Shown one piece after another: positions 1 to 64,000 of a DNA stretch of 64,000 nucleotides. The stretch's first letter is position 1; each line of letters starts with the position of its first letter. Source of the DNA: Parvularcula sp. BBD 1991-13. GTDB taxonomy: Bacteria; Pseudomonadota; Alphaproteobacteria; Caulobacterales; Parvularculaceae. The position numbers were made by a program, and so were the translations under genes. The notes below the pieces were generated by a model. That model did no database searches and was not told where the DNA came from. It saw only the letters and a list, made by a program, of their open reading frames with translations. The stretch covers positions 253,001 to 317,000 of the forward strand of contig LYSZ01000003.1 in assembly GCA_001657385.1 (NCBI GenBank), written 5' to 3'.

Positions 1-65
1 TTTAAATCATCTAAAACCAGCTCTTCATCTGACTCTTCCGGCGGAGCATCTGTGTCATCCGTCAT
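1..65 (-). CDS. Partial small acidic protein, N-terminus only
   Basis: An ATG at 65-63 opens a frame that runs off the left edge, giving MTDDTDAPPEESDEELVLDD and onward. An AAGGA Shine-Dalgarno-like sequence lies about 14 bp upstream. It starts 37 bp after the HDO stop, on the same strand, so it is probably the fourth gene of that operon. The visible part is strongly acidic (D/E) with two prolines, has no signal peptide and no recognisable domain. It could be a carrier, a precursor peptide or an ordinary acidic protein; 21 residues cannot decide. Confidence 0.5.
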   Translation of the reverse strand, partial: MTDDTDAPPEESDEELVLDDL

Positions 66-102
66 CTCGTTTTGTCCTATCCTTGAAAAGCGATGATTTA
101 GA

Positions 103-1152
103 CTAATTTTGCTTTTTAAGCAGCTTCGACTCCCGCCACTCTCCCGACGTAAGGGCATCAAGAATATTGTCGTAGAGCGTAGTCAGGATCGCGATGTGTA
201 GACCTACGCCCATCAATACTGCTCTCTGTCGCTCCACATTATTTTCACAAAGAGGGCCAACTACACTGCGACCCCAGCCCTCTCCGTGTTCTACATCTCC
301 AGCCAGGTGATCCGACATGTATTTCATGTCACTTGCTGGCGTCCCGGTTCGGCACCAGGCATTCACAATGACTTCAAGCTGACTGGGCACCAAAAATTCG
401 GTCGCAAACATCATTCCGATCAAATAGAAGTGCCGATCTCTTCGAAATCCGTTTAAAGCGTAAGCGTTGAAATGCCTAAGCTCAGATGTGAAGTAATTCT
501 CGGCCGAGAGAATTGAATCATCTGTCTTTAAACCGGCCGATGCCATCTGCTTCAGTCTCATTGTTGCATGGAAGCTGTCCAATTGGCCACGACCCATTTC
601 GTCGTAAAAATTATCAATAATTTCAAGTGCCGGAGACCCTGAAATCCCAGGCAGCAGTAGCGATAACAAGTGCACGAAATTCAAATCACAAGGGTTTTCG
701 GATGCCAATATGTATCCGAGTTCCGGCTTTGTCGCCTTGCTGGAGATATATGCGAAGAGTGGGTGGTTTATGGAACAACTAGAATTGTTACAGATGCCCT
801 TAATTTCATCTGTAAGTTTTTTTTGTGTTAGGGGCAATTGAAGCTCATTTCCGACTCCAACAATTTGACTGTACCCTTGCAGATACTGGTCATACGACAA
901 AAGCAACAAGGACGCGGCAGGCAAATATGCCCAGCCACATTCGCTGTCCCTTTCCCCGACTAAGCGCGCCGTGAGAATTTCGTAGACCGCAGAGTGCACA
1001 GTGCGATCTGGCGACTCGCCATTACTAAACAGATCCCCCACAGTCTGATTCAACTTTGCAAAATCCGATTGCTCAAGTTGGGAGCTTGCTTCAACGGCAT
1101 GGTTGCTTTCGAAGATCGAGTAAAAGTTCTGCATATTTGCGCTACACTTCAC
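103..1152 (-). CDS. Heme-oxygenase-like diiron oxidase/oxygenase (HDO; iron-containing redox enzyme family)
   Basis: This 349-residue protein has the Haem_oxygenas_2 (PF14518-like) signature in its C-terminal two thirds. Visible ligand candidates are E185 and H195 (DEMGRGQLDSFH, the usual E-x-G-x-G-x5-H), E252 (ATEF), and H282, D286 and H289 (DHLAGDVEHGEGW). Known HDO enzymes (UndA, BesC, SznF, CADD) use a non-heme diiron centre and O2 to cut C-C bonds or hydroxylate amino-acid-like substrates. The first ~150 residues are not recognised. The start is a GTG that overlaps the aminotransferase stop (GTGA), so translation is coupled. Family assignment is strong; substrate and product are unknown. 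The AT-rich composition differs from the chromosome to the right. Confidence 0.85.
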   Translation of the reverse strand: MKCSANMQNFYSIFESNHAVEASSQLEQSDFAKLNQTVGDLFSNGESPDRTVHSAVYEILTARLVGERDSECGWAYLPAASLLLLSYDQYLQGYSQIVGVGNELQLPLTQKKLTDEIKGICNNSSCSINHPLFAYISSKATKPELGYILASENPCDLNFVHLLSLLLPGISGSPALEIIDNFYDEMGRGQLDSFHATMRLKQMASAGLKTDDSILSAENYFTSELRHFNAYALNGFRRDRHFYLIGMMFATEFLVPSQLEVIVNAWCRTGTPASDMKYMSDHLAGDVEHGEGWGRSVVGPLCENNVERQRAVLMGVGLHIAILTTLYDNILDALTSGEWRESKLLKKQN

Positions 1153-2285
1153 AATATATCAAGGCTACGTGCAGCCGATTCGCTCAAGTTCATATTGCTC
1201 CTTCTCAAAAACTCTTGCAGGCTGGATCGCGGCATCAGGCTGTTGAGTCTGACGAATCCCGGAAAACCCGTTGTGTCGAAGAAAACTTCGTCCATAGAAA
1301 TAAGGGCACTTGGATCGGCGGATACTTTCACGAAGGAAAAATATCCTGAATTTGCATTTAGTGGGTCGCGGATTGCGCCGCATTCGACCAGAAACTCATG
1401 TCGTCTCGCGATCAATGAAAGAAGCTTCGTGTTTGATACTGAACTGTTCAACCAATCCATTATGTAGCGGGAAGCGCGCAAGTCTAAGTAAGAACCAGCC
1501 CCTGACGTATTTGCGTAACAATAACGCAGTTCTTCGCGCCAGTCTTTGGGGTGAATACAATACGCAAATCGCAATCCGTGAGTGGCGGCCGCTTTCGTCG
1601 GGCAACAATTTCGGAAAGTTAGCTCTGGATTCAGGGAGCTCGTGATCTCCGGCGAAAAGGCGTCATGCCATTTTAAATACTGAAACGCCCCATCCACAAA
1701 AACGAAATTCTCAGTTCTAGCCTGCCATTTACTTACTTCTTCGATGATACTCGGAGGTATAGGGCGTCCAGCAAACCAAATCGGATCACAAAGAATGAGC
1801 GGCAAACTAGCTTCATTCGGAAGGCTCACACGGGGCTCTTCGGAGAGCATGGAAGCCTGATTTAAAGCAACCAATTCGATTCCAAGAACATTCGCTAAAA
1901 AGTAGTAAGTGTAATATATGGGCTGGAAGTAACCAACTCTGTCAAATCCCGCCCGTTTCAGCAGTAGCATTTGGGCTGTTATCAAGGGCGATAAGCCCGC
2001 CGTCACAAATATCTCTTCGATGTCCGGGGAACGCTCAGAGCGACTCGCGTGAAACTTCTGGATAGCTTTGTGAAGTTCTTCACTATCGTTCTGAAATCTA
2101 TAGGGTAATAGCTCGGACGTGATAAGTCGGTCATGTTCATGAAGGGCGAACATGGAATCTACAAGGTCGTGCTCACAATACCAGTCGCTAACAAAGACAC
2201 GCCCCTGTCTATGTCTGCAGTCATAGTCCAGCCGTTTGTGCGCCCGCAGAAGGGCGTCGTGATTTTGAAGAGAATCGCGTCCCAT
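1149..2285 (-). CDS. PLP-dependent aminotransferase, fold-type I (class I/II)
   Basis: The 378-residue protein follows the class I/II aminotransferase pattern. A cofactor phosphate-binding turn is seen near residue 95 (TAGLSP), an NP-x-NPTG-like loop near 166-175 (CDPIWFAGRP), the pyridine-binding Asp at D198 (FVDGAF) and the Schiff-base Lys at K231 (CPTKAAATHGLR). The C-terminal small domain is complete. The ATG follows the SDR stop directly (TAGATG), and the stop overlaps the HDO start. It may make or use an amino-acid-like intermediate for the HDO, but it could also be a decarboxylase or lyase of the same fold. The motifs are divergent (GAF replaces the usual EAY), so substrate specificity cannot be read. 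Confidence 0.8.
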   Translation of the reverse strand: MGRDSLQNHDALLRAHKRLDYDCRHRQGRVFVSDWYCEHDLVDSMFALHEHDRLITSELLPYRFQNDSEELHKAIQKFHASRSERSPDIEEIFVTAGLSPLITAQMLLLKRAGFDRVGYFQPIYYTYYFLANVLGIELVALNQASMLSEEPRVSLPNEASLPLILCDPIWFAGRPIPPSIIEEVSKWQARTENFVFVDGAFQYLKWHDAFSPEITSSLNPELTFRNCCPTKAAATHGLRFAYCIHPKDWREELRYCYANTSGAGSYLDLRASRYIMDWLNSSVSNTKLLSLIARRHEFLVECGAIRDPLNANSGYFSFVKVSADPSALISMDEVFFDTTGFPGFVRLNSLMPRSSLQEFLRRSNMNLSESAARSLDIL

Positions 2286-3011
2286 CTACGGAAACGCCGT
2301 CCTAGTCAAACCACCGTCAATGATTATGTTTTGTCCTGTCAGGTATGAGTTTTCCTTACTTACCAACCATGAGACCAATGAGGCCACCTCAGACGGTTGG
2401 CCCAGCCGCCCGACCGGAATGTACCTTTCTACATCAGCAAGCGCTTCATCGGAAAAGGCTTCCTTGGCGGCCTCAGTCATGATGTACCCAGGTGCCACCG
2501 AGTTAATAAGGACGCCGTGAGAAGCGAACTCAGGCGCGAGCGACGTAGTCAATCCATCCAAACCAAATTTGGTTGCACAATACACCGAGTTCCTAGGATT
2601 TCCTCGAACGCCCCAAAGCGATGTAATATTTACAATTTTTCCGTAGGAATTCAATTTCATATAGCCCAAAGCGCTTTGGCAAAGGCGAAATGCGCTTCTC
2701 AAATTGACATCCACCATTCGGTCGAAATCATCAGGGGCATACTCTATCGAATCGCCTTTGATATTAATGCCTACATTATTGACGATAACATCGTATTGGC
2801 CGGCGGAAACATGCTTGCAAACGAATTCGACGTCCTTTCTCTTGCCAAAGTCAGCTGCTAGGTAGCTTGCAGAATCTGCAACATGGCTGGGTTTATCAGG
2901 GCCTGTGCCAGTGATCGTGCAATCGAACCCATCAGCGATAAGCCTACTAGCGATTGCCCCACCGATTCCTCTCGTGCCTCCAGTCACCAAAGCCTTGTAT
3001 GACATATTCAT
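2286..3011 (-). CDS. SDR family oxidoreductase (FabG-like)
   Basis: A classical short-chain dehydrogenase of 241 residues. It has the NAD(P) glycine motif TGGTRGIGGAI near residue 10, NNVG in place of NNAG, catalytic Ser in NITSLWG and the YCATK pair, and it ends in the family-typical IDGGLTRT tail. Length is normal. It is the first gene of the minus-strand cluster; the aminotransferase ATG abuts its stop. The family reduces ketones or oxidises alcohols with NAD(P)H. Here it probably tailors the product of the aminotransferase/HDO pathway, but a fatty-acid type reductase cannot be excluded. The start is an ATG at 3011. Confidence 0.9.
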   Translation of the reverse strand: MNMSYKALVTGGTRGIGGAIASRLIADGFDCTITGTGPDKPSHVADSASYLAADFGKRKDVEFVCKHVSAGQYDVIVNNVGINIKGDSIEYAPDDFDRMVDVNLRSAFRLCQSALGYMKLNSYGKIVNITSLWGVRGNPRNSVYCATKFGLDGLTTSLAPEFASHGVLINSVAPGYIMTEAAKEAFSDEALADVERYIPVGRLGQPSEVASLVSWLVSKENSYLTGQNIIIDGGLTRTAFP

Positions 3012-3990
3012 TCCTTACGTTCGGCCGAAGTTTAGCAGGCGCAATCAAAAGACTACTGCCGCTAAATCTGGCTTGCATATTCAATAGTGAGTTTCATGAA
3101 TTTATTTTCATCAAATAAAGTGAATGCTAAATACCCACCTTTATTTAATCGTATCGCAAATTGACTGCGTTCACCAATCCCCCGAAGTCACTATCTTGAT
3201 AAAATATCGAAATAGTTCGAAGGAAAATCAACCCCCTAATGTTGACTCAGATGTTCCGATTTGAGGAGTTTAAACTCAGCAATAGGCATTTGTGCTCGCG
3301 TCGGCGTCACGCATCGAGCATCAAATCCGGACGAGCACCGCGAAAGTTGGCCGCTCTCTGGCATACAAGCGTTGAATGCTAGTTGCTAATCTTGAAGTCT
3401 GGGAACGTTCGCTTTTCTGAGTTTACGAGTGCCTTGCTTAGGGTGTAGTAAGCCTATGACAATGGCAAATTACTGCCTATTTTCAGACCTTCATTTTTAC
3501 TCATCGGATGTCACCTTTGGGCCAAATATACCCATTCGACGCGCCGATCACTTACGTCGGCTTTTGCGCGCGTAGCTGTCGTGTAGAACGCAATTTGGTT
3601 TCGGCGAAAGATCGCCAATGGCGGGCGGCGACGTTTTCGGATCGAATGTCTGTTTTGCGAGCGACTTTTGTCGGTTCACTGTGACCGATAATTTTATTTT
3701 TATCGGACATATGCTTGTCGATCAGCAGCAAGGAATTCATATTCGTTTGCCGTGTGCGACCGGTATTGATGCGGATTGTTAAGTCGCTCGCTTTTTCGTC
3801 ATGACAATAGCCTATGACCTCTCGTGTTGAGCTGAGAGACTCGGGTCATTCTAAACTGTGCGAACCTTTACAGGCATCAGCTTGCCTTATTGAATAACTT
3901 CGGATTTACAGCAGGCCGGAGAGTTGATTCGCGATAGAATTGATGGTTAATTTTATTTGTGTTGATTTTATCTCAAATGGGGAGATCGCA
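3012..3990. other. Gene-poor AT-rich gap
   Basis: No convincing gene is seen in nearly 1 kb. A 62-codon minus-strand frame near 3552-3740 lacks a good ribosome site or any recognisable motif. The segment must hold the promoter of the SDR operon (leftward) and that of the protease gene (rightward), but no clear -35/-10 pair stands out. Long AT-rich gaps like this contrast with the tightly packed chromosome right of 17.8 kb. Confidence 0.5.
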
Positions 3991-4114
3991 ATGAGCGAAG
4001 AAAAAGAGATTAACCCAGAGTAATACAGCTGACGATCCCGTCGTCTCTGAGACTTTTTTTGACAATATCGAAAGCCCAAATAACGCCGAAGACTTAGAAA
4101 ATGTCCCTGGCTTC
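3991..4114 (+). pseudogene. Out-of-frame natural N-terminus of the serine protease (apparent +1 frameshift)
   Basis: A GGGGAG ribosome site is followed by ATG at 3991, which encodes MSEEKEINPE and then hits TAA at 4021. In the +1 frame the sequence is open from 3995 (behind a TGA at 3992) and runs straight into the protease, encoding an acidic stretch (NTADDPVVSETFFDNIE...). Skipping the single T at 4021 (GAG-T-AAT) joins the two into one continuous acidic N-terminus. This could be a single-base mutation, an assembly error or programmed +1 shifting at GAG-TAA. Confidence 0.55.
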
Positions 4115-4855
4115 ATGTTTCACGACCCAGAGTGGGAAGAAACGATCGACGTTGACGGTTTAGATTTGAACGGGCCTGCTGCGGGATTAAGCTATACTCA
4201 GCCAGAGACAGTTTGCGGTCGCGATGATAGGGCAAAAATTACCAACACTACAAGCGCGCCATATAAGTTTATTTGTAAATTATTTATCACTGCGGCCAAT
4301 GGGCGTAATTACATCGGGTCTGGTTTTTTTATTGGTCCACGCTGTATTATAACAAGTGGTCACTGTGTTCATTCAAACGGCGGCTGGGCGCGGTCTATTC
4401 GCGTTGTGCCGGGAATGAATGGCCGTGTTGCTCCTTTTGGAAGCTTAACTAGTAATCGGTTTAATAGTGTTACCGGCTGGACTAGAGACAAAGACCCCAA
4501 CTATGATCATGGCGCTGTAATCCTACCTAATAATAGCCTCTATAATCGCGTACGCGGCCATTTTGGCGTGCGCCAAGCAAATGGCCTACCTTTGTTGAAC
4601 AACAGCGGGTATCCGGGCGATAAAAATCCAAGTACTGAGCAATGGTATAATGCAGGTCGTGCGACGCAAAACACGGGGTTGATGTTCAAATACATGATTG
4701 ATACCGCAGGTGGCCAAAGCGGAAGCCCTGTATGGACTGGCTCGGGCAGTAGCGGATTAGTTGCTGGGGTACATGGCTATGGCGGTTGCCCGAACAAGGC
4801 GGTTAGAGCGCAGGGATATGTTCTACAAAGATGGTCGGAGTGGAAGCGTCTCTAA
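4115..4855 (+). CDS. Trypsin-like serine protease, V8/glutamyl endopeptidase type (S1)
   Basis: Numbered from the first in-frame ATG (4115), the triad is H83 (TSGHCVH), D131 (NYDHGAVIL) and S202 (GGQSGSPVW), with the usual spacing of glutamyl-endopeptidase-like S1 peptidases. The ~50 residues before the catalytic domain are acidic. No ribosome site precedes this ATG. The probable original start is at 3991 in another frame (see the adjoining entry). No Sec signal peptide is seen, so the protease may act in the cytoplasm or leave by a leader-dependent exporter. Four cysteines in the domain could form disulphides. It stands alone between two gene-poor gaps. Substrate unknown; an island-encoded processing protease is only a hypothesis. 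Confidence 0.8.
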   Translation: MFHDPEWEETIDVDGLDLNGPAAGLSYTQPETVCGRDDRAKITNTTSAPYKFICKLFITAANGRNYIGSGFFIGPRCIITSGHCVHSNGGWARSIRVVPGMNGRVAPFGSLTSNRFNSVTGWTRDKDPNYDHGAVILPNNSLYNRVRGHFGVRQANGLPLLNNSGYPGDKNPSTEQWYNAGRATQNTGLMFKYMIDTAGGQSGSPVWTGSGSSGLVAGVHGYGGCPNKAVRAQGYVLQRWSEWKRL

Positions 4856-4978
4856 CTGCTAATGCTAATGTGCCGTTTCTTTTTCGTTTAAGAGTGCGCT
4901 TGTATTTCATATAGACACGGCGAAAAGCGAGGCATTCCCAACATCTGTTACAAGGTTTACGGGCAAGATCAATCTTAT

Positions 4979-5119
4979 ATGTCCGATAACTCGCAATATT
5001 GGATGCTTCAATGTCTGGAATGTGGAGGCAGTCTGCCGATCCGCCGTCTACGCTCGAACGGCAGAAACGGACCAAAAGCAGACTTACTTCACTATAAAAT
5101 AAGTTCGGCGCGCTTATGA
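4979..5119 (+). CDS. Possible 46-residue protein with a CxxC motif
   Basis: An ATG frame encodes a short protein with QCLECGGSLPIRRLRS near its N-terminus, resembling half of a zinc ribbon (one CxxC only). No good ribosome site is visible, and the frame lies in a long gap. It may be a remnant of a larger gene. Listed because the CLECGGS segment looks protein-like rather than random. Confidence 0.25.
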   Translation: MSDNSQYWMLQCLECGGSLPIRRLRSNGRNGPKADLLHYKISSARL

Positions 5120-5342
5120 AGTTAGAAATCTCGCCCCCTCTTAGTTTTATATAGCGTGATCAGTAGTAAATACCGTATAATGATTATATCGAATGCAAAT
5201 TCATTCGATCAAGCGTGAAATCTTGCACTGACGTTCAGTCTATGAGCTGGATGGCGTCGAATAAGAGGCTCCGGCCTCAAATAAGGCGCGCCGTCGTCAG
5301 TGCGGATTTCAACATCCAACCCACCAGACGAAAGGCTGTGCT

Positions 5343-5438
5343 ATGTCCAACATAATTTATTTTCCTTCAAAACGCTTGCTTGCTGCAATCAGAGCGATGG
5401 TTGAAGAACAGAAACAAACACCAAAACCCAAGCAATAA
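5343..5438 (+). CDS. Possible 31-residue basic peptide
   Basis: ATG at 5343 follows GAAAGG at a workable 8-bp spacing and encodes MSNIIYFPSKRLLAAIRAMV and eleven more residues, ending in a Lys/Gln/Pro-rich tail and TAA. The first half could form a short amphipathic helix. It lies about 140 bp upstream of the LuxR gene on the same strand. No homologue recognised; coding status is uncertain. Confidence 0.3.
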   Translation: MSNIIYFPSKRLLAAIRAMVEEQKQTPKPKQ

Positions 5439-5575
5439 GCTTTATGCTTATCATAAGGCGTAAAGCTGGCTTCATTTACCCCCTCAACGCAAAGAGATTT
5501 TTAGAGTATTACAGCAATAATTATATAAATCGGCCCTTTATAATTCTGTAGGTCGAAACATTGAGGAAAGCGGCG

Positions 5576-6319
5576 ATGCGTTCTTTATTGCTGGATTTTA
5601 TGGATGAGCTAAGCGGTGCGAATACCGAGCAACAGGCAGGCGAATATTTGCTGGCTCATTTCCAGAATATAGGTTTTCTGGGCGGCAACATCTGGTTCGG
5701 CACTGGCAGCGGTGATCATCATGCTAACAACTCTGTCACGACGTACACCAAAGCATTTTTGGACTACCAGTATGGTTCCGATGTTTTGGATCATGTTGTG
5801 ATTAGTAAAATCGCTTCGCAAAGCACAACCCCGGTTAGATGTGGCTGGGACATTGAGTGTAAACGATACGCCAAAGGGTCTATTGATTACGAGTTCGCAG
5901 CCTTTGCGCTGGATGAAAACAACAGGCGCAATGCGATTATTTTTCCGATCAAGACGCATGGGCTTCCCGGCAACTCCGGCGTCAGCGTTATCAGCGAGAT
6001 GGACCGGGAGACGTTTGACGCTGAGTTTGAACAAAAAGGGCAGCACCTCCACGACTGCGCTTTAGCGGCGCACGGTTACATGCAGCTATTACGTCGCAAG
6101 AAATTAAAGGAAGGCAAACCCGTTACGCTGACGGACCGGGAAAAAGAATGCCTGTCGTGGAAGGTGCGCGGATACAACAACAATGAAATTGCTGAAAAGA
6201 TGGGAATAACGGAAACGCGGGTGAACCAACTGCTCAGGCAAGCAAGAACACGTCTCAATGTGAAAAAAAGCTCAGAGGCGTTACTAAAGGCTGTATTATC
6301 CGGCCTGATTTCACCCTGA
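5576..6319 (+). CDS. LuxR-family transcriptional regulator (solo)
   Basis: The ATG at 5576 is chosen because GAGGAAAG lies 6-13 bp in front; an upstream TTG at 5561 would place that ribosome site inside the gene. The protein has 247 residues. The first ~165 look like an autoinducer-binding domain. Residues ~185-240 are a LuxR/GerE helix-turn-helix (LTDREKECLSWKVRGYNNNEIAEKMGITETRV). No luxI-type synthase is in the window, so it is a solo that could sense signals made elsewhere or by other cells. A strong GC hairpin follows. It may control island genes such as the HDO cluster or lipoprotein, but no operator is seen. Confidence 0.85.
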   Translation: MRSLLLDFMDELSGANTEQQAGEYLLAHFQNIGFLGGNIWFGTGSGDHHANNSVTTYTKAFLDYQYGSDVLDHVVISKIASQSTTPVRCGWDIECKRYAKGSIDYEFAAFALDENNRRNAIIFPIKTHGLPGNSGVSVISEMDRETFDAEFEQKGQHLHDCALAAHGYMQLLRRKKLKEGKPVTLTDREKECLSWKVRGYNNNEIAEKMGITETRVNQLLRQARTRLNVKKSSEALLKAVLSGLISP

Positions 6320-6365
6320 CAAGACGATCCAAAAAAAGTCTGCCCGAACGCTGGGGGGATGCAAC

Positions 6366-6420
6366 GGGGGGCTTTAGCCCCCCTTGCCAAGATGCGGCGT
6401 GTATTACGCCGCACATCTTG
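6366..6420 (+). terminator. Two successive hairpins after the LuxR gene
   Basis: GGGGGGC-TTTA-GCCCCCC at 6366-6383 is a perfect 7-bp stem. It is followed at 6388-6420 by CAAGATGCGGCGT / ACGCCGCACATCTTG with a two-base bulge. The first hairpin starts 47 bp after the luxR stop. There is no T-run, so termination may be Rho-assisted, or these may be structural repeats. Confidence 0.55.
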
Positions 6421-6605
6421 CAGGGCATGAAATGACCTGTGGGGCCTTTGTATTATGTTCTATAAGATTGAAGTAACTGGTTTTGGCCTAGTTCAGACGC
6501 TAACGATATGAAAATATATGTCTGAAAACCGGTCCGAATTTGCCGTAGCCAGCGCTTCAAAATAACCAAGCCAAAACGCTGAAGCCATCGGAAAACCCAG
6601 ACACT

Positions 6606-7241
6606 TTATCGTTCACTCCAATTGAACTCTCCGTAGTTCTGCTCATAAGCGACAGCATCAAAAAAGAGCACCTTGGCGTCTGCGAAAAGTGGCTCCACCT
6701 CTAAAGCGAGCTTCATAAGGGGGGCCTCAGGGCTGGACTGGTATTCGCCCTTGATATGATCGAGACGGCGTCGAATTGTAGCTAAGCTATCGAGTGTAGG
6801 TTTGAAATCACCTTGCCCAGATACAGGGTCTATCGCGACAATCCATTTTCCTTTCTCCTGATCATCTTTTGCGTAGAGCACCATGTCGGGGTCGAACCCG
6901 ATTGCAATGGTAGATGAGAATAATCCATAATCGCCTCGTTGTGACCGAGCATTGCTCTCGACCTCTAGTTTGGTTGACAGATAAGATAGCTCCACTAATT
7001 TTCTTCGTAATGTGATAGCTTCTTCTGGCTTTTCGAGTTTGTCTACAAGGATGTAATATTCGTCAGCAAGATCCTGCGCGTAGTAATGCGCTCTCGGAAC
7101 GAACCGGTTCCAAGCTTCGATTGCATCTTTCAAGAGATTGAGAGAAAAAGCGAAGATGGCGCTCAATACCACTACATATGCGATGAGACGATGTTGTAGC
7201 CATTCATTCTTGATCTCTTCAAGTGGATTAGATGTATTCAT
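6606..7241 (-). CDS. Membrane-anchored protein of unknown function
   Basis: A 211-residue protein not recognised as a known family. After a short charged N-terminus (~17 residues) there is one hydrophobic segment at about residues 19-37 (LIAYVVVLSAIFAFSLNLL). The remainder is soluble and rich in charged helices with coiled-coil character (residues ~50-105), then a mixed region and an acidic end. The arrangement suggests a single-pass inner-membrane protein. It is transcribed towards the LuxR gene. The long unlinked gap to the divergent lipoprotein gene makes joint function speculative. Confidence 0.65.
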   Translation of the reverse strand: MNTSNPLEEIKNEWLQHRLIAYVVVLSAIFAFSLNLLKDAIEAWNRFVPRAHYYAQDLADEYYILVDKLEKPEEAITLRRKLVELSYLSTKLEVESNARSQRGDYGLFSSTIAIGFDPDMVLYAKDDQEKGKWIVAIDPVSGQGDFKPTLDSLATIRRRLDHIKGEYQSSPEAPLMKLALEVEPLFADAKVLFFDAVAYEQNYGEFNWSER

Positions 7242-7734
7242 GTGGCGTATCCTTTTGCCGTGATAAGCAGGGGGACTTCTATATTAACTCACCATGAAAT
7301 GAGATTAATGTTTAAACATCAAGATACTCAAGAAAATATCTAGCTGCGCTCGAAGTATATATTTCTAGCCTTCCGACAAGAAAGATAATTTGAGCATCAT
7401 AAAATCGCCCACAATTGCCCACAGAAGACTACGGCAAGAATACTCTATTAATCAGTCATTTGCTGATATTGTCACGGTATCTGCTTTCGGCGATATTCAG
7501 AAGTTGCCTAAAGGCAAAACTTAGCCCAAAATGGATGTTCGTGGCTGAAATGGGCACGGCTGAACTTATCTCTAAAGCGGGCGTAACTATTCTTCGTTTG
7601 ATTAAAAATCCTGCGTAGCAGGCATACCTCATTTTTATTTCTAACTTTCAGTATTTATACTAATATTTGACATATAAATTCTCTGACACTTAAATATAAA
7701 GACTTCAGACAAATCCGGGGGGGGGGCACGGCGA
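7242..7734. other. AT-rich intergenic gap between divergent genes
   Basis: About 490 bp separate the divergent 6606-7241 and 7735-9765 genes, so promoters for both must lie here. A plus-strand frame (7415-7618) begins only with TTG and has no ribosome site; its last ~27 codons look weakly protein-like and may be a gene remnant. The segment ends in a G10 tract. Confidence 0.45.
7717..7726 (+). repeat. G10 homopolymer just before the lipoprotein start
   Basis: Ten consecutive G residues sit 8 bp upstream of the GTG start. Such tracts are prone to slipped-strand length change. Here the tract also occupies the ribosome-binding position, so its length could tune translation of the lipoprotein. 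Confidence 0.6.
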
Positions 7735-9765
7735 GTGTTTGGTTTTTATTCTAACGTATACTTTTGCAAAAGAAATCTGGCTAAGCGGATTGGGTTCGCA
7801 CTGGTTGCACCTACTTTATTGGTTTCTGCTTGCACATCGATCAAAACGGTCCCGGATCTCCTCCGCTCCGACTTAACGAGGATTGATGGAAGCAATAGGA
7901 CTGCAATCGAAGGCGTTCCCTACGCACTGCCCATGCTCCAATACGAACTGACGTTCACATATAAGCTCACAGAATGCTTCAATCCGGGTGGCCAACATCC
8001 CAAGGCAAACTACTACCTTCCTCCTTTGAAGAAGCAAAAAAACGGCAACGGTGAAGTCCCGAAAGGCGAATCTAGTAAACTAGACCCTGATGAAATCCGC
8101 AAAAAATCGAAAACGTACCATTACGAACAGTATAAGAAACAGTATCGAGACAAAAACTCTGAAGACAAAGACGATGACAATGCGGATAACATTGTCCCCT
8201 ACGATCAATTCGAAGACAAATATGCCGATAAAAACTTCGGCGACTACGATGTGGATATTACCCTGGAAGCATCACCGTCATTCGTGGAGGGTGAACGCTA
8301 CACAATAGACTATGACGCGTTGTCGAGCGTTTGGAAGACTTCCGTATTTGAGATCGCAATTCACGAAGAAACTGGCACCTTAAAGTCGATCAATATCTCA
8401 GCCGAAGACAAAACAGCGGAAGCCATTGGCTCCGCCACAAAGTTACTACTCGCTGGTGCAAATATCATCAATCCGGTTGAGGCGGACAAATTGGTTAGAA
8501 CCAACTTGCGAGCATCAGATGCCTTCAAGGGTACAAGCAAGGTAATTTGTACCAAAGCGGCTAACGACTTGGTTGAAGACAGAGATAGAGCGATCAAAGC
8601 TCTAGCCATGGCGTCTACAAATCTCGAAGCAGTCACTCAGGAAGTCGAACTGCTTAAACTCACCGTACGGTTTCAAGATCCCGCTTCTACGGTCAAAGAA
8701 ATCGAGCGCCTTATCAACAAAGCGAAGAGCGCTGAGCAAGCCGTTGAAACGGCTCAAAAGACTTTAGATGGCCTGAATTCCAAGCTTACAGTCACGGTTA
8801 AGCGCACTTGGCCGTCGGAGTTCTTCGAATTTACCGAGCACATTAATGATCGAGATAAAATTGAAAAGCACTGGATGACAAATCCACCGGGTGGCAAACC
8901 ACTTTTTGCTATAAAGAGCTTTAAACTAGCTCCCCCCGTCGGGGTAATAGGCAGAGAAATTCCTGGTCACGGTAAAAATAAACACTGCGGAACTTACTTT
9001 AAAGACAGCGAGCGCTTGCCAACCCCGAACATTATGGAATGCCTCATGGAAGAGCTTGAAGCGGCAATTCAATTGGTTGAAAAATCGCCGACCAAACCTT
9101 GTACAGAACTGACATCTTCAACCAGCCGCCCAACAGACAAAGAATGTCTCTGGAAGGCGGAAGAAGGTGTTACAGCCGCGCGTAATATAAATGACGACAA
9201 AGGCGTATTCGTGCGTCCGCCCGTTGCTGGTGAGTTGCAAATGTGTTTGGTTTCACAATCGAACATGACGCATGACCACGGAAAAATCCCCAAACTGCCA
9301 TGCACTCAAAACAGTCAAATAAAATTCAGCAAAACGTCTGCGATTGTCCCGCAGCTAGGGCAGCTTCGCTTCCTGCCTTTCACGAATGGGCCTTTTTCGA
9401 ATAACGCGCTTGCAATAGAGGTCGGCCAGAAGGGACACCTTCAAAAGTTTTCCTACAAACGAAGTTCAGCGCAGGCGGCTGGTCTGCTTGGCACTATATC
9501 GGATGCAGCGAAGCAAGTTGAGGCATTCCAAAAAGAGCGTGCGGATGCGGAATTAAAGGCAATTCAAACCGCGCGCGCTGAAGAAATTGCGATTTTGGAT
9601 TATGAAATCGCGTTGATGGAGAAAGAACAAAAACGGCTTGTACTTGAAAATCCTGACGCAAGTGCGATCGCCATCGCTGAAGAAACAGCGGCTCTTCAGG
9701 CGCAGATAGCTCTACTCAAAGCCCGTAAGGAATTAGTTGAGTTACAACAAAAGACCGACAATTAG
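7735..9765 (+). CDS. Large lipoprotein of unknown function, with coiled coils
   Basis: This 676-residue protein starts at a GTG behind a G-rich stretch. It has a basic N-region (KRNLAKR), a hydrophobic core and a lipobox LVSAC with C33, so it should be a lipidated envelope protein. Residues ~100-160 are very rich in Lys, Asp and Glu. Residues ~270-350 form a probable coiled coil. A second coiled coil occupies the last ~90 residues (many Ala, Glu, Leu and Lys). No enzymatic motif was found. It is a single-gene unit in the island, flanked by a gap and by the MITE-like element. The start is uncertain because no ATG occurs early in the frame. Confidence 0.75.
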   Translation: MFGFYSNVYFCKRNLAKRIGFALVAPTLLVSACTSIKTVPDLLRSDLTRIDGSNRTAIEGVPYALPMLQYELTFTYKLTECFNPGGQHPKANYYLPPLKKQKNGNGEVPKGESSKLDPDEIRKKSKTYHYEQYKKQYRDKNSEDKDDDNADNIVPYDQFEDKYADKNFGDYDVDITLEASPSFVEGERYTIDYDALSSVWKTSVFEIAIHEETGTLKSINISAEDKTAEAIGSATKLLLAGANIINPVEADKLVRTNLRASDAFKGTSKVICTKAANDLVEDRDRAIKALAMASTNLEAVTQEVELLKLTVRFQDPASTVKEIERLINKAKSAEQAVETAQKTLDGLNSKLTVTVKRTWPSEFFEFTEHINDRDKIEKHWMTNPPGGKPLFAIKSFKLAPPVGVIGREIPGHGKNKHCGTYFKDSERLPTPNIMECLMEELEAAIQLVEKSPTKPCTELTSSTSRPTDKECLWKAEEGVTAARNINDDKGVFVRPPVAGELQMCLVSQSNMTHDHGKIPKLPCTQNSQIKFSKTSAIVPQLGQLRFLPFTNGPFSNNALAIEVGQKGHLQKFSYKRSSAQAAGLLGTISDAAKQVEAFQKERADAELKAIQTARAEEIAILDYEIALMEKEQKRLVLENPDASAIAIAEETAALQAQIALLKARKELVELQQKTDN

Positions 9766-9896
9766 ATGAGAACCGATAATGTTGGCGTATTTATCGGCAT
9801 TGATAGTGATTAGAAAATTGCCTTCTATGCGCATCTGTCGCAATATTTTTAACTTCTAGCCGACCCTTCAGTTCGGACTATTAAGTGTCCGCTTTT

Positions 9897-10082
9897 GGCG
9901 GATTGTGTTGAAAAAGTCCCTTTTGGCATCTTAATGCGTATACGTCTGTAATATCATTTGAATTTGTGCGAAGCATTTGGAGTTTTAATCTGACTGATGC
10001 CGCGCGTTGAAAAATTCAACTAAGTTGTTGGAGCTTTCCACTTCACCGTTTTGCGGCCCCGACTTTTTCAACACAATCGGCG
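9897..10082. mobile_element. MITE-like element, 178 bp with 18-bp perfect terminal inverted repeats
   Basis: GATTGTGTTGAAAAAGTC at 9901-9918 is repeated exactly, inverted, at 10061-10078. The sequence GGCG flanks both ends directly (9897-9900 and 10079-10082), as expected for a 4-bp target-site duplication. The 142 bp between hold no gene; a small palindrome (GTTGAA-AAA-TTCAAC) lies at about 10008-10022. The end sequence resembles termini of several IS families, so the element was probably mobilised by a transposase encoded elsewhere. Confidence 0.75.
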
Positions 10083-10112
10083 GATTTCTACCACTCCGAT
10101 ATAACCTGAATA

Positions 10113-10460
10113 TTACGGATTCTTTCCGCGCCACTCCTGCCTGACGAGTTCTAACGCTGCCACAGCGGGGTCAACGCCCTGCGCGGCGGCGGCGGAGAAC
10201 CAGATCGCGGCTTCGAATAAATCCTTTTCAACACCAAGGCGGATCATGTAGGCCATGCCGAGGCGGAACTGCGCGTAGGGGTGATTGTTCTTCGCAGCGA
10301 TTTCCAGCCAGTCGAAAGCTTCTTCATAATCACGCTCGACCTCAACACCGCGCACGTACCGCATGGCGATCTGACATTGCGCGGCGGGATCGTCCATTGC
10401 TTTTTCTTCCAGCACTTTCATGTCAGTTGTATCGTCAAGCTCGAACATAGCGCTACTCAT
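10113..10460 (-). CDS. Sel1-repeat (TPR-like) protein
   Basis: The start is placed at ATG 10460 (MSSAMFELDD), overlapping the end of the tyrosine recombinase by 8 bp; the longer frame upstream is the antisense shadow of that gene. The 115 residues contain about two Sel1 repeats (AAQCQIAMRYVRGVEVERDYEEAF, then AQFRLGMAYMIRLGVEKDLFEAA). Sel1 proteins usually mediate protein-protein contacts. Co-transcription with the recombinase is likely from the overlap. Partner unknown. Confidence 0.75.
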   Translation of the reverse strand: MSSAMFELDDTTDMKVLEEKAMDDPAAQCQIAMRYVRGVEVERDYEEAFDWLEIAAKNNHPYAQFRLGMAYMIRLGVEKDLFEAAIWFSAAAAQGVDPAVAALELVRQEWRGKNP

Positions 10461-11124
10461 CGCGGCTGGTCGCTTGGAAAAGGCTGCGCAGCCAGCCCAT
10501 GAACGGCGGGAGCCAGCGCCGCCACTGAAACGGTGAAACACGCCACATGCGGCGAGCGATGCGCCGTTCTTCGGGTCCGTAAGCGCGCGCATAAATGCTG
10601 GTGACAGCAATATCAGCGTGTCCCATCCACCGTTGAAGCTGGTTGAGGCTGACCCCAGACATAAGCGCATGAACCCCGAAGCCATGGCGCAAACCTTTCG
10701 GGCTGCAATGTGGTCCCGGTGGAATACCCGCTGCGCTCATCATGTCTTTGATCCACAGGTAAGCCGTGTTGCGCGTGACGGACCAAAGCCGCTGCTCGTC
10801 AAAAAACTGCGGATCGAGCCGAAAGGTGCGGACAAGCTCGGCGATCAAGCTGCCCGGCACGGGCACGCTGCGGAAGACAGGTTTATCCCCACGCTTCTTT
10901 AAGCTGCGGAAGATGATTGCCCTGCCTGCAACGTCGATGCGCGCAGGCGTCAATTGCAGGGCTTCGCTGATCCGGCACCCGGTATGGATGAGCACCAGGG
11001 CGAACGCCCGCCGATGAGGTGCGGCTTTTGACGCGGCCCAGATCATGGCGTCGCGCTCCTGCGGATTGATGTATAATCGCCGCCCCGCGCCGTCATACAG
11101 CGATAAAGTCGTCTTCTGCCCCAA
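10453..11124 (-). CDS. Tyrosine site-specific recombinase (short, catalytic domain only)
   Basis: This 223-residue protein matches the catalytic domain of phage-type integrases. The first Arg is in HTGCRISEAL, the Lys in SLKKRGDK, then KGLRHGFG (the HxxR box with Lys replacing the first His) and WMGH, with the nucleophile in SIYARAYG. The N-terminal SAM-like and arm-binding domains are missing, so it is either a stand-alone short recombinase or a truncated integrase. The frame begins at a TTG at 11124, so the real start is unsure. It lies leftward in the mobile segment, overlapping the Sel1 gene. Confidence 0.85.
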   Translation of the reverse strand: MGQKTTLSLYDGAGRRLYINPQERDAMIWAASKAAPHRRAFALVLIHTGCRISEALQLTPARIDVAGRAIIFRSLKKRGDKPVFRSVPVPGSLIAELVRTFRLDPQFFDEQRLWSVTRNTAYLWIKDMMSAAGIPPGPHCSPKGLRHGFGVHALMSGVSLNQLQRWMGHADIAVTSIYARAYGPEERRIARRMWRVSPFQWRRWLPPFMGWLRSLFQATSRDE

Positions 11125-11697
11125 GTGAACGCACTCAACATCTTACGTTGACCCTCCCGGCCATAGGCGGTGGATTCCTGCCGTTCTTGACAGAATTCGT
11201 TATTCCGTATTGCCGCCGGGAGGCTTGAGGCTAGCCATGACTTTACGTCCTCACGCGGTCAGTGTTGCGCTCAAACCACGTTGGAAAAATATTCGCAAAA
11301 CTCGCATTGCGCAAAGGAATAATACGCTTTAACGAATTTTGTATTTATACAGATTAAATGAACTTCCAATTTAAAGAGGCGTATACAGAAGGGTATATAT
11401 TCACTGCTACCCTTCCTGATTCTATAGAGCGCGGCTTTTGTGCAACACTTCTGAATCCTGTATCTCGCATGAACGTTCAGGATGTGGAAAATAGCCTCGC
11501 GGTATCCTTAGCATAGTATGCCGCTTTGTGATGAGCATTTGTTGAGTATGGAGTGTGTTATGAAAGTTCTCGCCAATTTTGCGCATAGCGTCACCAAGCA
11601 CGCCTTAAAGCCGCACATTTAAGGAAAGCCAATTCAGCAAGCCTAACAACACGCCTTGGCGCGTGAACGGTTTCGCTTTGCCTGTTGGGGAACGGTT
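11125..11697. other. Divergent intergenic region with small candidate frames
   Basis: This gap separates the leftward recombinase from the rightward coupling-protein gene. Besides the 52-codon frame at 11358-11516, a 20-codon frame at 11560-11622 (MKVLANFAHSVTKHALKPHI) has GGAG 8 bp in front and could be a leader peptide for the coupling-protein operon. An AT-rich stretch at 11300-11400 could hold the promoters; no clear consensus pair was found. Confidence 0.4.
11358..11516 (+). CDS. Possible 52-residue protein
   Basis: The ATG frame MNFQFKEAYTEGYIFTATLP continues to ...NVQDVENSLAVSLA and TAG. Amino-acid composition is protein-like, with alternating polar and hydrophobic residues suggesting beta strands followed by a helix. 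No ribosome site is obvious. Family not recognised. Confidence 0.4.
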   Translation: MNFQFKEAYTEGYIFTATLPDSIERGFCATLLNPVSRMNVQDVENSLAVSLA

Positions 11698-13680
11698 ATG
11701 AAACTGCGTCATTTGAACAAGAATCCGGGGACACCGAATATCCACGCGCTTTGCGGGACAGGGTTTGCGGTTGTCGCCTCGCTGACATGGCCGGGGGCGG
11801 CTGGCGGATTTCAGGATCAGTTGTTCCCGGCCTTCATGGGGTTTCTCGCCGTGATGGGCTACGGCAAGGCGGCTGCGGGCCTGCGGCTTAATTATCATCG
11901 CCGCGCCGCCCGTAACGAAGCATTGAAAAAATCCGACACGCTAGGCGCGGCGCGGTTCGCCGCTCTTTCCGAACGGCGGCGGGCGGGCTTGCATGACCTT
12001 AAAAACGCGCTGTTGTTGGGGACGGCGGACGGCCTGCCGCTCACCCTGCCGCGTGGGCGCAGCCTCGCTGTTGAGGCCGCGCCGGGAACGGGCAAAAGCT
12101 CCTGCATCCTATCGCTTTGCATCTTGCAAGGGGTGATGACCGGATCAAGCTTGATTGTCCAAGATGTGAAATTCGAGTTTTATTATCTCTGGGCGGATAT
12201 TCTGATCGCCTTGGGCTTTCGGGTCTACGTGAATAACCTGTCCCTCAATCCCGACTTCCCGCACGATAACAGCAACCCGTTCAGCCCCGTGATCGACGCG
12301 GCGCAATCGGACGACGGCCAGCATGAGACCTTCACCATTGCCGAGGCGCTGGCTCGCACCATCATCAAGGGCGACGCGGACGCGAAGTCGAAATACTTCC
12401 TGAACGGAGATCGCAACGTCTTCGTGGCGATCACCGTGGCGCTGGCCGTGTTGTATCCTGAACGCTGTTACCCCGGCGAAGTCTACCGCACGATTTTCCA
12501 TCCTGCCGCGTTTGAAAACCTCTTGATCGAAGCGCGGGCCAGTGAAGCCCTGTCCGGCGATCTGTCGGCCATTGCCGCGCACCTCCTGAAAAAACGCGAC
12601 GATGCGCCTGAACATCTGGAGAATTTCCGCACCGGGGCGAGCAACGCCCTGTCGTTCTTCAAGCCGTCCAGCGAGCTTGGGTCGCTCGGGGCCAGTCACG
12701 AGTTTGACCCCAAAACTTTACGCGATCCGGACAAGCCGCCCGCTGTCGTCTTCGACCTTTTGCCGGGTGATCGCATTGAAGTGTTTGGCCCCGCCAATTC
12801 ATTGACGCAGACCAGCCGCGTACAGGCGTTGCGTCGGCACAAGGAAGGCCGTCACGTCATCTTCCTTCTGGATGAGATGACTAACGCGCCTGTACCGGGT
12901 GTCGTGGAAGCGATTGAGATGTGCCGGAGCTGGAACATCGACATGGTGCTGGCGTTCCAGTCACACGCGGCGTTGATCGCCAAGTACGGCAAGCAACAGG
13001 CCGAAAGCATCCTGTCATCCTGCGCGGAAATCTACTTTTCCGTTTCCAACTATGCGCGGGCGGAAGAACTATCCAAGCGCATCGGCAATCACACGGTCAA
13101 AACCACGTCGTTTAATTTCGATGAAAGCGGCAAGCCCGGAACGGGCTATGGCGAAACGTCTCACGCGCTCATGTCGCCGGACGAGATTTTGGCGATGCCG
13201 AAAGACGAAGCCCTGTTGCTGGTCCCCGGCCTGCGCCCCGTCAAGTTTGAAAAAACGCCATGGTACGAGGTGGAGCCGTTCAAAAGCTGGGCGGGCGACA
13301 ATCCCCATGAGGGGCACGCCAAGTCGCCCCGAACATGGTTTTCGCTGCGGTATTCAGAGGACGCGCAAAAGCTAAGTGCGCCTGTTCTGGATGACTTTTT
13401 CCAGCGCATGAAAACAGCGCTGCGCGTTGAAGCTGCCGCGCATAGAACGCCGCGCCTCAAGCGCGTACGCTTCACGGATTTTATCTGGCTTCCGGCTGTC
13501 GCGGGCTTGGCCGCGCTGGTTCTCATGATCGGCACGCCGCATGTGCTGTTTGAATACGCGGCGCGGGCGGATGCGCGGGGGCATTACGCCTGCACCTATG
13601 TCGGCGCGTCGGGTTTGCGCATCGTTAAACAGCCTTCGTCCTGTTCACTGTTTCGCTTTCTCCGGTTCCAGACATCATAG
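11698..13680 (+). CDS. Type IV secretion/conjugation coupling ATPase (VirD4/TraD-like)
   Basis: ATG 11698 (MKLRHLNKNP) is chosen for its GGGGAA ribosome site; an upstream TTG at 11656 lacks one. The 660-residue protein has N-terminal hydrophobic segments (~16-58), a Walker A motif AAPGTGKSS (K133) and a Walker B motif VIFLLDEMTN (D392, E393). A TraG/TraD C-terminal region follows (SNYARAEELSKRIGNHTV). Such hexameric ATPases hand DNA-relaxase complexes to a type IV channel. Unusually, a hydrophobic segment lies near the C-terminus (FIWLPAVAGLAALVLMIGTP). No relaxase or mating-pair genes are in the window, so the element is partial here or depends on a helper. Confidence 0.85.
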   Translation: MKLRHLNKNPGTPNIHALCGTGFAVVASLTWPGAAGGFQDQLFPAFMGFLAVMGYGKAAAGLRLNYHRRAARNEALKKSDTLGAARFAALSERRRAGLHDLKNALLLGTADGLPLTLPRGRSLAVEAAPGTGKSSCILSLCILQGVMTGSSLIVQDVKFEFYYLWADILIALGFRVYVNNLSLNPDFPHDNSNPFSPVIDAAQSDDGQHETFTIAEALARTIIKGDADAKSKYFLNGDRNVFVAITVALAVLYPERCYPGEVYRTIFHPAAFENLLIEARASEALSGDLSAIAAHLLKKRDDAPEHLENFRTGASNALSFFKPSSELGSLGASHEFDPKTLRDPDKPPAVVFDLLPGDRIEVFGPANSLTQTSRVQALRRHKEGRHVIFLLDEMTNAPVPGVVEAIEMCRSWNIDMVLAFQSHAALIAKYGKQQAESILSSCAEIYFSVSNYARAEELSKRIGNHTVKTTSFNFDESGKPGTGYGETSHALMSPDEILAMPKDEALLLVPGLRPVKFEKTPWYEVEPFKSWAGDNPHEGHAKSPRTWFSLRYSEDAQKLSAPVLDDFFQRMKTALRVEAAAHRTPRLKRVRFTDFIWLPAVAGLAALVLMIGTPHVLFEYAARADARGHYACTYVGASGLRIVKQPSSCSLFRFLRFQTS

Positions 13681-13691
13681 GAGCATTTTTC

Positions 13692-14141
13692 ATGACGGTT
13701 GATGATCGTTACCAGTCGGCCCTTTACGAAAAGGCCCGCAAGGCGTTTGTCGCATCTGTTCGCGCCGACACGTTTAGCGTCCCCCCGGACAAGATCGACC
13801 AGGCGGTGAAGATTGCGAAGGTCAAGGACCGGGCGGACCGCATAACACGAAAAGCAGAAGCCCATTTCGAGCGTCGCAAGGGCCGCGCCGTTCAACGCGA
13901 ATATAGCAAGCTGATGCGCGAGAATCCCATGAAGGCCGCGAATGACTTGTCACGCGGACCGAAACCACCCGCCTTGGGGCCGTCCCGCGAGCATTTGCAC
14001 CGTGAACGAATGATGGATCGGGCGGAAAAGACTGTTCGCCTCAATCATTTGAGGCGGCTCGATTCCATTGACCGGGCCAAGAACAGCATGACCCGTTCGA
14101 TTACCCTGTCGCGCAACAATCAACTGCGCCGTTCCCGATAA
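13692..14141 (+). CDS. Basic helical protein of unknown function
   Basis: A 149-residue protein very rich in Arg and Lys, starting 11 bp after the coupling-protein stop behind AGGAG. It is predicted largely helical and has no membrane segment. The composition suggests nucleic-acid binding, for instance an accessory DNA-transfer protein, but no motif proves it. It lies in the same transcription unit as the coupling ATPase. Confidence 0.65.
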   Translation: MTVDDRYQSALYEKARKAFVASVRADTFSVPPDKIDQAVKIAKVKDRADRITRKAEAHFERRKGRAVQREYSKLMRENPMKAANDLSRGPKPPALGPSREHLHRERMMDRAEKTVRLNHLRRLDSIDRAKNSMTRSITLSRNNQLRRSR

Positions 14142-14166
14142 GTGTAAGCGTAAGGAAACCCTGACC

Positions 14167-14262
14167 ATGATTGGACATTTGAAAGACATACCGGACCCGG
14201 TGATCGGCATTTTTGCCGCCGGGTCGCTCTGGCTCGGTGTTTGTTACGGGGCGCTGACTTAG
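14167..14262 (+). CDS. Small single-pass membrane peptide (31 residues)
   Basis: ATG 14167 follows AAGGAAA at about 8 bp. The peptide begins MIGHLKDIPDP, then has one hydrophobic stretch (VIGIFAAGSLWLGVCYGALT) to its end. It lies in a 127-bp space between two same-strand genes, in line with the operon. No family recognised. Confidence 0.55.
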   Translation: MIGHLKDIPDPVIGIFAAGSLWLGVCYGALT

Positions 14263-14268
14263 CGCGTC

Positions 14269-14817
14269 ATGGATGCAGACATGCAAAGCGACATGCTCCC
14301 GGCTTGTATGAAGCAATTGAAAGCGGAACAGGAAGCCGTCTTGGAAACGGCTTTGTACAACGCGCAGCAAAAGCGCGTGGAAAACATTGATCGGCTGGAG
14401 CGCAGGATCAAACACACTGCCGAAAAATTATACGAACAGGAAGCGACGAATGCGATTACAGGGATGTACAAGGGGCTTGCCAGAGAATATGGCATCGACA
14501 AGCTGGTGCCTCAGCTTGAATATTTGCGTCCGAATACCGATGAAGTGAATGCACTTAAATCCGAAATCGCGAAGGCGAAAGCCAGATTAAATAGCTTGCC
14601 GCAAATATCGTTCCCCCGCGTTCCCGATAGTGAAATCCTGACCACCTGTTCCTGTGCCGCCGTGCAGACTATGAGCGGTAAACGGATGGATTACGCAATC
14701 TCGCTCGCATCTTTCCGGCTGATCGAGCCGGAAGCCGTAACGCAAACGAAAAAGGACATGGAAGCGCTGTTGCAGGCGGACGCTTGCGGTAAACCTGCAT
14801 GGGAGCATTACTCGTGA
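14269..14817 (+). CDS. Coiled-coil protein of unknown function
   Basis: A 182-residue protein starting 6 bp after the preceding small frame. Residues ~15-65 and ~85-105 have heptad-like Leu/Ala spacing with many Glu, Lys and Gln. A TCSCAA cysteine pair is near residue 125, followed by a mixed helical tail. The upstream transmembrane peptide and the downstream DUF6232-like membrane protein suggest an envelope-associated unit, but this is inferred from position only. Confidence 0.6.
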   Translation: MDADMQSDMLPACMKQLKAEQEAVLETALYNAQQKRVENIDRLERRIKHTAEKLYEQEATNAITGMYKGLAREYGIDKLVPQLEYLRPNTDEVNALKSEIAKAKARLNSLPQISFPRVPDSEILTTCSCAAVQTMSGKRMDYAISLASFRLIEPEAVTQTKKDMEALLQADACGKPAWEHYS

Positions 14818-15182
14818 GCGTTGTTCAAAGAAAAACGCCGCTGTTTCGAAACAGGCGCTTCACAGTCACCGCCTCAGATTTGCGCACGCCGACGACGTTT
14901 TATCCCATCAACGATACGGTAGGCCGGGTGCGAAGGGATTTCCTGTTCGCGGGGGTATCTTTCGCCGCTGTGATCGGTTTCGCGCTCTGGCGCTATTACG
15001 ATTTGTGGTTCTTTCATGAGCGCGTCGCCATGGGCGTCGGGATTTTCTTGGCGCTCTTGATCGGAACGCAGTTTTCAACCCTACAGATTGATGCAAGGGG
15101 CTTTCCTTCGCGCCTCTTCTTCGCCCGCGCCAAGACGCGATCCGCGCCGTTTTCAACGCGATCACCGAGGCCAAGTCCATGA
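14814..15182 (+). CDS. DUF6232-like membrane protein, probably frameshifted near its end
   Basis: GTG 14814 overlaps the previous stop (GTGA), with GGGAG 9 bp upstream. The product has a basic N-terminus with FTVTASDLRTPTTFYPINDT, typical of small DUF6232 membrane proteins, then two membrane segments (about residues 47-63 and 75-90). After IDARGFPSRLFF the annotated frame turns into low-complexity residues and stops at 15180. In the -1 frame the sequence stays open to 15247 and reads RQDAIRAVFNAITEAKSM..., a credible helical C-terminus. A single indel near 15110-15135, real or an assembly error, would explain this. Confidence 0.6.
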   Translation: MSVVQRKTPLFRNRRFTVTASDLRTPTTFYPINDTVGRVRRDFLFAGVSFAAVIGFALWRYYDLWFFHERVAMGVGIFLALLIGTQFSTLQIDARGFPSRLFFARAKTRSAPFSTRSPRPSP

Positions 15183-15343
15183 CCATACAACCGCATGGCG
15201 GTTATGGCGGCTCGGAAAACAGTGCTGAGCAAGGGACAGGGGAATAATAATACGTATAGGGAATATTTTCCTAGATTTTGTTCTTTGTTTGTTCTATTTT
15301 AGGTTTTAATTCCTACACAAACAAAAGAAAGGACCATGTAACC

Positions 15344-15745
15344 ATGAGTGAAAATGAAAAAAGACAGCCCTTAGAAACCTTGCGCGATGGAAGCCTGAAA
15401 CTGACCTTCTGGCTGAACGACAGTAAAAAAGGTCAATTCATCAGCGTAACACCTGCAAAAACCTATGAAGCCGACGATGGCACGTTGAAAGACAGTCACA
15501 GCTTATCGGGCGGCGATCTGCTTCGTATGTCTGAACTCTTCCGAGAAGCGCACGGCCTGCATCAGCAAATGAGAAAAGACCTTGGCTTGACGCGAAATAC
15601 CCAGCAAGCGGAAACGCAGCAAGCCGCACCCGCACAGCAGCCAGCGCCGCAAACAACCGAACAACAGACTAACGGTCAAGCATCGCAACTGTCCGCCGCC
15701 GAGGCCACAAAAAAATATAAACAATCACGCAGCATGAAACTTTAG
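15344..15745 (+). CDS. Unknown protein with Gln/Ala-rich linker
   Basis: ATG 15344 (MSENEKRQPLETLRDGSLKL) has AAAGGA upstream; an earlier frame start at 15278 lacks one. The 133-residue protein has an N-terminal ~85-residue domain (LKLTFWLNDSKKGQFISVTPAKTY...), a Gln/Ala/Pro-rich linker and a basic end. The N-terminal part resembles small proteins common in mobilisable elements, but no named family is certain. It lies just after a promoter-like AT-rich stretch (15248-15343). Confidence 0.6.
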   Translation: MSENEKRQPLETLRDGSLKLTFWLNDSKKGQFISVTPAKTYEADDGTLKDSHSLSGGDLLRMSELFREAHGLHQQMRKDLGLTRNTQQAETQQAAPAQQPAPQTTEQQTNGQASQLSAAEATKKYKQSRSMKL

Positions 15746-15782
15746 TCGCGGAACGGAGAAAAGATAGAAAGGAGGTTCAAAG

Positions 15783-16166
15783 ATGGAGCATACCGAAAAC
15801 GGCTCATCTGAAATTGACAAGAACGATGCGCCGGGTGCTCCATCCTCTCTGGCGCTGATGATTGATTACGATAAGTATCTTTCCCAACTCGAGGAGTGGG
15901 ATGTAACAGAAGATCAGAAGCGAGAATTTATTTCCGCGCTGTGGTATTTGCTGCTGGCTTTTGCCGAACTCGGCTTCGATATTCACCCGGCGCAAGCAGC
16001 GCAAAATGCAAACCTGAAAAAGCTCATAAAACCGCCTGAAACCCAAGAAAATACTGGGGTTTCCGGGCACGATATGATATATTCAAACCCAATTAATCGC
16101 ACACAAACTATAAACAATAACGGGCCTGTAAAACGCCCGAACGAAAGGAATCCACGCCATGAGTGA
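15783..16166 (+). CDS. Unknown protein overlapping the serine recombinase gene
   Basis: A 127-residue protein with a strong AGGAGG ribosome site. Its middle (LSQLEEWDVTEDQKREFI, then ALWYLLLAFAELGFDIHPAQ) is helical and hydrophobic, resembling short proteins often found directly before large serine recombinases in mobile elements. Its last codons overlap the recombinase start by 8 bp, implying translational coupling. It could be a recombination accessory factor, an inference from position. Confidence 0.6.
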   Translation: MEHTENGSSEIDKNDAPGAPSSLALMIDYDKYLSQLEEWDVTEDQKREFISALWYLLLAFAELGFDIHPAQAAQNANLKKLIKPPETQENTGVSGHDMIYSNPINRTQTINNNGPVKRPNERNPRHE

Positions 16167-17745
16167 TGTCATTAAAAAAGTAAAAACAAAGGCGGTAATT
16201 TACACGCGCGTCTCATCTGTAGCTCAATCGGAAAAAGGGCACGGCCTTGCGTCGCAAGAGACGCGATGCCGCGAATATGCACGGATGAAAGGCTACCGGA
16301 TCGACAAGGTGTTTTCAGACAAGGCCGTTTCCGGCCTCATCGTGGACCGTCCCGGCATTCAAGACATGCTGCGCTACATTCATAAGAACCGAAGTGATGG
16401 CGACTATGTTGTTCTCATCGACGATATTAGCCGTATTGCACGAGACGTCGAGGCGCACCTAAACCTACGCCGCGCGATCGACAATGCGGGCGCGAAGCTG
16501 GAAAGCCCGTCTATTGAGTTCGGCGAAGATTCCGATTCCATCCTCGTTGAAAACCTGCTGGCTTCTGTTTCACAGCATCAACGGCAAAAAAACGCCGAGC
16601 AAACCAAAAACCGGATGCGGGCGCGACTGCAAAACGGCTATTGGCCGTTTAACGCCTGCGTCGGCTTCAAATACAAAAAGGTTGACGGGCGCGGGAAAGT
16701 GCTGACCCGCGACGAGCCTTTAGCCTCCATTATTCAAGAAGCCTTGGAGGGCTTCGCCTTCGGGCGCTTCCAGACGCAAGCCGAAGTGAAGCGCTATCTT
16801 GAAAGCCAGCCCGCATTCCCGAAAGACCACAGGGGCGAAGTCACTTACGAGCATGTGCATCGCCTGATGCGTCGCCCGATCTATGCGGGGATGGTCGCCC
16901 ATGAGGCGTGGGGCGTTTCCATGCGCAAGGGCCAGCATGAGGGGTTGATTGATTTTGAAGCCTATCAGCGCATCCATGCGCGCTTGCAGGAAGCCCCCAA
17001 AGCGCCAGCGCGGGCCGACATCAACGCTGATTTTATCTTACGCGGCGCTGTCGCTTGCGGCTCCTGCGGCCATCCGCTCACCGCGTGCTGGTCCACGGGT
17101 AAAAGCGGCAAGAAGCACCCTTACTATCTTTGCTTCCAGAAAGGCTGCGCAAGCTATCGGAAGTCGATCCGGCGCGATCAGTTGGAAGGGGACTTTATGA
17201 CCCTCTTGGATCGCATGACGCCGGGCCAGAAGTTTGTGACCTTTGCACGGGGTATGTTCCGCGACATCTGGAACGGCCTCATGGGACAGACGGAAGCCAA
17301 GCGCAAAACCTTGCAGGCGCATATCCAGCGCACGGAACAAAAAGTCGAACAGCTCATGGACCGCATTGTCGAGGCGGAGAGCACAGCCCTCATCAAGTCC
17401 TATGAGAAGCGCATCGCCAAGCTCGAAACAGAAAGATTTGTGCTTGCGGAAAAGCTTGCCAAAACCGGGCAATCAAAGGGGACTTTCGAAGAGATGTTCG
17501 AACACGCCCTTGCGTTCCTCTCAAACCCGCAGAAATTGTGGGATTCAGGCGTTCCCGAACACCGTCAAACGGTCATCAAACTGGCCTTTGAAACCCGCCC
17601 GCGCTACTGCCGCGAAAACGGGTTTTCGAACCCCGAATACTCGTTACCGTTCAAGCTGTTAGGGGACTTTTGCGGGCAGAACTTTGTGATGGCGGAGAGG
17701 AAGGGATTCGAACCCTCGAAGGGCTTTGGGCCCTTACTCCCTTAG
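16159..17745 (+). CDS. Large serine recombinase/integrase
   Basis: This 528-residue recombinase begins with a resolvase domain (~10-150) whose nucleophile is S19 in YTRVSSVAQ, with catalytic arginines in DRPG and DDISRIARD. A recombinase domain follows (~165-270), then a zinc ribbon (CGSCGH...CFQKGC, ~295-330) and a coiled coil (~375-440). These enzymes integrate and excise elements between short att sites. The last 18 residues (MAERKGFEPSKGFGPLLP) are encoded by the antisense strand of tRNA-Ser, so the natural C-terminus is set by the integration site. It is probably the enzyme that placed the element here; the short tyrosine recombinase is an alternative. Confidence 0.9.
   Translation: MSDVIKKVKTKAVIYTRVSSVAQSEKGHGLASQETRCREYARMKGYRIDKVFSDKAVSGLIVDRPGIQDMLRYIHKNRSDGDYVVLIDDISRIARDVEAHLNLRRAIDNAGAKLESPSIEFGEDSDSILVENLLASVSQHQRQKNAEQTKNRMRARLQNGYWPFNACVGFKYKKVDGRGKVLTRDEPLASIIQEALEGFAFGRFQTQAEVKRYLESQPAFPKDHRGEVTYEHVHRLMRRPIYAGMVAHEAWGVSMRKGQHEGLIDFEAYQRIHARLQEAPKAPARADINADFILRGAVACGSCGHPLTACWSTGKSGKKHPYYLCFQKGCASYRKSIRRDQLEGDFMTLLDRMTPGQKFVTFARGMFRDIWNGLMGQTEAKRKTLQAHIQRTEQKVEQLMDRIVEAESTALIKSYEKRIAKLETERFVLAEKLAKTGQSKGTFEEMFEHALAFLSNPQKLWDSGVPEHRQTVIKLAFETRPRYCRENGFSNPEYSLPFKLLGDFCGQNFVMAERKGFEPSKGFGPLLP
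17690..17745. other. Island/chromosome junction at the tRNA-Ser 3' end (probable att site)
   Basis: AT-rich mobile DNA ends and compact GC-rich chromosome begins here. The 3' half of tRNA-Ser is shared with the end of the serine recombinase gene. The matching second att copy (a repeat of the tRNA 3' end) was not found to the left, so the other island end lies outside the window. Confidence 0.65.
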
Positions 17746-17780
17746 CAGGGGAGCGCCTTCGACCACTCGGCCACCTCTCC
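17690..17780 (-). tRNA. tRNA-Ser (anticodon GCT)
   Basis: Read on the minus strand it starts GGAGAGGTGGCCGAGTGGTC, has an anticodon loop CTGCTAA (anticodon GCT), a long variable arm (GTAAGGGCCCAAAGCCCTTCG) and T-loop GGTTCGAATCC. It ends CCTCTCC-G-CCA, so the acceptor stem pairs and CCA is encoded. Length is 91 nt, normal for class II tRNA-Ser. The recombinase gene overlaps its 3' half on the opposite strand. Confidence 0.97.
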
Positions 17781-17943
17781 GCCATCGGTAATGCCCGGAA
17801 AAGCTGCGGTTTGCAAGCGCAGCCGGTGCGCCGAAGCGCGTAAATTGTTTTTCGCGGGGCGCCGCCGGTTTTGACGTCGATCAAACAGGCTCTTGCCGGC
17901 TCTGCCATGCTGGCCTCAAGACAACCCATCAAGGAGAAGCGAG

Positions 17944-18183
17944 ATGAAAAACACGCCCCATGAACTGGCGGAGGAATTCCCGGACAAGGCCGACGCCATT
18001 CACGCCCTCAAGGAGACCAACGCTCATTTCGCGCGCCTCGCCGAGGATTATCACGAGGTGAACCGGGAAATTCATCGGCTCGAAACCCGCGTCGAGGCCG
18101 CGAGCGACACCCGCGAGGAAGACTTGCGCAAGAAGCGCATGCATCTGAAAGACGAGATCGCCGCCATGCTGGCGAACGCCTGA
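17944..18183 (+). CDS. YdcH family protein (DUF465)
   Basis: ATG 17944 follows AAGGAGA. The 79-residue protein is a small helical hairpin typical of PF04325 (HELAEEFPDKADAIHALKET...HFARLAEDYHEVNREIHRLE). Function is not established for the family. It is a stand-alone gene directly right of the tRNA and the first gene of the core chromosome. Confidence 0.9.
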   Translation: MKNTPHELAEEFPDKADAIHALKETNAHFARLAEDYHEVNREIHRLETRVEAASDTREEDLRKKRMHLKDEIAAMLANA

Positions 18184-18205
18184 TACTCCGCGGGCGCTCG
18201 CCGCC

Positions 18206-18826
18206 CTATCGCCGGCCGCCGAATTTCGGCGAGGGAATATTGAACAGGATCGCCGCGCCGCGAATGGCGAAGGTGGCGAGCGCCGCGCCGACCGCCGCCG
18301 CCCCGGGGGCGATTCCGAGGGCGGCGAGGCCCACATAGACGCCGGCGCCGGCGAGCGCGGCGGTGGCGTAGATATCCTGTTTCAGGATCAGGGGCGGCTC
18401 GTTCAGGAGGACGTCGCGCACCACTCCGCCGAAGGTCGCCGTCACCGCCCCCATGAACACGGCGATGATCGCCGGGGCCGAGGCCGCGAGCGCCGCCTGC
18501 GCCCCGAGCACCGCGAAGACCGACAGCCCCATGGCGTCGGCCCAGATCAGCGCCTTCAGGCGGGAGGCGAATATCGGCTGGGCGACGGTCGCCGCCGCGG
18601 CGCCGGCGAGACAGATCACGATGGCGACCGGGTCCTTCACCCACCACACCGGGAAAGAGCCCAGCATGACGTCGCGGATGGTGCCGCCGCCGACGCCGGT
18701 GACAAAGGCGATCATGGCGACGCCGAAAATGTCGAGATCGTTGCGCAGCGCCGTCAGCGCCCCGGAAACGGCGAAAACGAACAGGCCGATGACGTTAAGG
18801 GCGGCGAAAACGGAGGCGGCGTCCAT
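18206..18826 (-). CDS. TRIC/UPF0126 membrane channel family protein (YadS-like)
   Basis: The 206-residue protein consists of two homologous halves of about three membrane helices each. The tandem glycine motifs are VTGVGGGTIRDVMLGS.P near residue 45 and ATFGGVVRDVLLNEPP near residue 130. Prokaryotic TRIC proteins are trimeric cation channels; the physiological ion here is unknown. It converges with the ydcH-like gene. Start ATG at 18826. Confidence 0.9.
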   Translation of the reverse strand: MDAASVFAALNVIGLFVFAVSGALTALRNDLDIFGVAMIAFVTGVGGGTIRDVMLGSFPVWWVKDPVAIVICLAGAAAATVAQPIFASRLKALIWADAMGLSVFAVLGAQAALAASAPAIIAVFMGAVTATFGGVVRDVLLNEPPLILKQDIYATAALAGAGVYVGLAALGIAPGAAAVGAALATFAIRGAAILFNIPSPKFGGRR

Positions 18827-18885
18827 GATGGCGCTGCTTTACCGTGATCGCCGCCGGTCAATCAAGCGGGCGCGTCCTCGCCGCC

Positions 18886-18937
18886 GCCCGCCTGACAAGC
18901 CCGCCTGACGAGCCTGTCTGAAGCGCCCGTCTAAAAC
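18886..18937. repeat. 13-bp tandem repeat, four degenerate copies
   Basis: GCCCGCCTGACAA (18886), GCCCGCCTGACGA (18899), GCCTGTCTGAAGC (18912) and GCCCGTCTAAAAC (18925) follow each other exactly. The last copy contains the stop codon of the leftward oxidoreductase gene, so the array is in its 3' flank. Confidence 0.65.
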
Positions 18938-19944
18938 CCGTCGAGCACGATTTTTCCCTTCGCCCTGCCGCTTTCGAGCAGCGCATGGGCGCGGACGAGA
19001 TTTTCCGCGCTGATTGCGCCGACCGTCTCCCCCAACGTCGTGCGCAACTGTCCGTCGTCAACCAGATCCGCCACGGCGCCGAGCAGCTGGTGCTGTTCGA
19101 TAATGTCAGGCGTCTGATGAAGATGACGGGTGAACATGAACTCCCAGTGAACCGAAACGCTCTTGGTGAAAAAGGCCGATGGGTCGAACCCTTCGAACGC
19201 GTCGATGAAGCCGAGCTTGCCCTGGGGCGCGACCGCCTCGGCGACCTGCGCAAACAAGGGCTCGGCGCCGTTCACGACAAAGATGTAGCGGGGCTGTCCA
19301 AGCCGGTGACGCTCCAGTTCCGCCACCAGCGGCTTTGCGTGATCGAGCACATGATGGGCGCCGAGATCGCGCACCCACGCGGTCGTCTCCGGGCGCGAGG
19401 CGGAGGCGATCACCGTCAGCCCGGTCAGCCGGCGCGCAAGCTGCACGGCGATGGAGCCGACGCCGCCGCCGGCGCCGACGATCATGATCGCGTCGCCCTC
19501 GCCGCCGCCCTGCGGGATCTCCAGCCGGTCGAACAGCATCTCCCAGGCCGTCAGCGTTGTCAGCGGCAGCGCCGCTGCCTCGGCGAAGGAAAGCGTCCGC
19601 GGCTTTTTGCCGACGATGCGTTCATCGACGCTCTGCAATTCCGCGTAGGCGCCAGCGCGCTCGATCGCACCCGCGTAGTAAACCTCGTCCCCCGGCTTGA
19701 ACAGGCTCGCGTCCGGCCCGACGGCTTCAACCACGCCGGCCGCGTCCCATCCGGGAATGTTCGACCCGCCCGTCGCAAAATCGATCATGCCGCGGCGCAC
19801 CTTGTAATCGACCGGGTTGACCGCGATCGCCTTGACCCGCACCAGAAGATCGCGGCCCGCGGCGACGGGCTCGGGCCGCGTCGCCTCAACCAGGGCGTCG
19901 GGGGCGTCGACAGGCCCCGGTTTCGGAAAAATTATCGTTTTCAT
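18931..19944 (-). CDS. Zinc-type alcohol dehydrogenase-like / quinone oxidoreductase (MDR superfamily)
   Basis: ATG 19944 (MKTIIFPKPGPVDAPDAL) gives 337 residues; the frame extends upstream without a credible start. The protein has the GroES-like N-terminal domain (AVNPVDYKVRRG, PGWDAAGVVEAVG) and a Rossmann NADP motif VGAGGGVGSIAVQLAR near residue 155. Structural and catalytic zinc Cys clusters are absent, so it belongs to the quinone-oxidoreductase-like branch. It is divergent from an HxlR regulator, which is often the regulator of such redox genes. Substrate unknown. Confidence 0.88.
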   Translation of the reverse strand: MKTIIFPKPGPVDAPDALVEATRPEPVAAGRDLLVRVKAIAVNPVDYKVRRGMIDFATGGSNIPGWDAAGVVEAVGPDASLFKPGDEVYYAGAIERAGAYAELQSVDERIVGKKPRTLSFAEAAALPLTTLTAWEMLFDRLEIPQGGGEGDAIMIVGAGGGVGSIAVQLARRLTGLTVIASASRPETTAWVRDLGAHHVLDHAKPLVAELERHRLGQPRYIFVVNGAEPLFAQVAEAVAPQGKLGFIDAFEGFDPSAFFTKSVSVHWEFMFTRHLHQTPDIIEQHQLLGAVADLVDDGQLRTTLGETVGAISAENLVRAHALLESGRAKGKIVLDGF

Positions 19945-20055
19945 CGCATGGCTCCTTTGGTGATATGCTTGTCCGCGCGAAGATGCGCCCGGCGGCGCGG
20001 CGTTCAAGAACGCACCCATCGGCGCGTACGTATCAAACCGGTAAGTGGAACCCCG
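19945..20055. promoter_or_regulatory. Divergent promoter region of the oxidoreductase and HxlR genes
   Basis: The 111-bp space between the two divergent starts must contain both promoters and, by analogy with HxlR systems, the operator. A short palindromic core GCGTACGTA is seen near 20025. No unambiguous operator could be fixed. Confidence 0.35.
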
Positions 20056-20424
20056 ATGCGGCACGACGAATACACAAGCTCCCCGAGTTGCCCCGTGGAA
20101 GCGGCGATCGAAACCATCGAGGGCAAATGGAAAGGCTCGATCCTGTTTCACCTGCATTACGGGCCGCGGCGCTTCAACACGCTGCACCAGGACATCGAGG
20201 GGGTGTCGCCGCGAATCCTGACCAAGGCGCTGCGCGATCTTGAAGACAAGGGGCTGATCACGCGCACCGTCGAGGACGGCGCGCCGCCGGCGGTGATCTA
20301 CGCCCTGTCGCCATTGGGCGAGACCTTGCGGCCGGTGATCGGCGCGCTTGAGGCCTGGGGCCGCCGCTATCTGACCGAGCGCGGCATTGCCTGCGCCCCG
20401 GCCGGCGAGGCCGGCTTGACGTAA
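20056..20424 (+). CDS. HxlR-family transcriptional regulator
   Basis: ATG 20056 gives a 122-residue winged-helix protein with the family hallmarks: CPVEAAIETIEGKWKGSILF (Cys then GKW), HYGPRRFNTLHQDIEGVSPRILTKALRDLE and a C-terminal AWGRRY. Family members sense reactive electrophiles or small molecules, often through the N-terminal Cys, and commonly control an adjacent divergent oxidoreductase. That arrangement is present here. A much longer frame covering this region is antisense to the oxidoreductase and not real. Confidence 0.9.
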   Translation: MRHDEYTSSPSCPVEAAIETIEGKWKGSILFHLHYGPRRFNTLHQDIEGVSPRILTKALRDLEDKGLITRTVEDGAPPAVIYALSPLGETLRPVIGALEAWGRRYLTERGIACAPAGEAGLT

Positions 20425-20473
20425 CGCCCGCGCCGCGCTGCTGCGGCAGTCGCGCCGATCAGGTCACGCCGAG

Positions 20474-21631
<1,158 letters not shown>

Positions 21632-21758
21632 GGTGCCTCTCCACGGAACATTTCACGGGAGTTGCAATGTGTCGCGCCGACCGTCCCCATGCAACCGGCT
21701 TTTACAGTCGCCGGCGGCGCCGCGGACCAGGCCGGCCCGGCTCGCCGCGTCGGAGCGC

Positions 21759-23093
21759 CTAGAAGCGGTAATCGACGCCGAGGCCGAAAACGAACGCCTC
21801 GTTTTCCACCGTCGCGTCGAGCGAGCCGCGGAAAAGGTTCTCCGGCCGCGCCGCCGGCTGGCTGATCTGCATCTCGTCGGCGACGAGATAGGCGGCGGAA
21901 AGATGCAGCTCGGCCCGGCGGTTCAGTTCCCGGGAATAGCCGACAGCGCCCCAGATCCGGTCCCCGTCGGGGATTCGGGTGCTGGCGAAGGCCTCGTCCA
22001 CGGGCGCGTCTTCATACATGGCGCCGAAACGCAGGCGCGCGGTCGGCGAAAGCTCGATCTCGGCGCCCAGCGAGCCGCCCCAGGCGTCGTTCCAGTTCTG
22101 GGTCAGAAGATCCGTCGGCTGAAGGGGGTTTTCGAACTCGATGGCGAGCTCCTCAAAACTGCTCCACCGGGTCAGCGTCGCCGACGCCAGGAGCGTGACC
22201 CTGGGCGCGACGTCGATCTGCGCGCCGAACTGGGCGACGGCGGGGGTCGCGAAATTGTTGGTAAAGTCCGTATCGAGAAAGAGACCGAACGCCTGCAGCC
22301 CCTGACCGGCGAGGGAGCCGGCGACATCGAACTCGGCCTCGCCGTCAAGCCCGTGCTCGATTTTCGAGGTGAAGCTGGCGCCGACCCGGACGCCTTTTGC
22401 GGGCTCGCCCTGGACCCCGACGATATAGCCGACATCGACGCTGTCCCCGACCAGGCTGAAGGGAACGTCGTCCGTCCCCGGAACGGCGCCGGGAATGGAC
22501 TGCGCCGAGGCGATTCCGCCGGCGTCGATGACGCCTTCCAGCGTCACCTCCGCATACTGAATGCGCGGCCCGGCGGCGATTGACCAGCGCTCGGTCAGCG
22601 CAACGCCGATGACCGGCGTGATGGAGGCGGTGACAAGCTCTGATTCCGTACCGTGATAGCGAATGACGGAATCGGGCGCATAGGAGGAGCCGAACCCGTA
22701 GGGAATATAGACCGCGAGCCCTGCGTATAGCCGGTCGCCAAGGCGCGCCGCGACGGCGCCGGTCGGAAAGACGCCGTCGTCCAGCGGGCCGTCCCCGGCG
22801 CCCGCGCCGGCGACCGGAACGGTTCCGAACAGGGCGCCTTCGGCGTTTTCGTAGCGCGAATTGTTCAGGACGCCGATCACCGAAATCGAACCCTCGACCC
22901 CGTCGACGCCGACCATGGCGGCGGGATTGAAGTAGATGTTGCCCGGCGTCGCTTCGGCGGCCTGCGCCCCGGCGGTCGCGGCGCCGAGGGATTCCGCGCT
23001 TTGCGTGTTGAGCGCGAAGGCCGCCGCCAGAACGGGCGACGCCGTGAACGCCGACAGGCCGGACAGGAGACTTGACAGGGCGGCTCGTTTCAT
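21759..23093 (-). CDS. FadL/OmpP1-family outer-membrane hydrocarbon/fatty-acid porin
   Basis: ATG 23093 gives a 444-residue protein with a Sec signal peptide (ALSSLLSGLSAFTASPVLA-A). The mature N-terminus has the FadL plug motif AFALNTQSAESLGAATAGAQ followed by NIYFNPAAM. The rest is beta-barrel-like with alternating patterns and a terminal aromatic residue (VDYRF). FadL proteins pass long-chain fatty acids and other hydrophobic compounds through the outer membrane. It lies directly upstream of the acyl-CoA dehydrogenase on the same strand. Confidence 0.92.
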   Translation of the reverse strand: MKRAALSSLLSGLSAFTASPVLAAAFALNTQSAESLGAATAGAQAAEATPGNIYFNPAAMVGVDGVEGSISVIGVLNNSRYENAEGALFGTVPVAGAGAGDGPLDDGVFPTGAVAARLGDRLYAGLAVYIPYGFGSSYAPDSVIRYHGTESELVTASITPVIGVALTERWSIAAGPRIQYAEVTLEGVIDAGGIASAQSIPGAVPGTDDVPFSLVGDSVDVGYIVGVQGEPAKGVRVGASFTSKIEHGLDGEAEFDVAGSLAGQGLQAFGLFLDTDFTNNFATPAVAQFGAQIDVAPRVTLLASATLTRWSSFEELAIEFENPLQPTDLLTQNWNDAWGGSLGAEIELSPTARLRFGAMYEDAPVDEAFASTRIPDGDRIWGAVGYSRELNRRAELHLSAAYLVADEMQISQPAARPENLFRGSLDATVENEAFVFGLGVDYRF

Positions 23094-23262
23094 CGCCGGG
23101 TCCTTCCTTGCAGGTGCGGTGTGAATGCTCGCGGACACGGGAAGGCTTCGCATACGCACAATTGCGATTACGTTAATGACGCTGAAAATGGGCGATTTTT
23201 AAGCCTGTTTTTAAGCCCGGCCCTGGAACCGGCCCGGAAGGCCGCAGCGCCGGCCGCGCGGG

Positions 23263-24138
23263 CTAGTCAGTGTCGCTGAGGCGGCGCACGAGGCTTGACG
23301 TGTCCCACCGGCCGCCGCCCATGGCCTGAATATCCGCGTAGAACTGGTCGACCAGCGCGGCCACCGGCAGCCGGGCGCCGTTCTCGCGCGCCTCGGCGAG
23401 GGCGATGCGCAAATCCTTGCGCATCCAGTCGACGGCGAAGCCGAACTCGAATTCGTCGGCGGCCATGGTCAGGGCGCGGTTGTCCATCTGCCAGCTCTGG
23501 GCGGCGCCGCCGGAAATCGCCTCAAGCACGCGCTCGATCTCCAGCCCGGAACGGGCGGCGAAGTGAACGCCTTCGGCGAGCCCCTGCAACAGCCCGGCGA
23601 TGCAGATCTGGTTGACCGCCTTGCAGAGCTGGCCGGCGCCCGCCGGACCGATATGAACGATGCGCGCGCTGTATGCTTCCATCGCCGCGCGGGCGCGCGC
23701 CACATCCGCGTCCGCGCCGCCGCACATGACCGAAAGCGCGCCTTTTTCCGCGCCCGCCTGCCCGCCGGAGACCGGCGCGTCGACAAAGCCGACGCCGAGT
23801 TCGGCCAGCTCCGCGTGGAGCCGCCGGGCGAGCGCCGGCGAGGCGGTGGTGTGATCGACCACCACGGTCCCGGCTTTGAGCCCGACCGCGGCCTTTTCAA
23901 TAACGCTCGCCACGTCGGGATCGTCGCCGAGGCAGGCGAACACCAGATCCGCCCCGGCGACGGCGGCGTCCGGCGTCGGCGCGGCGCGGCCCTGATGCGC
24001 CTTCAGCCACGCCTCGGCCCTGGCGGGGGTGCGGTTGTAGACGGTCACCGCGCAGCCCTGGGCCGCGAGATGGCCGGCCATCGGCCCGCCCATTACGCCA
24101 AGCCCCAGAAATGCGACATTCAACGCAGGTTTTGTCAT
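23263..24138 (-). CDS. NAD-binding beta-hydroxyacid dehydrogenase (3-hydroxyisobutyrate dehydrogenase family)
   Basis: The 291-residue protein starts with the Rossmann motif FLGLGVMGGPMAGHLA. It contains the substrate-binding signature FVDAPVSGGQAGAEKG near residue 118 and the catalytic Lys in GAGQLCKAVNQ near residue 170. Members oxidise 3-hydroxyisobutyrate, tartronate semialdehyde or related beta-hydroxyacids. Its ATG overlaps the flavin reductase stop (ATGA at 24135-24138), so the two genes are translated together. A valine-degradation role would fit the branched-chain dehydrogenase at 47-53 kb but is not proved. Confidence 0.88.
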   Translation of the reverse strand: MTKPALNVAFLGLGVMGGPMAGHLAAQGCAVTVYNRTPARAEAWLKAHQGRAAPTPDAAVAGADLVFACLGDDPDVASVIEKAAVGLKAGTVVVDHTTASPALARRLHAELAELGVGFVDAPVSGGQAGAEKGALSVMCGGADADVARARAAMEAYSARIVHIGPAGAGQLCKAVNQICIAGLLQGLAEGVHFAARSGLEIERVLEAISGGAAQSWQMDNRALTMAADEFEFGFAVDWMRKDLRIALAEARENGARLPVAALVDQFYADIQAMGGGRWDTSSLVRRLSDTD

Positions 24139-24617
24139 TGCGTTTCAACGCCTTCGTAGTATTTGCTCGCAAAATAGATGAGCGGGTCTCCCGGGGCGCT
24201 GTCATAAGCGGCGACTTCGCCGATCAGTATGACATGATCGCCCGCGTCGTGGCGAGCGCTGATGCGGCAGTCGAACCCGGCAAGACGCCCCTTGAGCAGC
24301 GGCGCGCCGGTGGGGCCGAGGTCGATTTCGTCGGCGGCGAGCGGCCTCGGGCCGCGGCCGGCGAACCGATCCGACAAGGCGCGCTGATCGGCCTTGAGAA
24401 TGCTGACCGCATAGACGTCGGCGGCCATGAAGATCTCGAATGCGGAGGCGCGCCGCTCGATGCACCACAGCACAAGCGGCGGGGTCAGCGAGACGGAAGT
24501 GAAGGAGTTAATGGTAAGGGCCGCGTAGCCCCCATTCGGGTCGGGACAGGCGGCCACGCCGATTCCCGTTCCGAAACGGCCAAAGGCGTCCTTTAGCGGG
24601 CGATGCTGGTCAGACAT
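24135..24617 (-). CDS. Flavin reductase (FMN-binding split-barrel) family protein
   Basis: A 160-residue protein with family motifs: FGRFGTGIGVAAC at the N-terminus, ALTINSFTSVSLTPPLVLWCI near residue 33, and an H-x-I-x-x-G-like VILIGEV near residue 129. Such enzymes reduce FMN or FAD with NAD(P)H to feed a two-component monooxygenase. No oxygenase partner is adjacent; the coupled gene is a beta-hydroxyacid dehydrogenase. An operator-like direct repeat lies about 30 bp in front of the start. Confidence 0.88.
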   Translation of the reverse strand: MSDQHRPLKDAFGRFGTGIGVAACPDPNGGYAALTINSFTSVSLTPPLVLWCIERRASAFEIFMAADVYAVSILKADQRALSDRFAGRGPRPLAADEIDLGPTGAPLLKGRLAGFDCRISARHDAGDHVILIGEVAAYDSAPGDPLIYFASKYYEGVETQ

Positions 24618-24647
24618 GAGCGTCGGTCCCCTTCCCGGCGTGCAATG

Positions 24648-24667
24648 CGATAACGTTTCGATAACGT
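24648..24667. promoter_or_regulatory. Direct repeat CGATAACGT x2, one helical turn apart
   Basis: CGATAACGT occurs at 24648-24656 and 24659-24667, an 11-bp period. It lies in the 211-bp divergent region between the flavin reductase (leftward) and the SLC13 permease (rightward). This spacing puts both copies on the same helix face, as expected for a regulator site. No cognate regulator is identified. Confidence 0.35.
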
Positions 24668-24828
24668 ATTGAAAAACTTAAGGCTTGTGCGGTTAGCATC
24701 AATCTTGGAAAATAAAAAGCTTGATATTCGGCTCTGACGTTCGGTTATGAGGGGCCGAGCCGAGGACGGGAAGACCATCCCCAGGGAATGTCCAGTCGCC
24801 ACCTAACCGCAAAGCCGCCTTGATCGCA

Positions 24829-26685
24829 ATGGACGCACTCATCAACACCCCGTGGCAGATGTGGGCGACGCTGGCCGTCATCGGCGTCACCATCGTCGTC
24901 TATACGCTCGACCGCTTCTCGCTGGAGTTGATTTCGGCGGGCGCTATCGTCGCGCTCCTGTTTCTGTTCCTGATCGCGCCCTTGGAAAGCGACGGCGTCA
25001 GCCTGCTGACGGTGGAAACCCTCCTGTCCGGTTTCGCCAGCCCGGCGCTCTTCGCCATCATCGGGCTTCTCATCATCGGACAGGGGATGTTCCAGTCCGG
25101 CGCGCTGGAGCATCCGACGGACCATCTCCTGCGCGCCTATGACCGCCGTCCCATCGCGATCACGGCGGCGATTTTCGTCTTTATCATGATCATCAGCGCG
25201 TTCCTGAACAACACGCCGGTGGTGGTCATGTTCATCCCGATCATGGCGGCGCTGGCGCAGCAGGGCAAGATTCCCGTCGCGCGCTTCATGATGCCACTGT
25301 CCTATCTCTCGATTTTCGGCGGGATGACGACAATCATCGGATCGTCGACGAATCTCCTTGCGCTGCAATCCTACAACGCCACCACCGGCGGGGAGATCGG
25401 ATTTTTCGAACTGACCCCAATCGGCCTGATGCTGGCGGCGGTCGGCGTCGTCTACATGCTCACGGCGGGGCGCTGGCTGATGCCGATCCGGGAGAACCCC
25501 AATCAGTCGCTGACCAATGCGCGCGAAGGCAAGCACTTCATCGCCCAGATCGAAATCACGCGCCACCACCCGTTGATCGGCAAGGGCCCGGTGGCCGGGC
25601 TGTTCGTCGACCTGCCGGACATCACCGTGCGCATGGTCCAGCGTCGGGAAAAGGCGATCCTGCCGCCTTTCGACGATTTCAAGTTCAAGCCCCGCGACGT
25701 GGTGATCGTCGCCGCGACGCGGTCGGCCCTGACCGCGCTCCTGAAATCCAACCCGGAAATGCTCGAAGGGCTGATGGCGGAGACGTCCATCGCCGACGAC
25801 GAGGACGGCTCGGTGCAGCGCTCCACCCAGCTCACCATGGTCGAGGCGATCGTCGCGCCGGGCTCGCGGATGATCGGCCGCTCGATCGCGCAGATCGCGT
25901 TCCACGCCCAGACCAACTGCGTCATTCTCGGCATCGAGCGGCGCAGCCGCATGATCCGGACACAAATGAATACGATCCGGCTGGAGGCGGGCGACGTCCT
26001 CCTCATCCTCGGCGACATCAACGACATTCGCAACCTGCGCTCGGACCGCGACATCCTCCTGCTTGAATACTCCATGCAGGGACTTCCCGATCCGCGCAAT
26101 GCGCGCATCGCGGCGCTAATCTTCGCCGCCGTCGTCGCGGCGACCGCGACCGGCCTCGTGCCCATCGCCATCTCGGCCATCGCCGGGGCGACGGCGATGG
26201 TCGCGTCCGGGTGTCTCAACGTGCGTCAGGCGGCGCGCGCGGTCGACCGGCGGATCTACCTCCTGATCGGGGCGTCCCTGGCCATGGGTGCGGCGCTGGA
26301 GCGCACCGGCGGCGCGGCGTTCATCGGCGAGGCGATCGCCTCCACCGCCGGGCAATTCGGCCCCGCCGTCATTCTCTCGGCGTTCTTCATCATGTGCGCG
26401 GCGCTGACAAACGTCCTGTCGAACAATGCAACGGCGGTTTTGTTCACGCCGATCGCGGTTTCCACCGCGACCCAGCTCGGGATTGACGAACACGCCCTGG
26501 TCCTGACGGTGATCTTCGGCTCGAACTGTTCTTTCGCAACGCCGGTCGCGTATCAGACGAACCTGCTCGTCATGACGCCGGGCCATTACAAGTTCAGGGA
26601 TTTCATGGTGGTCGGCGGGCCGCTCATCATTGTGACCTGGCTCGCCTACTCGATCATCGCGCCGATTTACTTCGGGCTGACATGA
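24829..26685 (+). CDS. SLC13/DASS-type permease with two RCK C domains
   Basis: The start is ATG 24829 (a TTG lies 9 bp earlier). The 618-residue protein has about five N-terminal membrane helices with the AFLNNTPVVVMFIPIM signature. Two TrkA-C/RCK-C-like soluble domains occupy about residues 220-300 and 320-400. The C-terminal membrane half carries ALTNVLSNNATAVLFTPIAV and TPVAYQTNLLVM. Inverted NNT / NNAT hairpins are typical of dicarboxylate, citrate or sulfate symporters of this group. Substrate cannot be read; sulfate or dicarboxylates are likely. Confidence 0.9.
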   Translation: MDALINTPWQMWATLAVIGVTIVVYTLDRFSLELISAGAIVALLFLFLIAPLESDGVSLLTVETLLSGFASPALFAIIGLLIIGQGMFQSGALEHPTDHLLRAYDRRPIAITAAIFVFIMIISAFLNNTPVVVMFIPIMAALAQQGKIPVARFMMPLSYLSIFGGMTTIIGSSTNLLALQSYNATTGGEIGFFELTPIGLMLAAVGVVYMLTAGRWLMPIRENPNQSLTNAREGKHFIAQIEITRHHPLIGKGPVAGLFVDLPDITVRMVQRREKAILPPFDDFKFKPRDVVIVAATRSALTALLKSNPEMLEGLMAETSIADDEDGSVQRSTQLTMVEAIVAPGSRMIGRSIAQIAFHAQTNCVILGIERRSRMIRTQMNTIRLEAGDVLLILGDINDIRNLRSDRDILLLEYSMQGLPDPRNARIAALIFAAVVAATATGLVPIAISAIAGATAMVASGCLNVRQAARAVDRRIYLLIGASLAMGAALERTGGAAFIGEAIASTAGQFGPAVILSAFFIMCAALTNVLSNNATAVLFTPIAVSTATQLGIDEHALVLTVIFGSNCSFATPVAYQTNLLVMTPGHYKFRDFMVVGGPLIIVTWLAYSIIAPIYFGLT

Positions 26686-26896
26686 GCCGGCGCGGCTTAA
26701 GACCCGCAGGCGGGCGCTCGGATGGGGACGCGGATGGACGCCGGCGCCGGATCGCCGAGCGTCGCGGCGCAAGGAGATTTGACAGGCCCGCGAAACCGAT
26801 TCACAGATTCGTTGTTGCCGCGATAATCGCCCGCTAAGGTTTTGACGATAGGTCTGTTAGGATGCAGGGCGCGGAGCATCGGCCGGCTCGAGACGA

Positions 26897-26941
26897 GCGG
26901 ACCCGAGGCAAGCGGACCCGAGGCAAGCGGACCCGAGGCAA
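26897..26941. repeat. 15-bp tandem repeat, three perfect copies
   Basis: GCGGACCCGAGGCAA is repeated exactly three times immediately before the bpt gene (start 26960). A partial fourth copy (GCTGACGAGCGGAGG) supplies the GGAGG-like ribosome site. The array is in the 5' untranslated region and could vary in copy number. Confidence 0.85.
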
Positions 26942-26959
26942 GCTGACGAGCGGAGGCTT

Positions 26960-27718
26960 ATGAGTAACGAAGATTTTGCGCGGCGGTTCGGACTGGAAGG
27001 CGGTGAATTCTACATCACCGCGCCGGCGCCGTGCCCTTATCTCAAAGGCCGGCGCGAGCGCAAGATTTTCTCCTACCTGGCCGGCGACGCGGCTTCCTCG
27101 ACCAACGCGCTGCTGACGCGGCGCGGATTCCGGCGCTCACAGAATATCGTCTACCTGCCGGCCTGCGAGAGCTGTAACGCCTGCGTCCCGGTGCGGATCG
27201 TCGTCGACAATTTCGTCCTGTCGCGCTCGCGCCGCCGGGTCCTGACCCGCAACGCCGACCTGGTGCGGACGATGAACGGACCGCGCGCCACCGGGGAGCA
27301 GTTTTCGGTTCTGCGCGCCTATCTGGACGCGCGCCACGAAGACGGCGGCATGGCGGACATGACGGTGCTCGATTACGCCTCGATGGTCGAGGAAACCTCG
27401 GTCGACACGCTGGTCCTGGAATACCGCCTGCGCGAGCCGGGCTCCGACCAGGACCGCCTCCTCGGGGCGGCGCTGACGGACCGACTGACCGACGGTCTTT
27501 CGATGGTCTACAGCTTTTTCGAACCGGACGAGGACGCGCGAAGCCTCGGTCGCTACATGATCCTTGACCATGTGTCGCTGGCCCAGGAGCTTGGGCTTCC
27601 TTACGTCTATCTCGGCTACTGGGTCGATGGATCGCCGAAAATGGGCTACAAAACCGACTTCCAGCCTCTTGAAAAGCTTACCGCCTCCGGATGGGTGCGC
27701 ATGGACCGGCAGACCTGA
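26960..27718 (+). CDS. bpt: Aspartate/glutamate leucyltransferase (arginyltransferase-like, Bpt)
   Basis: A 252-residue protein matching the bacterial Bpt/Ate1-type aminoacyl-tRNA-protein transferases. It has APAPCPYLKGRRERKIFSYL at the N-terminus, the RRSQNIVYLPACESCNACVPVRI cysteine motif near residues 58-80, and the GNAT-like end DHVSLAQELGLPYVYLGYWVDGSPKMGYKTDF. Bpt transfers Leu from tRNA to N-terminal Asp or Glu, marking proteins for ClpS/ClpAP degradation. Length is normal. GGAGG lies in front of the ATG, at the end of the 15-bp repeat array. Confidence 0.93.
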   Translation: MSNEDFARRFGLEGGEFYITAPAPCPYLKGRRERKIFSYLAGDAASSTNALLTRRGFRRSQNIVYLPACESCNACVPVRIVVDNFVLSRSRRRVLTRNADLVRTMNGPRATGEQFSVLRAYLDARHEDGGMADMTVLDYASMVEETSVDTLVLEYRLREPGSDQDRLLGAALTDRLTDGLSMVYSFFEPDEDARSLGRYMILDHVSLAQELGLPYVYLGYWVDGSPKMGYKTDFQPLEKLTASGWVRMDRQT

Positions 27719-27852
27719 CCCGGGTTCGCGCTCGGCCAGCCGCTCCCCGCGCGCGGCGAAATGCTAAAAAACCTTGCTTTTCAACAATGACCTCGACGCC
27801 ATCGGATTGTAGAATGCTGCGCGCCGGTAAACCGCGTTTGGGAGAATCCCCC

Positions 27853-28233
27853 TTGAGCCACCTTGCCTTGTCCGCCGCCGCGCTCGCCGCGGCCCTCTTT
27901 CTCAGCGGCTGTGCGTCGCCGCCATTTTCCTACGCCGAGGACCGCTGCCTCGGGCAGCAGAACCAGTGCCGCAACCAGTGCGCGTCGGTCGGACAGGGGC
28001 CGGCCCGCGCCTCCTGCGAGCAGCGCTGCCTGACGCTGGAAGACCGCTGTTACGCTTCCGGCGCGGACGGCGCCGCTTCCTCGCTCGCCGAGGAGCAGCT
28101 GATCGGCGATCTGCGCGACGAGGCGGAAAAAGAAGCCGCTTTCGAGGCTTGGAAAGCCCGCAAGGAGCGCGAGGCGGCCGCCGCGCGCGCCGCCGCCGAG
28201 GAAGAAGAAGACGCCCAAGAAGGCGTCGAGTGA
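27853..28233 (+). CDS. Small lipoprotein, Cys-rich, with charged Ala/Glu tail
   Basis: TTG 27853 is preferred because GGAGA lies 8 bp upstream and gives a compact lipoprotein signal with lipobox LFLSGC (C20). An ATG at 27814 would add 13 residues and lacks a ribosome site. The mature part has four to six Cys in paired spacing (RCLGQQNQCRNQC...CEQRCLTLEDRC), then an Ala/Glu/Lys/Arg helical tail. No family recognised. It is probably a periplasmic or outer-membrane lipoprotein with disulphides. Confidence 0.6.
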   Translation: MSHLALSAAALAAALFLSGCASPPFSYAEDRCLGQQNQCRNQCASVGQGPARASCEQRCLTLEDRCYASGADGAASSLAEEQLIGDLRDEAEKEAAFEAWKARKEREAAAARAAAEEEEDAQEGVE

Positions 28234-28344
28234 CCGCCCGCTCCGGGGCGGACCGCTGCATGCTATTGATGCGCCCGGCAAAATGACCGACAAGGTGGGA
28301 TCGGGAGGAAACAGGGGCGATCAACGCCCCATGACGACGGATCT

Positions 28345-29463
28345 ATGATCAAGAGACGCCAGCTTCTCACCAGCGGGGCGCTTGTCGGCGCGGCCGGGCT
28401 CGCCGCGGGCTGCGATTGCGGCGTTCCGGCGGAACTGGAAGGGGTCGGCGCCGGCCTTGAGGCGCGCACCCTGAAAATGGTCACAACCTGGCCGAAGGAT
28501 TTCCCCGGCCTCGGGACCATGGCCGAACGCACGGCGCGCTTCGTCACCGAAATGTCGGGCGGCGCCATGCGGGTGCAGCTTTTCGCCGCCGGAGAGCTGG
28601 TGCCCGCATTCGAATGTTTCGACGCGGTCTCGACCGGAGCGGCGGATCTTTATCACGGGGCGGAGTATTACTGGGTGGGCAAGTCCCCCGCCTTCGCCTT
28701 CTTCACCGCCGTCCCGTTCGGCATGACCGCGCCGGAAATCATGGCGTGGACGGAATTCGGCGGCGGCCAGGCATTGTGGGACGAACTTTCCGCCCGCTTC
28801 AACATCAAGCCTTTCGCCGCGGGCAACACCGGCCACCAACTCGCCGGCTGGTTCAAGCGCGAAATCAACTCGCTGGAAGACCTGCGCGGCATGAAAATCC
28901 GTATGCCGGGCCTGGGCGGCGAAGTCCTGCGCCGCGTCGGCGCGTCGGCCGTCGCCCTGGCGGGGGGCGAGATTTACCAGGCCCTGCAATCCGGCGCCAT
29001 CGACGGCACGGAATGGGTCGGCCCGTGGAACGATCTCGCCTTCGGCTTTCACCGCGAGGCGAAATTCTATTACTGGCCGGGCATCCACGAGCCCGGCGCG
29101 CAGCTCGGCGTCGGCGTCAACCTCGACCTCTGGAACGAATTGAGCCTGCAGGAGCGCGCGATCATCCGCGGCGCCTGTCACCAGGCGAACCACCTGTCGA
29201 TTGCCGAATACATGCATCACAGCGGAACCGCGCTCGACCAGCTCATCAACGACCACGGCGTGCAGTTGCGCAAGCTGCCCGACGACGTCCTCGCCGCTCT
29301 CGCCCGCGAAACCCGCGTCGTCCTGGAGGAAACCGCGCGCCAAGACGACATCACCCGGCGCATTTTCGAAAGCTACAAGGCGTCGCTGGAGCGCTCGCAA
29401 AACTGGGGCCGGATTTCCGACGAGGCTTACATGAGCGCCCGCCGGTCGGTGTTTACATTCTGA
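28345..29463 (+). CDS. dctP: TRAP transporter substrate-binding protein (DctP/TakP-like)
   Basis: The 372-residue protein starts with a Tat/Sec-like signal (KRRQLLTSGALVGAAGLAAGC); the Cys could also be lipidated. Family motifs include LKMVTTWPKDFPGLG, EINSLEDLRGMKIRMPGLGGEVL and ALQSGAIDGTEWVGPWNDLAFG, the last typical of alpha-keto-acid-binding TakP-type proteins. It captures a carboxylate ligand in the periplasm for the DctQ/DctM permease encoded by the next two genes (5- and 3-bp gaps). A 2-oxoacid ligand is suggested by similarity, not proved. Confidence 0.9.
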   Translation: MIKRRQLLTSGALVGAAGLAAGCDCGVPAELEGVGAGLEARTLKMVTTWPKDFPGLGTMAERTARFVTEMSGGAMRVQLFAAGELVPAFECFDAVSTGAADLYHGAEYYWVGKSPAFAFFTAVPFGMTAPEIMAWTEFGGGQALWDELSARFNIKPFAAGNTGHQLAGWFKREINSLEDLRGMKIRMPGLGGEVLRRVGASAVALAGGEIYQALQSGAIDGTEWVGPWNDLAFGFHREAKFYYWPGIHEPGAQLGVGVNLDLWNELSLQERAIIRGACHQANHLSIAEYMHHSGTALDQLINDHGVQLRKLPDDVLAALARETRVVLEETARQDDITRRIFESYKASLERSQNWGRISDEAYMSARRSVFTF

Positions 29464-29468
29464 TTTCC

Positions 29469-30302
29469 ATGCTGACGGTCATCGGCGATATCCTGAACTG
29501 GCTCGCGGCGGGCGTCGTCTTTCCCCTGATGGTTCTGCCGCTGGCCGCCCTTGCGGCCCACGGGCGCGCGTCCGGCGCGACGGCGAGCCTCATCTGGGCG
29601 CTTATCGCCGGCGGGCTCGCCGGGGCCGGGGTCCTGTTCGCATGGGCGACGCCGGCGCTGTCCGCGGCGCCCTCGCCCGGCGCGCTGGCGATCTTCGCCG
29701 CATGCCTTGGGGGGCTTTGCCTCGCCGTCGCCGCGGCCGGCGGTCCCGATGCGGCCGTCGCGCGGCTGGAAGGCCCGTTCCAGCGCGCGGCGCGCGCGGC
29801 GAGCCGCGCCGTCATGTGGCTGCTTCTCGTCATGGCCTTCGTGCAGTTCATGGTGGTCGTCCTGCGCTATGCGTTCGGCGTGAATTTCATTTTCATGCAG
29901 GAATCGATCACCTATATGCACGGCGCGGTGTTTCTCCTGGCGGGGGGCTATGCGCTTCTGACCGACGGCCATGTGCGGGTGGACATCTTCTACCGCGAGG
30001 CGCCGGCGCGCCGCAAAGCCCTGGTCGATTTTCTCGGAACCTATCTCTTCCTGTTCCCGGTCTGCATCCTGCTTTTGTGGACCGGCTCTCCTTATGTGGG
30101 CAATTCATGGGCGGTGGGCGAAGGCTCGACCGAAACCTCCGGCATCCAGGCGGTGTTCGTGTTGAAATCCCTGATCCCCGCTTTCGCGGTTCTTCTCTCC
30201 ATGGCCGGGTTCGCGGTCGCCGCCGAGGCGGGCCGCGCCTTGCGCGGCGAGGCCCCGCATCACCGCACGCCCCATGCGGACCCGACCGAGGGGGCGCTGT
30301 AA
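29469..30302 (+). CDS. dctQ: TRAP transporter small membrane subunit (DctQ)
   Basis: ATG 29469 gives 277 residues, longer than a minimal DctQ because of an N-terminal extension with about three hydrophobic helices. The conserved DctQ part begins near residue 115 (AVMWLLLVMAFVQFMVVVLRYAFGVNFIFMQESITYMHGAVFLLAGGYALLTDGHVRVDIFY in discontinuous motifs). The subunit pairs with DctM to drive Na+-coupled uptake. Gene order P-Q-M with short spacers is the standard TRAP operon. Confidence 0.88.
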   Translation: MLTVIGDILNWLAAGVVFPLMVLPLAALAAHGRASGATASLIWALIAGGLAGAGVLFAWATPALSAAPSPGALAIFAACLGGLCLAVAAAGGPDAAVARLEGPFQRAARAASRAVMWLLLVMAFVQFMVVVLRYAFGVNFIFMQESITYMHGAVFLLAGGYALLTDGHVRVDIFYREAPARRKALVDFLGTYLFLFPVCILLLWTGSPYVGNSWAVGEGSTETSGIQAVFVLKSLIPAFAVLLSMAGFAVAAEAGRALRGEAPHHRTPHADPTEGAL

Positions 30303-30305
30303 CTC

Positions 30306-31928
30306 ATGGAGATCGCGGTCGGCGACATTCAGTTCTGCCTCTGCGCCGCCGCCGGATGGCTCGACATCGCCATGGTGGCGGTGTTGTGCGCCATGCTGAT
30401 GGCCGGCTATCCGGTCGCGTTCAGTCTCGCCGGAACCGCCCTCGTCTTCGCCGTCATCGGACTGATGACCGGCGTTTTCGACGTCGATTTCCTGCGGCCG
30501 TTTCCGCAGCGGGTTTACGGCGCGGTCGTCAACACGACCCTGATCGCGGTGCCGATGTTCATCCTGATGGGCGTGATCCTGGAGAAATCGAAAATCGCCG
30601 AGGAACTCCTCGAAGCGATGGCGAAACTCTTCGGTTCCCTGCGCGGCGGGCTGGGGCTTTCCGTCACGGTGGTCGGCGCGCTCCTCGCCGCGTCGACGGG
30701 CATCGTCGGCGCGACGGTCGTCACCATGGGACTGCTCAGCCTGCCGACCATGCTGCGGCGCGGCTACGACGCTTCCTTCGCATCCGGATCGATCGCGGCG
30801 GCCGGCACGCTCGGCCAGATCATTCCGCCCTCGATCGTGCTCATCCTGCTTGGCGACGTCATTTCCAACGCCTACCAGAAGGCGCAACTGGAACAGGGCG
30901 TCTTCGCGCCGGAAACGGTTTCGGTCGGGGACCTCTTCGCCGGCGCGCTGTTTCCCGGCCTGATGCTGGTGGGGCTCTATCTTCTCTGGCAGGCGGTTGT
31001 CGCCGTTACGCGCCCGCACAAGGCGCCGGCCATCGCCGCGGCGGACCGCGGCTCGATGAAGGAAGCCTGGGCCGGCGCCCTGAAAGTGCTGCCGGCGCCG
31101 CTCGCGCTCATCGTCGCCGTGCTCGGTTCGATCCTGGCGGGGGCGGCGACGCCGACCGAGGCGGCGAGCGTCGGCGCCGTCGGCGCGCTCTTGATCGCCG
31201 GCGCGCGCATGGCGCCGAAAGGCGCGCTTCTGGCCGGGCGCATGGCGGTGTTCGCGTCGGCGGCGTCGATCATCGGGCTGGTCGCGCTGACCGGCTTTCT
31301 CGACCTGCGCCTTGGCCGCGAGGACATCGCGCCGGCCGAAGCCGCCGGCATCGCCCTCGCCTTTCTCCTCTTCGCCCTGACGCCGTGGGGCGTTATCGCG
31401 AGCCTTGTTCAGCTCCGCCGCCAGGCGACCCTCGCGCCCATCGTCGACCAGACCGCGCGGGTGACGACCATGGTGTTCACGATCCTGATCGGGGCGGCGG
31501 TCTTTACGCTGGTGTTTCGCGGCCTCGGCGGCGACGAGACCGTGGGCGCCGCGCTGGAGGCGACCCCGGGGGGCGTCGCCGGCGCGGTGGTCACGGTGAT
31601 GCTGGTGATGTTCGTGCTCGGCTTTTTCCTTGATTTCATCGAGATCACGCTGGTCGTGGTGCCGCTGGTCGGCCCGCCGCTGCTGGCCATGGGGCTCGAC
31701 CCGGTGTGGCTCGGCGTGATGATGGCGATCAATCTGCAAACGTCGTTTCTGACGCCGCCCTTCGGATTCGCCCTGTTCTATCTGCGCGGGGTCGCGCCGC
31801 CGGAGGTGAGAACGGCGGATATCTATCGCGGGGCGATCCCGTTCATCGGCATCCAGCTCCTCGCCCTCGCCCTCATCGCGGTCTTCCCGCAACTCGCCAC
31901 CTGGTTGCCGGGGGTGCTTTACGATTAG
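30306..31928 (+). CDS. dctM: TRAP transporter large permease subunit (DctM)
   Basis: A 540-residue polytopic membrane protein with DctM hallmarks: AGYPVAFSLAGTALVFAVIG, FPQRVYGAV, LIAVPMFILMGVILEKS, and an inverted-repeat second half with FLDFIEITLVVVPLVGPPLLAMGLDPVWLGVM and NLQTSFLTPPFGFALFYLRG. An insertion of extra helices in the middle (~residues 300-400) makes it longer than the usual ~430 residues, as seen in the alpha-keto-acid TRAP subgroup. It forms the transport channel with DctQ. Confidence 0.92.
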   Translation: MEIAVGDIQFCLCAAAGWLDIAMVAVLCAMLMAGYPVAFSLAGTALVFAVIGLMTGVFDVDFLRPFPQRVYGAVVNTTLIAVPMFILMGVILEKSKIAEELLEAMAKLFGSLRGGLGLSVTVVGALLAASTGIVGATVVTMGLLSLPTMLRRGYDASFASGSIAAAGTLGQIIPPSIVLILLGDVISNAYQKAQLEQGVFAPETVSVGDLFAGALFPGLMLVGLYLLWQAVVAVTRPHKAPAIAAADRGSMKEAWAGALKVLPAPLALIVAVLGSILAGAATPTEAASVGAVGALLIAGARMAPKGALLAGRMAVFASAASIIGLVALTGFLDLRLGREDIAPAEAAGIALAFLLFALTPWGVIASLVQLRRQATLAPIVDQTARVTTMVFTILIGAAVFTLVFRGLGGDETVGAALEATPGGVAGAVVTVMLVMFVLGFFLDFIEITLVVVPLVGPPLLAMGLDPVWLGVMMAINLQTSFLTPPFGFALFYLRGVAPPEVRTADIYRGAIPFIGIQLLALALIAVFPQLATWLPGVLYD

Positions 31929-31980
31929 AGCGCATTGCAGCAACAGCGGATCGCCGGTTTTGCGGTTGGCGGGCGCGCTC

Positions 31981-32035
31981 CGCTAGAGAAGCGAGCGCCA
32001 ATTGTGAATCGCGTTGAATACAATTGGCTCTAGCG
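31981..32035. terminator. Nested palindrome at a convergent gene end
   Basis: CGCTAGAG (31981) pairs with CTCTAGCG (32028), and inside it CCAATTGT (31998) pairs with ACAATTGG (32020). The structure lies between the convergent dctM and M48 protease genes and overlaps the protease stop codon (32030-32032). A bidirectional terminator is likely; an extragenic palindromic repeat is the alternative. Confidence 0.55.
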
Positions 32036-33001
32036 AAGCACGCGCCCGCCGGCGTAAGCGACCAGCGCCTCGATGCGCTTGTCGATCGGCGGGTGGGTGG
32101 CGAAGATCCCGGCGAAACGCGCGGTGTTCTCCACCATCATCTGCTGCACGTCGTTGGGCGCGTCGACCTGGGCGCGGCCCGAGATCTTTTTCAGGGCGCC
32201 GATCATCGCGTCGGGATTGCGGGTCAGATCCACCGCGCCGGCGTCGGCGAGATACTCCCGCTTCTGCGACAGGGCGAAGCGGATGACGAGCGCCATCAGA
32301 TAGGCGGCCACGATCAGCGCGACGGCAACGAGAATGAGGACGCCCCCGCCGCGGCTGTCGCCCTTGCGCGAGCGCGCATGCCCGCCCATGCGCACCCCGG
32401 TATGAAACATGGAGCGGAAGACCAGCTCGCCGACAAAGGAGAAAATCCCGACAAAGATCACCGATATGATCAACAGGCGCACGTCGCGGTTCATGATATG
32501 CGTCAGCTCGTGGGCGAGCACCGCCTCGATCTCGTCGTCGTCGAGGGCCTCGATCAGCCCGCGCGTCACCGTCACCTTGTAGCTCTTGTCGCTGACGCCG
32601 CTGGCGAAGGCGTTCAGGGCCGGCGTCTCGATAATGTTCAGCGCCGGCATGGGCAGCCCGCGGGAGATGCACAGATTCTCCAGCATGTTGTAGAGCTTGG
32701 GCGCTTCCTTGCGCGAGAGCCCGCGTGCGCCGACCGACGCGTCGATGATCGACTGGTAGGAAAACGAGGCGACCACAAACCACACGCCCGCCCCGATAAA
32801 GGCGAACGGCCAGATCCGCGTCATGTGCGCCAGCGCGAGGGCGAGTCCCTCGCCGGCGTCCGCCACCGGCGCCGTCAGCGCGACATAGCCGACCGACAGG
32901 CCGTAGAGAAGGACGAGCAGCAGGACGGGAAAACCGGCGAGCAGCAGGGCCGATTTCAGGTTGTTGTTCCAGATATGGGTTTGCAGGCCGAAAGCGCCCA
33001 T
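32030..33001 (-). CDS. M48 family zinc metalloprotease (HtpX-like)
   Basis: A 323-residue membrane protein. Two N-terminal hydrophobic helices (~17-45 and ~64-82) precede the zinc motif HELTH (H164, E165, H168). A second hydrophobic pair (~175-195 and ~220-242) precedes the third ligand E249 (KREYLADAGAV). HATHPP-like FATHPPIDKRIEAL follows, as in HtpX. It should cleave misfolded or specific membrane proteins on the cytoplasmic face. The upstream LemA gene on the same strand is a common partner of M48 proteases. Confidence 0.9.
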   Translation of the reverse strand: MGAFGLQTHIWNNNLKSALLLAGFPVLLLVLLYGLSVGYVALTAPVADAGEGLALALAHMTRIWPFAFIGAGVWFVVASFSYQSIIDASVGARGLSRKEAPKLYNMLENLCISRGLPMPALNIIETPALNAFASGVSDKSYKVTVTRGLIEALDDDEIEAVLAHELTHIMNRDVRLLIISVIFVGIFSFVGELVFRSMFHTGVRMGGHARSRKGDSRGGGVLILVAVALIVAAYLMALVIRFALSQKREYLADAGAVDLTRNPDAMIGALKKISGRAQVDAPNDVQQMMVENTARFAGIFATHPPIDKRIEALVAYAGGRVLR

Positions 33002-33053
33002 GGATCGTCAGCCCCCGTCAAGCGCGCCGGCGCCCGTCTTCACCGCGTGGGCC

Positions 33054-33098
33054 GGGGCTGCGCAGATCGGGGCTGCGCGCATCGGGGCCGCTTCGGGA
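33054..33098. repeat. 15-bp degenerate tandem repeat, about three copies
   Basis: GGGGCTGCGCAGATC, GGGGCTGCGCGCATC and the diverged GGGGCCGCTTCGGGA follow in tandem in the space between the lemA-like and M48 protease genes. Confidence 0.6.
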
Positions 33099-33169
33099 AT
33101 GACGCCGCCGACAAGGCCAAGCCGTTTCATGAGCGCCGCCGCTTCGGGATCGATGACAGGGATGCGGGT

Positions 33170-33733
33170 CTAGAACGCCACCTGCGGCGCCGCTTCGAGC
33201 TGCGCGCGCGCGTCTTCGGGGATTTCAAAGTACTCTTTTTTCGTGAACCCGCCCATGGGCGCGATGAGATTGCCGGGAATCTGCTGGATCGCGGTGTTGA
33301 ATTCCTGCACCGCGTTGTTGAAGAACCGGCGCGCCGCGGCGATCTTGTTCTCGACATCGGAAAGCTCGCGCTGAAGCTCCAGGAAGTTCGTGTTGGCCTT
33401 GAGGTCCGGATAGGCTTCGGCCAGGGCGAACAGCTTGCCCAGCGCCGCGCCGAGAACGCCCTCGGCCTGGCCCTGCGCGGCGGGCCCGCTCGCCGCCTGG
33501 GCGGCGTTGCGCGCGGAGATCACCGCGTCCAGGGTTTCCTTTTCGTGCGCGGCGTATCCCTTCACCGTCTCCACCAGGTTGGGAATGAGATCGTGACGCT
33601 GGCGAAGCTGCACGTCCACATCCGCAAACGCCTGGTCCGTACGCTGAGAAAGCGCGACGATGCGGTTGTAGATGACGACGCCGATGACGACGACCAGAAC
33701 GGCGAGCCCAAGGAATATCAGTATGCCGGACAT
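33170..33733 (-). CDS. lemA: LemA family protein
   Basis: A 187-residue protein with a short periplasmic start, one N-terminal membrane helix (ILIFLGLAVLVVVIGVVIY) and a helical bundle with LemA signatures: YNRIVALSQRTDQAFADVDVQLRQRHDLIPNLVETVKGYA and AAARRFFNNAVQEFN. The function of LemA is not settled; it is often encoded with M48/HtpX or TPM-domain proteins. The gene lies upstream of the M48 protease on the same strand, 168 bp apart. Confidence 0.93.
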   Translation of the reverse strand: MSGILIFLGLAVLVVVIGVVIYNRIVALSQRTDQAFADVDVQLRQRHDLIPNLVETVKGYAAHEKETLDAVISARNAAQAASGPAAQGQAEGVLGAALGKLFALAEAYPDLKANTNFLELQRELSDVENKIAAARRFFNNAVQEFNTAIQQIPGNLIAPMGGFTKKEYFEIPEDARAQLEAAPQVAF

Positions 33734-33894
33734 GCGGTCTCCTTAACGGTTGCGGGAAAGGCGCATGAAAAATCCCGCGAGCGGCGCGCGGGCCGGACCT
33801 TTCCCTTCGGGGCGCGACTATAAGGCGTTCGCTGCATCGCCGCAACGCGCGCCGCCGTCGGCAACGCCGGTCGGGAAGGGTTAATGAATTCCGG

Positions 33895-34713
33895 CTATTG
33901 CGCGGTGATCCCGCCGTCGATCTTGAACTCGGAAGCGGTCACGAAGCGCGATTCGTCAGAGGCGAGATAAACAACGCAATAGCCGACGTCCTCCGGGTCG
34001 CCCAGGCGGCGCATGGGGATCTGGCGGGAAAGCCGTTTTTCGCCCTCCTCGCCGCCGCCGCCGAGCGCAACGATGGGGTCGATGATCGGGGTTCGGGTGA
34101 ACACCGGATGGACCGAGTTGCAGCGCACGTCATAGCCGGACCGCGCGCAGTGAAGCGCGATGGACTTGGTCATCATCCATACCGCCGCCTTGGCGGTGTT
34201 GTAGGACAGCATCATGCCGTCGGCGATCATGCCGGCGACGGAGGAAATGTTGATGATCGAGGCCGGCTGCGAGTCCTTGAGGTAGGGCATGGCGAGTTGC
34301 GTGCCGATGAAAATCGAATCGACGTCGATATCCTGCACGCGACGCCAGTTCTCCCAGGTTTCGGTCTCGATGGTGCCGAACGAGCCGACCCCGGCGTTAT
34401 TGATCAGCACGCTGATCCCGTCCATGCGCCGCGCCGCCTCTTCAAGCGCGCGGGACCAGTCGTCCTTGCTGACGACGTCGTGTTTCAGGGCGATGGCGGC
34501 CCCGGGATGTTTTTCGTTGATGGCCGCCGCGGTCGCCTCGGCGCCGTCCAGGTTGACATCGGTAAGCGCGACCTGGGCGCCCTCGTCGGCGAGCATGCGC
34601 CCGAAACACGCGCCAAGCCCCTGGGCGCCGCCGGTGATGAAGACCTTCTTTCCCTGGACCCGCGTTCCCCGAAGCCGTGTTTTCCCAGTTCGTGCGTCCT
34701 GCGCGCCGGCCAT
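33895..34713 (-). CDS. SDR family oxidoreductase
   Basis: A 272-residue classical SDR with an extra ~20-residue N-terminus. Motifs are ITGGAQGLGACFG near residue 26, NNAGVGSFG, catalytic Ser in NISSVAG and SYNTAKAA (Tyr and Lys), ending in FKIDGGITAQ. An acidic residue at the end of beta-2 (TDVN) indicates NAD preference. The motif set resembles bile-acid or cyclohexanol dehydrogenase-type SDRs, but the substrate is unknown. It is a single gene with no obvious operon partner. Confidence 0.9.
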   Translation of the reverse strand: MAGAQDARTGKTRLRGTRVQGKKVFITGGAQGLGACFGRMLADEGAQVALTDVNLDGAEATAAAINEKHPGAAIALKHDVVSKDDWSRALEEAARRMDGISVLINNAGVGSFGTIETETWENWRRVQDIDVDSIFIGTQLAMPYLKDSQPASIINISSVAGMIADGMMLSYNTAKAAVWMMTKSIALHCARSGYDVRCNSVHPVFTRTPIIDPIVALGGGGEEGEKRLSRQIPMRRLGDPEDVGYCVVYLASDESRFVTASEFKIDGGITAQ

Positions 34714-34904
34714 GCAACCCTCTCCTGTTTCGCGGCTAATCCGCGGGCGGTCCGCCGTTCATGCGGCGGCGCGGACGGGCCGTCATCGTTGCGGAGCGAC
34801 CCTGTTCGGAACCGGTTTTTTAGATTTGCCACAGCCGCCGACGGCGCGCCAGCATCAGGTGCAGCGACGGCTGCAGCGGCGCGCGCGGCGGGGATGGCTC
34901 AGGC

Positions 34905-35228
34905 TCAGCCTTCCTGTTGCACCTGCCTGACCGCCTCTTCCAGGAAATCGGCCATCTGACGGCGGATCTGGTGATCGGACTGGTCGACGCCGGCGGCGTC
35001 GAAATCGCCGCGCACCTTGCGGAAGACATCTTCATGGCCGGCCTCTTCAAGGTCGGACTTGACGACTTCCGCCGCATATTGCTGAGCGTCTTCCCCCTCC
35101 TTGCCGAGCAGGCCCGCCGCCCAGAGACCCAGGAGCTTGTTGCGCCGCGCCTCGGCCTTGAAGCGCAGCTCGGCGTCATGGGCGAATTGCTTCTCGAACT
35201 TGTCTTCGCGGTCGTCGAACGTGGTCAT
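34905..35228 (-). CDS. F1-ATPase inhibitor subunit zeta (DUF1476)
   Basis: ATG 35228 gives 107 residues matching the alphaproteobacterial zeta subunit (PF07345). The N-terminal inhibitory region TFDDREDKFEKQFAHDAELR is followed by FKAEARRNKLLGLWAAGLLG and a four-helix C-terminal part. In Paracoccus the N-terminus blocks ATP hydrolysis by F1 in one direction. The gene is divergent from purC, an order common in alphaproteobacteria. The longer frame upstream of the ATG is not credible. Confidence 0.93.
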   Translation of the reverse strand: MTTFDDREDKFEKQFAHDAELRFKAEARRNKLLGLWAAGLLGKEGEDAQQYAAEVVKSDLEEAGHEDVFRKVRGDFDAAGVDQSDHQIRRQMADFLEEAVRQVQQEG

Positions 35229-35532
35229 GGGTCGGGGATCTCCGGTAAGGGGAACTGAATGGTAAGCTCTTTCAGGCTTATTTATTATCGCTTGCCCGGG
35301 GGCGCAACGCCAGTCCGGCGCAGGCCGAAACCTCCGCCGCAAGCGCCCGCGCCCCGGCGGATTTTGGGGGTTTTCAAGGGCCGAGGAACGCCCTACACAC
35401 GCGCTTTGCCCGCCCGATCGAGCGTGGTAACGAAATTGGCGGCGCGGATCCGCGCGCCGCAGCGCCAAGGCGCCCCGCGGGCGGTCGCATCGCCCCCGCC
35501 GCGCTCTCAAAGCATTGAAAAGGAACACGTTA

Positions 35533-36309
35533 ATGGCTCGCCGCAAGCAAATCTACGAAGGCAAGGCGAAGATCCTGTTCGAAGGCCCCGAGCCCGGCAC
35601 CATCATCCAGTATTTCAAGGACGACGCGACCGCCTTCAACAACAAGAAACATGCGGTTCTGGAAGGCAAGGGCGTTCTCAACAACCGGATTTCGGAATTC
35701 GTGATGACGGGCCTGGAGCGCATCGGCGTGCCGACCCATTTCATCAAGCGCATGAACATGCGCGAGCAGCTGGTGCGCCATGTGGAAATCGTGCCGGTGG
35801 AAGTGGTGGTGCGCAATGTCGCGGCGGGCTCCATCTGCAAGCGCCTGGGGCTGGAAGAAGGCTCGGCCCTGCCGCGCTCCGTGATCGAATTCTATTACAA
35901 GAACGACGCGCTTGGCGATCCGCTTATCTCCGAGGAGCACATCACCGCGTTCAACTGGGCCAATCCCCAGGAAATCGACGACATGACCGCGCTCGCCCTG
36001 CGCATTAACGATTTCCTCTCGGGACTGTTTATCGGCGTCGGCATCAAGCTGGTGGACTTCAAGGTCGAATTCGGCCGCCAATACGAAGGCGAGATGATGC
36101 GCCTGATCGTCGCCGACGAGATCAGCCCGGATTCTTGCCGTCTCTGGGATCTCGAGTCAGGCGACATCATGGACAAGGACCGGTTCCGCAAGGACCTGGG
36201 CGCCGTCACCGACGCCTACCGCGAAGTGGCGCGTCGTCTCGGCGTCCTGCGCGAGAGCGAGAATTCCGGCCAGAGCGGCCCCGTGCTGGTCAGCGACAAC
36301 GAAAAGTAA
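35533..36309 (+). CDS. purC: Phosphoribosylaminoimidazole-succinocarboxamide synthase
   Basis: ATG 35533 ([18 protein letters not shown]) with AAAGGA upstream gives 258 residues. SAICAR synthetase signatures are present: [41 protein letters not shown] and [10 protein letters not shown]...[16 protein letters not shown]. It joins aspartate to CAIR with ATP in purine synthesis. Position next to the zeta-subunit gene is typical. The hairpin at 36465-36500 may be its terminator. Confidence 0.97.
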
Positions 36310-36464
36310 CGCCGCCCGCCCGGATCGCGCAAACCGGAGGCAACCTGGAGCCATGCGCCCGCCGGGCGCCGCCTCATCCAGGTCCCGGATAGGGCCAAGA
36401 CGGACCCAATCCGGGCGATACCGAGGGGCTTGGCGGGTCTGGAAAGCAAGCGGCAAAGCGAAAG

Positions 36465-36500
36465 GGCCCGTCGCAGCAATCCAGTGATGCGCGACGGGCC
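36465..36500 (+). terminator. GC-rich hairpin downstream of purC
   Basis: GGCCCGTCGC (36465-36474) pairs perfectly with GCGACGGGCC (36491-36500) around a 16-nt loop. It lies 156 bp beyond the purC stop and has no T-run. Confidence 0.45.
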
Positions 36501-36678
36501 GATATCGCGCGGTTACTGCGACGTCCGACGGCGGCGATCTCCCCTGAGCAGCTCGTCGGCTTAATCGCCATATCGCGCATCCGGCCACAACCGATGGTTC
36601 CGGGCGAGAACCTGGGCGTCCGGATCTTCTTCTTACGATTGCATTCGAATGAGGTCTTGACCTAACCGGCCAGCAAAC

Positions 36679-36717
36679 TTGACAAAAATGGCCACATAAC
36701 TTGCCAACCGGCCATTT
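36679..36717 (+). promoter_or_regulatory. Possible promoter/operator of the AraC-type gene
   Basis: A perfect TTGACA (36679-36684) is followed by an inverted repeat AAATGGCC (36686-36693) / GGCCATTT (36710-36717). The related direct repeats ACCGGCCA lie at 36665 and 36707. A -10 hexamer at the right distance is not clear. The symmetry suggests a binding site for the regulator itself. Confidence 0.4.
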
Positions 36718-36824
36718 CTCGTAAAAGTATCAGGTTGTTGTCAGCAATTTTGCAATGCCGGCGATTGCATGCCGCAAGCTTTTGCGCCGTCGGGCGTCGA
36801 GCATTGAAACCAGGGGGAATCGTT

Positions 36825-37826
36825 TTGGGCACCGTCTCGTCCCGATATACGCGCAGTCTGTACGAAAGCTGCGTCAAGCGCGGCGCGGACGAGACGCGCC
36901 TGCGTCAGGCTATCGGCGGCGGTCCGAACCCGTTCGGAAATCCTGCGCGCCGGTTCTCGAATGAGGCGGTGCTCGACATGCTCCATCTCGCCGAACGGCT
37001 GACCGGGGATACGGCCATGGGCGTTTACGCCGGCAGCGATTTCCGCCCGACGACTTTTATGGATGTCGGCATGGCGCTGACCGCGGCGAGTTGCCTGCGC
37101 GAGGCGCTCGCCGTCAACGAGCAGTACCAGGCGCTGACCCAGCAACTCGGCAAAACCCATCTCTCGGTGACCGGCCAGGGGGCGACGATCACCTGGCGGC
37201 CCTATATCAACGACGCCGAACGGATGCGCCCCTCCACCGAGGCGGCGTTCGCCGGCTACGCCATCTTCGGCCGCTGGCTGACCTGGCTCTACGACAAGGA
37301 AGCGGCGGGCATGCAGTTCCGCCACGCCCGCCCGCCCCACGCCGATCTGTGCGACGAGGTGTTCGGCTGCGAGGTGATCTACAGCGCGCCCCTCGACGTC
37401 ATGGAACTCGACCCCGAGCTTGTCGACATGCCCCTGCCCCAGGCCAATCCGGACCTCCTGAAATCGCTCTGCGCCCGCCTCGACAAGGCGCTGGCCGCGC
37501 TTTACGAGCCCTTGAGCGCGACACAGGAAGTCTTCCACTACGTCCAGTCGGAACTGGAGCGCGGCGCGCCCGCCCTCGCCGGCGTCGCCGCCGCGCTGGG
37601 CTATTCCGAACGCACCCTGCGCCGCCGCCTCGCCCGCGAAGATACGAGCTTTCGCACCGTGGTTGAAACCGCCCGAAAGGACGCCTGCGACATCTTCCTC
37701 CGTGAACGAAAGAAGTCGATCGCCGAAATCGCCCAGGCCCTCGGCTACAGCGAACAGTCCGCGTTCACCCGCGCCTTCAAGAGCTGGTACGGCAAACCGC
37801 CCTCCGCTTACGTGCGCGCGCCCTGA
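36825..37826 (+). CDS. AraC-family transcriptional regulator
   Basis: No ATG occurs early in the frame. TTG 36825 is chosen because AGGGGG lies 7 bp upstream, giving 333 residues. The N-terminal ~210 residues resemble the arabinose-binding-like sensor domain of OruR/ArgR-type AraC proteins. The last ~100 residues hold two helix-turn-helix motifs (LAGVAAALGYSERTLRRRLARE and IAEIAQALGYSEQSAFTRAFKSW). It probably regulates the nitrilase gene 117 bp downstream on the same strand, an inference from position. Confidence 0.85.
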   Translation: MGTVSSRYTRSLYESCVKRGADETRLRQAIGGGPNPFGNPARRFSNEAVLDMLHLAERLTGDTAMGVYAGSDFRPTTFMDVGMALTAASCLREALAVNEQYQALTQQLGKTHLSVTGQGATITWRPYINDAERMRPSTEAAFAGYAIFGRWLTWLYDKEAAGMQFRHARPPHADLCDEVFGCEVIYSAPLDVMELDPELVDMPLPQANPDLLKSLCARLDKALAALYEPLSATQEVFHYVQSELERGAPALAGVAAALGYSERTLRRRLAREDTSFRTVVETARKDACDIFLRERKKSIAEIAQALGYSEQSAFTRAFKSWYGKPPSAYVRAP

Positions 37827-37943
37827 GGCCCCCGCACCGACGGTCTTCGCGCTTTCGCCGGCCGCCCGTTCGCCAGGGATGGCGCGCCGGACGCGGGCCT
37901 GTTATCGATAGAATACGCAACAATCAGGAAAGGGCCGCATCTC

Positions 37944-38972
37944 ATGACGTCAGGCGCCGGTTTCACCATGGCGGCGATCCAGGCCGCCCCCGTCCTTTTC
38001 GATAAAACTGCGTCTACGGATAAAGCGTGCGATCTTATCCGGCAGGCCGGGGCCCGCGGCGCCGACATTGCGGTATTCGGCGAGAGCTGGCTGCCCGGCT
38101 ACCCGTTCTGGGTGGAGGGTCAGATTACGGATCTCACCTGGGAAGCGAGCGCGGCCTATCTTGAAAACGCCGTCGACATTCCCGGCCCGGAAACCGCGGC
38201 GCTCGCCGACGCGGCGCGCGAGGCGGATGTCGACGTGGTGATCGGCGTCGCGGAGCGCGATCCGTTTACGGAAGGCACGGCGTATTGCACCGCGCTGTCG
38301 ATCGGGCGCGGCGGCGAGATCCTGGGACGCCACCGCAAACTGAAACCGACCCATGCGGAACGCATCATCTGGGGCGACGGCGACGGCGCCGGGTTGCAGG
38401 TGCATGCGCGCGATTACGCCCGCATCAGCGCGCTCAATTGCTGGGAGCACCAGATGATGCTGCCGGGCTACGCCCTCGCCGCGCAGGGAACCCAGGTTCA
38501 CGCCGCGCTTTGGCCGGGCTGGGAGAAAACTCCGCGCGCAGGCGAATATTGCTGGGCGCGCCAGCACCTCCTGTCGCGCGCCTTCGCCAGCCAGGCGGCG
38601 GCCTATGTCGTCTGCGCGGCGGGCCTGCGGCTTGCAAAGGACATCCCCGAGCGCTGGCGCCCGCTCGGCGTGTGGGAGCACACCGGGCAATCGGCGATTA
38701 TCGACCCGCGCGGGGAGATCGTCGCGCTGGCGGATACGGACGAAACCATTCTGACGGCGGAAGGATCCCTGGAGACCGTGCGCGCCGCGAAAGCGGCCTG
38801 CGACATCGCCGGTCATTATTCGCGGCCGGACGTTTTCGACTTCGTGGTGAACCGCGCGCCGGCGCCGCAGCGCGCCGGCTTTTCGCACGGATACGATACG
38901 TGGACCGACGCGGATGCGGCGGACCACGGAGGCGCCGCCGAAGAAGACGAAAGCCCCGGACGGACCGCCTGA
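37944..38972 (+). CDS. Nitrilase (carbon-nitrogen hydrolase family)
   Basis: A 342-residue protein with the nitrilase catalytic triad E47 (FGESWLPGYPFW), K132 (HRKLKPTHAER) and C166 (ALNCWEHQMML). The LNCWEH context matches true nitrilases rather than amidases, so hydrolysis of a nitrile to an acid and ammonia is the best guess. Length is normal. The C-terminal ~30 residues are acidic and Ala-rich. It follows an AraC-type regulator, likely its activator. Substrate unknown. Confidence 0.92.
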   Translation: MTSGAGFTMAAIQAAPVLFDKTASTDKACDLIRQAGARGADIAVFGESWLPGYPFWVEGQITDLTWEASAAYLENAVDIPGPETAALADAAREADVDVVIGVAERDPFTEGTAYCTALSIGRGGEILGRHRKLKPTHAERIIWGDGDGAGLQVHARDYARISALNCWEHQMMLPGYALAAQGTQVHAALWPGWEKTPRAGEYCWARQHLLSRAFASQAAAYVVCAAGLRLAKDIPERWRPLGVWEHTGQSAIIDPRGEIVALADTDETILTAEGSLETVRAAKAACDIAGHYSRPDVFDFVVNRAPAPQRAGFSHGYDTWTDADAADHGGAAEEDESPGRTA

Positions 38973-39105
38973 GGCGGTTGATGCGTCGCGGCGCCGTCTC
39001 GGCGCCTCGGAATGAAGCGCCGGCGCTGTTTCGGGCGACGGACCGCCCGAGGCGATACGCGGCGACGGAACGCAGGATCAAAACACAGCAGGGTCGGTAT
39101 ACGGA

Positions 39106-40383
39106 TCAGGGCGCGAGGCGGCGCAATTGCTCGATCAGGGCGCCGGCGCGCGCAAGACCGGCGGCGAACGCGGCGTCCCGGTCGTCGCTCGCGAGGCGGC
39201 GGGAACGGGCCTTGCGGCGCAAAGCCGCAATCATCTCTTCCGCCTCGTTCAACTCCCGCCGCAGGGCGGAGAGCCGGGCGGGATCATCGGCGGACGGAAT
39301 GGCGGCGTCGGGGTCCTCCCCGGCGCCGGCTGCGCCGGGCGGCGCCGACCCGTTCGCCGCCGCTGCGATCGCCGAGGCGACGTCGCTCAGCGTCGCTTCC
39401 TGGCGGACATGGCTTTCCTCGCCCGCCCGGCGCATGGCGATCAGGCGATCGAATTCGCTGCCCGCGAAAGCGCCGGCCGGCGGGGCGGCGTCTTCCGAGC
39501 CGTCGTCGCCCGCCCCTTCTTTCTTCGCTCGTTCTTTGTCCGCACCCTGTTCATATGCGTTTTCATGCCGCAGCGCCCCGACCGCAGCGTCCACCTCCGC
39601 CGCCGAGACGTCATGACGGCGCGCCGCGACGCAATCCTCGATAATCCGCGCGCACACCCGATTGATGCGGATCGGCGCGCCGCCGGTCGCCTCGTAGATA
39701 CGCGCCATGGCCTCGTCGGCGAAGGCGGGATCCTCCCGCCAGCCGGCCATGGACAGTCGGTACAGAATGTATTCCCGGGTTTCCTCGCGGCTCAAGGGCT
39801 CCAGTCGACAGGACGCGAGCGTATGCTGGCGCAGGGCCGTCAGCGCGGGCGCCTGCAAGGTCTCTTCAAGCGCGACCTCGCCGACAAGGAAAACCTGCAA
39901 CAAGGGCGTACCGTGATAATGCGTTTCCGACAGCACACGGAACATATCGAGCGCTGCAACCGAAAGCCGCTGCGCCTCGTCGAGGATCAGGAGAACCCGC
40001 CGCCCGCGCGACATCTCCTCGAACAGGAACCGGCGCAAGGCCCGCCCTGCGTCGCCGTCGGAACCGACGTCGAGACCGAAGGCCGCCACAACCGGGTCAA
40101 GAAGGCGATCGGGAACGCCTTCCGCCTCGCCGCCCTCTCCTGATTGGGCTGGCGCCGCGGCCGCCGTTACGCCCGCATCGCGGGCCTGGCCGGCGAAAAC
40201 AGCAGCCGTCAGGGTCTTGCCGAGGCCGGGCGCGCCGGTGAGGACGACAAACCCTTCGCGCTGTTTCAACCCGTAATGCAGATAGGACATCGCCTTGTTG
40301 TGGGAGCGGCTTCCGAAAAAAACGGTCGGGTCAGGACGAAGCCTGAAAGCCGGTCCGGTAAGGCTGAAATAGTCCTTATCCAT
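39106..40383 (-). CDS. PEP-CTERM/XrtA locus-associated AAA ATPase (ExeA-like)
   Basis: A 425-residue protein beginning MDKDYFSLTGPAFRLRPDPTVFF with a Walker A motif TGAPGLGKT near residue 50 and a Walker B motif VLLILDEAQRL near residue 130. Sensor-type Arg residues and an AAA lid follow (GAPIRINRVCARII). The last ~150 residues are a low-complexity charged linker and a predicted coiled coil (ALRRELNEAEEMIAALRR). It matches the secretion-ATPase family found in exosortase/EPS loci. It is the last gene of a five-gene minus-strand unit. Its exact role in polysaccharide or protein export is not established. Confidence 0.85.
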   Translation of the reverse strand: MDKDYFSLTGPAFRLRPDPTVFFGSRSHNKAMSYLHYGLKQREGFVVLTGAPGLGKTLTAAVFAGQARDAGVTAAAAPAQSGEGGEAEGVPDRLLDPVVAAFGLDVGSDGDAGRALRRFLFEEMSRGRRVLLILDEAQRLSVAALDMFRVLSETHYHGTPLLQVFLVGEVALEETLQAPALTALRQHTLASCRLEPLSREETREYILYRLSMAGWREDPAFADEAMARIYEATGGAPIRINRVCARIIEDCVAARRHDVSAAEVDAAVGALRHENAYEQGADKERAKKEGAGDDGSEDAAPPAGAFAGSEFDRLIAMRRAGEESHVRQEATLSDVASAIAAAANGSAPPGAAGAGEDPDAAIPSADDPARLSALRRELNEAEEMIAALRRKARSRRLASDDRDAAFAAGLARAGALIEQLRRLAP

Positions 40384-40386
40384 GCG

Positions 40387-42144
40387 CTAAAAATCCAGCG
40401 TAATCCCTGCGAAGACCACATTCTCGGAAAACTCGAGCGAATCGATATCCGCAAACCGTTCCGTACGGGAATATTCAGCGAAAACCGAAGCGTTTCGATA
40501 AAGACGGTAGCTGCCGCCGATCCGCCCGGTGACATTGTCCGTCACGCCGTTATTGGCGGCGAGCGCGCCGCAATCGTCGGGCGTCTCAAGGCCGAACACG
40601 GCGGGCGTCGCCTCGCAAGTGGTCGTATCGACCGTGGTGTCGGCGTAACGGTAGGAAAGATCGCCATAGGCGGTCAGGCGACGCGACAGCCGGCGCTGCA
40701 CGCTGACCCCGGCGCCGTAGACCTCGGTCTGGCGAAAGCCGAAATCGTCGTCCGAATAAAGCGCCTGCATCGAGATGCTGGTCCGGCCGAAGCGGCCGAC
40801 GAGAGAAGCCGACGCCGTGTCGGAAATCGCGACGCCGGACGTCTGGGCGAGACTGACATTGTTGCCGCCATTGGAGAAAAAGTTCGCCGCGTCGACCACG
40901 GCGCGCGGCGACAGCTCCTCGCCCTCGCGCAGGCGGTCGGCGAAATCGAGGGTCGCGCGGGCGTTGCCGCGGAACTGAGAGGACACCGACTGGGTCCGTG
41001 TACGGAAAGAGCGTTCCGCCCGGGCGCTGAAGTTCAACCGGCTGGAGATGCGGTACTGGATGTCGGCGTTGACGAAATCGTCGCCATAGCGCTCCCCGTA
41101 TTCAACCCGGATATTCGCTCGCCGCCCCGGCGCGGCGGTGAAGCCGGCGCGCCAGAACACGCCGGAAAGATCCGTATCGTCGAAAAACAGCGAGGCGGCT
41201 TCGCCAGTGTCCACTTCGTCGTAGCCGATCGCGCCGCTCAGGGACAAAACATCGTTCAGCAGGATCTGAATGTCGCTGAACACCGATCCCTGCTGAAATT
41301 CGAACTCCGAGAACAGGGTGGGTCCGTCGGCGGTGAGAATGACGAAGTCCTGGCTGTCCTCGGTCACGTCGGCGCCGTAGGCGGCGAGGCGGAACCGCGC
41401 CCTGTTGAACGCGCCGCCGCTGTCATATTGCAGCGTCGCTTCCTGCGCGAGGGTGTCGTTGAAGGCCGCCCCGCCGAAGGGGTTGAAGTTCTGATTGGAG
41501 TCGTCGACGAGCGACTGCGAGAAACGGTAGCGCGCCTCGATCGAGGACAGGTCGGCGAAGCGATGATAGACGTAAGGGCTCGCCGAATAGGAATGCACGT
41601 TGACCTGTTGCTGACGCCCGGCGTTGATATTGCCCGAGAAGCGGGCGTTATCGCCGACCACCTGGCGGCGCGAAGACCCGGAAATGTCGAGATAGAGCCA
41701 GTTGTCCAGCGCGGTGAAGGTGCTGACGGCGCCGACATTCTGACTGACGAGCACATCGCTCTGGTCGACCAGATACGAAAGGTCCAGATCGCCGATCAGG
41801 ACGCCCGTCACCAGCGGGGTGCTGACGATCGCGCCGCCGGTGAACAGCGTCGAGAGAATGGCCTCGCCGTCCTCGTTCGGCGAACTCGCCAGGTTGATAT
41901 TGTCCGAATAGCCCGCCCGCGCCGACCCGCTCAGCGAGTAGCCGAGATAATCCGTGCGGAAGGACAAGGGCGCGGTCGGCTCCGTGGACTGGGCGAACGC
42001 GCCGCCGCACGCCGCGCTCAACGCGGTGCAGGCGACGACTCCGAGGGCCGCGCCGGCGGGGCCGATCCGCTGGCGCACGGCCCGGTTTTCCGTCCGGCGG
42101 TGCGCCGGCTGCCGGCTGAGTGCCGTTCCAGATGTGGTTGTCAT
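40387..42144 (-). CDS. Outer-membrane beta-barrel protein of PEP-CTERM/EPS loci
   Basis: A 585-residue protein with a Sec signal (AGAALGVVACTALSAACGGAFA-Q). The mature sequence is rich in Gly, Ser, Tyr and alternating beta strands and ends FAGITLDF, a terminal aromatic as in barrels. It resembles the TIGR03016-type 'PEP-CTERM system-associated' barrels that occur in exosortase EPS clusters. It probably provides the outer-membrane path or scaffold for the polymer. ATGA overlap (42141-42144) couples it to the upstream kinase-like gene. Confidence 0.82.
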   Translation of the reverse strand: MTTTSGTALSRQPAHRRTENRAVRQRIGPAGAALGVVACTALSAACGGAFAQSTEPTAPLSFRTDYLGYSLSGSARAGYSDNINLASSPNEDGEAILSTLFTGGAIVSTPLVTGVLIGDLDLSYLVDQSDVLVSQNVGAVSTFTALDNWLYLDISGSSRRQVVGDNARFSGNINAGRQQQVNVHSYSASPYVYHRFADLSSIEARYRFSQSLVDDSNQNFNPFGGAAFNDTLAQEATLQYDSGGAFNRARFRLAAYGADVTEDSQDFVILTADGPTLFSEFEFQQGSVFSDIQILLNDVLSLSGAIGYDEVDTGEAASLFFDDTDLSGVFWRAGFTAAPGRRANIRVEYGERYGDDFVNADIQYRISSRLNFSARAERSFRTRTQSVSSQFRGNARATLDFADRLREGEELSPRAVVDAANFFSNGGNNVSLAQTSGVAISDTASASLVGRFGRTSISMQALYSDDDFGFRQTEVYGAGVSVQRRLSRRLTAYGDLSYRYADTTVDTTTCEATPAVFGLETPDDCGALAANNGVTDNVTGRIGGSYRLYRNASVFAEYSRTERFADIDSLEFSENVVFAGITLDF

Positions 42145-43142
42145 GGCGATGCGCCCCCTTTGGCGGTAGTGTGCGGCGGCTTTTCCGCCGTCTCAAGCGT
42201 CGTGTTCCCTGACATTGCGTATCGAGGCATTTCGTGTTCAGGCGTTGCGTGTTCAGGCGCGGCGCTTGCGTCTTGGCCGGTCCGGTCGCGGATGTCGGCG
42301 GACGCCGCCGCCGGTCCGGGCCGCCGGTTCAGCACCAGCGCGATCCTGTCATTGGTATCCACCAGTTCATCAATCGCCGCAACAAGCGCCGGCCGGCGGG
42401 TGGTCTGCGCGCACACGACCAGGACGATGTCGTCGGCGTAACGGGCGAAGGCGGGCGCCTTGTCGCGCGCCGCGTCGATAATGACGAGCCCGCCCCGCGA
42501 CGCCGCGGCGAGCCGCTCGCCGAGGCGGTTTTCAGCGAAAAGGTCCGCCAGATCCGCATTTGCGGGCGCATCGCCCGCCCGCATCAGGCGCAGCGGCGCC
42601 CCCGCAAACATGGCGCAAAACCGGTCGGCCTCGCCGGCGCCGATCTCGGCGGGTGCGGCCGGCGCAGGCGCAGGCGCGGAATGCACAGATGCCGAATGCA
42701 CAGATGCTGAATGCACAGGCGCTGAATGCGCGGGCGCCGCTCGCGGGGCGACGAGCCAGTCGTGAAAGCCCGGGCCGTCGGGAAGGCCGAGCCGCGCCCA
42801 GAGGCCGCCGCCCTCGCATCCGTCGGCGTCGTCCGCGCCGCCCTGGATCAGGAGGGCGCCGATCCCGTCTTCCTGGGCGAAACTCAACGCCAGGTTGAAG
42901 GCGAAGAAACTGGCGCCCGCTCCCGGATGCGCGCCGGCGACCATGACGACGCGCTTGCGCGGCGGCCCGCGCCGGGGCTGTCCCTTGAGCGTCAGCCCCA
43001 GCCGGCGCAAGAGCCGCCGGCGAATGACGCGCATCTCCGAGCCAAGCGGCCCATCCCCGGCGTGCGGCCCGTAGAGCCCGAGCGCGGCAAGCCGGTCCGC
43101 CGCCGGCGCATATGGGCGCGCGGCCGTTTCCATACGGGTCAT
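42141..43142 (-). CDS. BY-kinase-like P-loop protein of the EPS locus, Walker A lysine missing
   Basis: ATG 43142 overlaps the stop of the chain-length gene (ATGA), giving 333 residues. The fold of the PEP-CTERM tyrosine autokinase family is visible (VVMVAGAHPGAGASFFAFNLALSFAQ). However, the P-loop reads GAGAS where active enzymes have G-x-G-K-S/T, so the nucleotide-binding lysine is Ala. Walker B is GLVIIDAARD. There is no C-terminal Tyr cluster. A His/Ser/Ala/Pro repeat insert (about residues 135-155) is encoded by 15-bp DNA repeats. It may be a non-catalytic structural partner of the chain-length determinant. Confidence 0.8.
   Translation of the reverse strand: MTRMETAARPYAPAADRLAALGLYGPHAGDGPLGSEMRVIRRRLLRRLGLTLKGQPRRGPPRKRVVMVAGAHPGAGASFFAFNLALSFAQEDGIGALLIQGGADDADGCEGGGLWARLGLPDGPGFHDWLVAPRAAPAHSAPVHSASVHSASVHSAPAPAPAAPAEIGAGEADRFCAMFAGAPLRLMRAGDAPANADLADLFAENRLGERLAAASRGGLVIIDAARDKAPAFARYADDIVLVVCAQTTRRPALVAAIDELVDTNDRIALVLNRRPGPAAASADIRDRTGQDASAAPEHATPEHEMPRYAMSGNTTLETAEKPPHTTAKGGASP
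42679..42738. repeat. 15-bp tandem repeat, four copies, inside the kinase-like gene
   Basis: GAATGCACAGATGCC, GAATGCACAGATGCT, GAATGCACAGGCGCT and GAATGCGCGGGCGCC follow in tandem and encode a five-residue period (HSAxV) on the minus strand. A second, weaker 15-bp-like array lies near 42198-42255 in the same gene's 3' end. Confidence 0.85.
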
Positions 43143-44728
43143 GACAACGCCCCCGTCACGGGCGCAGCGGCGTCTTGCGCCGAAACGAACCAGGCGCAGG
43201 CCGCCCCCGCGATGAGGAGGCCAAGCCACGCCGCCGCAAGACGCATGCGCCCGCGCCGTCTCGCCGAGACGACCGCCGCGGAAGGAACCGGCGCAACCGA
43301 GCCAAGCACCGGGAACCCGGCGGCCCGCGCAAGCGCCGCTTCGTCAGGGAACCGATCGTCGAGAACGGCCGCCGCTCCGCCGGCGAGCAGCCCGGCGGCG
43401 ACAGCCAGCCCCAGTCCGCCGAAAACCAGCGGCAGGCGCGACGGGCCGGGCGAGACCGCGAGCGACTGCGCAACCGCGAATGACGGCCCGCCGCCGGACG
43501 CGAACGCTCCGTCCGAAATCTCGGTCTCATCACGCAGGGCGGCCAGCGCCGCATGGGCCGCCTCAAGGGCGCGCCGTTCGTTCGCCAGGCGCCGGATTGC
43601 TTCATCCGCAGGCGGATTGGCGGGCGCGCTGGAGACGGAGGCTGGCGTGGAGACGGGATCGGGAGCGGAAACCGCAAGCGCGGCGGGCGCCGTCTCGCGT
43701 CCGGCAGACGTCTGGCCGCGAAGCGCATCCCGGCGCGCCTTCAGCGCCGCCGCCTCGTCGAGCGACGCCTGCAACGACGCGCCAAGGCGGGCATACGCAT
43801 CATCGGCGGCAAGCCCCGCGGCGGCTTCAAGCTGGGCGATGCGCGCCTGCGCCGTCAGAATATCCGCCGCGTCCGGAGGGTTGTCGCGGCGCAGTTCGGA
43901 GAGGCGCAGGCGCCAGCGCAGAATGTCGCCGCCCTGTCGCGGCGGCGAGACGGCGACGGCCCGGTTCAACAGATCGGTCATGCGCGCCCGGGCGTCGGCC
44001 AGCGCGCGCTCGGTGCGGCGCAACTCAGCTGCGGCGCCGGCTTGCGCTCGCGGCGATGTTGGCGATGTTGGCGCGGCGCCATTCCCTGCCCCGTTCCGTT
44101 CAATGCCCGGTTCCAGGTCTCGCCCGGCTGACGGCGCAGCGCCGCGTTCGGCGGCGCCCCGCGCCGCTTTCAACGCCGCAAGGGCGGCTTCGTTCCGCGC
44201 GATCTTCGCTTCGTAATCCGCGATGCGCCGCGCCAGCGCGTCCTCCCCCGCCCCGTTCCGGCGCGCGGGCCCCGCGCCGAGATCGACCTCCCGCAATACC
44301 GCGAGCGCGGCCTCGACCGCCGCGCGCGCCTTGTGCGGATCGCTGTCATGATGGGAAATCGCAAGATGCAGCGGCGCCGGACTATCAACCCTCATGCGCC
44401 CGGCGAGCGCCCGGCGCCGCCGCTCGTCCAGGTCGGCGCGCGCCGCCATCTTTTCCAGTTGCGCAGGCGCGAGCAGGTCAAAGCGCAACGCCTCGACCCG
44501 GGCGCTGTAGCGTTCGTGAAGCTCGGGCCCGGCGGCGGCGCCCAGATCGAGATAAACGCCCGCGCGCGCGTCATAGCGCTGCGGGATCAGGAGAACGGCG
44601 AGCCACGCCATCGCGGCGACGGCGGCGGCGACGGCGACAATGCGCCATCGTGCGCGGCCAAGGCGGGCGGCGAAGCGCCGCATTCCCACGCCAGGGGTCG
44701 ATTCGCCGAGGGTCGACACGCCGTACAC
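43139..44728 (-). CDS. Polysaccharide chain-length determinant (Wzz/GumC-like, PEP-CTERM locus type)
   Basis: A 529-residue protein with a GTG start (GGAG upstream). Architecture: one N-terminal membrane helix (~29-49, IVAVAAAVAAMAWLAVLLIP), a long periplasmic region with coiled coils (Ala/Arg/Glu-rich, ~150-430), a second membrane helix (~445-468) and a third near the C-terminus (~500-518). This matches GumC/EpsA-type copolymerases, which set polymer length together with the BY-kinase. Two Ser/Thr/Pro-rich insertions interrupt the coil. It is translationally coupled to the kinase-like gene. Confidence 0.85.
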   Translation of the reverse strand: MYGVSTLGESTPGVGMRRFAARLGRARWRIVAVAAAVAAMAWLAVLLIPQRYDARAGVYLDLGAAAGPELHERYSARVEALRFDLLAPAQLEKMAARADLDERRRRALAGRMRVDSPAPLHLAISHHDSDPHKARAAVEAALAVLREVDLGAGPARRNGAGEDALARRIADYEAKIARNEAALAALKAARGAAERGAAPSAGRDLEPGIERNGAGNGAAPTSPTSPRAQAGAAAELRRTERALADARARMTDLLNRAVAVSPPRQGGDILRWRLRLSELRRDNPPDAADILTAQARIAQLEAAAGLAADDAYARLGASLQASLDEAAALKARRDALRGQTSAGRETAPAALAVSAPDPVSTPASVSSAPANPPADEAIRRLANERRALEAAHAALAALRDETEISDGAFASGGGPSFAVAQSLAVSPGPSRLPLVFGGLGLAVAAGLLAGGAAAVLDDRFPDEAALARAAGFPVLGSVAPVPSAAVVSARRRGRMRLAAAWLGLLIAGAACAWFVSAQDAAAPVTGALS

Positions 44729-44785
44729 GTCCGCTCTTTCTCCGCCCCCGGAAATCCCGCCGGGACGCCAGGTCCCGCGGGCGCG

Positions 44786-45424
44786 CTAAAGCGCGCTTTC
44801 CGGTATCAGGATGACATCGCCCGGCAGCACCGGCACGTTGGCGGCGATGTTGCCCTTGCGCAGGAGGTCGTTAAGGCGCAGGCGGTAGGACTGACGGTCC
44901 TCGCCCTGTCCGCGGATCAGGACGGCGCGGTTGCCGGCCGCGAATTCCGTCAGCCCGCCGACCGAAACCATGACGTCGAGCACGGTCATCCCGGCCTGGT
45001 AAGGCAGCGCCACCGGCTGCTGCGCTTCGCCGAGGACCCGCACCTGCTGGTCGAAGGTGGACGAGAAGTTGCTGACGATCACCGTCACTTCCGGCGCGCG
45101 AACATATTCGCGCAACGCGCCTTCCAGGTCGTTGGCCAGGGCCGAGGGGGTCTTGCCCGAGGCCACCATGTCCTCCACCAGCGGCGTTGAAATGCGCCCG
45201 TCGGGCCGCACGGTGACGCTGGTGGACAGCTCCGGAGAGCGCCATACGAAAACTTCGAGCTGATCGAGCGGTCCGATCAGGTAATCCGGCGCCGACGCGG
45301 CGGCGGCGGAGGCCGTCGTCGGCGCGGCGCGCAGATTGCCGCCCCCGACCGAGCCGCAGCCGGCGAGAAGGACGAGCGCAAAAACCGCAAGCGTTTTCGT
45401 GCAGAAATCAGATATCTTGGTCAT
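44786..45424 (-). CDS. Polysaccharide export lipoprotein (Wza-like, SLBB domain)
   Basis: ATG 45424 (MTKISDFCTK) is chosen for its GGGGA spacing; the frame has earlier ATG/GTG codons. The 212-residue protein has a lipoprotein signal with lipobox LLAGC. The Poly_export domain follows (YLIGPLDQLEVFVWRSPELSTSVTVRPDGRIS), then an SLBB domain (VRVLGEAQQPVALPYQAGMTVLDVMVSVGG). It forms the outer-membrane channel for polysaccharide. It is the first gene of the minus-strand EPS unit (export - chain length - kinase-like - barrel - ATPase). Confidence 0.92.
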   Translation of the reverse strand: MTKISDFCTKTLAVFALVLLAGCGSVGGGNLRAAPTTASAAAASAPDYLIGPLDQLEVFVWRSPELSTSVTVRPDGRISTPLVEDMVASGKTPSALANDLEGALREYVRAPEVTVIVSNFSSTFDQQVRVLGEAQQPVALPYQAGMTVLDVMVSVGGLTEFAAGNRAVLIRGQGEDRQSYRLRLNDLLRKGNIAANVPVLPGDVILIPESAL

Positions 45425-45761
45425 GTCGGTCATTCCCCAAAGTTCGCCCAAGCGATGTCGCCCGCGCCAGGCAGTTCCTACCCGGGATTATTAATTGATT
45501 TGCAAGTCCTTTGCCATGCCCGGCAAAACGCGCCGCAAAGCGTCGGGATTCAGGGCTGTTGTCAAGAACCGGGACCGGCCGGTCCGGCTTCGGGACGGAT
45601 TTCACGGCCGTTTGCAAAGGGGGCGAAGGGGGCGGGCGCGATCCCTGGCGCAAAGGCCGGAACAGCGGGGGCATTGCGGGAACCGGCGCCTTAACGGCTC
45701 GTTAAGCATGAGGGGAGATAAGAGCGGGACACCCTTTTCCGGCCGCAATCATCGGGGTCTC
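45425..45761. other. Divergent intergenic region between the EPS unit and fliO-like gene
   Basis: No gene is seen in ~337 bp. It must hold the leftward EPS promoter and the rightward fliO-like promoter; the latter side contains a perfect CtrA-type box (45691-45705). Confidence 0.5.
45691..45705 (+). promoter_or_regulatory. CtrA box upstream of the fliO-like gene
   Basis: TTAACGGCTCGTTAA is a perfect TTAA-N7-TTAA site, 57 bp before the ATG at 45762. In Caulobacter-like bacteria CtrA activates early flagellar genes from such boxes, so the site supports the flagellar assignment of the gene. Confidence 0.6.
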
Positions 45762-46106
45762 ATGTCAGACGAACTCGCCCGCATCGCCATCGCCCTTGTC
45801 GCCGTCCTCGGCATGATCGGCGGCGGCGCCATGCTGGCGAAGCGTCTCGGCCTCGCCTCGCAGGGCGTCGCCATCGGCGCGAAACGCCGCCTGGCGATCG
45901 TGGAGAGCATGGCCCTCGACGCCCGGCGGCGCGTCGCGATCATCAGATGCGACAACGCGGAACACCTGATCCTGCTCGGCGCCAACGGGGAAAGCGTGAT
46001 CGCCAGCGATATTGGCGGCGGCGACGCCGGCGGCATCGTCATTTCAAACGATGCAAACGCGGAATCGTCCGACGACGCCCCAACGGGCGGACGCCGCGCC
46101 GCCTGA
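45762..46106 (+). CDS. FliO-like flagellar biosynthesis protein
   Basis: ATG 45762 gives 114 residues: one N-terminal membrane helix (~5-24, IAIALVAVLGMIGGGAMLA), then a small beta domain of FliO type (IGAKRRLAIVESMALDARRRVAIIRCDNAEHLILLGANGESVI) and a disordered acidic tail. FliO is an accessory inner-membrane protein that helps assemble the FliP/Q/R export gate. Here it is isolated from other flagellar genes. The CtrA box in front agrees with flagellar regulation. The assignment rests on pattern similarity, since FliO is weakly conserved. Confidence 0.75.
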   Translation: MSDELARIAIALVAVLGMIGGGAMLAKRLGLASQGVAIGAKRRLAIVESMALDARRRVAIIRCDNAEHLILLGANGESVIASDIGGGDAGGIVISNDANAESSDDAPTGGRRAA

Positions 46107-46134
46107 CCTGAACGGGTCTGACCGGTTTTTACGC

Positions 46135-46180
46135 CCCGGCATGCGGAACTCCCGGCATATGGAACCCCGGCATATGGAAC
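46135..46180. repeat. 15-16 bp tandem repeat, three copies
   Basis: CCCGGCATGCGGAACT, CCCGGCATATGGAAC and CCCGGCATATGGAAC follow directly in the space after the fliO-like gene and immediately before a terminator hairpin. Confidence 0.8.
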
Positions 46181-46186
46181 AATGAA

Positions 46187-46216
46187 AAACGCCGCCTCCT
46201 GAAGGAAGCGGCGTTT
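46187..46216. terminator. Bidirectional terminator between convergent genes
   Basis: AAACGCCGC-C-TCCT-GA-AGGA-A-GCGGCGTTT forms a long stem with one mismatch. It has A residues before and T residues after it, so it can act on both strands, between the fliO-like gene (+) and the VPLPA-CTERM gene (-). Confidence 0.75.
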
Positions 46217-46385
46217 AAACCCGATTTCGGTATTGAAGCGATCCCGGATACCCCCCCGGATAACCCCGGCGCCGGCGGCTTCGCGCCCTTTCGGCGCTGC
46301 CTGTCAGAGCTCCCTTGAGGCGCGCCCTGCCGGGAGGGACCGGAATTGCCGCCGCGTTTCGCGACCGATCCCCCCAAAGGTTAGC

Positions 46386-47066
46386 CTAAGCGCGGGCCCG
46401 CTTGCGCCGCCGCGCCGCCGCCAGTCCCGCAAGACCGAGGCCGAAGAGCGGCGCAGCCGCCGGCAGCGGCACCTCGGCCACCTTGACGGAGTCGATAAAC
46501 CCGCCCAGCGAGTTGCTCTTGCCGAAGGCCTCGAACGCGATGGCGTTGAAGGAGCTTTTCGCGGTGTACAGGACCGAAAAGATCGTCCAGTTGGAGAGCG
46601 ACGACGTGGTCTCGTTCACTTCGAGGAGCAGGACCTGATCCTCAATGACGTCGCCGTCGAGGTCGTAGGCGTAAAGCCGGATGCCGTTGTCGTCTTCCCT
46701 GTTGGTGCGCGGCTTGTAGGCGAAGGAAATGTCGTAGGTGCGCCCTTCCACGAAACCGACATTCGCCGCCATGGTGGAATTGGTCGGCCCGGCCACGCCG
46801 CCGCGCTTGGAGTCGCTGTCGAGCTCCACATACTGGCTGCCGTCATAGGCGTCGGAAACGCCCGCGCTTTCATTCTGGATCTCGATGCCCGCGCCGCCAA
46901 GGCTCGACCAGTCGCCATTGTCGCCGACGCCGGACTGATAGACGGCCCAGCTGTCGGTTTCAGGAGCTTCAAAGCTGTCGTAGAAAATAACGCCTGCGGA
47001 TGCGGGGGCCGCGCCCGCGAGGGATAAAGCGCCGACGATCAGCGCGCCTTTGACATTCGAGAACAC
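46386..47066 (-). CDS. VPLPA-CTERM (PEP-CTERM-type) secreted protein
   Basis: GTG 47066 is preferred (GGAG 6 bp upstream); another GTG lies 12 bp earlier. The 226-residue protein has a Sec signal (GALIVGALSLAGAAPASA-G) and a jelly-roll-like carbohydrate-binding domain (FYDSFEAPETDSWAVYQSG...YDGSQYVELDS). Its C-terminal sorting signal is VPLPAAAPLFGLGLAGLAAARRRKRARA, read as motif, helix and basic tail. Exosortases cut at such motifs and attach proteins to the envelope or EPS. No exosortase gene is in the window; the EPS locus nearby suggests a matrix protein. Confidence 0.88.
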   Translation of the reverse strand: MFSNVKGALIVGALSLAGAAPASAGVIFYDSFEAPETDSWAVYQSGVGDNGDWSSLGGAGIEIQNESAGVSDAYDGSQYVELDSDSKRGGVAGPTNSTMAANVGFVEGRTYDISFAYKPRTNREDDNGIRLYAYDLDGDVIEDQVLLLEVNETTSSLSNWTIFSVLYTAKSSFNAIAFEAFGKSNSLGGFIDSVKVAEVPLPAAAPLFGLGLAGLAAARRRKRARA

Positions 47067-47266
47067 AACAAACTCCACATCTGAAAACTTAATCTCGCGT
47101 TTATACCAAAAACCGCGACGGGTTTGTCAAATTATTTATTCTGCATTTAGACTTTTTTATGGTTAACGCAAAGCAAAGCGCCCCGCTTTTCCATGCGCGG
47201 TTGCATCCGGGCGGCGCATGTCGCGCGTTAACCAAGACGCAAACCGGACCGCGACGCGCCGCGCCG

Positions 47267-48655
47267 CTAGATGTGAAGCGCATGGCCAAGCGTTCGAAGC
47301 GCGGCCTCCTGAAAGGCCTCGCCCTGGGTCGGGTGCGCGTGGATCGTCCCGGCAATGTCTTCAAGCCGGGCGCCCATCTCCAGCGCCAGCCCGAAAGACG
47401 CGGCGAGTTCGGCGACGCCGCCGCCGACCGCCTGCACGCCCAGAACGAGATGATTGTCCTTACGCGCCGTAATGCGGACAAAGCCTTCTTCGGCCTCCAT
47501 GGTCATGGCGCGGCCGTTTACGGAAAACGGAAAATTCTGTGTAATGACGTCATGGCCCGCCGATGCGGCTTCCTCCGGCGAAAGCCCCGCGGAGACGATC
47601 TCGGGGTCCGTGAAGCAGATCGCGGGAATGGCGGCCTTGTCCCAGGAGCGGTCTTTCCCCGCGATGATTTCCGCGACCATCTCCCCCTGCGCCATGGCGC
47701 GGTGGGCCAGCATCGGCTCGCCCGTGACGTCGCCGATGGCGAAAACGCCGGTCATCGCCGTGCGGCACTGCTCGTCGATCCTGATAAACGGACCGTCCAT
47801 GTCGAGCGCCAGATTGTGCCGTCCCCAGCCTTCCGTCGCCGGCGCGCGGCCGACCGTAACGAGAATCTTGTCGGCGGGAACGACGCTCGCCGTCCCGTTC
47901 GCATCTTCCACTTCCAGCCCATTATCGGTCCTGCCCTTCGCCTTGACGCCCAGCATGACCTCGATACCGAGGGCTTTCATTTTCTTCGCGACCGGCCGCG
48001 TCAGCGCCTTGTCGTAAAGCGGCAGGATGCGGTCGCGCGTCTCGATCACCGTCACGGCGGCGCCGAGCTTGGCGAAGGCGATTCCCAGTTCCAGCCCGAT
48101 ATAGCCGGCGCCGATCACCGCCAGGCGCGCCGGCGGCGCGGCGAGATCAAGGGCCTGCGTCGAGGAGATGACGTCCCCGCCGAACGGCAGAAACGGCAGC
48201 TCCACCGGGACCGACCCCGTCGCGATAATAATATTTTCGGCGCGGATGGTTTGAATCCCGTCGGCGGTCTTCACCTCGACGGTCTTGCCGTCGATGAACG
48301 ACGCCCAGCCCCTGATCGGACGCACCTTGTTCTTTTTCAACAGCATGCCGACCCCGCCGGTGAGGCGCTTGACGATCCCGTCCTTCCACTGAACGGTTTT
48401 CGCAAGATCGAGGCGCGGCGCGCCGGCGCTGACGCCGAGCGCCGACCCGTCGGCGAAACGGCGCGCCTTTTCGAATTCGTCCGCCGCGTGGATAAGCGCT
48501 TTCGACGGAATGCAGCCGACATTGAGGCACGTGCCGCCATCGGCGACCCCTTCGACAATCACCGTGTCAAGGCCGAGCTGCCCCGCTCGGATCGCCGCCA
48601 CATAACCGCCCGGTCCGGCGCCGATGACGAGCACGTTGCATTCAATGAAGGTCAT
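47267..48655 (-). CDS. lpdA: Dihydrolipoyl dehydrogenase (E3)
   Basis: A 462-residue flavoprotein with the FAD motif [19 protein letters not shown] at the N-terminus, the redox disulphide [17 protein letters not shown] (~40-56), an NAD motif [12 protein letters not shown] near residue 175 and the His-Glu catalytic dyad in [10 protein letters not shown] near the C-terminus. It reoxidises dihydrolipoamide on the E2 component encoded on the same strand upstream. One unknown gene lies between E2 and this gene, and the 184-bp gap in front may hold its own promoter. Confidence 0.96.
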
Positions 48656-48839
48656 AAGGTCCTCGTTTTCTCTTCCGAACGCCCGGCGCCCGAGACTTGC
48701 GGGGGCCGCGCCCGCGTTCCGGGATGAAAGGCGCTCCCGCCCCGATTTTTGATCATGGTCTTGCGTTATGTTTTCGCGCGTGTGTCTTTACGTCGCCCGG
48801 CCGATGCAGGGAGCGTCGACGCCTCCTGCAAAGGCGCGT

Positions 48840-49313
48840 CTAGCCATCGATCAGCCACTTCATTTTTTTCTCATCCATGGCGGGCAGCCATTCCGGCGTT
48901 TCGCCCGCGCGCGCCGTCACCTCGTGCAGGCGCGCAAAGCCCTCCCGCCAGTGGTCGTATTGATAGGCGAACATCTTGACGGCGAGGGATCTGTTAAGGG
49001 CGCCTTCGTCGTTCAGCATCCAGATCATGTACCAGAAATAGAGAACGCTGGCCAAATCGTGATACTGTCCCTTGTGTCCGTCCCGCGCCTTGTCTGAAAA
49101 GAGCTCGCTGAACGGACGCGGATCATCGGCGTAGGCGCCCTTCAGATAGACCCAGGCCTGGCGCCGCGCCCGCTGCATCTCGCCGGAATGATACTGGTTG
49201 AACAGATCGAGCGTCGTTTGCAGTTTTTCCTTGCGCCGGTTAAGCGCCCGCGTCAGCAATGCGCCGATCAGCGCGCCCAGCGTCGCGGCCAGCAGCGGCA
49301 GATAGCCCGTCAT
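48840..49313 (-). CDS. Membrane-anchored protein of unknown function in the 2-oxoacid dehydrogenase cluster
   Basis: A 157-residue protein with one N-terminal membrane helix (~3-23, GYLPLLAATLGALIGALLTRA) followed by a helical domain rich in Trp, Tyr and Phe (LFNQYHSGEMQRARRQAWVYL, then LASVLYFWYMIWMLNDEGAL). The pattern resembles DUF4760-like proteins, but this is not certain. It sits between the E2 and E3 genes on the same strand. No catalytic motif is visible; a link to the dehydrogenase complex is positional only. Confidence 0.7.
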   Translation of the reverse strand: MTGYLPLLAATLGALIGALLTRALNRRKEKLQTTLDLFNQYHSGEMQRARRQAWVYLKGAYADDPRPFSELFSDKARDGHKGQYHDLASVLYFWYMIWMLNDEGALNRSLAVKMFAYQYDHWREGFARLHEVTARAGETPEWLPAMDEKKMKWLIDG

Positions 49314-49365
49314 CGTCGCCCCCTTTTGCTTCTCGCCGCGTCATGCGCGGCGCCTTCCGAAACCG

Positions 49366-50787
49366 CTAGTCCTCAATAAAGATGGTCGCCGGGTTTTCCA
49401 TCAGCGCCTTGATGCGCTGGATGAACACCGCCGCGTCCCAGCCGTCCACGACGCGGTGGTCGAAGCTCGAAGAGAGGTTCATTACCTTCCGGGGGCGGAA
49501 TTCCCCCCCGTCCCAGACCGGCTTCACCTGCATCTTGTTGACGCCGATGATGGCGACCTCCGGATGGTTGATCACCGGTGTCGTCACGACGCCGCCCATG
49601 GCGCCCAGCGAGGTGATGGTGATGGTCGAGCCGGTCAGCTCCTCGCGGGACGCCTTGCCGGCGCGCGCCGCGTCGGACAGCCGCGCCACCTCCTCGGCGC
49701 AATCCCAGAGGTCGCGGGCCTCCACGTGACGCGCGACGGGCACCATCAGACCGTTCGGGGTCTGGGCGGCGACGCCGATATGACATCCGCCATACTGGCG
49801 AACGACGCCGGCCTCGTCGTCGTAAAGCGCGTTCAGATGCGGCTGATCGGCGATCGCCCTGACCATGGCGCGCATCAGGAAGGGCAGGATCGTCAGCTTC
49901 GGCCGGCCCTCCTTCCGGGTCTCGTTCAGTTCCTTGCGGAGATCCTCGATCGCGGTCATGTCGATTTCGTCGACATACGTAATGTGAGGGATGCGCGATT
50001 TCGCGACCGCCATCTTCTCGGCGATCTTGCGGCGCAGGCCGATGACCGGAACCTCGGTCACGGTCAAGTTGCGCGCCAGCCCGGCGCCGCGGGACGGCCC
50101 GGCGCCCTCGGCGAAAAAGGCGTCGAGATCCTCGTGGGTGATGCGCCCCGCCGGCCCCGATCCGCGCACCCGGCGCAGGTCGATCCCGGCCTCGCCCGCG
50201 CGCCTGCGCACCGCCGGCGAGGCGAGCGGCTTTTCGCCCTCCGCGCGCGGCGCCGTGTCGGCCGTGCGGGCATATGTGCGAACGGGCGCGCGAACAGGCG
50301 CCGCCGGGGCGCGCCCGGCGCCGTTCGGCGCGCCGCCCGCGGCTTCGGAGGGCGGTTCTTTTCCGCTTATGTTTTTTCTGTCTGCGTCTTTTGAGTCGGG
50401 GCGGTCCCTGTCGGCGCCGTTCCTGTCCGCCCTGCGCGCGGATTTCTCGGCGCGCCCAATTTCAGCTTCGGCGGGTTTGACTGCGTCAGATTCGGAGCGC
50501 CCGGCGTCCGCCGGCAACGCCGCGCCGGGCTTGGTGTTGCCCGCGCCTTCAACCTCCAGGCGGATCAGGGGCGAGCCGACGGCCATGACGTCGCCGATTT
50601 CGCCGCCGCGCCAGATCACCTTGCCGTCCACCGGGGACGGGATCTCCACAGTCGCCTTGTCGGTCATGACCGCGGCGAGCACGTCGTCCTCGCGCACGGC
50701 CGCGCCGATCTCGACCATCCATTCGACCAGTTCCGCCTCGGCCACGCCCTCGCCCACATCGGGCAGCTTGATCATATGCTCGCCCAT
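49366..50787 (-). CDS. bkdB: Dihydrolipoamide acyltransferase, E2 of branched-chain 2-oxoacid dehydrogenase
   Basis: A 473-residue E2: one lipoyl domain (lipoylated K44 in VMTDKATVEIPS), a long charged Ala/Arg/Asp-rich linker (~90-170), a peripheral-subunit-binding domain (LASPAVRRRAGEAGIDLRRVRGSGPAGRI) and a C-terminal acyltransferase domain with catalytic FDHRVVDG. It transfers the branched acyl group from E1 to CoA. The ATG follows the E1-beta stop directly. The linker includes degenerate repeats of R/D/K and differs in length from close homologues. Confidence 0.93.
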   Translation of the reverse strand: MGEHMIKLPDVGEGVAEAELVEWMVEIGAAVREDDVLAAVMTDKATVEIPSPVDGKVIWRGGEIGDVMAVGSPLIRLEVEGAGNTKPGAALPADAGRSESDAVKPAEAEIGRAEKSARRADRNGADRDRPDSKDADRKNISGKEPPSEAAGGAPNGAGRAPAAPVRAPVRTYARTADTAPRAEGEKPLASPAVRRRAGEAGIDLRRVRGSGPAGRITHEDLDAFFAEGAGPSRGAGLARNLTVTEVPVIGLRRKIAEKMAVAKSRIPHITYVDEIDMTAIEDLRKELNETRKEGRPKLTILPFLMRAMVRAIADQPHLNALYDDEAGVVRQYGGCHIGVAAQTPNGLMVPVARHVEARDLWDCAEEVARLSDAARAGKASREELTGSTITITSLGAMGGVVTTPVINHPEVAIIGVNKMQVKPVWDGGEFRPRKVMNLSSSFDHRVVDGWDAAVFIQRIKALMENPATIFIED

Positions 50788-51804
50788 CTACGCGGCCTCC
50801 ATGACTTTTTTCAGCGCATCGCCGACACGTTTCGGGCCGGGGAAGTAATCCCACTCATGGGCATGCGGATACGGGGTGTCGTAACCGGTCACGCGGATGA
50901 CCGGCGCCTCCAGGTGATAAAAGCACCCTTCCGCGACGACCGCCATCAGTTCCGCGCCGAACCCGCAGGTTTTCGTCGCCTCGTGCACGATCACGCAACG
51001 GCCCGTCTTGCGCACCGACGCCTCGATGGCTTCCAGGTCGAGGGGCAGGATGGTGCGCAGGTCCAGGATCTCCGCGTCGATCCCGGTCTCCTCCGCGGCG
51101 GCTTCGGCGACATAGACCATGGTGCCGTAGGCGAGCACGGTGACGTCGGCGCCCTCGCGCCGCACCGCCGCCTTGCCAAGGGGCGTCGTGTAGTAATCGT
51201 CGGGCACCTCGCCCGCCTCGTGCTTGGACCACGGCGTGACCGGCCGGTCGTGATGGCCGTCGAACGGGCCGTTATAGAGCCGCTTGGGCTCCAGAAACAT
51301 GACCGGGTCGTTGTCCTCGATGGCCGCGATCAGCAAACCCTTGGCGTCATAAGGATTGGACGGGATCACCGTCTTGATCCCCGCCACGTGGGCGAACAGG
51401 GCCTCCGGGCTCTGGCTATGGGTCTGGCCGCCGAAAATACCGCCGCCCGTGGGCATGCGCACCACCATCGGCACGGTGAAATCGTTGTTGGAGCGATAGC
51501 GGATGCGGGCGGCCTCCTGCGTGATCTGGTCGTAGCCCGGATACATGTAGTCAGCAAACTGAATTTCAACGCAGGGACGCAGGCCGTAGACCGCCATGCC
51601 GATCGCCGCGCCGATAATGCCGCTTTCATTGATCGGCGCGTCGAAACAGCGATGCTTGCCGTATTTTTTCTGAAGCCCTTCGGTGCAGCGAAAGACGCCG
51701 CCAAAAAACCCGACATCCTCGCCGAACACGACCACGTTCTCGTCGCGTCCCATGGCGTTGTCCATGGCGCTGCGAATGGCCTGGATCATTGTCATGCGCG
51801 CCAT
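50788..51804 (-). CDS. bkdA2: 2-oxoisovalerate dehydrogenase E1 beta subunit
   Basis: A 338-residue transketolase-like protein with the E1-beta signatures VVVFGEDVGFFGGVFRCTEGL, PINESGIIGAAIGMAVYGLRPCVEIQFADYMYPGYDQI and VPMVVRMPTGGGIFGGQTHSQSPEALFAH. The C-terminal transketolase domain is complete. It pairs with the alpha subunit (2-bp gap upstream) to decarboxylate branched 2-oxoacids with thiamine diphosphate. Sequence style matches BCKDH rather than pyruvate dehydrogenase. Confidence 0.93.
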   Translation of the reverse strand: MARMTMIQAIRSAMDNAMGRDENVVVFGEDVGFFGGVFRCTEGLQKKYGKHRCFDAPINESGIIGAAIGMAVYGLRPCVEIQFADYMYPGYDQITQEAARIRYRSNNDFTVPMVVRMPTGGGIFGGQTHSQSPEALFAHVAGIKTVIPSNPYDAKGLLIAAIEDNDPVMFLEPKRLYNGPFDGHHDRPVTPWSKHEAGEVPDDYYTTPLGKAAVRREGADVTVLAYGTMVYVAEAAAEETGIDAEILDLRTILPLDLEAIEASVRKTGRCVIVHEATKTCGFGAELMAVVAEGCFYHLEAPVIRVTGYDTPYPHAHEWDYFPGPKRVGDALKKVMEAA

Positions 51805-51806
51805 GG

Positions 51807-53042
<1,236 letters not shown>

Positions 53043-53312
53043 TCAGCTCCAATTTCCTCCGGCCCGGCGGCGGCCCGGGGGGGCGGACCATGCGCGAAGC
53101 CTTTGTTTATAGCGGCGTTTCCGGACGGATGCGCCGAATTTTTTCGCCCGCTTCTAGGCCCTGTGCGGCGGCCAAGGCAATGGCGGAAAATCAGACTTCG
53201 GGAAAAAAGCAATAGCCGATCAATGGCCATGGCTTTGGAGAGGATTGCTCCAATCGAAGGGGCGTTCAAGACACAAACGACCCAGCCCGCTTGCGCCGCC
53301 GCGCCGCGCGTC

Positions 53313-55499
<2,187 letters not shown>

Positions 55500-55608
55500 T
55501 TATCGCCGCACGCGACATGGGGTTTTCTCAACCTCTAGTGCCGCCGGCGCGCCCCGCCGGTCAAGCGGGCCGAAGGCGAAAACGGCGGGCGGCGCCAGGC
55601 CCATGCGG

Positions 55609-57405
55609 CTATCGCGCCGAGGCGAGGCGCTTGCGGGCGGGCTTGCGGGCGGATTTGCCGGCGGACTTGTCTGCCGATTTGCTTGCCGGCTTGGCCGTGG
55701 ATTCTCGGGACGTTTTCCCGCGGCCGCCGTCGCCCGTGGGCGGCGCGCCCAACAGGCGCCGGGCGGCGGCGCGGGCTTCGTCGGTGATCTGCGCGCCGGA
55801 GAGCATGCGCGCGATCTCCTCGACCCGGTCGTCGCCCTCGACCGGCGTCACGGCGGTCGACGTCGACGCCCGGCGCTGGCGCTTCTCGATGCGCCAGTGG
55901 CGTTCGGCGCGGGCGGCGACCTGCGGGCTGTGGGTGACGACCAGCACCTGCGCGTCGGCGGCGAGCCGGGCAAGGCGTTCGCCCACCGCGTCGGCCACCG
56001 CGCCGCCGACGCCCGCGTCGACCTCGTCGAAAATAATCACGGTGCGGTTTTCCTTCGCCGCCAGCGCCGCCTTCATGGCGAGGACGAACCGCGACAGCTC
56101 GCCGCCCGACGCGATGGTTTTCAGCGGTCCCGCCGGCGCGCCCGGATTGGTGGCCACCATGAATTCCACCGCGTCGACGCCCTCCGCCGTCGGACGGTCC
56201 GTATGCGTTTCGATCCGGGTCTGAAAGACCGCGCGGCCGAGTTTCAAGGGCGCAAGCTCCTTCGCCACCGCCTTGTCGAGTTTCTTCGCCGCCGCGGCGC
56301 GGGCCGCGGACAGGGCGCGCGCCGCGGCGCGGTAGGCGTCCTGCGCCTCTTTCGCGGCCTGCTCCAAAGCGTCGAAGGCGGCTTCCCCCTGTTCGAGATC
56401 GTTCAGCGCCGCCTCGGTTCTGTCGCGCAGGGCGCACAGCATGTCCGGCGGCACGCCGTGCTTTCTCGCTTCTGCGCGAAGGGCGAACAGGCGTTCCTCC
56501 ACCCGGTCGATTTCGTCGGGCTGGGCGCCGAACCGGTCGATCGCCGCATCGAGGAGCGCGCGGGCCTCCCCCGCTTCGCTGAGCGCGCTGTCAAGGCGCT
56601 CGACAGCGGCGCTCAACAGCTCGCTGTCCGCGACGCGGCCCGCGGCCCGTTCGATATGACGCAGGGACGCCGACAGCCTGCCGTCGACGTCGCCCGCCTC
56701 AAGCGCCGAGACGGCGGCGTTCAGGTCTTCGGCGATTTTCTCCGAGGCCGTCAGTTCCGCCCGGCGGGCCGCCAGCGCGGCCTCTTCATCCGGCTGCGGA
56801 TCAAGATCCGCCAGGGTGCGCGCCATATGGCGCAGATAGTCCGCCTCGCGCAGGGCGGCGTCGCGCTCGCGGCGGCGCTCGTCGAGGGCGGCCTCGGCCT
56901 CGCGCCAGTTCCGCCACAACCGGCCGAGACCGTCGACCCTGCGCGTCAGCCCGCCGAACTCGTCGAGCATTGCGCGGTGCGCCGCGGCGGTCAAAAATCC
57001 GCGCCCGTCATGCTGGCCGTGAATTTCCAGCAGCAACTCGCCGACGGCGCGCAACAGGCGGATGGAGACCGGCTGGTCGTTGACGAAGGCGCGCCCGCGC
57101 CCGTCGGCGCTCTGCACCCGGCGCAGGATGATCTGATCGTCCTCGGCGGAAAGTCCGTTTTCCTCAAGCAGGGCCCAGGCGTCATGATCGGCGGCGGGCT
57201 CGAAAATCGCCGAGACGACGCCCTGTTTCGCGCCCGCCCTGACCGCGCCGCGCTCGGCGCGGCCGCCGGCGGCGAGCCCCAGCGCGTCGAGCAGGATCGA
57301 CTTGCCCGCGCCGGTCTCGCCGGTCAGCGCCGTCAGCCCGCGCCCGAGCGACAGCCGCGCCTGGTCGATCAGCACGTAATCCTGAATGTGTAGCCCGACC
57401 AGCAT
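55609..57405 (-). CDS. recN: DNA repair ATPase RecN
   Basis: ATG 57405 (MLVGLHIQDYVLIDQARL) gives 598 residues. Walker A is TGETGAGKSILLDALGL near residue 30, the central coiled-coil arms follow (~150-360), the ABC signature appears as ASGGELSRFVLAMKAAL and Walker B as VIIFDEVDAGVGGAVA. RecN is an SMC-like protein acting early in double-strand break repair. The C-terminus carries a Lys/Ser/Ala tail (SKSADKSAGKSARKPARK) encoded by 12-bp DNA repeats, absent from standard RecN. It sits between bamD and ligA, the usual order. Confidence 0.95.
   Translation of the reverse strand: MLVGLHIQDYVLIDQARLSLGRGLTALTGETGAGKSILLDALGLAAGGRAERGAVRAGAKQGVVSAIFEPAADHDAWALLEENGLSAEDDQIILRRVQSADGRGRAFVNDQPVSIRLLRAVGELLLEIHGQHDGRGFLTAAAHRAMLDEFGGLTRRVDGLGRLWRNWREAEAALDERRRERDAALREADYLRHMARTLADLDPQPDEEAALAARRAELTASEKIAEDLNAAVSALEAGDVDGRLSASLRHIERAAGRVADSELLSAAVERLDSALSEAGEARALLDAAIDRFGAQPDEIDRVEERLFALRAEARKHGVPPDMLCALRDRTEAALNDLEQGEAAFDALEQAAKEAQDAYRAAARALSAARAAAAKKLDKAVAKELAPLKLGRAVFQTRIETHTDRPTAEGVDAVEFMVATNPGAPAGPLKTIASGGELSRFVLAMKAALAAKENRTVIIFDEVDAGVGGAVADAVGERLARLAADAQVLVVTHSPQVAARAERHWRIEKRQRRASTSTAVTPVEGDDRVEEIARMLSGAQITDEARAAARRLLGAPPTGDGGRGKTSRESTAKPASKSADKSAGKSARKPARKRLASAR
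55630..55701. repeat. 12-bp tandem repeat, six degenerate copies, in the recN 3' end
   Basis: Units such as CTTGCGGGCGGG, CTTGCGGGCGGA, TTTGCCGGCGGA and CTTGTCTGCCGA follow in a 12-bp register from 55630 to 55701. Because 12 is a multiple of three they encode a four-residue period (S/P-A-x-K) in the RecN tail. Confidence 0.8.
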
Positions 57406-57595
57406 GCGGGACCGCCTGACCCTTGTGAGCGTCGTTGAATGACAAGCGTATAGACCGGTTCGCAGCGCGCCCAAATAGGCTTTCACGCGAGGGTCGCACA
57501 GCGCTTACAAAGCGCCGGGGATACGGCGCCGGCCCGCGCGGCCCATGCGCGAAAAGCTCCTCCTGAGGAGCGCGCGGGAGGGGCCCGGACGGCCT

Positions 57596-58561
57596 TTACG
57601 GCGTGCGGCTGATCCGGCCTTCCGGCTCCTGATCGGGGGCGAGGTCTTCAAGCTCCCGCGCGGAGGGCGGCGTCACGTCGCCGAGCTCTGCGGGATTGAT
57701 CGCGCGCAGGGTTTCGTTGGGATCGCGCTCCTGATCGTCGTCGCCCCCGCCGTCGGCGGTCGGCAGCCGGGTGGCGTTCACGGCGAGAACGTCGCGATCC
57801 TCGAACAGGCGGTAAGAGTCGCGGTACCACCGGCTCCCGGGATAATTGTGGCCGAGGACGGCGGCGGCGGCGCGCGCCTCGCTGACGATGCCGAGCTCGA
57901 TATAGGCTTCGACCAGCCGGTGCAGCGCTTCGGGCGCGTGGCTGGTCGTCTGGTATTCGTCGACCACTTTCTTGAAGCGGTTGATGGCGGCGATGTGCTT
58001 GTTCTCGCGAAGGTAGAACCGGCCGATATACATTTCCTTCCCGGCCAGGTGGTCATAGGTCAGGTCAAGCTTGAGCCGCGCGTCGATGGCGTATTCCGTG
58101 TCCGGATAGCGCCGGATGACATCCGTGAGCGCCGCGACCGCGTTGTCCGTGAATTCCTGATCGCGGCCGACGTCGCGGATGCGTTCGTAATGGCACATCG
58201 CTTTCAGGTAATAGGCGTAAGCGGCGTCCTTGTTGCCGGGATGCAGGGCGACGAACTGGTCGATCGAATCGACCGCCTCGTCATAATCGTTACCCTGATA
58301 ATATGCGAACGCCTTCATCAGCATGGAGCGGCGCGCCCATGACGAATAGGGATGCTGGCGTTCGACTTCCTCGAAGAACGCAATCGCCCGGTCGTAGCGC
58401 TTGCGCTCCAACTCGCGGGTCGCCGAGGCGTAAAGCTGCTCCACCGGGCGCTCCACGTAAGCGAACTTTTCCTTGCCGCCGGACGAACCGCAGGCCGCCA
58501 GCGCCGAAACCAGCGCAAACAGCCCGAACCCCTTGACGAAAAACCGATACCCTGCCGCCAT
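57596..58561 (-). CDS. bamD: Outer-membrane assembly lipoprotein BamD
   Basis: ATG 58561 (MAAGYRFFVKGFGLF) gives 321 residues. It has a lipoprotein signal with lipobox LAAC followed by GSSGGKEK. Five TPR-like repeats follow the BamD pattern: VEQLYASATRELERKRYDRAIAFFEEVERQHPYSSWARRS, then HYERIRDVGRDQ...ALTDVIRRYPDTEYAIDA. It is the essential non-barrel partner of BamA in inserting outer-membrane proteins. The C-terminal ~60 residues are a disordered acidic extension. Order lpxC-bamD-recN is conserved in alphaproteobacteria. Confidence 0.95.
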   Translation of the reverse strand: MAAGYRFFVKGFGLFALVSALAACGSSGGKEKFAYVERPVEQLYASATRELERKRYDRAIAFFEEVERQHPYSSWARRSMLMKAFAYYQGNDYDEAVDSIDQFVALHPGNKDAAYAYYLKAMCHYERIRDVGRDQEFTDNAVAALTDVIRRYPDTEYAIDARLKLDLTYDHLAGKEMYIGRFYLRENKHIAAINRFKKVVDEYQTTSHAPEALHRLVEAYIELGIVSEARAAAAVLGHNYPGSRWYRDSYRLFEDRDVLAVNATRLPTADGGGDDDQERDPNETLRAINPAELGDVTPPSARELEDLAPDQEPEGRISRTP

Positions 58562-58756
58562 ACTCCTGATCGCCGCCTTCCCAGATTCTGATGCGCCCCC
58601 GCCAGGACGCAACCTAATGCGCGCCAGGGAAAGCGTCAAACCGGGGAGCGTCGAACGGGGACCCGTCCAACAGGAAAACACCGAACGGGCGGGCCGGCAA
58701 AGGTCGAGGGAGGCGACGAAGCGCCGGGGAAAGGCGTATCGGCGGGGCTGCGGGGC

Positions 58757-59677
58757 TCAGGCAAGCGCGGCGACGCTGCGGCGCGCGCGGCGCTCGGCCG
58801 GGACGGAGCGGTCCTCGGCCGCGTCTTGCAGCGCCTGCGCCATGCGCACGTTCAGGTCGTGCCCCGGCTTGACGGCGCGGATGCGTCCGAGGACGGGAAC
58901 GCCGAGAAGGTAGAGATCGCCGACCAGATCGAGCGCCTTGTGCAGCGCGAATTCCTGGGCGTCGCGAAGGCCGGACCGGTTGAGGAGCTTCTCCCCGTCC
59001 ACCACGAGGGAGTTTTCCAGCGACCCGCCCCGGGCGAGGCCGGCGGCGCGCAACAGGTCGATTTCCTCGACGCGGCAGAAAGTGCGCGCCGACGCCATGC
59101 GCGCGCAATCCGTCACCGCCGCGAGGTCGAGCCGCAGCGACTGCCGGCCGATGATGCAGTCCGCAAACTCGATGGTGATGTCGATGACGCAGCGCTCGCC
59201 GGGGACGATTTCAATCAGACGCTCGCCGTCGCGCACCGTGAACGGGCCGTCCGGGAGAGCGATTCCGCGCCGCGGCGCCGGTTGCAGATCGCAGCCCGCC
59301 TCGTTGAAGGCGTTGAGAAAAATATCGGCGCTGCCATCCAGTATCGGCACTTCGGGGCCGAACACGTCGATGCGGGCGTTGTCGACGCCGGCAAGCCGAA
59401 GCGCGGCCAGCAGGTGCTCGACCGTGGCGACGCTGGCGCCGTTGTCGGCGGCGAGCGTCGTGCCGTGACGGGTGTTTCTGACGCATCGCGGCGAGGCGGC
59501 GACCTCGTTCACGCCCTCGCCGAGATCAAGCCGGCGAAAGACGATCCCCGCATCCGCGCCGGCGGGCCGCACCGTGGCGGCGCATTGCTGTCCGGAGTGA
59601 AGGCCGACCCCGTTGAACGTGACGCTGGCGCCGATAGTTTGCTGGAATGCGCCCGTATCCTGAAATATTGCCCGCAT
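58757..59677 (-). CDS. lpxC: UDP-3-O-acyl-N-acetylglucosamine deacetylase
   Basis: ATG 59677 (MRAIFQDTGAFQQTIG) gives 306 residues. The zinc ligands are visible as H88 (ATVEHLLAAL), H246 and D250 (EFALHKALDLVGDLYLLG). It catalyses the committed step of lipid A synthesis. Length and motifs are normal. It lies between bamD and ftsZ; the long upstream gap after the ftsZ terminator suggests its own promoter. Confidence 0.97.
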   Translation of the reverse strand: MRAIFQDTGAFQQTIGASVTFNGVGLHSGQQCAATVRPAGADAGIVFRRLDLGEGVNEVAASPRCVRNTRHGTTLAADNGASVATVEHLLAALRLAGVDNARIDVFGPEVPILDGSADIFLNAFNEAGCDLQPAPRRGIALPDGPFTVRDGERLIEIVPGERCVIDITIEFADCIIGRQSLRLDLAAVTDCARMASARTFCRVEEIDLLRAAGLARGGSLENSLVVDGEKLLNRSGLRDAQEFALHKALDLVGDLYLLGVPVLGRIRAVKPGHDLNVRMAQALQDAAEDRSVPAERRARRSVAALA

Positions 59678-60160
59678 GAGACTGCCCGTCTTTTTCTTTG
59701 CGCCATCCGCGCCTGTGCGACAGTAGCGTCTTGTTGTCCCCGGATCGCCCTCGCCCGCCGCTCCCGGCCGATATTGCCCGCCGTCGTTTTTCGTCATCAC
59801 CGTCAATGCGACGCCGCCCTTTTCCCCGGCGCGTCTTGAAACGCTTCGCGAAACCGGACCAGACGAACTGAATCAACGCACCGTCCCCAACTCAAAGATT
59901 AACTGAGATCGCTCAAAAATCGCCCCCGCCACAGGATCAAGCATTGTTACGCTATGTTGCAGCACAAAACATCGCTTCCGCGGCAGTTTACGCCCAAAGC
60001 GGTTTAACGCGGTTTAAAGCCCGGTTTTAAAACGTTGTTTCCGCCTCGCCGGGGGGAATGCGCGACACGAAAAAGCCTCCGGACGGAAAGACCGTCGCGG
60101 AGGCGGCAGAGGGTCGAGCGCGGATCAGGACGCCGCGAAACCATGGAGATCCGGCGCGGG
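59678..60160. other. lpxC upstream region and ftsZ 3' flank
   Basis: No gene is seen in this ~480-bp stretch. It contains the ftsZ terminator (60070-60104). Direct repeats lie at 59999-60007 and 60009-60017 (GCGGTTTAA), with a third similar unit near 60021-60030 (CCGGTTTTAA), a 10-11 bp period that could be a regulator site for lpxC. The rest is presumed lpxC promoter and leader. Confidence 0.45.
60070..60104 (-). terminator. Rho-independent terminator of ftsZ
   Basis: On the minus strand GCCTCC...GACGG-TCTTT-CCGTC...GGAGGC forms a stem followed by TTTTT. It starts 56 bp after the ftsZ stop, so it separates ftsZ from lpxC transcription. Confidence 0.85.
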
Positions 60161-61759
60161 TCAGCCGGTCTTGCGCTTGCGCAGGAAGGACGGAATTTCA
60201 AGATCGGCCTCTTCCTGTTGGTCAAAGAGGTCGCCGCGCGGCCCGGAGGAAGGCTTGGCGGCCTCGGGCGCGCGCGCGGGCGGCGTCTCGCGCTGGGGCT
60301 CGGCGCCGCCGGCCCCGAGCGACTTGAACATCTCCACGGCCACTTCAAGAGAATGCTTGCCAAATTCCTGGGCGCCCCGAAACGGATTGCGCCCGGCCTG
60401 CATCTCGTCGGCGGACGGCGAGGCCGCTGGGACCGAGTGCGCCGGCGCCGAAACCGCGCGGGACGGCGTCGCCGGTGCGGAAGACGGCGTGACGGGAGCG
60501 GACGGTCCGCCCGCGGTCAGCGGCGGCGCGCCCGCCGCGCCTTCGGTCAGCATGCGGCGGATGCGTTCGTGAACGTCGCCGACGGGATTGGCCGGGGCGG
60601 TCGCCGCGTCGCCGGCAACGCCTGCCGGCGCGCCTTGCGATGACGGCTGGACCGGCGGCGAGGCCAGGGAAGAAGCCCGCGAGGATGACGGGGCGGCCGA
60701 TGACGGGGTCCGGTCGACCGGCAGGGGATCGCGCCACGGCTTCGCGACGGTGTTGGTGTTCACGCGGATTTGCGGCTTCGGCTCCTGCTTGTCCTCGACG
60801 TCGATGCCGGTGGCGACGACGGAGACGCGCACGCGGCCTTCAAGCTCCTGGTTGAAAGTCGAGCCGACGATAATGTTCGCATCCGGATCGACTTCCGCGC
60901 GGATGCGGTTCGCCGCCTCGTCCACCTCGAACAGGGTCATGTCCATCGAACCGGTGATGTTGATCAGGACGCCGCGGGCGCCCTTCATGGAAACCTCGTC
61001 GAGCAGCGGGTTGGAAATCGCCGCCTCCGCCGCCTGGATGGCGCGCTTGTCGCCCTCGGCCTCGCCGGTGCCCATCATCGCCTTGCCCATCTCGCTCATC
61101 ACCGTGCGCACGTCGGCGAAATCGAGATTGATCAGACCCGGCATGACCATCAGGTCGGTGATGCCGCGTACGCCGGAATGCAGCACCTGATCGGCCATGG
61201 CGAAGGCCTCGTGGAAGGTCGTGCGTTCATTGGCGATGGAAAAAAGATTCTGGTTCGGAATAATCAGCAGCGTGTCGACGTGCTTTTGCAACTCCTCGAT
61301 GCCGGTTCCGGCGATGCGCATCCGCCGGGCGCCCTCGAAATGAAACGGCTTGGTGACGACGCCCACCGTCAGGATGTCGCGCTCCTTCGCCGCCTTGGCG
61401 ATGACCGGGGCCGCGCCGGTGCCGGTGCCGCCGCCCATGCCCGCGGTGACGAACAGCATGTGGCAGTTGCCGACATGCTCCAGGATTTCGTCGAGCGATT
61501 CCTCCGCCGCCGCGCGCCCGATATCGGGCATGGAGCCCGCGCCGAGCCCCTGTGTGGTCTTGACGCCGAGCTGGATGCGCTTGTCCGCCTTCGACAGTCC
61601 CACCGCCTGCGCGTCGGTATTCGCAACCACGAACTCAACGCCTTCAAGCTTGCTCTCGATCATGTTGTTGACCGCGTTGCCGCCGGCGCCGCCCACGCCG
61701 ATGACGGTGATGCGGGGTTTCAGTTCGGTCAATTCCGGGACGCTAAGGTTTAATGGCAT
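60161..61759 (-). CDS. ftsZ: Cell division GTPase FtsZ
   Basis: A 532-residue FtsZ with the tubulin signature [10 protein letters not shown] (~109-118), an N-terminal glycine loop [14 protein letters not shown], the T7 synergy loop [11 protein letters not shown] and a C-terminal conserved peptide ending [14 protein letters not shown]. The intrinsically disordered linker (~325-510) is very long and Pro/Ser/Ala-rich, typical of alphaproteobacteria. It polymerises into the division ring. A CtrA box and a GANTC site lie upstream. Confidence 0.98.
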
Positions 61760-61819
61760 GAACAGCTCCGATGATGCGCATAAGTATCGGGGGATTCCCT
61801 CGCGGTGGTTAGCCCTTTG

Positions 61820-61866
61820 TTAAAGATTCGTTGAGAACCCTTTCTAAATGGTTAACGCCCCCTTAA
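61820..61866 (-). promoter_or_regulatory. CtrA box, second degenerate CtrA box and GANTC site upstream of ftsZ
   Basis: TTAA-CGCCCCC-TTAA at 61852-61866 is a perfect TTAA-N7-TTAA. TTAA-AGATTCG-TTGA at 61820-61834 is a near match and contains GATTC (GANTC, the CcrM methylation sequence) at 61825-61829. They lie about 60-110 bp before the ftsZ ATG. In Caulobacter ftsZ is repressed by CtrA and influenced by CcrM methylation, so the same control is likely here. Confidence 0.65.
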
Positions 61867-61921
61867 CGAACGCCGGTTTTTTTCAACGATCGCACGCGGC
61901 CCCGGCGACCGCCGCCGGGAT

Positions 61922-63241
61922 CTAGAACTTCGCCCGCAACCACGCTTCGACCCCGCCGAACAGGGACGCTCTCTCTCCCACGTGGGCTGATTGGCGCGCG
62001 GCGCCAAGCGCTGATTGATGTTCGCCGTTAAATTCGACGTAATTCCGGATCAGGCCGGCGGCGACGGCGAAGCCGGGCGCGCCCGCCGCCTCCGGCGCGC
62101 CGACGAAATGGTTCGGCCGGCCGAGGCGCGCCTTGACGCCGAGGGCGCGTTCGGCGATCTCGCGCGCGCCGACCAGAAGGCTGCCGCCGCCGGTGATCAC
62201 GGCGCGGCGCAGCCCCGCGCGGCGCACCAGGTCTTCCGGCCACTGCCGCGCGACGAGTTCGAAGATTTCCTCCATGCGCGGAATAATCACCTCGCACAGG
62301 TCGGCGCGGCTGGCGCGGGCGGTCTCCCCGGCGACGCCGAGCTGCGGAAATTCAAGATAGCGGTGCTCGTCTCCCGGTCCGATCAGCGCCGCGCCGTGCA
62401 GGGTCTTCACCCGCTCGGCGTGGGCGAGCGGCGCGCCGAAAATCTGCGCGATGTCCTTGGTGATGTGCCCGCCGCCGATGGGCGCGCCGCCCGCGTCGAT
62501 GAGCGCGCCGTTGTCGTAAACGGCGTAGCCGGTGGAGGACGCGCCGATGTCGATCAGGACGACGCCGAGTTCCTTCTCGTCTTCGAGCAGAACCGCCTCG
62601 GCGGCGGCGTAGGGCGCGGCGGCGAAGACGTCGGCCTTGAGCCCGCACCGCTCCACGAGACCGCTCAGATTGTCGAGCACGCTCCGGCGCACGCCGATCC
62701 CGAGCATCTCGGTTGAAAGCATCGCGCCGGAGAGCCCGACGGGATCGCGCATGATGTCGGCGCCGTCCACCTTGAAATCGATCGGCGCGGCGTGCAGCGT
62801 CAGGCAGTCGGCGGGGCTCGCCAGCCGGGCGCCTTCGCTCAGGGAGTCCTCGACGTCCTCCACGGCGACGTAACCGCCGGCGATTTCCATGTCGACGCCG
62901 ATGCGCCGCGCGCGCAGATAGCGGCCCGGCGCGGCGATGCAGATCCGGGCGACGCGCCCGCCCGCCATGCGCTCGGCCGCGTCCACGGCGCTGCGCACGC
63001 CGGTTTCGATATCCCCCGCGGTCGCGGGCGCGCGCGCGCGCAAGGGAAGCCCGTGACAGCCGACGCCGATGATTTCCGGGGACTGATGAAAACCGCCCGC
63101 AAGACCGGCGTCACGGCCACGCGCCGCGCCCGGCTCGCCAAGCCGCGCCACGAAACAGGCGATCTTCGACGCGCCGATGTCGAGCGCGGCGATGAGCGTC
63201 TCGTCCTTGCGGCGCGGGCCGCCCTTACGGGATGGCGTCAT
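61922..63241 (-). CDS. ftsA: Cell division protein FtsA
   Basis: ATG 63241 (MTPSRKGGPRRKDETLIAALD) gives 439 residues; an in-frame ATG at 63265 is an alternative, and the frame extends further upstream over the ftsQ end. The actin-like fold is shown by ALDIGASKIACFVARL near residue 20, VLIDIGASSTGYAVYDNG near residue 220 and AVITGGGSLLVGAREIA. A C-terminal amphipathic helix (GGVEAWLRAKF) tethers it to the membrane. It anchors FtsZ at the division site. The SHS2-type 1c domain is present in the middle. Confidence 0.95.
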   Translation of the reverse strand: MTPSRKGGPRRKDETLIAALDIGASKIACFVARLGEPGAARGRDAGLAGGFHQSPEIIGVGCHGLPLRARAPATAGDIETGVRSAVDAAERMAGGRVARICIAAPGRYLRARRIGVDMEIAGGYVAVEDVEDSLSEGARLASPADCLTLHAAPIDFKVDGADIMRDPVGLSGAMLSTEMLGIGVRRSVLDNLSGLVERCGLKADVFAAAPYAAAEAVLLEDEKELGVVLIDIGASSTGYAVYDNGALIDAGGAPIGGGHITKDIAQIFGAPLAHAERVKTLHGAALIGPGDEHRYLEFPQLGVAGETARASRADLCEVIIPRMEEIFELVARQWPEDLVRRAGLRRAVITGGGSLLVGAREIAERALGVKARLGRPNHFVGAPEAAGAPGFAVAAGLIRNYVEFNGEHQSALGAARQSAHVGERASLFGGVEAWLRAKF

Positions 63242-63342
63242 GTTGGCATTCGAGTGTCCACGCATTCGGTTTGTCACGCCTATCGAGCGGTCGGAAGCGG
63301 AACGCAGAAGGAGCGGCGGGGCGCCGTTCGCGCCCTTCCCCG

Positions 63343-64000
63343 TCAAATGCCGCCGGCGCTTTTGCCTGCGGGCGCGGCGTCCTGCAATTCCCGATCCCCC
63401 GGCTCCCCCTTTCGTCTGTAAACCAAGTTTTCAGGATTTCTAAGGTCGATATATTCGAGCGGCTCGTCAAGCAAGCGCAGCTCGTCGTGCAGGCGGGCCA
63501 GATCCGCGATCGCCTGGCGATAGCCGAGTTCGGGAAACTTGATGTCGACGCCGGCCTTGGTGCGCAGGTTCCAGCGCCGCTCGCTCACCCGGATCAGCGC
63601 CGAGGCGCGTCCCCACAACGCCGGCTCCTCGCGCAGGGCGGCGAGCACGCCGGACGCCGCCCCCGGCGCGCCCGCGCCGACGATCAGCGGCAGGTTGGCG
63701 TATTCGTAGGCGCCGACCGGGCGGATGACGGCGCCGTTCTCGTCGATCAGGTGCAGGGCGCCGGAAAGCTGCCACACGGCTGCCGGTTCGCGCTCGCGCA
63801 CCGACACGTGCAGCGTGTTGGGCAGGAGCCGCGAGACGGCCGCGGAACGCACCCAGCCGATCTCCTCGACCCGGGCGCGGGCCGCGTGCAGGTCGAGATG
63901 CAGCAGCGACGACCCGATCACCGGGCCGACCGCGCCGATGAGTTCGTCCTCGCTGGTCTGGGCGAGGCCCTTTACGGTAATGCGCCGGATCTCGAAGCCC
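63343..64000 (-). CDS. ftsQ: Cell division protein FtsQ (partial, N-terminus beyond the window)
   Basis: The frame is open from the right edge. It begins with a POTRA-type sequence (FEIRRITVKGLAQTSEDELIGAVG), followed by VEEIGWVRSAAVSRLLPNTLHVSVREREPAAVWQ and the FtsQ beta domain (YIDLRNPENLVYRRKGEP), so most of the periplasmic part is here. The cytoplasmic tail and membrane helix are missing. FtsQ bridges FtsB/FtsL and early division proteins. The tail after the beta domain (DRELQDAAPAGKSAGGI) is disordered. It precedes ftsA in the same transcription direction. Confidence 0.93.
   Translation of the reverse strand, partial: GFEIRRITVKGLAQTSEDELIGAVGPVIGSSLLHLDLHAARARVEEIGWVRSAAVSRLLPNTLHVSVREREPAAVWQLSGALHLIDENGAVIRPVGAYEYANLPLIVGAGAPGAASGVLAALREEPALWGRASALIRVSERRWNLRTKAGVDIKFPELGYRQAIADLARLHDELRLLDEPLEYIDLRNPENLVYRRKGEPGDRELQDAAPAGKSAGGI

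Follow-up and report, generated by a model that had tools for sequence, protein, structure and literature searches.

Heme-oxygenase-like diiron enzymes (HDOs) with described N-oxygenase activity include HrmI of the hormaomycin pathway and BelK of the belactosin pathway, both L-lysine 6-N-oxygenases which convert L-lysine to 6-nitronorleucine, as well as RohS of the azomycin and SznF of the streptozotocin pathway. A review (PMC13108848) puts the number of functionally validated HDOs at about a dozen of more than 10,000, and lists as an open question the influence of residues beyond the metal site on substrate and reaction. Since uncharacterised HDOs are many, one more operon containing such a gene is no surprise in itself. 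Small biosynthetic HDO cassettes are already known as a kind; the compact operon described here is a real variant of that kind and was not found elsewhere in the data searched.

The operon lies at the beginning of a 64,000-nucleotide stretch of the genome of Parvularcula sp. BBD 1991-13 (the window; its position 1 is G000:C4:253001). Compared with HrmI and BelK, its HDO shows 18% identity (structural alignment with HrmI), falls outside the HrmI group in a free tree (membership is not rejected by an AU test), and differs at several common residues. The four operon genes include no 2OG oxygenase and no NRPS. The loci of HrmI-group members in Halomonas and Billgrantia (read by eye) contain ferredoxin, HDO, 2OG oxygenase, ThiF-like, aminotransferase, ArgC-like and DapF-like genes. 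RohS and SznF are less similar to the window HDO. The closest HDOs (27–35% over 197–333 residues) belong to the cysK-HMGL-HDO-FAD-ATP-grasp-MFS clusters of Pseudomonas, Burkholderia and Tistrella, but the neighbouring genes there are entirely different, and L024 has part of the cluster set only. By eye, the clusters L024–L029 contain cysK-like and HMGL-like genes, together with FAD, ATP-grasp and MFS genes in most. Among described relatives of the other two enzymes, the PLP-dependent arginine cyclases GntC and VioD provide the best NCBIfam models for gene 2, far under their cut-offs, while FabG-type SDRs have their catalytic residues in common with gene 1, which scores below the FabG equivalog cut-off.

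Layout of the operon and its partner proteins

The features of the operon are as follows.

Window 2286..3011, minus strand: gene 1, classical SDR, 241 aa, FabG-like (PF13561, 2.7e-51; 2ph3, E 2.1e-43)
Window 1149..2285, minus strand: gene 2, divergent fold-type I PLP enzyme, 378 aa (alignment and hhalign with nine class-I aminotransferases)
Window 103..1152, minus strand: gene 3, heme-oxygenase-like diiron enzyme (HDO), 349 aa (PF14518 and ligand set)
Window 1..65 (first 21 codons), continuing to G000:C4:252373, minus strand: gene 4, orphan membrane protein of 230 aa, acidic at both ends

Transcription order is thus SDR, PLP enzyme, HDO and membrane protein. The SDR stop codon adjoins the PLP-enzyme start (TAGATG), the stop codon of the PLP enzyme and the start codon of the HDO share bases (GTGA), and the ATG of gene 4 comes 37 bp after the end of the HDO gene; the array and its junctions are exactly where the first-pass annotation had placed them. 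Searching the surroundings of the operon for promoters and terminators gave no excess over shuffled sequences, and Rfam found nothing besides a tRNA in window positions 1–18000.

Classical SDRs carry the motifs TGxxxGxG and NNxG and a catalytic Asn-Ser-Tyr-Lys set. Gene 1 matches PF00106 in addition to PF13561 and possesses TGGTRGIG at residue 10 (T10–G17), N78, N103, S131, Y144 and K148, so that its earlier identification as an SDR is borne out with the full catalytic set. Its best solved relative, 2ph3, is a 3-oxoacyl-ACP reductase (152 bits), and its score on the FabG equivalog TIGR01830 is 191.5 bits versus a cut-off of 297.75.

In fold-type I enzymes the cofactor is held by a PLP lysine, a pyridine-binding aspartate and a phosphate-binding arginine, and the NPxNPxG motif contains an asparagine which contacts it. 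Aligned with nine class-I aminotransferases (hhalign E 2.3e-13), gene 2 keeps D198, K231, R239 and R346; the NPxNPxG motif is absent and DPIWFAG stands at residue 167 instead. Judged by this alignment the enzyme, being devoid of the usual asparagine motif, may not be an aminotransferase. There was no significant Pfam match, and the best NCBIfam models, GntC (1.4e-9), VioD (8.2e-6) and CobD (8.3e-5), all scored far under cut-off (37.4 vs 415 bits for the GntC and 24.9 vs 390.9 bits for the VioD equivalog). Since five class-I aminotransferases from genomes of the class reach at least 6.1e-64 on the GntC model, this match is generic and gives no specific lead; we make no claim for arginine cyclisation of the GntC/VioD type. 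The initial assignment to fold-type I with K231 therefore holds at the level of class, on the weak NCBIfam matches and the aligned D198, K231 and R239, while a Pfam match to accompany it did not materialise. Kinship with the aminotransferases of the Halomonas, Billgrantia and Longispora HDO loci was considered but found no support (hhalign E 0.26).

Gene 4 had been described as an acidic small protein, an impression created by the 21 codons which fall inside the window. The full gene (G000:C4:253065-252373, equivalent to L002:17066-16374) encodes 230 residues with two strongly hydrophobic 19-residue segments (71–89 and 147–165; mean hydropathy 2.33 and 2.14), and with 35 acidic and 18 basic residues, both ends being acidic. 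No relative was found in Pfam (E up to 10), PADLOC, PHROG or PDB sequences, and nothing better than 0.097 in NCBIfam. A role as acidic carrier or peptide partner is ruled out by the length, the two hydrophobic segments and the lack of a Pfam carrier domain; with gene 4 encoding a membrane protein, the suggestion that the product is built on such a partner loses its support.

The diiron enzyme and its divergence

Gene 3 belongs to the HDO family by its match to PF14518 (1.6e-25; 90.3 bits against a gathering score of 28.9). E185, H195, E252, H282, D286 and H289 constitute a 3 His/3 carboxylate set at the family positions, and all six are invariant in 41 aligned sequences; their numbering, like that of K231, had been given correctly. 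The predicted model superposes on HrmI with the helical heme-oxygenase fold, and the six ligands align with those of HrmI in a sequence alignment. A failure of the ligands to superpose would have told against the diiron call; as far as whole-model superposition and sequence alignment reach, they agree. The closest solved structure is an amino-acid N-oxygenase.

The surroundings of the metal site are less orthodox. Fifteen columns common to at least 85% of the relatives differ in the window HDO. It has H161 for D, A175 for K, E116 for W and H319 for R at positions where all 40 of 40 relatives agree, and Y183 for W and Q258 for R where 39 of 40 do. At those columns which its fragment covers, HrmI was read as having the common residue (D161, K175, W183, R258 and R319 in window numbering). 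Since residues common to the relatives and to HrmI are lost, the substrate, and even the reaction class, may differ; a kept metal site with changed surroundings would suggest a changed substrate. The score of FlcD against the window HDO was as high as that of RohS. According to review PMC13108848, FlcD has an altered metal nuclearity.

A tree was calculated from 46 rows, comprising the 41 family-alignment sequences, four plasmid relatives and one HrmI fragment (residues 135–327). In the free tree the window HDO lies within a 15-row group (support 99/95) together with sequences from Klebsiella, Paraburkholderia, Pseudomonas, Burkholderia, Tistrella, Symploca, Ramlibacter and Nostoc. The HrmI fragment is one of the remaining 31 rows, in the company of Agrobacterium and Halomonas. 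The window HDO has a branch length of 4.19 versus a median of 0.38, which makes its placement unsure. When it was forced into the 11-row HrmI group the log-likelihood fell by 21.05 units and the AU test gave a p-AU of 0.053, values which involve this long branch and a partial HrmI (135–327); on these sequences, kinship with HrmI is disfavoured but not rejected.

Distribution of the genes and the element that carries them

HDO relatives were found in 28 plasmid records (23–34% identity over 51–70% of the query), and there was no match in phages or viral contigs. With its own genome counted, the HDO matched in 9 of 385 genomes of the class (E 1e-10), 5 of 398 of the phylum (E 1e-12) and 34 of 398 of the order (E 1e-8), the best match among the latter outside its own genome being E 5.9e-15 at 28%. 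For the PLP enzyme no orthologs were found in plasmids, in viral contigs or, by a pattern scan, in the genome contigs. It occurs in one of 60 relatives, namely its own genome, 27 of the other 59 being of the same genus; at E 0.01 it matched in 12 of 385 class genomes including its own, the others weakly (1.2e-6 at best), and the five weak matches scanned were all class-I aminotransferases. Against the HDO loci tblastn returned a single match with E 0.59. Gene 4 was detected in 2 of 289 class genomes, its own and one with a 28% stretch containing internal stops, and in no plasmid or viral contig.

A genome scan with a three-sequence HDO alignment yielded 588 matching stretches, of which 451 were relatives, and the best 80 of these HDO loci served as the neighbourhood sample, in which ORFs of at least 200 aa were compared with home-made profiles. 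A class-I aminotransferase-like ORF was present in at least 4 of the 80 loci (L034, L035, L051, L083) and an SDR in at least 8 (L028, L031, L033, L052, L064, L066, L070, L092); with these profiles the two were together in none. The counts are lower bounds, as the SDR profile was seeded from the SDRs of these same loci and several contigs are short. The PLP profile misses other PLP families, such as the class-III-type aminotransferase (by eye) beside the HDO of L037. In L031 (Symploca) the SDR directly follows the HDO. A Klebsiella variicola plasmid (L014) has its HDO gene approximately 8 kb from an isonitrile-synthase-family gene. The expectation that SDR, PLP enzyme and HDO would recur as a conserved set was thus contradicted, as a general pattern, by these counts and by the failure to find a PLP-enzyme ortholog. 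The full four-gene set was found nowhere else in the data searched. No pathway with exactly this gene set came to light in the open-access literature searched, which included PMC13108848, PMC13185094 and PMC10367076. Because the partner genes rarely co-occur elsewhere, the unity of the operon rests on its own abutting genes rather than on conservation.

The surrounding backbone consists of the following features.

L002:14033-15738: MobC and MobA (named by eye)
Window 11656..13680, plus strand: type IV coupling protein (PF02534, 7.8e-34)
Window 16159..17745, plus strand: large serine recombinase (PF00239, 7.4e-26; PF13408; PF07508)
Window 17690-17780, minus strand: tRNA-Ser gene, into which the 3' end of the recombinase gene extends

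The operon is located between MobC/MobA and the coupling protein, which is followed by five small genes and the serine recombinase by tRNA-Ser. Extending from MobC/MobA to window position 17745, this is an integrative mobilisable element with a cargo slot. Window 17501-17900 and L002:12001-17001 have no exact direct repeat of at least 13 bases in common. The G+C content of the operon genes is 0.47–0.49, that of the relaxase, coupling protein and recombinase 0.55–0.59, and that of two flanking genes 0.66–0.71. We infer that the operon is acquired cargo, since the PLP enzyme is in none of the 59 other relatives and the closest HDO match elsewhere in the 398 genomes of the order has E 5.9e-15 and 28%.

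Of 28 genomes of the genus, 9 have a MobA match, and the surroundings of two such elements were inspected. The sister element on G397:C15 (L123) has the same backbone order with 29–63% identity and other cargo; its slot holds a PifA-like KAP NTPase (1.4e-116), a PDC-M30/M41-like pair and DUF3800. The second MobA element of the same genome (G000:C5; L125, L126), near a contig end, carries an OLD-like AAA/TOPRIM ATPase, a HigBA-like pair (by eye) and a LuxR-type regulator.

Proposed function and alternatives

From the protein classes, ligand set, fold and gene order we infer every reaction proposed here. Our preferred reading, put in its general form and held tentatively, with slightly less than even confidence, is that the operon is cargo of an integrative mobilisable element and directs the synthesis of a small molecule which derives from an amino acid and is N-oxygenated. 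Starting from an amino acid or a derivative of one, the HDO would oxidise an amine nitrogen, giving a hydroxylamine, an oxime or a nitro group; the PLP enzyme would carry out an alpha-carbon step, which could be a transamination, a decarboxylation or an elimination; the FabG-like SDR would reduce the resulting carbonyl; and the membrane protein might export the product, protect from it or respond to it. No redox-partner gene is found among the four. That an island cassette with HDO, PLP enzyme and SDR is present was already recognised and stands, and the amino-acid-derived substrate is plausible since the closest solved structure is that of an amino-acid N-oxygenase; the carrier or peptide component of that proposal has been abandoned.

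It is less likely that the HDO cleaves a C-C bond, desaturates or rearranges its substrate, which would be an amino acid or an acyl compound, with the SDR acting on that carbon chain too. Very different reactions are known from HDOs with an identical ligand set (PMC13108848), residues on which HrmI and the relatives agree have been lost, and the SDR is closest to 3-oxoacyl-ACP reductases. The same lost residues, with the very long HDO branch and the lack of detected orthologs for the PLP enzyme and membrane protein, would also fit a decaying or idle gene set acquired by the element, the branch reflecting relaxed selection; four intact ORFs with tight junctions, and the retention of all metal ligands, K231 and the SDR catalytic residues, make this improbable.

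We give equally little credence to chemical defence or signalling, in which the membrane protein would respond to the enzyme-made molecule and guard the element or host against phage or rivals. The slot from relaxase to coupling protein holds the PifA-like NTPase, PDC-M30/M41-like pair and DUF3800 in G397:C15, the second MobA element carries its OLD-like ATPase, and the last operon gene encodes a membrane protein. However, the slots of the two inspected elements also hold other kinds of genes, PADLOC-DB (2023 library, E up to 1) returned zero families for all four proteins, the characterised HDOs of PMC13108848 are largely biosynthetic, and "heme oxygenase-like" and "diiron" were absent among the literature matches listed. 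Most speculative, and very improbable, is an immune or competition module in which the diverged diiron N-oxygenase, PLP enzyme and SDR would produce an N-oxygenated amino-acid derivative sensed or resisted by the membrane protein, in a slot where the sister element carries phage-defence-type genes.

The operon is a good candidate for deorphanisation, and its compact three-enzyme set could be transferred whole to E. coli. The window HDO keeps the metal ligands without residues which nearly all aligned relatives keep, and so offers a test of the role of residues outside the metal site; the operon also shows an HDO cassette as cargo of a mobilisable element. Further cargo includes a plus-strand gene with a weak trypsin-like match (window 4115-4855), a minus-strand gene with one hydrophobic segment and no Pfam match (6606-7241), and a plus-strand gene for a 676-aa protein, lipoprotein-like by eye and likewise without a Pfam match (7735-9765). 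Near the operon, window 5561-6319 (plus strand) encodes a LuxR-type protein which could be the operon regulator; it has a GerE domain (5.9e-11), and its N-terminal part matches nothing in Pfam.
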